A DNA stretch of 25,808 bases, from the IMG/VR virus record IMGVR_UViG_3300023229_000078, positions 1 to 25,808 of that record; one strand, 5' to 3'. Shown piece after piece: positions 1-25,808 of this stretch. A program made the translations under genes and the position numbers. This DNA is from a virus. The notes under the pieces are model-generated. The model was given only the letters and a program-made list of their open reading frames with translations, was not told where the DNA came from and searched no databases. Within the stretch, counting starts at the first letter, position 1, and every line of letters starts with the position of its first letter.

Positions 1-36
1 TCTACATCTACATCTACATCTACATCTACATCTACT
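1..36. repeat. TCTACA hexanucleotide tandem repeat
   Basis: Five perfect TCTACA units are followed by one TCTACT unit, and the array is cut by the window edge. On the minus strand it is in frame and encodes alternating Val-Asp in the replication protein. Changes in copy number would lengthen or shorten this acidic linker without breaking the frame. Confidence 0.9.
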
Positions 37-470
37 ATGTGTGCATTTGATACATTTGTAGCTGCCTGTGTATTTGTGTCATTGACAGTCATTGACAAGG
101 CATTTGCTTTGTCTTTTGCCCGATACTCCGCTTGTTTACGGCGGTTGTATTCTCTTCTCTCTTCGGCACTTAGGAGAGCGCAATACTTCCCATGATTGAG
201 CAAAGCCCAGCCGCCATCTATCACTTTCACACGCTTTCCTTCGTGGTCTTTCGTCCGACTATAGGGGTCGGGCGTCTGAAAACTGGTCAAAGCTTCCTCG
301 CATTGTGGAATCGAAACCCCGGTTCTAGCGGCGAGGCCGGGAATGGATGCGTGGACCTCACCATGACGGTCAACCATGGCCAGCATCGTAATCCAGGTAA
401 GTTTAGTGTGGGCGGGTTCCTGCCAGATCGTGGAATCTAAAATTGAAGAAAAAAGTTTTGTAAAGTGCAT
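1..470 (-). CDS. Phage replication protein, N-terminal part (replisome organiser/DnaD-like), runs off the left edge
   Basis: The ATG lies at 470 and 156 codons are open to the edge of the window. The protein begins MHFTKLFSSILDSTIW and continues with a winged-helix-like block (TWITMLAMVDRHGEVHASIPG, then LAARTGVSIPQCEEAL). It then reads TPDPYSRTKDHEGKR, GGWALLNHGKY and a basic RREYNRRKQAEYR segment. From memory of the family, this is the usual N-terminus of phage replisome-organiser proteins that bind the origin and load the helicase. The last visible residues are an acidic (Val-Asp)n run encoded by a hexanucleotide repeat, probably a linker before a missing C-terminal domain. It is the most distal visible gene of the leftward early operon, after the nuclease and recombination genes. 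It has no Shine-Dalgarno sequence. The reading frame and partial status are clear; the exact function is inferred. Confidence 0.75.
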   Translation of the reverse strand, partial: MHFTKLFSSILDSTIWQEPAHTKLTWITMLAMVDRHGEVHASIPGLAARTGVSIPQCEEALTSFQTPDPYSRTKDHEGKRVKVIDGGWALLNHGKYCALLSAEERREYNRRKQAEYRAKDKANALSMTVNDTNTQAATNVSNAHIVDVDVDVDVDV

Positions 471-484
471 TTTGTCAAAGTTTT

Positions 485-509
485 GTGTATAAAAATATAC
501 ACCGTGTAT
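485..509. promoter_or_regulatory. Palindrome GTGTATA-AAAA-TATACAC plus a third half-site
   Basis: Positions 485-502 form a perfect 7-bp inverted repeat with an AAAA spacer. It is followed at once by a further half-site, CGTGTAT (503-509). It fills the short gap between the VRR-NUC stop codon and the start of the replication gene. It could be a regulator-binding site, or its AT-rich core could be part of an internal promoter. The repeat is seen directly; the role is inferred. Confidence 0.45.
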
Positions 510-1096
510 CATTTGCAAGTCCGGCCGGATATGGCAAGCGTTTTCTTCCCGTCGGTGTCGGCGAGAACCTGGTTGATTTCCTCGCAGACCTGTCCGCGAG
601 TCATGCGACAAAACGGGTCTCGGATCTTGGATAAAAGTCCTCTGGCTGCGGCGAGTTGCTGCGCTAGGGTCGCCGTCACGGTTAGGGTGCTGTCTTCCAA
701 TTCAGCCAGGTGGTCCAGCCCTTCCCGGTAAGAGCGAATGACCCGGACGATAGCCCCGTTCGGAGCCGCCGCCAGTTCCCGGTGGCATTTGTATTGCTGC
801 GGAGTCGGATTCTTCCCCGGCAATTTCACTTCCCAGTGGACGCTCAGGCCGTGAATTTCAAAGGCGATGTCGGGCATCCCTGGCGCAATTTGGCTGCGTT
901 TTCGGGTGGGCTGCATTCGGGGCCGGTGCCCGCGACGGTATGCCAGACTGTAAAGCTGCCCCTGCAATTCCATTTCGGACTTGGCAACGGCACCCGCTTC
1001 AGCCTCGTCGTATGTCACTCCAGATTTACCAAAGGATTTCCGGTCCTTGGTGGACATCATGAGCTTTTGCTTGTCGGTCAAATCTCGGATATTCAT
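509..1096 (-). CDS. VRR-NUC family nuclease
   Basis: A 195-aa protein. The central region matches the VRR-NUC (PD-(D/E)XK) pattern: Glu41 in SEMELQ, Asp76 in PGMPDIAFE, Glu89 and Lys91 in HWEVKLPG, and Gln100 followed by a helix (TPQQYKCHREL), then GAIVRVIRSYREGLDHL. This family has structure-specific endonucleases, including Holliday-junction and flap-type enzymes, and in phages it sits among replication and recombination genes, as here. The residues beyond about 135 are an extension rich in short helices, and the whole is longer than minimal phage VRR-NUC proteins of about 100 aa. The start has a good ribosome-binding site (GGGAGG), and the ATG overlaps the stop codon of the upstream 60-aa gene. 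Substrate specificity cannot be read from the sequence. Confidence 0.85.
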   Translation of the reverse strand: MNIRDLTDKQKLMMSTKDRKSFGKSGVTYDEAEAGAVAKSEMELQGQLYSLAYRRGHRPRMQPTRKRSQIAPGMPDIAFEIHGLSVHWEVKLPGKNPTPQQYKCHRELAAAPNGAIVRVIRSYREGLDHLAELEDSTLTVTATLAQQLAAARGLLSKIRDPFCRMTRGQVCEEINQVLADTDGKKTLAISGRTCK

Positions 1097-1275
1097 TTAG
1101 CCTCCCGCAGTCCAGCGTTGTAAGCTCGCAACAAATCCAGAGTCGCGATGTCGTCAAGGCATAGGCAAAGGTCGCTGCAAAGGTTGCGGTAATAAAGTTC
1201 GTGCATAAGTTCTGATTTGGTTTTGGTTCCGTGGATTTTGTAAAGCTGAAGGATTATTAGATCACGCTCAGTCAT
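1093..1275 (-). CDS. Hypothetical 60-aa protein
   Basis: A short protein beginning MTERDLIILQLYKIHGTKTKSELM. It has an N-terminal helix pair resembling a small helix-turn-helix (TKSELMHELYYRN) and a Leu/Cys-rich C-terminal half (CSDLCLCLDD). It overlaps the VRR-NUC gene by 4 nt, so the two are probably translationally coupled. The ATG at 1275 has no Shine-Dalgarno sequence and lies just downstream of a stem-loop. No family is recognised. It could be a small DNA-binding or adaptor protein, but that is only inferred from the helix pattern. Confidence 0.6.
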   Translation of the reverse strand: MTERDLIILQLYKIHGTKTKSELMHELYYRNLCSDLCLCLDDIATLDLLRAYNAGLREAK

Positions 1276-1279
1276 AATT

Positions 1280-1316
1280 AAAAAGGGGTCCCGGCTGGGT
1301 GTTGATGCCCAACCGG
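1280..1316 (-). terminator. Stem-loop with U-tract between early genes (weak terminator or attenuator)
   Basis: On the minus strand CCGGTTGGG and CCCAGCCGG form a 9-bp stem with one G-U pair around an 8-nt loop (1291-1316). It is followed by GACCCC and then five Ts (1280-1284). The gap between stem and T-run is longer than in a strong terminator, so partial termination or mRNA processing between the SSB-like gene and the downstream nuclease genes is more likely than full termination. Confidence 0.45.
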
Positions 1317-1323
1317 AGATTGC

Positions 1324-1605
1324 TCAAAACGGGAGTGCCTTTGAGTCGTCTTGTTCGGTGGTAGGTTCATGACTGGCAGCGGGAGCTTTCTTAGTTGCGA
1401 TCTCTTTCCAGTTGCCAAGGATCGGCCCTTTCTCGCCAGCTTCCCGCGCTTCTTTTCCAAGGTCTTGCACGATGAATCCCATGTTCCCCCACTCGTCTTC
1501 CCCGTCTTTGTTCTCGAAAAAGGTCAGGTCCAGGTAAGTCCCTTTTTTACCCTTATAGAGTTTTTCTTTGATGATTTTTGTAACGTCGATTTGTGCTTTT
1601 CTCAT
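1324..1605 (-). CDS. Small SSB-like protein of the recombination cassette
   Basis: A 93-aa protein beginning MRKAQIDVTKIIKEKLYKGKKGTYLDL, with a short beta-rich body (TYLDLTFFENKDGEDEWGNMGFIVQDL). The C-terminal tail is acidic and flexible and ends DDSKALPF, which recalls the DDDIPF-type tip of single-strand-binding proteins that docks partner proteins. It follows the exonuclease and annealase genes, where phages often place an SSB. The resemblance is in the tail, size and position; the body is too short for a full OB-fold SSB of usual length, so the name is tentative. The start at 1605 is preceded by an A/C-rich leader (CCAAACATAAAAACATC) instead of a Shine-Dalgarno sequence. Confidence 0.6.
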   Translation of the reverse strand: MRKAQIDVTKIIKEKLYKGKKGTYLDLTFFENKDGEDEWGNMGFIVQDLGKEAREAGEKGPILGNWKEIATKKAPAASHEPTTEQDDSKALPF

Positions 1606-1635
1606 GATGTTTTTATGTTTGGTTTTTGGTGTTGG

Positions 1636-2271
1636 TTACTGATTGGGAATTTTGAGCCGTGGGAGAGCGTCGGCATAAGCCGCCTTATAGCTCGCCACAA
1701 ATTGCGCTAGAGCGGTTCCGAGTTTTGCGGTGTAGTCGTTTCGTTTAACGATGATATGCAACGGCATCAGGCCTTTTGCGTAGCTCCAGAAGTGCCATGT
1801 ATCCAAACCGGTGATTGCCATAGACCCGTGAACTTGCTGAATATATGCATCAGGAAGAACGCCATCTCTAATATATCCAATGTGAGTCTTTGGGCGTGGA
1901 CACTTGATCTCTACACCGGAAATAATTTCCTCTCCCGCCATAATTAATCCATCAGGAGAGCATCCGACAGTTGGATCGTCGCCTATCACGAAGCCCGCTT
2001 CCCTCACCGCTAGGCCAGTATGCTTTGAGAACTCTAACCTTGCCTCTGCCTCATACTCCTTCCCCCACTCCATCCAAAAGTTTCCAGACCATGACGGGAG
2101 GTTCTTAAAAAAGCATTCCTCAATTAATTCGTTTATAAAGTCGTCGGACTGCTTGGAGATTGCGCAGGTTTTGGCGGTGATGATCTTATCGAGATTTGAG
2201 GCAGTAATTTTCCCTTTCCTTATACCAATCCAATCATCTCCACCTTGAATTATATCCCAAATTACATTCAT
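1636..2271 (-). CDS. YqaJ-like viral recombinase exonuclease
   Basis: A 211-aa protein with the YqaJ/lambda-exonuclease fold motifs in order: WIGIRKGKITAS near residues 14-25, EWGKEYEAEARLEFS at 68-82 with the motif glutamate, GCSPDGL at 103-109 (metal-binding Asp107), VEIKCPRPKTH at 120-130 (Glu121, Lys123) and the downstream Gln145 in YIQQVHGSM. These residues form the two-metal site of 5'-3' double-strand exonucleases that make 3' single-strand tails. The gene overlaps the end of recT by 4 nt and has a strong ribosome-binding site (GGAGGACGG). Together with RecT and the SSB-like protein it forms a complete single-strand-annealing recombination set like lambda Exo/Beta. Its length is normal for the family. 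Confidence 0.92.
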   Translation of the reverse strand: MNVIWDIIQGGDDWIGIRKGKITASNLDKIITAKTCAISKQSDDFINELIEECFFKNLPSWSGNFWMEWGKEYEAEARLEFSKHTGLAVREAGFVIGDDPTVGCSPDGLIMAGEEIISGVEIKCPRPKTHIGYIRDGVLPDAYIQQVHGSMAITGLDTWHFWSYAKGLMPLHIIVKRNDYTAKLGTALAQFVASYKAAYADALPRLKIPNQ

Positions 2272-2924
2272 TCTCCGTCCTCCATATCGACGCTGTTTTC
2301 TGGCAACTCAGGCGGAGTAAACGGGTCAAGCGGTTCGGAAATCGCTTGCACTTGCTTTGCCGTCTCGAAGCCTTTCACGTCGCGCAACTCTTCCGCCGTT
2401 TGCATTCCCAACGTAATGTCCGGTGCATAGATTCGCGCGAAGAAAGCTCCTGCTCGATAGCGAAGCATCAAGTCAGGCATGGTCTTCCATTTGCTGCCCG
2501 CCTTTTCCGACCAGCCTTCTGCCTTAGCCATCTGCATTGAGACTTCCGGCCCCTCTACGATCTCGCCGCTTTCCTTGTCTGTCGTGACCGCAACGCAAGT
2601 TTTCGTCATGCCCTCGCCCGTCATCTTAAATTTCAGCGGGGTGAATCGGCCACTAGCGTTGACCATCGCAATGAGGAACGACGCTCTGAATCCTGGGCGA
2701 CCGTGGATGATGTCGATATTCTGAAGGACCATGAACGGGTCAGCCCCAAGACGCTTGGCGATATTAAGGCCGATGGCGCAGTTAGACATATTGCCCTGGA
2801 ATTCCTTCGGGATGAGGGTTGATGCTGCCAGCATTTTCGCTTGGCGTTGGACCAGTTCAAACGCCTCCGACTCGCGGGAGATTTGAAATTGCACGTTAGT
2901 GATTTGGGTCTCGGTTGCGCTCAT
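2268..2924 (-). CDS. recT: RecT-family single-strand annealing protein
   Basis: A 218-aa protein. It has the RecT-type N-terminus (AFELVQRQAKMLAASTLIPKEFQ), then NMSNCAIGLNIAKRLGADPF, the IHGRPGFRASFL segment, a WSEKAGSKWKTMPDLMLRYRAGAFFAR segment and TLGMQTAEELRDV. These are the hallmarks of RecT/Bet-like annealases that coat 3' single strands and pair them with homologous DNA. It is translationally coupled both upstream (4-nt ATGA overlap with the 91-aa gene) and downstream (overlap with the YqaJ exonuclease), and has a near-consensus ribosome-binding site (AAGGAGG). The C-terminus is short and acidic (SVDMEDGE), possibly a partner-binding tail. There is no sign of truncation. Confidence 0.92.
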   Translation of the reverse strand: MSATETQITNVQFQISRESEAFELVQRQAKMLAASTLIPKEFQGNMSNCAIGLNIAKRLGADPFMVLQNIDIIHGRPGFRASFLIAMVNASGRFTPLKFKMTGEGMTKTCVAVTTDKESGEIVEGPEVSMQMAKAEGWSEKAGSKWKTMPDLMLRYRAGAFFARIYAPDITLGMQTAEELRDVKGFETAKQVQAISEPLDPFTPPELPENSVDMEDGE

Positions 2925-3196
2925 TTCGATTCCTCCTTAACGAGTGTCATTCCGATAAGAGCAGCTTCTGCCCTCAGGTTTTTGATGCGCGTCCCCTCAA
3001 TCAGCTTTGAGGCGTCGATAGCCTTTTCCAGCGTCGTGCCACTCGCATTTCCGGTGCGTGTGAAAACATTCCAGAATGGCCCCCCCGACCCTTTCGTGAT
3101 GAGGAGGCAGACTGATTCAATCCCCTCGCGGTCTGTCGCAGCTTTCATTTCGGCAATGATGTCTTTTGGCGTTTCCGCCGGTGTTGTTGTATTCAT
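2921..3196 (-). CDS. Hypothetical 91-aa protein upstream of recT
   Basis: The ATG at 3196 (MNTTTPAETPKDI) is chosen over a longer frame to 3256 because the longer form overlaps the neighbouring gene and has a low-complexity Lys/Thr/Pro start. The product has a helical N-terminus, a central strand pair (IESVCLLITKGSGGPFWNVF) and a C-terminal helix ending VKEESK. Its 3' end overlaps the recT start by 4 nt (ATGA), so it belongs to the recombination operon and is probably made at a coupled level. The leader is AACCAAAATC without a Shine-Dalgarno sequence. No domain is recognised. Confidence 0.65.
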   Translation of the reverse strand: MNTTTPAETPKDIIAEMKAATDREGIESVCLLITKGSGGPFWNVFTRTGNASGTTLEKAIDASKLIEGTRIKNLRAEAALIGMTLVKEESK

Positions 3197-3218
3197 GATT
3201 TTGGTTTTAGTTGGTGGT

Positions 3219-3485
3219 TTATTCTCTGGGGCCGTCTTGGATGAGATTGTCCTCAATTGAGCTGAGGATGTCCGGGTCTATATAGTCCACGATGTCGAGC
3301 CGAGCGGTCGAGAACTGGCCAGTGACATCTCGGGTCTGGTGGACTAACTCGATACTCTGGATCTCAACCCCTGGGTCCTCGCCGGGGTAGCAGTCCTCAG
3401 GAGCCCCTGAGATATATGGTTCCGTGCCTGGGTCGTAGTCGTATTCGATTTCGACTTCGATTTCGATTGTTGTTCTTTTCGTCAT
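3219..3485 (-). CDS. Acidic hypothetical 88-aa protein
   Basis: The chosen start, ATG at 3485, gives MTKRTTIEIEVEIEYDYDP. The alternating hydrophobic/acidic strand (IEIEVEIEYDYD) is followed by a Pro/Gly/Glu-rich loop and a second half with strands and a C-terminal acidic helix (DILSSIEDNLIQDGPRE). It is strongly acidic overall, a trait shared by some phage DNA-mimic and anti-restriction proteins, but nothing specific supports that role. A longer frame to 3656 exists, but its extra 57 residues are shadow-like and overlap the small lipoprotein gene. It lies 22 nt before the next gene of the operon. Confidence 0.6.
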   Translation of the reverse strand: MTKRTTIEIEVEIEYDYDPGTEPYISGAPEDCYPGEDPGVEIQSIELVHQTRDVTGQFSTARLDIVDYIDPDILSSIEDNLIQDGPRE

Positions 3486-3516
3486 TTTTTTATGGGTTTG
3501 ATTTGGATTCTCGGGG

Positions 3517-3690
3517 TCAGGGTCTGTTGCCGTCGCGGTCCAGCCCGTCTGGCCCGGCTCCATGCCGCAAATTTTCGCACCATTCGCGCCATTTGAGGTC
3601 CTGCTGCTTTTTGGTGGCGAGTTCGGTGATTTTGCAGGAGGCCGCAAATGATGCAACGATCAGGCAGATAAGTGATAAGAGTTCGATCAT
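3517..3690 (-). CDS. Small lipoprotein-like or membrane-anchored protein (57 aa)
   Basis: A 57-codon gene with ATG at 3690 and TGA at 3517. The N-terminus MIELLSLICLIVASFAASCK is a hydrophobic segment ending in a cysteine at residue 19. This resembles a lipobox, or else a single transmembrane anchor with little positive charge before it. The rest is hydrophilic and helical (ITELATKKQQDLKWREW). The ATG overlaps the stop of the upstream 69-aa gene (ATGA), the third such overlap in a row, which supports both genes being real. Exported early phage lipoproteins are often superinfection-exclusion factors, but the sequence does not prove that role. Confidence 0.6.
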   Translation of the reverse strand: MIELLSLICLIVASFAASCKITELATKKQQDLKWREWCENLRHGAGPDGLDRDGNRP

Positions 3691-3896
3691 GATATTTTAG
3701 TTTTGTTGGTGATTTTGTTGGTGATTTTAGGACGCCAGCCCTTGCCAAAATTAAAGTTTCTGCCTTTTTCGTATCCGTCTTCATTTTTCTCAAGCCAGCG
3801 TGTGCAGGCAGCCCCAACGTCTGACAAGGTTTCACGGCCCATTCCCTCATGGCCGTCAGGGCTCAGGGTGAGGTCACGCCCATTCATGCGTTTCAT
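3687..3896 (-). CDS. Hypothetical basic 69-aa protein
   Basis: This reads from ATG at 3896 (MKRMNGRDLTLSPDGHEGMG) through a helix (RETLSDVGAACTRWLEKNED) to a Lys/Thr/Asn-rich tail (RPKITNKITNKTKIS). The frame stays open to 4031, but the upstream residues are Arg/Pro/Gly-rich and coincide with a separate coupled gene in another frame, so the internal ATG is preferred. It overlaps that gene by 4 nt upstream and the lipoprotein-like gene by 4 nt downstream. The tail is encoded by a near-repeat (GGTGATTTTGTT twice at 3706-3725), so its length may vary. No family is recognised. Confidence 0.6.
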   Translation of the reverse strand: MKRMNGRDLTLSPDGHEGMGRETLSDVGAACTRWLEKNEDGYEKGRNFNFGKGWRPKITNKITNKTKIS

Positions 3897-4054
3897 GATT
3901 GTTTGTGGGCCGAAAAAGCCATGAAGAATTGAGAGGGAGTCCCGAGCCAAGAATGTTTCGTGCCCCAGGTGACGACCCGGCGCGGAGATGAGGAAACGAC
4001 CCGGTGGGTCTCGCCGTCTTTGTGTTTCCATGAGGTGTGGGTTGCCGGGATCAT
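3893..4054 (-). CDS. Hypothetical 53-aa protein coupled to the RHH regulator
   Basis: The ATG at 4054 overlaps the TGA of the RHH gene, and its own TGA overlaps the ATG of the next gene. The product begins MIPATHTSWKHKDGETHRVV and continues as a compact set of strands with several Trp and His residues (VVTWGTKHSWLG) and an aromatic C-terminus (SQFFMAFSAH). The sequence looks like a small beta protein. No family is recognised. The main support is the unbroken chain of ATGA overlaps and a composition less Arg/Pro-biased than the competing frame across the same bases. Confidence 0.55.
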   Translation of the reverse strand: MIPATHTSWKHKDGETHRVVSSSPRRVVTWGTKHSWLGTPSQFFMAFSAHKQS

Positions 4055-4209
4055 TTCGATTCGAGTTCTTTTCGGAGCAACCGCGTCACAAAATGGCTGA
4101 ACGATTGATCTAAATTGGCTGCAGTTGTTTGCCCCTTTTTCAGGAGCGGTGACGGGATGGAGACGCTCACGCTGGTTCGCGTCTTTTTGGGCGATGCTTT
4201 TTGTTTCAC
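4051..4209 (-). CDS. Ribbon-helix-helix (Arc/CopG-like) transcription regulator, 52 aa, GTG start
   Basis: Reading from GTG at 4209 gives MKQKASPKKTRTSVSVSIPS, then PLLKKGQTTAANLDQSFSHF and VTRLLRKELESK. This fits a ribbon-helix-helix fold: a basic arm, one beta strand (TSVSVSIP, residues 12-19) that would pair with the second subunit to contact DNA, helix A (PLLKKGQTTAANLD) and helix B (SFSHFVTRLLRKELE). It is the first gene of the leftward operon and faces the divergent promoter region, the usual place for an early-lytic switch regulator. No ATG exists in this frame between the upstream in-frame stop and the GTG. A palindrome covers its start codon, suggesting autoregulation. The fold is inferred from pattern only. 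Confidence 0.65.
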   Translation of the reverse strand: MKQKASPKKTRTSVSVSIPSPLLKKGQTTAANLDQSFSHFVTRLLRKELESK

Positions 4210-4220
4210 AAGCGAAACAA
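4201..4220. promoter_or_regulatory. Operator-like palindrome TTGTTTC-N6-GAAACAA over the RHH start
   Basis: TTGTTTCACAAGCGAAACAA has perfect 7-bp arms (4201-4207 and 4214-4220) around ACAAGC. It overlaps the GTG start of the RHH gene and a possible -10 box of the leftward promoter, as expected of an autorepressor site. Its outer arms also resemble those of parS (TGTTTC...GAAACA), though the spacing is 2 bp longer than in standard parS. Confidence 0.55.
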
Positions 4221-4244
4221 TACCATGGCGGAATAATAGATCAA
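4217..4244 (-). promoter_or_regulatory. Possible leftward early promoter
   Basis: On the minus strand TTGATC (4244-4239) and TATTGT (4222-4217) are spaced by 16 bp. Transcription would begin near 4210, at or next to the GTG start of the RHH gene, giving a nearly leaderless message. The upstream stretch is AT-rich. Both boxes are imperfect, so this is a weak prediction. Confidence 0.35.
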
Positions 4245-4316
4245 GATATTTCTTATTATTTTTTACGCGTTCTTCATAACTCGCTAGGAATCAAACTCAT
4301 CCACGCGAAAAAAGTT

Positions 4317-4344
4317 TTGACTCTTAACGCGGTTAAGGTATGAT
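4317..4344 (+). promoter_or_regulatory. Rightward promoter with a palindrome between its boxes
   Basis: TTGACT (4317-4322), a 16-bp spacer and TATGAT (4339-4344) make a good sigma70-type promoter about 30 nt before the methyltransferase ATG. The spacer contains CTTAACGCGGTTAAG (4323-4337), a perfect 6-bp inverted repeat around GCG. A dimeric protein bound there would block RNA polymerase. Confidence 0.65.
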
Positions 4345-4375
4345 TCTCGCAAATGACCCCAAAAATTGATCCCGC

Positions 4376-5545
4376 ATGAAAAAGCATAAATACAACATTC
4401 TCCCCGAAGCGCAACCCGACGAACTGGCCGAGCTTATTGCCGACATGACCGCGCACGGTTACGACGCCAAGCAGCCGATCACAGTCTATCAGGGCGATAT
4501 TCTCGACGGATGGAATAGGCATTGCGCAGCGGTTGCGGCTGGCGTGTCGCCTACTATTGTCACATTTACCGGCACAGATGCAGACGCCGTGTTTTTTGTT
4601 TTGCGAATGGGTAAGCGACGGAACCTGAACTCGGGACAGCGTGCAGCCGTGGCAACCGAAGCAGAAGACCTGCTGAAGGTGATTGCGGACGCCGTGGATA
4701 AGGAGCGCCGGGAGAAACAGGCAGCGGAACTAACCAAGACGCACGCGATGAAAGCCGAAGGTGTTTGTAACAATAAATTGTTACAAATAGATAAACGCGA
4801 TCCCAACGCCGTTTCAACGCCAGCCAAAGCCGCCGAGATGTTCGGCACAAACCGCACCTACATAAACCAAGCCGCAAAGCTCAAGGCAACGTCACCGGAA
4901 ACACTTGCGAAAGTGAAGGCGGGAACTGTAACAATGACCCAAGCCCTTCGCGAAATAAAAGAAGCCAAGCGTGAAGCTCGCCGCGAAGAGAACCGGGCAA
5001 AGGTCGCAATGGTTGAATCCCCTGCCGACGTTGCGGAATCGGGTGCGAAGTTTTCCACCATCGTCATTGACCCGCCGTGGGATTGGGGCGACGAAGGCGA
5101 CAACGACCAACTCGGACGAGCAAAGGCTGATTACGCCACCATGAGTTTTTCGCAACTTATGGACCTTCCCGTTGAACCGTTGGCCGATGACGATTGCCAC
5201 CTGTATCTCTGGATCACGAACCGTAGCCTGCCCAAAGGATTTTCACTCATAGAAAAATGGGGATTCCGCTACGTCACTGCGCTAACCTGGGTCAAGCCAC
5301 ATTTCGGAATGGGCAACTACTTCCGGGGCCAAACCGAGCACGTCCTTTTCGGTGTGCGGGGAAGCCAGCCGTTAAAAAGAAAGGACGTGGGGACCGTGTT
5401 TAGCGCGTCGCGTGGACCCAACGGACACAGTTCAAAGCCCGTCGAGTTTTACGACCTTGTGGAAAGTTGCTCCCCTGGCCCGTACCTCGAGATGTTCAGC
5501 CGATCAGATCGGCAGGACTGGCAAACGTGGGGGGAGGGAGCATGA
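4376..5545 (+). CDS. ParB-like/MT-A70 N6-adenine DNA methyltransferase
   Basis: A 389-aa two-part protein. Residues 1-120 look like a ParB/Srx nuclease-like N-domain: an early ELAELIADMTAHGYD, then PITVYQGDILDGWNRHCAA (31-52, the G-x-x-R box), followed by a helix-turn-helix-like stretch at about 148-170 (TPAKAAEMFGTNRTYINQAAKL). Residues 225-389 are an MT-A70 methyltransferase with the catalytic IDPPW (231-235), LYLWITNR (277-283), TALTWVKP (301-308) and HSSKPVEFYDLVE (351-363). It should transfer methyl from S-adenosylmethionine to adenine in DNA at a site probably chosen by the N-terminal part. No restriction partner of classical type is present, so protection of phage DNA or regulation is likelier. 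The start has no Shine-Dalgarno sequence. Its stop overlaps the next ATG. Confidence 0.9.
   Translation: MKKHKYNILPEAQPDELAELIADMTAHGYDAKQPITVYQGDILDGWNRHCAAVAAGVSPTIVTFTGTDADAVFFVLRMGKRRNLNSGQRAAVATEAEDLLKVIADAVDKERREKQAAELTKTHAMKAEGVCNNKLLQIDKRDPNAVSTPAKAAEMFGTNRTYINQAAKLKATSPETLAKVKAGTVTMTQALREIKEAKREARREENRAKVAMVESPADVAESGAKFSTIVIDPPWDWGDEGDNDQLGRAKADYATMSFSQLMDLPVEPLADDDCHLYLWITNRSLPKGFSLIEKWGFRYVTALTWVKPHFGMGNYFRGQTEHVLFGVRGSQPLKRKDVGTVFSASRGPNGHSSKPVEFYDLVESCSPGPYLEMFSRSDRQDWQTWGEGA
4764..4787. repeat. 24-bp inverted repeat inside the methyltransferase gene
   Basis: TTTGTAACAAT, AA, ATTGTTACAAA: two perfect 11-bp arms with a 2-bp centre, located in the linker between the ParB-like domain and the HTH-like region. 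It is far more AT-rich than its surroundings and encodes a linker (CNNKLLQ). It could be a protein-binding site, perhaps for the protein's own DNA-binding part, or an mRNA hairpin. Confidence 0.8.
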
Positions 5546-6096
5546 CCTACGACTTCCAAGAGCGCCTAGAATTCTCGAAGGGATCACGCCAAACAACCGA
5601 TGCTGCCACAATAATGCAACTTTTGGATGGGTGCGCTTCCGTAGATTCTGCGACAACTGAGATGGACAAGCGGGGCGTTGATTATATCGCCCGGCTCAGG
5701 GGCGGGGCAAATGTATTTGTGGACGCAAAAACGCGGTCAAAAGGTTGTTCAAAATACTGGCAGGGGCAGCCGGAACTAGCAATCGAGAAATGGTCAGTCA
5801 TGCCGGGGGGGAAGTTTGAGACGCGGACGGGGAAGGCCGGATGGTCGCTAGACGAGGCGAAGCTGTGCCACATGATTCTTTACACATTCGACCCTTCGGA
5901 CAGTGAGTTGGCGTTCTTGATTCCGTTCCAGTCACTCAGGATGGCCGCCCGCAGAATGATTAATGATTGGATGGGGCGCTTCAAAGTGGACGTGCAAACA
6001 AGCGGCGGTTGGCAGTCACAGGCCGTATTTGTGCCAGCCTCGGAAATCATAATGGCAATGGAAGAAACGTATTCAGCAATAACCAAAATATCATGA
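5542..6096 (+). CDS. PD-(D/E)XK nuclease-like phage protein
   Basis: A 184-aa protein starting at the ATG that overlaps the methyltransferase stop (GGAGGGAGCATGA, a good ribosome-binding site). A longer frame from 5467 is rejected because it lies inside the methyltransferase. The middle shows a restriction-endonuclease-like pattern: MDKRGVDYIARLRGG with Asp47, then FVDAKTRSKG with Asp61 and Lys63 as D-x-K, followed by PELAIEKWS. The second half has AKLCHMILYTFDPSD and FLIPFQSLRMAARR. Proteins of this shape are common in phages and usually unnamed. Tight coupling to the methyltransferase suggests a joint task, for example marking and checking DNA. Nuclease activity is inferred from the motif spacing alone. 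Confidence 0.7.
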   Translation: MTYDFQERLEFSKGSRQTTDAATIMQLLDGCASVDSATTEMDKRGVDYIARLRGGANVFVDAKTRSKGCSKYWQGQPELAIEKWSVMPGGKFETRTGKAGWSLDEAKLCHMILYTFDPSDSELAFLIPFQSLRMAARRMINDWMGRFKVDVQTSGGWQSQAVFVPASEIIMAMEETYSAITKIS

Positions 6097-6251
6097 AAAC
6101 CTACACCACGAACGACTTCAAAAAATGGGGCTCACAAGGCGGCACCAAGAGCCGCAGGACATTAACCACCGGGCAATCGCAGGCCATGTTGGCGGCAAGA
6201 GAGGCGAAGCGCAAAGCCAAGGAGATTGCTGCCACTGAAAAAAAGATTTGA
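6093..6251 (+). CDS. Small basic hypothetical protein (52 aa)
   Basis: MKTYTTNDFKKWGSQGGTKS, then a Lys/Arg/Ala-rich helix (MLAAREAKRKAKEIAATEKK). The ATG at 6093 overlaps the stop of the PD-(D/E)XK-like gene (ATGA). It shares its layout with the 51-aa product at 7514-7669 (a KW-G-K/S-T segment, then QSxAMxxxR and a basic Ala/Lys-rich tail), so the two may be paralogues, perhaps nucleic-acid-binding. It is the last gene before the gene-free stretch. Confidence 0.6.
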   Translation: MKTYTTNDFKKWGSQGGTKSRRTLTTGQSQAMLAAREAKRKAKEIAATEKKI

Positions 6252-6330
6252 CAAATTTAGGTCAATCGCGCAGATTGGCGACGTTCGATGATTGGAAAAG
6301 AATCATACGACGAGTCACTTTCTTGAAATT

Positions 6331-6373
6331 GCCCCGCCTGAGTACTTTTCCTACCAGCGCGGGGCTTTTCTTT
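6331..6373 (+). terminator. Rho-independent terminator after the methyltransferase operon
   Basis: GCCCCGC (6331-6337) and GCGGGGC (6359-6365) pair in a 7-bp GC-only stem with a 21-nt loop, followed at once by TTTTCTTT. The strong stem and T-run fit transcription ending after the 6093-6251 gene. The loop is large. Confidence 0.7.
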
Positions 6374-6375
6374 CC

Positions 6376-6476
6376 TGTTACCTACAGGGCGGACAAAGAT
6401 CCCAGCAGGACTGAGCCGGTCAACTCTCCGTTGGGAGGGCGGACGCGGGCAAGAACTCTCGGCGCGGAGGTAAACA
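6376..6476 (+). other. Possible structured RNA in a gene-free stretch (6252-6741)
   Basis: The 490 bases from 6252 to 6741 hold no convincing gene: the only longer frame starts with TTG and is Pro/Arg-rich, and the reverse frame is Arg/Pro-rich. TGTTACCT (6376-6383) can pair with AGGTAAACA (6468-6476) with one bulged A, closing a GC-rich 80-nt interior that contains further short hairpins such as CTCTCC-GTT-GGGAG. The stretch lies between two terminators, as a small untranslated RNA would. No known RNA family is recognised. Confidence 0.3.
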
Positions 6477-6510
6477 CCACGGCCCCGGTCACAGATAGTT
6501 GAAAAACGAT

Positions 6511-6545
6511 CAGCCCTAAATCCACGGATCGGGCTGCGGTTTTTT
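6511..6545 (+). terminator. Second terminator-like hairpin
   Basis: CAGCCC (6511-6516) and GGGCTG (6531-6536) form a 6-bp stem around a 14-nt loop, followed by CGG and six Ts. It could end a short transcript from 6376-6510 or back up the terminator at 6331. Confidence 0.55.
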
Positions 6546-6703
6546 AACAATCCACGTAAGGGGGGCGGGGGATTGCGTTTTTTAGCTCTCTTCTTCTTTC
6601 TCACTTCTCAGAGCGAATTCTGGCAACGACCCCCGCTACAAATCAGCACGGAAACAACGCGGCACCCTCCGGTTATCGGTCCCGAAAAATAAATGAAAAA
6701 TAA

Positions 6704-6735
6704 ACGTTGACTTGGCGCAACGTCACGTTTATATG
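6704..6735 (+). promoter_or_regulatory. Promoter with overlapping inverted repeats, probably leaderless
   Basis: TTGACT (6707-6712), 17 bp, TATATG (6730-6735). The expected start of transcription, about 7 nt after the -10 box, falls on the ATG at 6742. Two overlapping inverted repeats cover the region: ACGTTG (6704-6709) with CAACGT (6718-6723), and AACGT-C-ACGTT (6719-6729). They are good candidates for repressor half-sites. Confidence 0.6.
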
Positions 6736-6741
6736 TATCTC

Positions 6742-6981
6742 ATGAAAAGAATACCACTCGCAAAACTCCGCTACAAAAACCCCGTCACCGTCGCCACTCT
6801 ACCCGGCATGAAGGCAATCATTCGAGTGGACTCCGCCCGGCTCGTTAAATGGTACCTCATGATTCCAGCAATAGGGGACGGTGATGCAATGTGTTTCCTG
6901 ATCCAGCAAGCGCCATTGTGGGAGTTGATACACGTTGTAGAGGCCCAATTGATCGCCGAAGAAACCGCCCGCTACGCCTGA
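6742..6981 (+). CDS. Hypothetical 79-aa protein, probably from a leaderless mRNA
   Basis: MKRIPLAKLRYKNPVTVATL is followed by a strand-rich body (KAIIRVDSARLVKWYLMIP) and a helix (LWELIHVVEAQLIAEETARY). The ATG at 6742 is preferred over upstream TTG codons, which lie inside the promoter. No space is left for a ribosome-binding site, since the -10 box ends 6 nt before the ATG. First gene of the second rightward cluster. No family is recognised. Confidence 0.65.
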   Translation: MKRIPLAKLRYKNPVTVATLPGMKAIIRVDSARLVKWYLMIPAIGDGDAMCFLIQQAPLWELIHVVEAQLIAEETARYA

Positions 6982-7005
6982 CCGGAACCGCAACCAATCA
7001 CGAAA

Positions 7006-7272
7006 ATGAAAAACATCACCGAACTCCTCGCCGAAGCTCAAATGTCCGCCGTTATGGTGGCCGAGCAAATCGACTCCAAAGATTGCACCTCCGAAGCCAA
7101 CGACGCCTACAATGCGCTCGCCAAGGCCGAGGATTGCCCAACCCCGGCCAACAACGCCAAGGCCGACAAGGCCGCATTCGCTTGGATCGCTGCCAACGAG
7201 GACAAGGCCCGCGAGATCATCATGCGCCGCATTGGCGTCCGCGCAGCGTCCGTCGCCCGCCGAGGATATTAA
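7006..7272 (+). CDS. Hypothetical 88-aa alanine-rich helical protein
   Basis: MKNITELLAEAQMSAVMVAE begins an almost wholly helical protein, very rich in Ala, Glu, Asp and Lys (DAYNALAKAEDC, ANNAKADKAAFAWIAANEDKAREI), with a basic C-terminus (MRRIGVRAASVARRGY). No domain is recognised. The first 14 nt of the gene (ATGAAAAACATCAC) and its CAACCAA...AAA leader are repeated at the next gene (7299), which points to duplication of the initiation region or to a preferred non-Shine-Dalgarno start context. Confidence 0.65.
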   Translation: MKNITELLAEAQMSAVMVAEQIDSKDCTSEANDAYNALAKAEDCPTPANNAKADKAAFAWIAANEDKAREIIMRRIGVRAASVARRGY

Positions 7273-7298
7273 CTGCACCCAACCAACCAACCAAAAAA

Positions 7299-7517
7299 AT
7301 GAAAAACATCACTACACCATCAGACATCGGAAAAGCCGTCGCAAGCGGTCAACTCATCGAATCCCACACCAGCCTGGCCCGCGGATACGTGAGTCGCAAG
7401 GGACCCGGATCAGTGGCACCATACAAAGGCAGATTTGGCTCCGGATACGTCCACCTGGCCCCATGCTGGAAAAGCTCACGTTACTATTTCCGGAGCTATT
7501 ACCTTTTCGCCCAATGA
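7299..7517 (+). CDS. Hypothetical 72-aa protein
   Basis: MKNITTPSDIGKAVASGQLI is followed by ESHTSLARGYVSRKG, then PYKGRFGSGYVHLAP and an aromatic, basic end (RYYFRSYYLFAQ). The Gly/Tyr/Arg pattern suggests a small beta protein. The leader AACCAACCAACCAAAAAA precedes the ATG and contains no Shine-Dalgarno sequence. The stop overlaps the ATG of the 51-aa gene. Similar short proteins occur in phage accessory regions, but no function is known to me. Confidence 0.6.
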   Translation: MKNITTPSDIGKAVASGQLIESHTSLARGYVSRKGPGSVAPYKGRFGSGYVHLAPCWKSSRYYFRSYYLFAQ

Positions 7518-7669
7518 CCGCGACCGAAATGCAAAAACGATCCGCCATCAAGCGATGGGCCGGGAAAACTGCGGAACAAAAATCCGCCGCAATGTCCAAG
7601 ATCCGCAAGGCCGGGATCAAAAATGCGAAGGCGAAAGCCACGATCACCGATCCGCATGGCAAAGCCTGA
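7514..7669 (+). CDS. Small basic hypothetical protein (51 aa)
   Basis: MTATEMQKRSAIKRWAGKTA, then EQKSAAMSKIRKAGIKNAKA and a short tail. Strongly basic and helical. Its ATG at 7514 overlaps the preceding stop (ATGA). It resembles the 52-aa product at 6093 in motif order (KW/KRWAGKT, QKSAAM, basic Ala/Lys-rich tail). The 3' end overlaps the next gene by 14 nt, so both may be translated from one message with reinitiation. It may bind nucleic acid, judged from charge only. Confidence 0.6.
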   Translation: MTATEMQKRSAIKRWAGKTAEQKSAAMSKIRKAGIKNAKAKATITDPHGKA

Positions 7670-7955
7670 TAAATACCACGACTGCGGCCACAAGCTGCGA
7701 ATAAATGACAAGCGAAAAAGGTCAAGTCCCGCGAATGTCGAGAGGGTGGATCGTGCTGGTATGCGTATCAGCGTGGCATCGGAGGTGTGCCATAAATGCT
7801 GGAGCACAGGCAAGGTAAACGCCATCAAGATGACCAATAAAGACGGAGAATGGGAAGTACGCGGCGCGACTTGCGAAGACTGCAACGGCACAGGTGCGGT
7901 CCGCGCGTATGCGCATACCGCAAAAGTCAGCCACAAGGGAGCAAGAAACCAATGA
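7656..7955 (+). CDS. DnaJ-type zinc-finger protein (99 aa)
   Basis: Starts at MAKPDKYHDCGHKLRINDKR and carries two CxxC-x-G-type knuckles: CHKCWSTGKV and, about 30 residues later, CEDCNGTGAV. This is the pattern of the DnaJ cysteine-rich (zinc-binding) domain in a half-size version. An additional Cys/His pair (DCGH) lies near the N-terminus. The J-domain is absent, so a chaperone role is not implied; phages carry many such free zinc-finger proteins. It overlaps the previous gene by 14 nt and the next by 4 nt. Confidence 0.65.
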   Translation: MAKPDKYHDCGHKLRINDKRKRSSPANVERVDRAGMRISVASEVCHKCWSTGKVNAIKMTNKDGEWEVRGATCEDCNGTGAVRAYAHTAKVSHKGARNQ

Positions 7956-8218
7956 AAACTAAGTCCGACATAGATATTGGAATCGCGGTAGCATGGGCGA
8001 CCACGCCTCCCGGATCACGCCGGACCCTCGAAGAGATCGCGGCATTCTGTGGGGTGGGGAAAAGCACGATCTACATGATCGAGGTTGCCGCTCTCAGAAA
8101 ATTACGGAAGGCGCTCATGAAAACCAGAGACCCAGAGCTGCGGGAACTCTTGGCCGAAGTCTTTCCTCATATTTTTCCGAACACCACGATCACCAATCCA
8201 TCCCAAAAGAAATCATGA
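7952..8218 (+). CDS. Sigma-region-4-like helix-turn-helix protein (88 aa)
   Basis: MKTKSDIDIGIAVAWATTPP leads into GSRRTLEEIAAFCGVGKSTI and YMIEVAALRKLRKALMKTRD. The segment TLEEIAAFCGVGKSTIYMIEVAALRKLR follows the region 4.2 pattern of sigma70 factors (E-I-A-x(3)-G-V-x-x-x-x-I-x-x-I-E-x-x-A-L-x-K-L-R). A lone region 4 in a phage accessory operon could redirect host RNA polymerase, act on late promoters or act as a simple HTH regulator. The ATG overlaps the previous stop. The C-terminal 25 residues have no recognisable motif. Fold confidence is good; role is inferred. Confidence 0.7.
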   Translation: MKTKSDIDIGIAVAWATTPPGSRRTLEEIAAFCGVGKSTIYMIEVAALRKLRKALMKTRDPELRELLAEVFPHIFPNTTITNPSQKKS

Positions 8219-8541
8219 ATACACCAAGCGACAATCAAACAAGTGAAAACCCCATCGAAACCCCAAGTCTTGACGGGGATGGATTGGGTGCAATGGACTG
8301 TTCGCGGATTTTAATCGACTGCCCCCGATGTGGGGCAAAACCCCCGATTGCCCACGATCTAGGAGGTGGTCCGAGGTTTGCGGGCGTGCGGACCTGCGGC
8401 AATGGATGCGGCACATGGGACGACGATGACCGCCAGAACTGGGGATATATTCATTCACAGAACACACCAGTCAGCCAGCCCGGAAACGACTCGGAAAATC
8501 TGAGTGGACGCGGGACGGGCTTGGCTGCAATGGACTGTTAG
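8215..8541 (+). CDS. Zinc-ribbon hypothetical protein with a repeated GxGLxAMDC motif (108 aa)
   Basis: Begins MNTPSDNQTSENPIETPSLD, then DGLGAMDCSRILIDCPRCGA, a central loop and a second cysteine cluster (RTCGNGCGTWDDDD), so a CPRCG/CxxxC zinc ribbon is likely. The C-terminus ends GRGTGLAAMDC, a second copy of the motif that opens the zinc ribbon; at DNA level 22 of 24 bases match (8284-8307 and 8521-8544). The second copy is cut short by a TAG where the first has a TCG serine codon, so the gene may have been shortened after a duplication. The ATG overlaps the HTH gene stop. Confidence 0.6.
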   Translation: MNTPSDNQTSENPIETPSLDGDGLGAMDCSRILIDCPRCGAKPPIAHDLGGGPRFAGVRTCGNGCGTWDDDDRQNWGYIHSQNTPVSQPGNDSENLSGRGTGLAAMDC

Positions 8542-8554
8542 CGGTTTTTTTACC

Positions 8555-8839
8555 ATGAGACGATACGACCCAATACAACGATACGACCAAGGCGGAACTG
8601 GCCTTGGAGAGATGGAGCAATGCCACGACGGAGAATATGTCCGGTTCGAGGATGCCAAGCGGATGGCGCAAGACGCGGAAAAGGTAATGAGGCACTGCCG
8701 AATGTTTCTCGCTGACCGGAGGGGATACCATGCCGATGAATCTTTGGAGCGAGCGTCAATCATCGGGGGCATCGACGCCTTTATTTCAGCTAACACCTTG
8801 ATAACCTCAACGCAGCACAAGCAAACCGACCCTAAATGA
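8555..8839 (+). CDS. Hypothetical 94-aa protein
   Basis: MRRYDPIQRYDQGGTGLGEM is followed by EQCHDGEYVRFEDAKRMAQD, a helix with Cys and His residues (KVMRHCRMFLADRRGYHADE) and a C-terminal helix. The GGTGLGEMEQC segment is a third occurrence of the motif seen twice in the preceding gene. The D-G-E-Y-V-R-F-E-D-A segment recalls many short phage proteins of unknown role. A start further upstream (8504) would overlap the preceding gene, and the ATG at 8555 is preferred. No Shine-Dalgarno sequence. Confidence 0.6.
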   Translation: MRRYDPIQRYDQGGTGLGEMEQCHDGEYVRFEDAKRMAQDAEKVMRHCRMFLADRRGYHADESLERASIIGGIDAFISANTLITSTQHKQTDPK

Positions 8840-8958
8840 CTCGCAGCAAACGAGAACGGCTCAAACGTCGCCAAGAGGCCGGAAGGGGGCATCAATGGGT
8901 GTACTCAAAATGCATGGCATCCCTTGACCAGAACGCCCCGGCTGATAACCAGCCATGA
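8836..8958 (+). CDS. Possible 40-aa basic protein overlapping the endolysin end
   Basis: The ATG overlaps the stop of the preceding gene (ATGA). The product begins MTRSKRERLKRRQEAGRGHQ and continues WVYSKCMASLDQ. It is very basic at the N-terminus. The last 67 bases lie opposite the 3' end of the endolysin gene, so the two operons converge with overlapping coding ends. The start overlap supports it; short length and antisense position count against it. Confidence 0.4.
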   Translation: MTRSKRERLKRRQEAGRGHQWVYSKCMASLDQNAPADNQP

Positions 8959-9461
8959 CGCGAGAACACTTCCATAATTTCAATCGGCATCGTGGCAACG
9001 AGCGGCCAGTGAGTGCGGTTGCCATTGTTTCCTGCGTCGAGGTCGATGGCTGCCCCTCTAGCGTGGAGGGATGGCGTAGAGCCGCCCCGCATGAGGCGAT
9101 TATTGTAACAGCCGTCATAGGTTGTAGCGGCTTTCATGATCTTTTTGTTGTTGCCATATAGGGATTTGATCTCAGTAAAGACATCGAGCAGCGTCGGAAC
9201 GCACTCCCGATGCACCCTTGTAAAATTCACTGGTCGTCCCTCGTAGTACATGGGGATCGGAAATTGCATCCGTTCGAGTTTCGATTCGTCGCCCGCTTTA
9301 CCATAAAACGCCGTCAGCGATCTCTGGTCGGAGCGGGGTGCTGGGTTCGGCTGCGGCATCATTGCCAAGAGGTGAGCTTGGCAGGCAGCGGTGGATCTCG
9401 GTCCCCAGAACCCATCTGGGTTAGCTCCCACGCGTTTTTGCAAATCGGCGATGTCGATCAT
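8892..9461 (-). CDS. Endolysin, peptidase M15 (VanX/L-Ala-D-Glu type)
   Basis: A 189-aa protein. Residues 1-32 look like a short peptidoglycan-binding repeat (IADLQKRVGANPDGFWGPRST). The M15 domain follows, with the zinc ligands SLHARGAAIDLD (His133, Asp140) and HFEYTH (His184 near the C-terminus). Such enzymes cut peptide cross-links in peptidoglycan, commonly between L-Ala and D-Glu or in D-Ala-containing stems. There is no signal peptide, so release would depend on a holin; several small membrane proteins precede it. The ATG overlaps the stop of the upstream 48-aa gene. It is the last gene of the late operon. Confidence 0.88.
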   Translation of the reverse strand: MIDIADLQKRVGANPDGFWGPRSTAACQAHLLAMMPQPNPAPRSDQRSLTAFYGKAGDESKLERMQFPIPMYYEGRPVNFTRVHRECVPTLLDVFTEIKSLYGNNKKIMKAATTYDGCYNNRLMRGGSTPSLHARGAAIDLDAGNNGNRTHWPLVATMPIEIMEVFSRHGWLSAGAFWSRDAMHFEYTH

Positions 9462-9604
9462 GGAGCGGAAAGGTCAGGGGTTGCCGTGATGTCTGGATAA
9501 ACGGGGTCGAGATGGCAGCGGGAAAAAGTCATGGCGACGATTCCGGCCAGGATTATGACGAGGAAAACGGCTGCCCAACGCGAAGAGTTTGTTGCGGTCG
9601 TCAT
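9458..9604 (-). CDS. Small membrane protein, possible spanin (48 aa)
   Basis: The start at 9604 gives MTTATNSSRWAAVFLVIILA, with one transmembrane segment (about residues 10-28) followed by FSRCHLDPVYPDITATPDLS. A cysteine ends the hydrophobic part and the remainder is Pro-rich, features of outer-membrane spanin lipoproteins, though the lipobox is weak. ATG overlaps the preceding stop (TAATG) and the TGA overlaps the endolysin ATG. The lysis-cassette position supports a membrane role in host lysis. A longer frame starting at 9676 lies inside the upstream gene and is not favoured. Confidence 0.6.
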   Translation of the reverse strand: MTTATNSSRWAAVFLVIILAGIVAMTFSRCHLDPVYPDITATPDLSAP

Positions 9605-9819
9605 TACCATGTCGCGTGGGTTTGAATTTTTGCGGAGAAAATCGGATACGGAATCCCGCTGTCTGAAACTTTCCATCCAGTGACGATTTTGCCCTCTGCG
9701 TTTTCGACCAGCTGAGTAAAAAAACCGCGCTGGTCCTCGATGGGAACGAGTTGAAGGATATCGTCAGGCACTTTGCCAAGAAACTCCCCGTAGCGGTCAA
9801 CCTCGAAGCCGCGATTCAT
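9604..9819 (-). CDS. Hypothetical 71-aa protein in the lysis cassette
   Basis: MNRGFEVDRYGEFLGKVPDD, then ILQLVPIEDQRGFFTQLVEN and GKIVTGWKVSDSGIPYPIFS. A soluble strand-rich protein with no membrane segment. The ATG overlaps the stop of the 30-aa membrane peptide gene. The frame extends to 9936, but the extra part is a shadow of that peptide and of the holin-like gene. No family is recognised. Confidence 0.55.
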   Translation of the reverse strand: MNRGFEVDRYGEFLGKVPDDILQLVPIEDQRGFFTQLVENAEGKIVTGWKVSDSGIPYPIFSAKIQTHATW

Positions 9820-9908
9820 AATGTCAGTGGGAATCGCCAGAGTATGAGCGCGATAAATGCAAACGTTGAAAGGATAACTGCGGCGACGTGCATTGTGATA
9901 ATGTTCAT
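9816..9908 (-). CDS. 30-aa single-span membrane peptide
   Basis: MNIITMHVAAVILSTFAFIA followed by LILWRFPLTL: almost entirely one transmembrane helix. Its ATG overlaps the stop of the holin-like gene, and its TGA overlaps the next ATG (ATGA on both sides), which is strong positional support for so short a gene. It could be a holin, pinholin or antiholin subunit. Confidence 0.5.
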   Translation of the reverse strand: MNIITMHVAAVILSTFAFIALILWRFPLTL

Positions 9909-10162
9909 GGCCGCCTCCCTGGCTTGATCTCAGCATGAGGATTAAAGGGACCCCCGGGAATAGTTTTCCCGATTTGATCCTTTGCTCGAATGCGTCCTGA
10001 GATGGTGACGATCATTGAGACCAGAGCAATCGTGGCTAATACCGCATCTGTGATCTGCCCCGCGAATTCCTGCACGTCGTATTTGAAAAAGATGGCGACG
10101 ATGGCAAGGATGCCGGACACAAGCGCGGCAAGAATCGTGCGCGATGAATACCAAGGTTTCAT
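9905..10162 (-). CDS. Holin candidate (85 aa, two membrane segments)
   Basis: MKPWYSSRTILAALVSGILA, with a first hydrophobic segment (residues about 9-27), a short polar loop (KYDVQEFAGQ) and a second segment (AVLATIALVSMIVTISG), then a basic, Pro/Gly-rich tail ending KPGRRP. Size, two membrane spans, basic tail and position two genes before the end of the cassette fit a class II holin that opens the inner membrane for the endolysin. A GTG one codon upstream is an alternative start; the ATG at 10162 overlaps the preceding stop (TGATG). Confidence 0.65.
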   Translation of the reverse strand: MKPWYSSRTILAALVSGILAIVAIFFKYDVQEFAGQITDAVLATIALVSMIVTISGRIRAKDQIGKTIPGGPFNPHAEIKPGRRP

Positions 10163-10464
10163 CACATTTTGCCGCGTGCGATAAGGTTTTGAAGTGCAAG
10201 TTCCACAGTGGCATTGACGACCGAGGTGGACGCCTGAATTCCGGTAGCAATGGCCCGAGCTTGGATCTCGTCAACGGCCTGCTTGCGCTTGATTTCCCCG
10301 GTGGCCTTGCTGTCTGCAAGAGATAGGACAACATCAAGAGCGATGGGCGCGAGTTGCTCCAAGAGGGTTGCCGCAGACGATGCTAGGATCGGCGCGAGGA
10401 AATTAAATAATGCAACGGATGAGCCAGTAATCCAGGCCCATAGTCGGAGGAATGTGTTCTTCAT
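10162..10464 (-). CDS. Holin-like or membrane-associated protein (100 aa)
   Basis: MKNTFLRLWAWITGSSVALF, then NFLAPILASSAATLLEQLAP and a Lys/Ala-rich amphipathic helix (DSKATGEIKRKQAVDEIQAR). One hydrophobic segment covers residues 8-35, and the rest is helical. The Ala-rich helix with alternating charge resembles phage LLH-type holins and phage membrane proteins of unknown role. It overlaps the gene before it by 4 nt and the holin candidate after it by 1 nt. Which of the three membrane proteins is the true holin cannot be decided here. Confidence 0.6.
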   Translation of the reverse strand: MKNTFLRLWAWITGSSVALFNFLAPILASSAATLLEQLAPIALDVVLSLADSKATGEIKRKQAVDEIQARAIATGIQASTSVVNATVELALQNLIARGKM

Positions 10465-10766
10465 AATTTTTCTTTGACGTGTTCGAGAGCCCGCGTGTTG
10501 TCCGCAAGTGCTTTAGTTGTTCCGGCCAGCAATATAGCAAGCTCCCGGTTGGTGGTGATGAGATGCTCCGTAAATTCTTTACTCAGCACCGCAAATTCCA
10601 GTCGGGCTTGGTGGATTTGCGCCGTGAAATATCGAGTCATCCACGCGCCGCAAATCAGGAAAATTACCAGCATGGCGACGAACATCCAGCGGTCGGTTTG
10701 TTGGGCCATAAAATTTGCAGTTTCAAAGAGACCAGGAAGGTCGGTGGGATCGGGGATAGGCGGCAT
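10461..10766 (-). CDS. Membrane protein with coiled coil (101 aa)
   Basis: MPPIPDPTDLPGLFETANFM leads to one transmembrane segment (WMFVAMLVIFLICGAW, residues 27-42), followed by a long helix with coiled-coil character (QARLEFAVLSKEFTEH, ALADNTRALEHVKEKL). The one-span plus periplasmic coiled-coil design is that of inner-membrane spanins (Rz type), though Rz proteins are usually longer. First gene of the membrane-protein cluster. No Shine-Dalgarno sequence. Confidence 0.6.
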   Translation of the reverse strand: MPPIPDPTDLPGLFETANFMAQQTDRWMFVAMLVIFLICGAWMTRYFTAQIHQARLEFAVLSKEFTEHLITTNRELAILLAGTTKALADNTRALEHVKEKL

Positions 10767-10795
10767 GATATAAAATTGCTAAAGAGCACTCAGCC

Positions 10796-11212
10796 TCATG
10801 GTTCTGGCGTTGGCTCCGGCACGGGATCAATCGTCACGGTGCCGTCTTCGTTGATCGTGATGGCGGGAATGCGGCCGTTGATGGCGGCGAGGCGAGCGAG
10901 GCCAACGGCGTCCCCTTGCGCAGTGAGGAACCCGGACACTAGCTCGCCAAATGCCTGATTAATAGCAAACACCGAAGCGGCCTTGTCGCCCAGCGCGGCC
11001 AGCACGGCAGCGGGATCGGGCGCGGACCATAGTCGCTGGCTGGCATCGTCGAGTTGGTTAAGGAGTGCGTCGCGAGTCTGAGCGGGCGCAATGAGCAACT
11101 CGCGCGCCGTCCGCTGTGCTTGCGTCTCTGGCTCTGTGGTCAGGAGAGATTGAGCGTGACCGTGCAGGGTGAGGGCCGCAAGGGCCGCGAGGATTGGGAT
11201 TAGGTTTTTCAT
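10796..11212 (-). CDS. Exported hypothetical protein in the tail fibre region (138 aa)
   Basis: The N-terminus MKNLIPILAALAALTLHGHA has the n-h-c layout of a Sec signal peptide with likely cleavage at GHA|QS. The mature part is helical and Ala/Leu-rich (TRDALLNQLDDASQRLWSAP, ASVFAINQAFGELVSGFL), and the end is a short strand and Pro/Glu tail (TINEDGTVTIDPVPEPTPEP). It follows the fibre-like gene, which also has a signal peptide ending HA|Q, with only a 6-nt gap. A signal peptide is unusual for a virion part, so this product may act in the envelope, for example in adsorption control. Confidence 0.7.
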   Translation of the reverse strand: MKNLIPILAALAALTLHGHAQSLLTTEPETQAQRTARELLIAPAQTRDALLNQLDDASQRLWSAPDPAAVLAALGDKAASVFAINQAFGELVSGFLTAQGDAVGLARLAAINGRIPAITINEDGTVTIDPVPEPTPEP

Positions 11213-11218
11213 AAATTC

Positions 11219-12814
11219 TTACTGCTCGGTCACGCGGACGGATTGCAGATAAAGGATGTCCGTGTTGGTGTCGCCGCCGTTCGTACGGATGGCATAGGCA
11301 CTAATAAAAATTTGCACAGCCGTTGAGGGGATTGCCACGGATGCCGATTCGATCAACAGGGGATTGCCCGCCGTGGTCGGGGCGGCGTAGTCTGCTCCCG
11401 TTGCGCCATCTCCGAAGGTGGCTGTTGCGTTTCCTCCCGCCGTCATAAGAAATCCGCCATTACCGCTCCCGTTGATGGCGGCGGCGTTAAGGCATCCGCC
11501 TCGTAACCGGAGCCTCAGATTGCCGGCACTGGTGCCGCTAACTGCCACTACCAATCCGATTTTGACCGTTTTCCCGGCCCATTCTGCCGGGTTAAGCTCG
11601 GCTTCCAGGACCGCGCTATCGGCACCGTCAGCGAAGCTCACGACTTGGGCGGTGTAAGCACTGGTGACAGTGAGTGCTGCATTGCCGTAAGTGCTCATCT
11701 TTGCGGCACGCCACGTGAGACCGGCCTTCGTGCGCCGGAAGTAGGCGTTGGGGGTGGTGACTGTCCCCGCGTTGATCGTCACGGAATCTCCGCTGGCGTC
11801 TCCAAGGGTCGTGTTGCCATCGACTAGGACCGAGCCCGTAACAGTCCCGCCAGCCAGTGGCAAGGCATCCGTGATCCCGTAGCCGGAGAGCGTCGTCGGA
11901 GTGCTGCCGATCTGCGACCAGATCATGCCCGTGAGCCCGGAGCCGTCGCCGATAAACGCCCCGCCGCTGATCGTGCCGGTGTTGATCGTCGTGAGCGCGA
12001 GCGTCCCGCTGGTGATGGTGCCCCCGGCTGCTGCGACACCGCCGAGGCCAACAAGCGTCTGATTCCCGGTGTTGAGGCCGGAGGACGTGCCGGAGAAAAT
12101 GCCGTCCTGCGTAGCGAGAGTGCCGAGGCCGAGGGTGCCCCGTCCGGCGGTTGCGTCGGCATCATCCAATAGGCTTAGGCCGAAGGCGCTGGCTTGGCTG
12201 TCGTCGAGCTTTAGATCCAGCGCGGTCTGACCTGAGGTGGAGACAGGCTTGGCCGCATCGGATGTGTTGTCCACATTTCCGAGCCCCACGTCACCTTTGA
12301 CGAGGCCCGTAGGGGTGGTGATTACCGGAGATGTCAGGGTCTTGTTGGTGAGCGTTGCCGTCGCAGCGTCCTTTGTGGCATCGCTGGTGTTGTCCACGTT
12401 GCTGAGGCCAACCTGCGATTTGGTCATGTCGGTGAGCGCGGAGCCATTGCCGTTAAATGATCCGGTCGCAGTCACGTTGGTCGCATTCACGTTGGTCGTA
12501 TTCACGTTGTTGGTCGCATTCACGTTGTTTTCCGCATACACGTTGGTCGCATCCACGTCGCCGGTCGCAGTCACGTTGCCGCTCGCAGTCACGGTGACAG
12601 GCGTGAGAGTCCCCCCGCTGATCGTGCCGGTGTTGATCGTCGTGAGCGCGAGCGTCCCGCTGGTGATGGTGGTAATCCCGGTAAAGGCATTGGTGCCAGT
12701 CCATGTTAGCTCTCCCGTGGCGGTCCCGTTAAATTTCGGGGACGAGATGTTGTTTTGAGCATGGACGGACCCCGAAATGAAAAGGATGGCGAGAATGTAT
12801 TTAGGCAATTGCAT
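11219..12814 (-). CDS. Tail-fibre-like repeat protein with a signal peptide (531 aa)
   Basis: The start ATG at 12814 gives MQLPKYILAILFISGSVHA|Q, a classic signal peptide. A longer frame to 12883 is rejected because it extends into the upstream gene. The body is low-complexity and beta-rich: NVNATNV-type Asn repeats near residues 80-120, two copies of TITSGTLALTTINTGTISGG, and the fibre motifs SQVGLSNVDNTSDA and GDVGLGNVDNTSDAAKP, known from many phage tail fibres. The C-terminal part (RTKAGLTWRAAKMSTYGNAA onward) is a jelly-roll-like domain that may bind carbohydrate. It overlaps the previous gene by 14 nt. Either the signal peptide displays a fibre-like adhesin on the host, or the hydrophobic start has another use. 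Confidence 0.75.
   Translation of the reverse strand: MQLPKYILAILFISGSVHAQNNISSPKFNGTATGELTWTGTNAFTGITTITSGTLALTTINTGTISGGTLTPVTVTASGNVTATGDVDATNVYAENNVNATNNVNTTNVNATNVTATGSFNGNGSALTDMTKSQVGLSNVDNTSDATKDAATATLTNKTLTSPVITTPTGLVKGDVGLGNVDNTSDAAKPVSTSGQTALDLKLDDSQASAFGLSLLDDADATAGRGTLGLGTLATQDGIFSGTSSGLNTGNQTLVGLGGVAAAGGTITSGTLALTTINTGTISGGAFIGDGSGLTGMIWSQIGSTPTTLSGYGITDALPLAGGTVTGSVLVDGNTTLGDASGDSVTINAGTVTTPNAYFRRTKAGLTWRAAKMSTYGNAALTVTSAYTAQVVSFADGADSAVLEAELNPAEWAGKTVKIGLVVAVSGTSAGNLRLRLRGGCLNAAAINGSGNGGFLMTAGGNATATFGDGATGADYAAPTTAGNPLLIESASVAIPSTAVQIFISAYAIRTNGGDTNTDILYLQSVRVTEQ
11964..12671 (-). repeat. 57-bp exact direct repeats in the fibre gene (11964-12020 and 12615-12671)
   Basis: Two identical 57-nt copies lie about 650 bp apart in the same reading frame and encode the TSGTLALTTINTGTISG segment. 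Such exact repeats allow recombination that would delete the region between them (about 217 codons) in frame. They may also serve as domain-swap points with other phages. Confidence 0.85.
12470..12597 (-). repeat. Degenerate 12/15-nt tandem repeats (Asn-Val-Asn-Ala-Thr)
   Basis: About eight imperfect units of the form GTCGCATTCACGTTG on the plus strand follow one another. On the minus strand they encode an alternating N-V-N-A-T-N-V run in the fibre-like protein. Units differ by single bases and in length by multiples of 3, so they can expand or contract without a frameshift. Confidence 0.75.
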
Positions 12815-14366
12815 AATAATGGAGCAGGTAATTGGCTGAGTCTGTGGGGCCGGAGAAATTGGCGGTGAAGCCAGTAGTGGCAATGCTTGCGGCCTCGATG
12901 GCTGCGTAAATCAAACCCTCGCCGGAAGGCGCTTCGATGGTGCAAATGATCGTGGTCGGCGCAACCGTCAACGCGGTGGAAAAGGTGACGTCTAATGTTG
13001 ATACGCCGCTCCCGATGGCTTCCGCGCCGTATCGTCCCACGCCCGGAACCGGGGTTGGGCTCAGGTTTCCAGCCTTGATAATGTCCTCAGAAATTGAGAC
13101 GGAAGCGGAATAGGTTTGGATCTTGCCGGACTCTGTGACTTCAACCTCGAAAACCAAGGTCAATTCGCTGGCCCCACTAACGTCAAAAAGGTCCTGAAGT
13201 GAAAAGGTGGAAAGCGTCAATGTCCCGGTCTTGCCAAGCGGTGCGGAAAGGATTGCGTCCTCGACCGTGATTTGCGGAAAGTTTGCGTTTTGTTTGCTGC
13301 CCGTAAAGCTCAAGACGTACGCGACGCCAGGGGTCCCGCTCACGCTGACGTTATCGGTCCCGATAGTATCGATAGCAACGAGCGCGGTTTGAACTGCGGA
13401 GACGGAAGCGTCAAAATCAATTTCGGCGGTCGTCCGCGCGGGAGTGGTGATCGTGCCAGTTCCCGAGTCGGCGGTGGCTGTGGTTATCGCTGCGCCGCCT
13501 GAAGTGGCTGCAATCGTGAATGTGGTTGGAGACGGTGCCGCTACAATATAATAAGTGGTGCCCTCTGTCCAGTTGGCCTCGTTAGTAAATCCCGTGCCGA
13601 CTACTGGCTGGCCGACCGCAAAGCCGTGATTGGCCGTGGTGGTAAAGACTCCCGCAACAACTGCCGCCGTGACGGAGCGCGTATCCGAAGGGATAGTAAT
13701 GGAGAAAGTTCCGCCAACTGGAGCGGGCGCGAAATCAATTTGCTGGACCTCACTGGCCGTCAATGTCCCGGCAGTGACTGTGGACGGGGTAGCGGTGACG
13801 GTGCTGGCCAGGTTTGTAAAGCTGGTTTGGAGCGCGACGGGATCTGGCGAAAGAAAGATTTCCTGAACTTCCTGCACTGACCCCGACCCGGCAATGCGCT
13901 CAGAAACGATTGCAGTGGTGTCAGGGACTAGCGAGCTGTCTGTGACGGTGAACGCCGCCTGTGCTGCCGCTGTGACGAATGTAATGGCGTAGCGCGAACC
14001 GAACGCCGATTTGGTGATGGTGACGCCGCCCGCACTGGTGACAGATGCCAGAGCATTGACCGCCGTGGAGAGCGCGGCCGCAGTGATATTGTAGGCCAGC
14101 GCGGCGGTTGTGTCCCCGCTGAGAGTGATTGTCCAGGTGCCGCTGGTGGGAACTGCCCGCAAATCGCCGAGCCCAACTTTGATGCTGGCACCGGATTTAT
14201 CCAGATACGAATACGGCCGGCCAAAAATGCCCGTTTGTTTTAAGAAATGGACTTCAACGGTGTCAGAGTCGCCATTGAAAAAGTCCGCCGGAAGCAATCT
14301 GCCGGAATCTGTATCCGACTTGACAAACGCAAGGTCGGTTGTATCGATGAAAAACTTGCGAGCCAT
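12801..14366 (-). CDS. Large beta-rich tail tip/baseplate protein (521 aa)
   Basis: The N-terminal 70 residues (MARKFFIDTTDLAFVKSDTD onward, with VHFLKQTGIFGRPYSYLDKS) form a separate domain of a type seen in phage tail proteins. Two copies of a beta-repeat follow: GTWTITLSGDTTAALAYN ... GGVTITKSAFGSRYAITF near 75-135 and GTFSITIPS ... DNVSVSGTPGVAYVLSF near 220-345. A C-terminal domain from about residue 430 ends in NYLLHYYAIA. It lies between the cysteine-rich tail-tip genes and the fibre-like gene, so it probably links the tail tip to receptor-binding parts. Start ATG at 14366 is preceded by TTTGACAC 14 nt upstream and no Shine-Dalgarno sequence. The repeat family is not named with certainty. 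Confidence 0.65.
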   Translation of the reverse strand: MARKFFIDTTDLAFVKSDTDSGRLLPADFFNGDSDTVEVHFLKQTGIFGRPYSYLDKSGASIKVGLGDLRAVPTSGTWTITLSGDTTAALAYNITAAALSTAVNALASVTSAGGVTITKSAFGSRYAITFVTAAAQAAFTVTDSSLVPDTTAIVSERIAGSGSVQEVQEIFLSPDPVALQTSFTNLASTVTATPSTVTAGTLTASEVQQIDFAPAPVGGTFSITIPSDTRSVTAAVVAGVFTTTANHGFAVGQPVVGTGFTNEANWTEGTTYYIVAAPSPTTFTIAATSGGAAITTATADSGTGTITTPARTTAEIDFDASVSAVQTALVAIDTIGTDNVSVSGTPGVAYVLSFTGSKQNANFPQITVEDAILSAPLGKTGTLTLSTFSLQDLFDVSGASELTLVFEVEVTESGKIQTYSASVSISEDIIKAGNLSPTPVPGVGRYGAEAIGSGVSTLDVTFSTALTVAPTTIICTIEAPSGEGLIYAAIEAASIATTGFTANFSGPTDSANYLLHYYAIA

Positions 14367-14393
14367 TTACTAGCGGACTGGTGTCAAAGTTGA

Positions 14394-14621
14394 TTACGTG
14401 TTGAGAGCACTATCGCAACAGCCGCTGGCCCTTGGAGCGGTTGCAGGGTGGCTTCTCTCGGCTCTTGCGAAAAGCTCTGTGGCGAATTCTTGAGTGTTAT
14501 TCCCGGCAGCGATGCATGATTGGCATTGTCCAAGGTAAGGCTTGCCGCCGTAGAGATGGAGAGCACAAAGTCGGCGTCCAGTGTCTTTGCCGGGTGGCTG
14601 GGATTGGTGTGGGCAGGTCAT
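14394..14621 (-). CDS. Cysteine-rich small tail-region protein (75 aa)
   Basis: MTCPHQSQPPGKDTGRRLCA then LHLYGGKPYLGQCQSCIAAG. The C-x-H, C-x-H and C-x-x-C spacing suggests one or two zinc ribbons, and the end has a Cys-Cys pair (SGCCDSALNT). The ATG overlaps the stop of the 211-aa gene upstream. Small Cys-rich proteins next to tail-tip genes are common in siphoviruses of this organisation. A second frame at 14384-14566 on the same strand is a shadow. Confidence 0.6.
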   Translation of the reverse strand: MTCPHQSQPPGKDTGRRLCALHLYGGKPYLGQCQSCIAAGNNTQEFATELFARAERSHPATAPRASGCCDSALNT

Positions 14622-15253
14622 GCGGATATAACTTCGAAATAGCGTTCAAACACCCTACAGTCAAACAACCAATAGGGACCTATCGGGGAATTTGCCCGAT
14701 GCCCACAAAAAGATCTCTTCTCCATCGTTCCGCCCCAACCATACTCCGGCGCACCTGGCTCTTCACCAAACAAGCCCCCGAAACAGCTCCACCCTATATC
14801 ATAAGGATTGAACCTTAGAAACCCAGACCATTCGTTTTCCCATCGGCACAATGACACTCTGTGAACCAACACCTCCTCAAGAACTTCATCGTAGTCGACC
14901 AGCCTAATGATATAAGTTGCCGCAAACTGATCCTCTACGGCATTGTCTCCCGGCGTCAGGTTGCCGTCTCCCCCGATCAGGCAGGCTTGAGTTGTCCTGA
15001 CTCCGCCAACATATTTCGCCCACGTGTCAGTTTCAAAAATCACTCCGTTTGTCGTGTCGCCGTAGCTGGTCCCTGAGCGCGACAAGCTGCCGACCCCAAG
15101 AAGGGTGATTGCGTCCGGCAAATCCTCTGCAATTAATAAGTCACCAAGGGGCGTAGGTTTCGCCGGATACATGCAGCAACCTCCGCAGCACTCACAAGAA
15201 GCCTTCCCGTCTTTCAGGACAACCTTTCCGTCAGATAACTTGATCGTAGCCAT
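14618..15253 (-). CDS. Tail-tip hypothetical protein with N-terminal cysteine cluster (211 aa)
   Basis: MATIKLSDGKVVLKDGKASC is followed by ECCGGCCMYPA, a dense CxCCxxCC metal-binding-type cluster, then a beta-rich body (LPDAITLLGVGSLSRSGTSY, DQFAATYIIRLVDYDEVLEE) and a C-terminus with further cysteines (CRWENEW, GWSCFGGLFGEE, SFCGHRANS, LFDCRVFER). From memory, the KVV-KDGKASC-CC pattern recurs in phage tail regions without a named function. It may coordinate iron or zinc as tail-tip proteins sometimes do, but the residues alone do not prove this. It is coupled to the 75-aa Cys-rich gene. Confidence 0.6.
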   Translation of the reverse strand: MATIKLSDGKVVLKDGKASCECCGGCCMYPAKPTPLGDLLIAEDLPDAITLLGVGSLSRSGTSYGDTTNGVIFETDTWAKYVGGVRTTQACLIGGDGNLTPGDNAVEDQFAATYIIRLVDYDEVLEEVLVHRVSLCRWENEWSGFLRFNPYDIGWSCFGGLFGEEPGAPEYGWGGTMEKRSFCGHRANSPIGPYWLFDCRVFERYFEVISA

Positions 15254-15256
15254 AGC

Positions 15257-15517
15257 CTAGCAAGCCTCTGTTTCAAGCAAGGTAAAGACGCCATCAATAA
15301 ACCCGAGAACATACGTGCCGGTGGCCGGGACATCAAACCCGAAGCCTAACTCGTCACTCAGCGGAAAGTTTGGGGTGATCGTAAACATTGCTTCAACCGG
15401 TGAAGCAACCTTGAGCCGGACCGCCGTGAAATTCTCGTCAATCTCGCGTGCCACAATTGGCTTCACTCGCCCCTCCGGCGACTTAACCTTGTCCTGAAAT
15501 TTGTATAGCTCAGCCAT
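15257..15517 (-). CDS. Hypothetical 86-aa tail-region protein
   Basis: MAELYKFQDKVKSPEGRVKP then a helix/strand stretch (IVAREIDENFTAVRLKVASP) and a strand-rich C-terminus (TPNFPLSDELGFGFDVPATG). Its ATG overlaps the stop of the 201-aa gene (TAATG), and a 3-nt gap separates it from the next. No family is recognised; position suggests a tail-tip or baseplate component. Confidence 0.55.
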   Translation of the reverse strand: MAELYKFQDKVKSPEGRVKPIVAREIDENFTAVRLKVASPVEAMFTITPNFPLSDELGFGFDVPATGTYVLGFIDGVFTLLETEAC

Positions 15518-16122
15518 TATGATACGCTATTTCTCCCTATTACGTTATATTTCCATGATTCAATTACGGTTTCATATTGTCCGTAATTAGATATTACAGT
15601 ATCAATGATTTGCCAGTTGCCGCGCACGTGAAGAAGACGAAGTAGCGTTGAAGAGGGATCATCTGATGAAAATATTATTGGTTCCAAAATTATTCTTTTC
15701 ACGCTTCGCAATGGCGCATTAACTTGCTTTGTATAAAAATACCGATGAGTTGGGATTGTGCGAGAAATAACTTCGCCTAAGGGCCTGATTATTCTTGTAG
15801 TTTCAATCGTTACATTTAATGTCTCATAGCTTTCCCCTCGCCCGCCTTCAGAGACCCCGGTGACGCCATAAAAAACGCAGTCGAAATAAACGTGGGTTGC
15901 GTCTTGCGTCTCTATTGGCGGATTGAACAAATAAAGATTTGCGTATCCTTCCGCCCTGTAGCCCGGACGCAAGACCTGCCTGGCGTCCTTAATCTTATCT
16001 TTTCGGATAGCGTATCGCCGTTGCAACTCGGTCAGGTTCGATTGTCCAGTTGTAACCTTGTCCCCGGCCTGCCGGATAAGCGTGTCCGCGCCTAGATATT
16101 TGATGTTAGCGCCGTTGTTCAT
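15517..16122 (-). CDS. Hypothetical 201-aa protein after the tape measure
   Basis: MNNGANIKYLGADTLIRQAG, an N-terminal helical region, then strand-rich segments (HVYFDCVFYGVTGVSEG, ESYETLNVTIETTRIIRPLG) and a C-terminus rich in Ile, Tyr and Asn (NWQIIDTVISNYGQYETVIE). In siphoviruses this place holds distal tail proteins, so a distal-tail role is the first guess; no motif confirms it. The 3' half (about 15520-15800) is clearly richer in A+T than its neighbours, suggesting recent exchange. Start overlaps the tape measure stop (ATGA). Confidence 0.6.
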   Translation of the reverse strand: MNNGANIKYLGADTLIRQAGDKVTTGQSNLTELQRRYAIRKDKIKDARQVLRPGYRAEGYANLYLFNPPIETQDATHVYFDCVFYGVTGVSEGGRGESYETLNVTIETTRIIRPLGEVISRTIPTHRYFYTKQVNAPLRSVKRIILEPIIFSSDDPSSTLLRLLHVRGNWQIIDTVISNYGQYETVIESWKYNVIGRNSVS

Positions 16123-18053
16123 GCCATTACCTGTTGCGGGAGTTTGGGTTCAATTTTTTCAAGAATTGCCTTGATCGCGGTTACGATTGATTCCATGGAT
16201 TGCGCTTCTGGCTTTTTGGAGTCTGGCCCCTTGCCTTTTTTGCTCTCGCCTTCGCTTTCCTTTTCGGCTTGTTTCTTTTTTTCAGACTCCCCCTTCATCG
16301 CATCCATTCGCGCATCAAGCTCTTCCCTAAGAGTGCCGCCCTTTGTCCTGTCGGCCATTGGTATATCCCGATCAGCGTCAATTTGCTTTTGCCTTGCGGA
16401 CTTCCCACTGTTTGTGATTTTATCTTTTTGCGGCTGGCGACGAATTGACGGTTGATCGGATTTGCTATCGCTAAAATCAGACGAACTTTCGCCTGTGCCG
16501 CTATCGGAAATAAATTTGTCCGCAATTTCTTTGCCTGCCGCTTCCGCCGCTCTTCTTGCATCGTTAGCTCTTGCTGCATCCCCTTCGGCCAATCCGCTTG
16601 ATGCAGCTTTGTTTTGCTCGTCATTAAGTTGATCCAGCGTCGACAAAACTTCCTTCAACTTGGCAATTTTTTCGTTGTAGGATTTCACCGCCTCATCGTT
16701 TCCGGCTTTCTCGGCGTCGTTTGCAAGTTTCCGAGTTGCGTCAATATCATCGAGCACTTCCAGCTTTTCTTTTTGAATCTTGATCTCACGGTTGGCTTTT
16801 TCAAAACCGAAATTTGCGTCGGCAGCTTGCTTTTCTGTTAGTCGCCCGGATTCCAGCAAGAGAGCGATTTCCGCAGTCGCAGCATCGAGTTTCGCTGCCG
16901 CCAGTCGAGTCTGGGCAGAGTCCAGTTCAGAAGTTGCTTGCGAGACTCCTTTGATTGCTGCCGCCGCCTCATCTGCGGCCTCCTTAATCGCCTCCATTTC
17001 CTCGGCGGTTTTCGCCGCTGGCTCAGGATCAACGTCGCCAGTAGCGGTTACAAGGTCTTCAACCGGCGGAACGGCATTTGCCGCTGCGTCTGCCAGATTG
17101 TCGGTCGCGCCCATCAATTTATTAAACAGGCTTATTGACGGCGCAAAACCTGGGATTGCCGCAAACATTCTTAAAAAAGATATTTTAGTTTCTTCCACGC
17201 TAGTATTCACGCCGTCAATTGCTGGAACCATTCCGTTGAATGCTGTAACTAATGTATCCGCCGCCCCAACCTCATTTATGCTTGCCACCAAAGCATCAAG
17301 GCTTTCGATATATTTCATCAAACTTTTTCCGAACGCAGAACCTGAACCCGCCGCATCCAAATTTACAAAGGTATCAACAAGCTTATTTAGAGACGGCAAA
17401 ACTTCCGAAAGAAGCCCAGCAGAAAATTCTGTGCCTTTACTTTTAATGGCAGCAAAACCATCGCCAAAATCATCAAACGCTTGATTTGATTTATCCAAAA
17501 CGTCAGGCAGGCTTCCAAGCTGATCTTTTGATCGCTGGATTTGCCCATCAAAATCTCTCAAGAGCGGAAGCAATTTAGACCCGGACTTTCCAAAAACGCC
17601 CATGGCTGCGGCGGCTCTTTGTGTCGGGTCATCAATTGCAGCAATCCCGGCAGACAGGATTTGCATTTGCTCCGTGGGTAATTTGCCCTCCAGGTCGGCG
17701 GCGGTTAGGCCCATGAGCGCGAGCGCGTCAACCGCCTCGGCGGTTCCTTCGGACGCGTCTTGGATAGACTTCTGCATTTTTGCAATAGCCGGACCAACCT
17801 TCTCAGCTCCCGCTCCTGCATTTTGAAACGACCTTTCCAGAATTGCCAGATTGCCAGCCGTGTCTCCCGTGCTGGAAGCCAAGTCGTTCAACCGTCCTCC
17901 CATGTCGAGCGCGTCGGAAAATGACGAAATGACTGCCCTCACCGAAATAAAGGCGGCAGCCATTCCCGCAATCGACCCCATCGCGCCCTTGATGCCGCTG
18001 CGAAAAGCCTTTGTGTCGGCCCCTATTTTGAAACTGAGTGCTTCAACGGCCAT
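16119..18053 (-). CDS. Tape measure protein (644 aa)
   Basis: Starts at MAVEALSFKIGADTKAFRSG (ATG 18053); a longer frame from 18083 lies within the preceding gene. It opens with the typical tape-measure N-domain, then a hydrophobic stretch (SIAGMAAAFISVRAVISSF), a phage-tail-length motif region (LASSTGDTAGNLAILERSFQ, LMGLTAADLEGKLPTEQM, AAAAMGVFGKSGSKLLPLLR) and a long Ala/Glu/Lys coiled coil (about residues 350-500). It ends in a Lys/Glu/Ser-rich, flexible C-terminus. It sets tail length and may help DNA cross the membrane. At about 0.15 nm per residue it predicts a tail near 100 nm. No lytic-transglycosylase domain is visible. It overlaps the next gene by 4 nt. Confidence 0.9.
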   Translation of the reverse strand: MAVEALSFKIGADTKAFRSGIKGAMGSIAGMAAAFISVRAVISSFSDALDMGGRLNDLASSTGDTAGNLAILERSFQNAGAGAEKVGPAIAKMQKSIQDASEGTAEAVDALALMGLTAADLEGKLPTEQMQILSAGIAAIDDPTQRAAAAMGVFGKSGSKLLPLLRDFDGQIQRSKDQLGSLPDVLDKSNQAFDDFGDGFAAIKSKGTEFSAGLLSEVLPSLNKLVDTFVNLDAAGSGSAFGKSLMKYIESLDALVASINEVGAADTLVTAFNGMVPAIDGVNTSVEETKISFLRMFAAIPGFAPSISLFNKLMGATDNLADAAANAVPPVEDLVTATGDVDPEPAAKTAEEMEAIKEAADEAAAAIKGVSQATSELDSAQTRLAAAKLDAATAEIALLLESGRLTEKQAADANFGFEKANREIKIQKEKLEVLDDIDATRKLANDAEKAGNDEAVKSYNEKIAKLKEVLSTLDQLNDEQNKAASSGLAEGDAARANDARRAAEAAGKEIADKFISDSGTGESSSDFSDSKSDQPSIRRQPQKDKITNSGKSARQKQIDADRDIPMADRTKGGTLREELDARMDAMKGESEKKKQAEKESEGESKKGKGPDSKKPEAQSMESIVTAIKAILEKIEPKLPQQVMA

Positions 18054-18666
18054 TGACGTATAGCCCCGGATATTTTGCGGCAATGTCTTTGGCTTTCTTA
18101 AAGACGCCTTTCCGCATATTTGTTTTGAAGAATGAAAGTCTGCCTCTGATCGCGCCAGACAATGCCCGCACGATTCCGGGAGCGTAATTTCTTAGAGACG
18201 TGCCTTGGATTGTGTATCCCGATCCGCTCCCGGTCTCGCTGCCGCTTGCGTCGATGGGGTAGTCTCCCTTTTTGGTTGTTGCCTTCCGAACTTGTCCGGC
18301 GACCTTGATCGTCAAATTAAGTTCCTGCGCAATTTGCAGCCAGATTTTGCGAGCCAATCCCCGCACTTTCAACTTCTCGACGAGGCTTCGTTTTTGCTCA
18401 CGCTTAATCATTGCCCAGGTTGCGTCTGGGTATTTGTGGCTGAGCTTGTAAAGTTTCCCGTTGATGTTTTTCCATCCCTTCGCTTCCTGCGCGGCTTTAA
18501 TGTCTTTGGCTTGCGCCATTGATGTACGCCGAGCCGCCCCTTCGAGAATCTTTTCCGTTTCGTTTCTAACGACTGTTCGGAAATCCTTGCCGGAAACTCG
18601 CGCCAATTCGCGCAAAGCTCCAGCCATTCGGCTCGCGTCCATCTCGATTGTTACAGTCTTAGCCAT
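18043..18666 (-). CDS. HK97 gp10-like tail component (207 aa)
   Basis: ATG at 18666 gives MAKTVTIEMDASRMAGALRE, then LARVSGKDFRTVVRNETEKI and LEGAARRTSMAQ. An N-terminal strand followed by helices with R/N-x-E-T motifs is how HK97 gp10 or lambda Z-type tail completion proteins begin. The middle is Lys-rich, and the C-terminus reads GRLSFFKTNMRKGVFKKAKD. In most phages such a gene precedes the tail tube gene; here it lies after the tail chaperones and before the tape measure, so the assignment is moderate. Its start overlaps the end of the frameshifted T-like segment (GATGGCTAA), and TTGACAT lies 14 nt upstream. Confidence 0.6.
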   Translation of the reverse strand: MAKTVTIEMDASRMAGALRELARVSGKDFRTVVRNETEKILEGAARRTSMAQAKDIKAAQEAKGWKNINGKLYKLSHKYPDATWAMIKREQKRSLVEKLKVRGLARKIWLQIAQELNLTIKVAGQVRKATTKKGDYPIDASGSETGSGSGYTIQGTSLRNYAPGIVRALSGAIRGRLSFFKTNMRKGVFKKAKDIAAKYPGLYVNGR

Positions 18667-19272
18667 CAAATATAGAGTCTATGTCAACACTGTCCCCGGC
18701 CCACCTTAGCCCTACGCCTGCGCGGAAAAGAATCGTGTCGTGAATTTGGATGATAACCGCCGCTGGAATTTCCCACATTATTGATTGATAACTCCATCCG
18801 GTTTCCTTGGCGATTGATGAAACTACCCACGCTGCCCAACCCGGCGACCAGCTTTTTTTTTAGGCCCCGGTGCGTCTGTGGACTTGGTTTGGATTCGAGC
18901 AAAATCTTGGCACATTTTCTGAATGATTGGGGTGAGCTTGGAAATGTCTGCCAGGATCGCTCCGTTTTCGGTCAGATATTCATTTACGAATTCGCGCCAT
19001 GCCACGCGCCCTTCCCATGCCATGTACCGCGCCCGCCTTGCTGCCTGTTTGTCGGCCTGGTGGATTAAAAGGAAACCAATGACATCCGAAACGCCAGCAT
19101 TTTTAGAGCTTCCAGTGAAGAATCGGTTTTGGGTTTCTTGCAGCAAATCCAGCGTCCCAAAGGATAGCGGGGAAAGCGCAATTCCATTAAAGGAAATGGA
19201 ATCATGTTGCGTGAATGCCCTTCGCTGGGGCGCGTCGTGGTCGTCTTCGAGAAAGTCGGTGTCGTCGTTCAT
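18659..19272 (-). CDS. GT-like tail chaperone made by -1 frameshift (204 aa)
   Basis: After 140 zero-frame codons a -1 slip on the A9 run continues in a frame that reads SWSPGWAAWVVSSIAKETGW, then SYQSIMWEIPAAVIIQIHDT and on to DSVDIDSIFDG, ending TAA at 18659. This 64-residue segment has the helical look of T-like extensions (Trp- and Pro-marked helices, WxxSIAKETGW) and lacks a start codon of its own near its beginning. Without the shift, the 160 bases between the G-like stop and the gp10-like gene would be empty. Known analogues: lambda G/GT and many siphoviruses. Directly seen: the slippery run, frame and coding-like extension; the shift itself is inferred. Confidence 0.75.
18823..19272 (-). 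CDS. Tail assembly chaperone, G-like (149 aa, zero frame)
   Basis: ATG at 19272 (MNDDTDFLEDDHDAPQRRAF), not the longer frame to 19407. The body is helical (ISFNGIALSPLSFGTLDLLQ, FLLIHQADKQAARRARYMAW), the acidic-to-basic layout of siphovirus tail chaperones. The zero frame ends shortly after a run of nine As that encodes three lysines (PGPKKKAGRRVGQRG). It sits two genes after the tail tube and before the tape measure, the expected place. The chaperone would bind the tape measure and tube protein during tail assembly. Leader is ACCAAAATACCAA without a Shine-Dalgarno sequence. Confidence 0.8.
   Translation of the reverse strand: MNDDTDFLEDDHDAPQRRAFTQHDSISFNGIALSPLSFGTLDLLQETQNRFFTGSSKNAGVSDVIGFLLIHQADKQAARRARYMAWEGRVAWREFVNEYLTENGAILADISKLTPIIQKMCQDFARIQTKSTDAPGPKKKAGRRVGQRG
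18853..18861 (-). promoter_or_regulatory. A9 slippery sequence for -1 ribosomal frameshift
   Basis: On the minus strand CCT AAA AAA AAA GCT contains the heptamer A-AAA-AAA in the correct zero frame, the strongest class of bacterial -1 slippery site. A short GC-rich stretch follows (GCTGGTCGCCGGGTTGGGC) and could form a weak stimulatory hairpin. Confidence 0.75.
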
Positions 19273-19292
19273 TTGGTATTTTGGTTTAGTTT

Positions 19293-19766
19293 TTAAGAGT
19301 GATTGATAAGTGCGGTCAATTGTTCGCGGTTGGCCCCCTCGCGATAAATCACAGTTCGACCGCCAGAAATTTCCTTGGCAATCATCGCCTTTTGATTGCG
19401 ACCGCAATGCATAAGCGTCGAGCCGTTGTTGAGCCCGGAGCGGGCTGCGTCAAAAGCAATTAAAACGTACTCCTCTGCGGTGACTCCGCGAGCAGCTAGA
19501 ATTTCATCAACGCGGCCAGGCAGGTCCACCTTGTTGTTGAAAGCGTTGAGCATATCCACCGCCTTCACTCCTTGGTGCTTAGGCTCAAGTCGGAAAGATA
19601 ACGTCTCCCGGCCCTTAGCGATGATTCTGGAAATACCAGTGATTACTTCTTCGCCGTTTTCAATTGCGGTTTTCAGTCCGAAGCCTGCCGCCGTCATTGC
19701 TGCGGCGAGCTTTAGGTTATCGGTCAAAAAAAATTGATCGCGTTTTTCCTGCGGGAGTTTGTTCAT
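19293..19766 (-). CDS. Hypothetical 157-aa tail-region protein
   Basis: MNKLPQEKRDQFFLTDNLKL, then TAAGFGLKTAIENGEEVITG, a strand/helix body (RETLSFRLEPKHQGVKAVDM, VDEILAARGVTAEEYVLIAF) and a C-terminus with GGRTVIYREGANREQLTALI. It resembles no family I can name. It sits between the tail tube and the tail chaperones, so a tail-assembly role is plausible. Leader GACATATACCAA precedes the ATG; no Shine-Dalgarno sequence. Confidence 0.55.
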   Translation of the reverse strand: MNKLPQEKRDQFFLTDNLKLAAAMTAAGFGLKTAIENGEEVITGISRIIAKGRETLSFRLEPKHQGVKAVDMLNAFNNKVDLPGRVDEILAARGVTAEEYVLIAFDAARSGLNNGSTLMHCGRNQKAMIAKEISGGRTVIYREGANREQLTALINHS

Positions 19767-19802
19767 TTGGTATATGTCGGGCCACGAAGGGCCGGGTCAT
19801 TT

Positions 19803-20138
19803 TTAAGCTGAGATGCCGCCCCATGAGGTCAAGCTGATGGTCACGCGTTGGAAGTCCGTATTGCCGAGCTTGAGTCCTTTTGCAGTGATGTAATACGTGC
19901 CAGCGGGAGCCCCGGTTACGGAGAGCGCGTCATTGATTGCAAGGGCCTCGGAGTTGTTCACCCCTTCAATTGTCCCGGTGATTTTGGGGGCGTAAATTGC
20001 AGCGGAAACAAAGTCTCCATCTTCATCAGCAACTTCCGCAATGCTGCGGATTTCGTCAAAAGAAGCGGATTGAACCACCAATCCGGTGACGGTTGGAGCC
20101 CCAAAAGGAAGTGCGGTGCCGAGGACAGTAGAAGCCAT
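19803..20138 (-). CDS. Major tail (tube) protein candidate (111 aa)
   Basis: MASTVLGTALPFGAPTVTGL, then LVVQSASFDEIRSIAEVADE and a strand-rich second half (KITGTIEGVNNSEALAINDA, TYYITAKGLKLGNTDFQRVT). The beta-dominated sequence and position between the head-tail connectors and the tail chaperones fit a tail tube protein. It is shorter than the common 150-250 aa tube proteins but near the size of some simple ones. TTTGACAC stands 12 nt before the ATG at 20138. Confidence 0.6.
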   Translation of the reverse strand: MASTVLGTALPFGAPTVTGLVVQSASFDEIRSIAEVADEDGDFVSAAIYAPKITGTIEGVNNSEALAINDALSVTGAPAGTYYITAKGLKLGNTDFQRVTISLTSWGGISA

Positions 20139-20158
20139 ACCACTGCGGCGGTGTCAAA

Positions 20159-20587
20159 TTAACGAAGCCCGCCGTGCAAGGTGAGGTTGCGCGTCCTCAC
20201 GAAACGATTCCCTTCGATCGCTTGCTCTCTGCCCCCGGTGACATCACCATAAATTGCGAGCGTGCTAGTCGTTAGCTTTGCCGAAAGTCCTGAGTCCTCC
20301 ACCACACAATCTATTCCAGAAACGATCCGGGTGTCTTTGCTGGACGAGTTTTGCTGTTTGGCGTCGATGTAGGTTATGATTTCAACCGCCACCTCGTAAA
20401 CATTTACCGAAATGAGATCGGGCGTCTCTAGGATTTCCGCTCTCACCACCACGCGGGGAAGGATTGCATTATCTTCGTCGCCGCCTTGCATATACGGTAC
20501 GACCTGGACGCCGCCAGTGATCGGCATTTGCCTAGTAATAAGCCTGCAAAGCCCGTCCTCAATTAATCTGTCCAATGTGTTGCTCAT
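20159..20587 (-). CDS. Tail completion/connector protein (142 aa)
   Basis: MSNTLDRLIEDGLCRLITRQ starts with a helix, then a central strand with ARVVVRAEILETPDL-type pattern (RVVVRAEILETPDLISVNVY) and a helix-strand end (RFVRTRNLTLHGGLR). The layout fits lambda gpU-like or HK97-type tail terminator/completion proteins, which cap the tail at the head end. The start overlaps the preceding 103-aa gene by 4 nt (ATGA). No motif is decisive. Confidence 0.5.
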   Translation of the reverse strand: MSNTLDRLIEDGLCRLITRQMPITGGVQVVPYMQGGDEDNAILPRVVVRAEILETPDLISVNVYEVAVEIITYIDAKQQNSSSKDTRIVSGIDCVVEDSGLSAKLTTSTLAIYGDVTGGREQAIEGNRFVRTRNLTLHGGLR

Positions 20588-20895
20588 GAGTAGGGAGCGA
20601 CGAGGGTAAGAAACCAGGAAACCTCGTCTTTAGTGACTGGCCTTCCGACTTTATGCAGGACTTCGTTTACGAAAATATCTTCGTCCGGCTCCGGGTCACC
20701 TCCAAGAACCTGAGAAAACGGGATCAAAATGTTCCCGGTCAGCTCTTGCTCAAATCCGCCAGCGGCAAGAACGTCCGATTCAGAAAGCTCTGAATAAATG
20801 CCGGTGAATGATTTGTTCCGAAATGTAAACTTTGTCGGAATCTCCGCCACAGTCTGCGCCAATCCGGCGGCCATCAAATCGGAAAATTCGCTCAT
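20584..20895 (-). CDS. Head-tail connector protein (103 aa)
   Basis: MSEFSDLMAAGLAQTVAEIP, then TKFTFRNKSFTGIYSELSES and a strand-rich body (QELTGNILIPFSQVLGGDPE) ending LTLVAPYS. Size, beta-content and position right after the coat gene match head-tail stopper proteins (lambda gpFII-like). TTTGACAC-like GTGTCACA (as TGTGACAC on the minus strand) precedes the ATG by 12 nt. A strong terminator lies just upstream, so expression must depend on readthrough from the coat transcript or on another promoter. Confidence 0.6.
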   Translation of the reverse strand: MSEFSDLMAAGLAQTVAEIPTKFTFRNKSFTGIYSELSESDVLAAGGFEQELTGNILIPFSQVLGGDPEPDEDIFVNEVLHKVGRPVTKDEVSWFLTLVAPYS

Positions 20896-20919
20896 ACAAA
20901 GGGCACGGTGTCACATTAC

Positions 20920-20956
20920 AAAAAAGACCTCGGAGCGGGATTGCTGCCGAGGTCTT
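20920..20956 (-). terminator. Strong Rho-independent terminator after the coat gene
   Basis: On the minus strand AAGACCTCGG and CCGAGGTCTT (20956-20947 and 20933-20924) form a perfect 10-bp stem around a 13-nt loop, followed by a T-run (20925-20920). It separates the coat gene from the connector and tail genes, and would raise coat mRNA relative to tail mRNA. Confidence 0.88.
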
Positions 20957-20976
20957 AATTTGCTGGGGTGAATTAC

Positions 20977-22131
20977 TTATCCTAGGAGGATAGCCGCGTG
21001 CTCTGGTTTTTCCATCGCCCAGCCCCAAAGGGCATGAACGCGGTAGAGCACCATTCCGTCGCCAGGATAGACGCGGAGATCAAAGCTGATTCCGGTGCGG
21101 GGATCAGTGATGATCTCGCTATCAATGGCAAGGTCGCCTTGGCGAGGGAAGATTGGCAGACGAGTGGCGAGGGTAAGCGCGTTGGCCGAGAAGGCCAAGT
21201 TGCGGACGCTGGTAGCGTTAACCGTGATTGCCTTAGTGGCCGCGCTCATGGCGATTCGCAACCCAGGGGCTGCAATGGTGACGGTGCCGCCGCCAGAGAC
21301 ATCAGCGTCTCCACTGACCACCACGTATTTGTTTACGTCGCCAACGAAGGAGAGGATGTCGCCAGCAACAATCGTTCCGGTCCCGGCAGAAGCCAAGGTC
21401 AAGACGGTTGCGCCAACAGCGTACCCGGCAGTGTCAGTGGTTGCGCTCGATCCGGTTCCGGCTGTGCCGTTGTAAATCTGAGCAGATTCACGGACTGCGA
21501 ATCCGTGAAGGCTCAGAAGCTCGCCATCGCGAAGAGTCATCGTGGTTGCCGCCTCGTTGGCTTTGGTGAGTTGTCCCAATGATCGGAGAGCCGCGCCTGC
21601 GCTGGTGTTGATAACCAAAGACCGACCGGAAGCCGGAGCACCATTATCGTCAAGGATTTTCTTGGCTTGCGCCGAATCTCCGAGAGTGGTGGCAAACGGG
21701 GTAGTGCCAGCAGTGCCATAAGCGCGGGAAGCGCCAAGGGCAAGTGCGTCGCAAACATCGTTTTCCATCTCATTGACCAAAACCCGAAAAGCCTGGGCGA
21801 TTTGGTCTTGCTGGATGGACATCGAACCGGGGCCTTGGTCCACGCCGTATTCCTCTTCGCCGGTCCAAGAAAAACCTGCGTACTTGTTTTTCGACAAGGA
21901 CAACTCGACATTTCCGACCGTCTGATCAATGGCAGCGGGGACGCTCATTGCCGGAGTGTACGTCGCAGTCGTATTGACTGGGACAACGGACGACCGAAGG
22001 GTTTGTCCGGTGGCAAGGCGGTCGGCCTTAGCGTTGCGATTGACGCCGGGAATCGCTCCAACGAGTTCGCGAGAAACTACGTCGAGGGCTTCGTAAACGT
22101 CGGGGATCAGGTTTGAGAGGGTGTTGGCCAT
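20977..22131 (-). CDS. Major capsid protein, P22 gp5-like (384 aa)
   Basis: MANTLSNLIPDVYEALDVVS, then ELVGAIPGVNRNAKADRLAT and TQTVGNVELSLSKNK-type P22 coat signature (TVGNVELSLSKNKYAGFSWT). A helix ALDVVSRELVGAIP and FRVLVNEMENDVCDALALGA fit the HK97-fold spine. An inserted beta-domain near residues 231-290 (ATVLTLASAGTGTIVAGDIL) resembles the P22-type insertion. C-terminus YPGDGMVLYRVHALWGWAME. It forms the shell around the scaffold product encoded just upstream. A terminator follows the gene. The start lacks a Shine-Dalgarno sequence and has CACAAATAAAATACC before the ATG. Confidence 0.88.
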   Translation of the reverse strand: MANTLSNLIPDVYEALDVVSRELVGAIPGVNRNAKADRLATGQTLRSSVVPVNTTATYTPAMSVPAAIDQTVGNVELSLSKNKYAGFSWTGEEEYGVDQGPGSMSIQQDQIAQAFRVLVNEMENDVCDALALGASRAYGTAGTTPFATTLGDSAQAKKILDDNGAPASGRSLVINTSAGAALRSLGQLTKANEAATTMTLRDGELLSLHGFAVRESAQIYNGTAGTGSSATTDTAGYAVGATVLTLASAGTGTIVAGDILSFVGDVNKYVVVSGDADVSGGGTVTIAAPGLRIAMSAATKAITVNATSVRNLAFSANALTLATRLPIFPRQGDLAIDSEIITDPRTGISFDLRVYPGDGMVLYRVHALWGWAMEKPEHAAILLG

Positions 22132-22161
22132 GGTATTTTATTTGTGTGAGATTGGAGTTTT

Positions 22162-22329
22162 TTACTGGTTGGAAGTGATGCCGCATTTTTCGCGGAAAGA
22201 TTGCTTTTCTTCGTCGGTCATTGCCTCGACTTCGGCCATAGTTTTAATGAGCGGATCGGAGGCGGGCGCAGGCGCGTGCGCGACTTCTTGAGCGGATTGT
22301 TTCGGCGCGTTATATTTTTCCTTTGCCAT
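22162..22329 (-). CDS. Small head-region protein (55 aa)
   Basis: MAKEKYNAPKQSAQEVAHAP, then an Ala/Pro-rich spacer and a helical end (MAEVEAMTDEEKQSFREKCG). It lies 2 nt after the scaffold stop and 30 nt before the coat gene, so it belongs to the head module. It could be a minor or decoration protein or a second small scaffold. No family is recognised. The frame is intact with the coding bias of its neighbours. Confidence 0.6.
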   Translation of the reverse strand: MAKEKYNAPKQSAQEVAHAPAPASDPLIKTMAEVEAMTDEEKQSFREKCGITSNQ

Positions 22330-22331
22330 AT

Positions 22332-22766
22332 TCAGGAAATTTTGCCGCCGGATTTACAGAAAGCCAAACGGTGGGCGGGGCTCATGGCATTAAATTCGGC
22401 GCGGTCGATAGGCTCGGCAGATGCGACAGGTGCTCCGCTAACCACGGTCTCGACGGGAGCGTGTCCGTTACTAGCAACCACTCGGGCAGCTTCGGCATTT
22501 ACTTTTTCAGGGAGCGCGGCTACTTCGGCAACCGCCACTTCGAGCTTGCCGGAAAGGTCAATCTTTTCGGCTTCGAGAGCGTCAATGGCTTCCTGTTTAG
22601 GAGCGGTTTCGATCTTAGCTTCAAAATCCGAAACGCTGGATTTCAGCGCGGAGATTTCAGCGTCTTTTAGTTCGACGGTTGCAAGCGCCTCCGTAAGTTT
22701 TCCGACAACTGATTCGAGTCGGTCCGACTGGCCGGTGATTTTGGAAAGGAAATCTTGTAGGTTCAC
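22332..22766 (-). CDS. Scaffold-like coiled-coil protein (144 aa, GTG start)
   Basis: GTG at 22766 gives MNLQDFLSKITGQSDRLESV. The first 80 residues are a heptad-rich coiled coil (LTEALATVELKDAEISALKS, AIDALEAEKIDLSGKLEVAV), then an Ala/Val-rich linker and a C-terminus PAHRLAFCKSGGKIS of the kind that contacts the coat protein. It sits after the S49 protease and before the coat gene, matching the lambda C/Nu3 arrangement where the protease removes the scaffold. TTTGACAC lies 12 nt upstream of the GTG; an ATG 5 nt upstream is in another frame and meets TGA at once. Confidence 0.75.
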   Translation of the reverse strand: MNLQDFLSKITGQSDRLESVVGKLTEALATVELKDAEISALKSSVSDFEAKIETAPKQEAIDALEAEKIDLSGKLEVAVAEVAALPEKVNAEAARVVASNGHAPVETVVSGAPVASAEPIDRAEFNAMSPAHRLAFCKSGGKIS

Positions 22767-22786
22767 GCCATGGTTGGCGTGTCAAA

Positions 22787-23596
22787 TCAGATTGCCGCCG
22801 GGGAGGCCCCCACAACGTCCGCGAGCCCAAGCAAAACTGCATCGCTGCCGCCATACCAGCCAGCGCGGAAAACCTCATCATGCACCTGGCGATTTGCAGA
22901 AACGTGGGAGCGAAACATCCCGCCCATGCGATTGACATTATCTTGCAGGAATTCGCGCTGGTCTTCGGTGAGGCTCGGCCCGTGCATTGTGCTTTTAAGA
23001 TCGCTCCCCTCGCTGACGATAGGATCGAACTCCAGCCCCATCATTTCCCATGCGCCTGACGAATCCACCCAAGGGAGTATCACGCCTATGTTGCCAACCA
23101 TTGCGCTCTCGGTCGCAACAATAGCGGTGCATCCTGCGGCTAGGTAATAAGCAGCGGAGCACATTAGCCCATCGGTAAAGGCTACCGTGATAATACTGGT
23201 CTCAGCCCGGAGCCGTGAAATGGCCTGCGCCGCCTCATGGCAACCCATGCAAGCCCCGCCTGGTGAGTCAAAAAGAAAGTTGATGCGGCTGGCCCCGGCA
23301 ACCTTGGCTTGCTCGATCTCCGCCACGATGTCGCCGTACGAAGTATTCCCGCACGATTTCTCAATGTTTGACAGGTGCGGCCCCAACACGCCGAGAACGT
23401 AAATTGTCGCTGTCCCGGTCATTTGGTCAAAAGCCATGTCTGGACGCTGCCGGATAAAATCCGCAAAATCTTCCCCGATGTCTGCGCCGGTTTTTGCCAT
23501 TGCGTTTTCCAGCAATGCCCGGACTGAGCTATAACCCGCCGAGGAAATGAACCAGGGCTGATGATTGACGGCTTCGTGAATGCGTTGGAATCTCAT
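22787..23596 (-). CDS. Head maturation protease, S49/SppA type (269 aa)
   Basis: MRFQRIHEAVNHQPWFISSA then a GDIVAEIEQAKVAGASRINF, FLFDSPGGACMGCHEAAQAI (GG oxyanion-type loop), TVAFTDGLMCSAAYYLAAGC with the nucleophile Ser147, and DPIVSEGSDLKSTMHGP with the probable general-base Lys201. Single-domain phage S49 enzymes like lambda gpC cut the scaffold and portal or coat tails during prohead maturation. The gene overlaps the portal stop by 4 nt. Length is normal for the family; no membrane anchor is present. Confidence 0.9.
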   Translation of the reverse strand: MRFQRIHEAVNHQPWFISSAGYSSVRALLENAMAKTGADIGEDFADFIRQRPDMAFDQMTGTATIYVLGVLGPHLSNIEKSCGNTSYGDIVAEIEQAKVAGASRINFLFDSPGGACMGCHEAAQAISRLRAETSIITVAFTDGLMCSAAYYLAAGCTAIVATESAMVGNIGVILPWVDSSGAWEMMGLEFDPIVSEGSDLKSTMHGPSLTEDQREFLQDNVNRMGGMFRSHVSANRQVHDEVFRAGWYGGSDAVLLGLADVVGASPAAI

Positions 23597-25116
23597 GGGG
23601 TTGTAGTCTGTGTCTTGGTCTCCTCTGTCGTGTCAGTCGTGGTCGCCATATCATTTGGGGTAAACATTTTCATCTCCCGATCCTCAATAATGATTCCGGT
23701 CTCTTTCTCAACTGCGGCTTGCGCCCGCTTACGCGTAGCAACGTCCATTGCCCTCTTCCGGCAAAAATCTGAATAGGTGGTATTGCCGTCCTCCTCAACA
23801 ATGGTCGAATCGAGAATCAGTCCAAATTTGTTATCCTCCCGGCGCTGTTGACGATCCCGGCCTTCGTCAATTGAGATCCGGGGCGGTTTCGTGAATCCCC
23901 ATTTGAGAAATCCGCCCTTGTCCTGCCCTGGGTAAGCCGGGAGCATTCCGTTTTTGATGGCAACTGAAATTGCGTAGCCAACTTGCCGACGAGCGCAAGG
24001 TTCCAGCAGCGATTGCCGATCAGTAACCGCGATGCGGGCCTTGGTGTTTTCGGTGCGTTGGCTGGTCCCGTTCGCTTCGCCGGGTTTCCAGCCCCACGAA
24101 TAAGGCCAGTTTGCCGCCGCTAAACATTTGCGATACGTCCGGTCCTGAAATGATTCCCAATCTGCGCCGGGACGATTGTTAATATGTTGCTCCAATTTTT
24201 GCCCGGAGCTTGCCTTCATGTATCGGATCAATCCGCCGTACATCGTCTTGACTTCCATTCCGTCCGGGGTGCCGTCGTTAGATTGCAGAGAGAGCGGGTC
24301 ATCCTCAGATGTATCGCCCTCGCCGGTCTCGTTATATTCGAGCAACCCGATGGCCGAAGCAATCAAACCGGCTTGCTGTTCCCATTCGTCCGATTGAGCA
24401 ATCACGCGGAAATCTTCAATGCAGGAAGAGAAAATCGGGAAACCCCGAGCCTGGTCATTCCATTTTGGCTCGAAAGTGTGGACAACATAATTTGCCGCCA
24501 AGTCTTCAAATTCGCCGTTTGTCTCGCCGAGTTTTCGATAAGCCATCGGTCGCTCGTTGCGGGTCATGATTACGCCGTTGCGCATGATAAGTCCTTTATA
24601 GTCACCGTCTTTTAAAACTTGGTCGGCTGCGGAAAACCTTTCCCATTGGCCGATTTGGCGATTAGGAATGTCCTGAACCATTGGCCATCCATTGTCAGAC
24701 TCCGAGAGCATTTTGATCGTGTCACCAGCCCGGTCAATGGCAACGGATTGCTGATAAAGATTCGTCACAAAATCGTAATTGGTGCCGCGAATGTCGCACG
24801 TCGGGTACCATTCTTCGATCAGCCACCTTCGAGCTTCCTTTCCCCATTCTTCGTCCGCGCCAAAAAACACGGGGAGCCATGCATTCCCGACCGCAAACAT
24901 TGCCTTTTGGCAAATCACGCCTTCGACGACGCCGAAATTTGCATAAAGTTTATCGGAAAGAAATGATGTCGTGAGCCAGTCCCGATAGGTAATCAATTTC
25001 TTGAGCGGGTCAAGCACGCGGAGCGGAACAGATGGGACACGGCCACCGCCATTTTCTGCCGCTTTTAGAAAAGTTCGGGAAGAAATTGCGTTGCCGTATT
25101 GATCGAGGATGGCCAT
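23593..25116 (-). CDS. Portal protein, lambda gpB family (507 aa)
   Basis: MAILDQYGNAISSRTFLKAA ... VPLRVLDPLKKLITYRDW and SDKLYANFGVVEGVICQKAM, then EEWYPTCDIRGTNYDFVTNL and IPNRQIGQWERF, core segments DIRGTNYDF and NDQARGFPIFSSCIEDFR, and the helical stem and C-terminal crown. This is the lambda-type portal layout, forming a 12-subunit ring at one capsid vertex for DNA entry, tail joining and terminase docking. The C-terminus is Thr-rich (MATTTDTTEETKTQTTTP), perhaps a protease-trimmed tail. The start has no Shine-Dalgarno sequence (TTTTGCTGAT). Confidence 0.9.
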   Translation of the reverse strand: MAILDQYGNAISSRTFLKAAENGGGRVPSVPLRVLDPLKKLITYRDWLTTSFLSDKLYANFGVVEGVICQKAMFAVGNAWLPVFFGADEEWGKEARRWLIEEWYPTCDIRGTNYDFVTNLYQQSVAIDRAGDTIKMLSESDNGWPMVQDIPNRQIGQWERFSAADQVLKDGDYKGLIMRNGVIMTRNERPMAYRKLGETNGEFEDLAANYVVHTFEPKWNDQARGFPIFSSCIEDFRVIAQSDEWEQQAGLIASAIGLLEYNETGEGDTSEDDPLSLQSNDGTPDGMEVKTMYGGLIRYMKASSGQKLEQHINNRPGADWESFQDRTYRKCLAAANWPYSWGWKPGEANGTSQRTENTKARIAVTDRQSLLEPCARRQVGYAISVAIKNGMLPAYPGQDKGGFLKWGFTKPPRISIDEGRDRQQRREDNKFGLILDSTIVEEDGNTTYSDFCRKRAMDVATRKRAQAAVEKETGIIIEDREMKMFTPNDMATTTDTTEETKTQTTTP

Positions 25117-25117
25117 A

Positions 25118-25411
25118 TCAGCAAAAGAAAACTCGCGCTTTGTTGGTGGCGCGACGGGTTAAAAATGACGCAAGCTCGGCAGTGGTGTGAGAATCAAACC
25201 AGGAAAGGGTTTTATCCGCCGCCGTCATAATCACGGCAACCGAAAGCGCGGGGTCAACCTGAAATGAAAAGCTCTTGTTTGTTGCGCTGGCGGAAATCAT
25301 GACCTTGCCGGAACCTTTAACAATCTCGAACTGGCCAGTCACAAGGGCCTCGATTACGCCGCGCCCTTGGAGGCTGGCTATCCTGAGTAAAACGCTAACG
25401 AGTGGAGTCAC
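25118..25411 (-). CDS. gpW-position head-tail connector (97 aa, GTG start)
   Basis: GTG at 25411 gives MTPLVSVLLRIASLQGRGVI, then IVKGSGKVMISASATNKSFS, FQVDPALSVAVIMTAADKTL and SWFDSHTTAELASFLTRRAT. In lambda-type genomes the small gpW protein between terminase and portal joins DNA and head to tail; size and position match, though the sequence is not a clear gpW. TTTGACAC is found 12 nt before the start. Only 1 nt separates it from the portal ATG, so expression is coupled. Confidence 0.55.
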   Translation of the reverse strand: MTPLVSVLLRIASLQGRGVIEALVTGQFEIVKGSGKVMISASATNKSFSFQVDPALSVAVIMTAADKTLSWFDSHTTAELASFLTRRATNKARVFFC

Positions 25412-25534
25412 ACACTAGAGAGAGTGTCAAAGGCAGGGCGGGTATTTCATGCGGATAAATCAAACAAAAACCCGGCCGCGAATTTCTTCAACGAACCTGC
25501 CCCGCGCCCCGCCTCTGACAAGACTGCAGCCGTG

Positions 25535-25808
25535 TCAATGACTGCTTTCTTCGGGCTCCGGCTCCGGTGCCCCTACCAACTTGTAAAGAAACGCCATGAA
25601 GGTAATTCCGATCTCGCAATCCCAGTAATGGTTGGGACGCTTTCCGATCTGCCGCCAGATTCCGCGCTTGCTGTCCTTCGCCTCTGACTCCATCGAATCG
25701 ACGTAAAGCTGGCAAATGTCGTCGGGGATCTGGTGCTCCTCCATCGCCCGCAACCGTGAGAAAACGTCTTTGAAATACGTGTTGGAAAACTCCAGCACCT
25801 TGATCTTT
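25535..25808 (-). CDS. Terminase large subunit, C-terminal end (GpA-like), runs off the right edge
   Basis: Ninety codons are seen, ending TGA at 25537. They read KIKVLEFSNTYFKDVFSRLR, AMEEHQIPDDICQLYVDSME and KRGIWRQIGKRPNHYWDCEI, then GITFMAFLYKLVGAPEPEPE. RPNHYWDCE is the C-terminal nuclease-domain segment of lambda GpA-like terminases, where the Asp helps hold metal. The protein cleaves and pumps DNA into the capsid. The 5' part with the ATPase lies outside the window; the GTG at 25798 is simply an internal codon. A 123-nt gap to the next gene holds no feature apart from a TTTGACAC element. Confidence 0.85.
   Translation of the reverse strand, partial: KIKVLEFSNTYFKDVFSRLRAMEEHQIPDDICQLYVDSMESEAKDSKRGIWRQIGKRPNHYWDCEIGITFMAFLYKLVGAPEPEPEESSH

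Follow-up and report, generated by a model that had tools for sequence, protein, structure and literature searches.

Positions 4051-4376 of the window, as we call the whole 25,808-base virus record analysed here, are interpreted with moderate confidence as a tailed-phage cassette of divergent, autoregulated early promoters, in which a small RHH-like regulator, RHH-A, and its putative operators are exchanged as a unit. According to this model, a leftward promoter PL would drive RHH-A and then the recombination operon, and a rightward promoter PR would drive an accessory ParB-MT-A70 methyltransferase operon. RHH-A would be produced first, from PL via a leaderless message, and its dimers would bind dyads containing TAAY over the PL -35 box (4232-4260) and the PR spacer (4323-4337). 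Early in infection it would repress PR as well as its own operon, as Arc-type small phage RHH repressors do. Regulator and operators would be inherited or swapped jointly, and flanking genes would be kept or swapped independently.

Two putative regulator types at the divergent point

A 32,916-base contig (L002/G001) includes the window at 100.0% identity. Almost all genes point leftward, the exception being the rightward methyltransferase module, and positions 4210-4352 form the sole divergent point seen in the phage. A divergent early control region had been proposed here in the first-pass annotation, and this is supported; an RHH-like gene is the first leftward gene, and the predicted promoters PL and PR stand back to back (Table 1). 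That annotation had omitted the dyad at 4232-4260, the PL -35/-10 pair, the mini-ORF at 4353-4379 and a 24-bp palindrome at 4764-4787. The leftward operon comprises g3687, g3517, g3219, g2921, RecT, YqaJ exonuclease, g1324, g1093 and g509 and is largely retained behind both regulator types described below.

Table 1. Features of the control region and its surroundings, in window coordinates
Feature	Position	Strand	Basis or remark
Conserved leftward early operon 3' of RHH-A	509..4031	-	Pfam/PHROG and relatives
RHH-A, 52 aa, GTG start 4209, first leftward gene, proposed autoregulator	4051..4209	-	ORF, weak profile matches
Exchanged segment (type A vs type B)	4058..6084	.	left edge RHH stop; right edge ~6085 (L091) or 6648 (L149)
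Palindrome 2, TTGTTTC-N6-GAAACAA	4201..4220	.	exact; probably coincidental
Predicted leftward promoter PL, -35 TTGATC (4244-4239), N16, -10 TATTGT (4222-4217)	4217..4244	-	relatives
Candidate operator at PL, dyad AATAATA-N15-TATTATT around -35	4232..4260	.	covariation
Predicted rightward promoter PR, -35 TTGACT (4317-4322), N16, -10 TATGAT (4339-4344)	4317..4344	+	10/12 consensus; relatives
Candidate operator at PR, palindrome 1, CTTAACGCGGTTAAG	4323..4337	.	position, conservation, chance estimate
Mini-ORF MTPKIDPA*	4353..4379	+	stop overlaps methyltransferase start (ATGA)
ParB-like N-domain + HTH + MT-A70 methyltransferase, first rightward gene, exchangeable	4376..5545	+	Pfam, PHROG

Searches with the RHH protein, the methyltransferase and a degenerate form of the promoter pattern led to one small set of type-A contigs, namely L002, L003 (nearly identical to L002), L004, L005 and L079, and all type-A comparisons rest on the four distinct sequences among them. 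In all five contigs found, RHH-A co-occurs with a spacer that extends from the mini-ORF start to a point slightly upstream of the start of RHH-A. The spacer is 147 bp long in each, with no indels and 23 variable columns. In L079 the control region is almost unchanged, being 93.6% identical to window positions 4035-4377. Among the listed upstream minus-strand ORFs of the distant methyltransferase relatives L006-L073 no RHH protein was recognised by eye, and control-region comparisons were therefore not drawn from them.

Type B consists of L091, reached via the RecT gene, and L147, L148 and L149, reached via the first leftward gene of L091. These contigs carry a different first gene (57 codons) and a different spacer in the RHH-A slot, behind which the leftward operon, g3687-YqaJ, is kept in outline. 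The 57-aa product, RHH-B (MELPRLNISVKETMKKAIILACAKSSPRETITDFARKAFFAEL...), has an RHH-like pattern by eye and gave no match to an RHH family or any other library entry. Homology to the window breaks at 4057, at the RHH stop codon, and is found again from 6085 (L091) or 6648 (L149) onward. L149 is otherwise very close to the window over most of the structural genes compared: the major capsid protein is 100% identical, and the DNA is 99.3% identical over 11961-16456, 98.0% over 17379-23602 and 96.3% over 23646-25808. Identity is lower over 8807-11818 (82-86%), and part of the tape-measure gene (16457-17378) did not align. Regulator gene and control region are exchanged together, with the junction at the RHH stop codon, as expected of an immunity cassette; we infer that the exchanged DNA would be operator. 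The type-B spacers contain four GCGCA/GCGC boxes at offsets 0, 16, 24 and 32, in exact 8-bp register, and three boxes in register arose in 0 of 5000 shuffles. It is weakly suggested that two of the GCGCA boxes supply TTGCGC as a possible -35 in either direction. Iterated half-sites or boxes in the type-A spacer did not exceed those in shuffles.

That the first leftward gene encodes a 52-aa RHH protein was part of the first-pass annotation; the reading frame and its position were borne out, and the RHH assignment reached only sub-threshold scores. RHH-A, which is 94-96% identical in L005, L079 and L004, matches Pfam CopG_antitoxin with E=0.006 (0.003-0.007 across searches; 17.8 bits against a cutoff of 28) and a PHROG Arc-like repressor with E=0.04-0.06, both below threshold. 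The two matches cover the same residues and both families are of the RHH type. RHH-A likely belongs to the RHH family, the fold itself being the weakest step of the model. Single-chain AlphaFold2 models of RHH-A and RHH-B (pLDDT 75 and 70) are of low confidence and show mainly a C-terminal helix and no beta-strand, and PDB sequence searches returned nothing credible. Among annotated phages, RHH-A gave matches only at E of 1 or more and the control region no nucleotide match; searches of GTDB genomes for RHH-A and for the promoter pattern found neither.

The top Pfam match, together with the small gene g3687 that follows RHH-A within 20 nt, would also fit an antitoxin paired with g3687, with the palindromes as the operator of the pair. 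We regard this as very unlikely. L079 has RHH-A and lacks g3687, and type-B contigs have g3687 behind another first gene; since each occurs without the other, the pair is not obligate, and an obligate adjacent toxin partner of RHH-A was not found. Furthermore, g3687 itself matched no Pfam or PHROG family.

Predicted promoters and candidate operators

The -35 box of PR is invariant among the relatives and its -10 box reads TATGAT or TATTAT. Palindrome 1, CTTAACGCGGTTAAG, has a 6+3+6 architecture and occurs once in the window. It had been placed in the first-pass annotation exactly between the rightward -35 and -10 boxes, and both its position and the boxes are confirmed. A perfect 6+n+6 palindrome is expected by chance in a 16-nt spacer of the same composition with p ~0.004 (~0.4%). 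The palindrome is intact in L004 and has lost one pair in L005 and L079 (GTTACG, 5/6 kept), so that at least five of the six pairs are preserved in every relative. With 2 of 15 columns variable, its conservation does not exceed that of the spacer on average (23 of 147), and a kept palindrome of this size appears in 17% of whole-spacer shuffles. We consider palindrome 1 a plausible candidate operator.

Palindrome 2 likewise lies where it had been described, exact and spanning the GTG start of the leftward ORF. Of the two palindromes only palindrome 1 looks functional; in each of L004, L005 and L079 one or two pairs of palindrome 2 are broken. Its right arm is the leftward -10 box on the minus strand and its left arm is codons 1-3 of RHH-A. 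As an operator it was rejected, being broken in all three divergent relatives and explained by the PL -10 box and the RHH-A codons; probably it is a coincidence. In first-order Markov sequences generated from the 175-nt region, 40% had at least one palindrome with 6-bp arms and 6% had two palindromes, one with an arm of at least 7; the presence of two palindromes is therefore unremarkable.

From the different sequences of the two palindromes, the first-pass annotation had suggested two regulators, one perhaps encoded outside the window or being the ParB-like methyltransferase. In such an arrangement RHH-A would bind one palindrome, and the other would be bound by the ParB-HTH domain or by a small protein with a sigma-70 region-4-like HTH encoded at 7949-8218 (+). 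The methyltransferase does have a ParB-HTH-like segment (E=0.05; PHROG 1033), and the small protein matches Pfam Sigma70_r4 above the curated cut-off (E=3e-6). Yet with palindrome 2 broken in all divergent relatives and accounted for by the -10 box and start codons, the argument for a second regulator is not supported. Binding of palindrome 1 by the ParB domain is disfavoured as well: the GTTACG variant is shared by L005 and L079, which differ in ParB type, and hence palindrome 1 fails to track the ParB domain, and L079 swaps the ParB protein while its control region stays nearly identical. Nothing ties the 7949-8218 protein to the control region. Two regulators thus appear distinctly unlikely.

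PL is the only minus-strand match in the window to its promoter pattern, and its -10 box, TATTGT in the window, is TATTAT or CATTAT in relatives. In the dyad around its -35 box the only variable arm columns are 4237 and 4255, which are mutual partners. They form T:A in the window and L005, are unpaired (T/G) in L004 and form C:G in L079, where the arms read AATAACA/TGTTATT, a compensatory change. A kept dyad with a compensated pair is found in ~0.2% of local column shuffles (p ~0.002, in a test picked post hoc, after the pattern was seen) and a kept dyad without the compensation condition in 9.5%. We propose this dyad as a better candidate for the leftward operator than palindrome 2. TAAY is present in every half-site of the dyad and of palindrome 1, making a single regulator for both possible, as judged from four sequences; the arm spacings of the two proposed operators differ (N3 in palindrome 1 vs N15 in the dyad).

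The same numbers bear on the view that PL and PR are unregulated, constitutive back-to-back early promoters, that the dyads arose by chance in an AT-rich spacer and that RHH-A acts on host promoters or in phage DNA partition. The spacer-wide probability of kept dyads, 0.1-0.17, and palindrome columns as variable as the remaining spacer are in line with this view. It leaves aside, however, the joint replacement of RHH gene and spacer at sharp junctions, the conspicuous box array of type B and the compensated pair in L079, and we consider it unlikely.

Start codons, the mini-ORF and the methyltransferase

The GTG at 4209 lies 7 nt past the PL -10 box and the ATG at 4353 lies 8 nt past that of PR. 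With start codons this close to both -10 boxes, the early messages are predicted to begin near the start codon and to be leaderless. A Shine-Dalgarno motif is found in few window genes; together with the start codon positions, this makes leaderless early expression directly testable.

In L079 the ATG matching 4353 is the start codon of a complete, alternative ParB-MT-A70 gene; its product (MTPKIDPAFQKLIPPLSPEEL...) shares 36% identity with the methyltransferase of the window. DNA homology between the window and L079 ends at 4377. For both reasons the most plausible reading of the mini-ORF is a vestige of the 5' end of an alternative methyltransferase gene that was replaced. Translational coupling between the mini-ORF and the methyltransferase is possible. 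The methyltransferase of the window matches MT-A70 (E=9e-25) and PHROG 359, 21315 and 1033; its slot holds the other ParB-MT-A70 gene in L079, and the gene is absent from this slot in L091, L147 and L149. Fusions of phage ParB-fold domains with DNA methyltransferases were surveyed in general in 2025 (PMC12704722). The window protein resembles these in joining a ParB-like N-domain to a DNA methyltransferase in a phage, but its partner is MT-A70, for which the survey reports an enrichment among fusions from archaea.

The hypervariable linker of the methyltransferase gene also contains the strongest palindrome of the window, a perfect 24-bp sequence at 4764-4787 (TTTGTAACAATAAATTGTTACAAA), which is missing from L004 and L005. 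A type-B phage carries an N6_N4 methyltransferase (PF01555) and a helicase-like gene, called by eye and with no Pfam match, between g509 and the replication gene (L151:6125-8622, minus strand); the window has neither at this place, and this type-B phage lacks ParB-MT-A70 at the control region. At L158:14834-15772 (minus strand), near the terminase, a TET-associated glycosyltransferase (PF20691, E=1e-43) adjoins a separate ParB_N protein at 15709-16338, possibly indicating DNA hypermodification.

A further motif, TTTGACAC (once TGTGACAC, and TCTCACAC before the capsid gene), stands 5' of late-gene start codons with 12 nt between (14 at 14388). Sites of this type precede the genes at 25431, 22786, 20915, 20158 and 14388 on the minus strand, and one lies upstream of 22131. 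TGACAC occurs 14 times on the minus strand and once on the plus strand. TTTGACAC is found four times each in the L149 and L002 contigs, on the same strand, and the reversed-pattern control gave 0. It may serve as an initiation signal other than Shine-Dalgarno or as a site for late transcription.

Relation to known switches and phage lifestyle

The control region looks like an unusual form of a familiar type of phage switch. In the ImmI region of P22, Arc is a ~50-aa RHH repressor beside a divergent promoter, with short dyad operators between promoter elements. RHH-A is similar to Arc and other small phage RHH repressors in its size of ~50 aa, its RHH-like pattern, its place as first gene at a divergent promoter and the candidate dyads between promoter elements. 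Unlike Arc, it is linked to this group by weak profile matches only, no ant or mnt partner was recognised here, and the phage, in which it precedes a RecT/YqaJ operon, has no recognisable integrase. Lambdoid immunity regions (cI/cro, oR/oL) offer a second comparison: regulator and control DNA are exchanged as a cassette among otherwise near-identical phages, the early promoters diverge, and the cI message of lambda made from PRM is leaderless, a property only predicted here. Here, in contrast, one small regulator is present, RHH-like rather than helix-turn-helix, and the probably complete type-B record has no PF00589 integrase and no HTH_3 match over cut-off. MetJ operators are tandem 8-bp met boxes. 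The palindromic TGCGCA-like boxes of type B share the 8-bp register, but their sequence is different, the protein was not matched to MetJ, and type A lacks an array.

An exact repeat of 1973 bp at the ends of the 34.4-kb L149 contig (L150:1-1973 and the final 1973 bases of L151) makes it probable that the contig, classed as linear in IMG/VR, is a complete genome of ~32.4 kb assembled as a circle. Searches of the L149 and L002 contigs gave no match to the phage integrase family PF00589 and none over cut-off to HTH_3. As no PF00589 integrase was found, we do not claim membership in temperate immunity systems. A bolder reading, which we consider tentative and rather unlikely, is that in integrase-free, probably virulent phages swappable RHH/operator cassettes define heteroimmune-like groups within a set of nearly identical phages, with both early messages leaderless and the methyltransferase translationally coupled to a vestigial leader of eight codons, the remnant of a previous gene exchange. 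If the exchange is what it seems, immunity-like regulator/operator exchange, known from temperate phages, would extend to minimal RHH regulators without an integration gene, and the two cassettes in near-identical genomes would provide matched pairs for studying operator specificity and superinfection exclusion. A replication-region protein contains a run of VD repeats that differs in length between two of the phages (L157:2839-3729, minus strand, corresponding to window 1-~480, vs L151:5203-6093).
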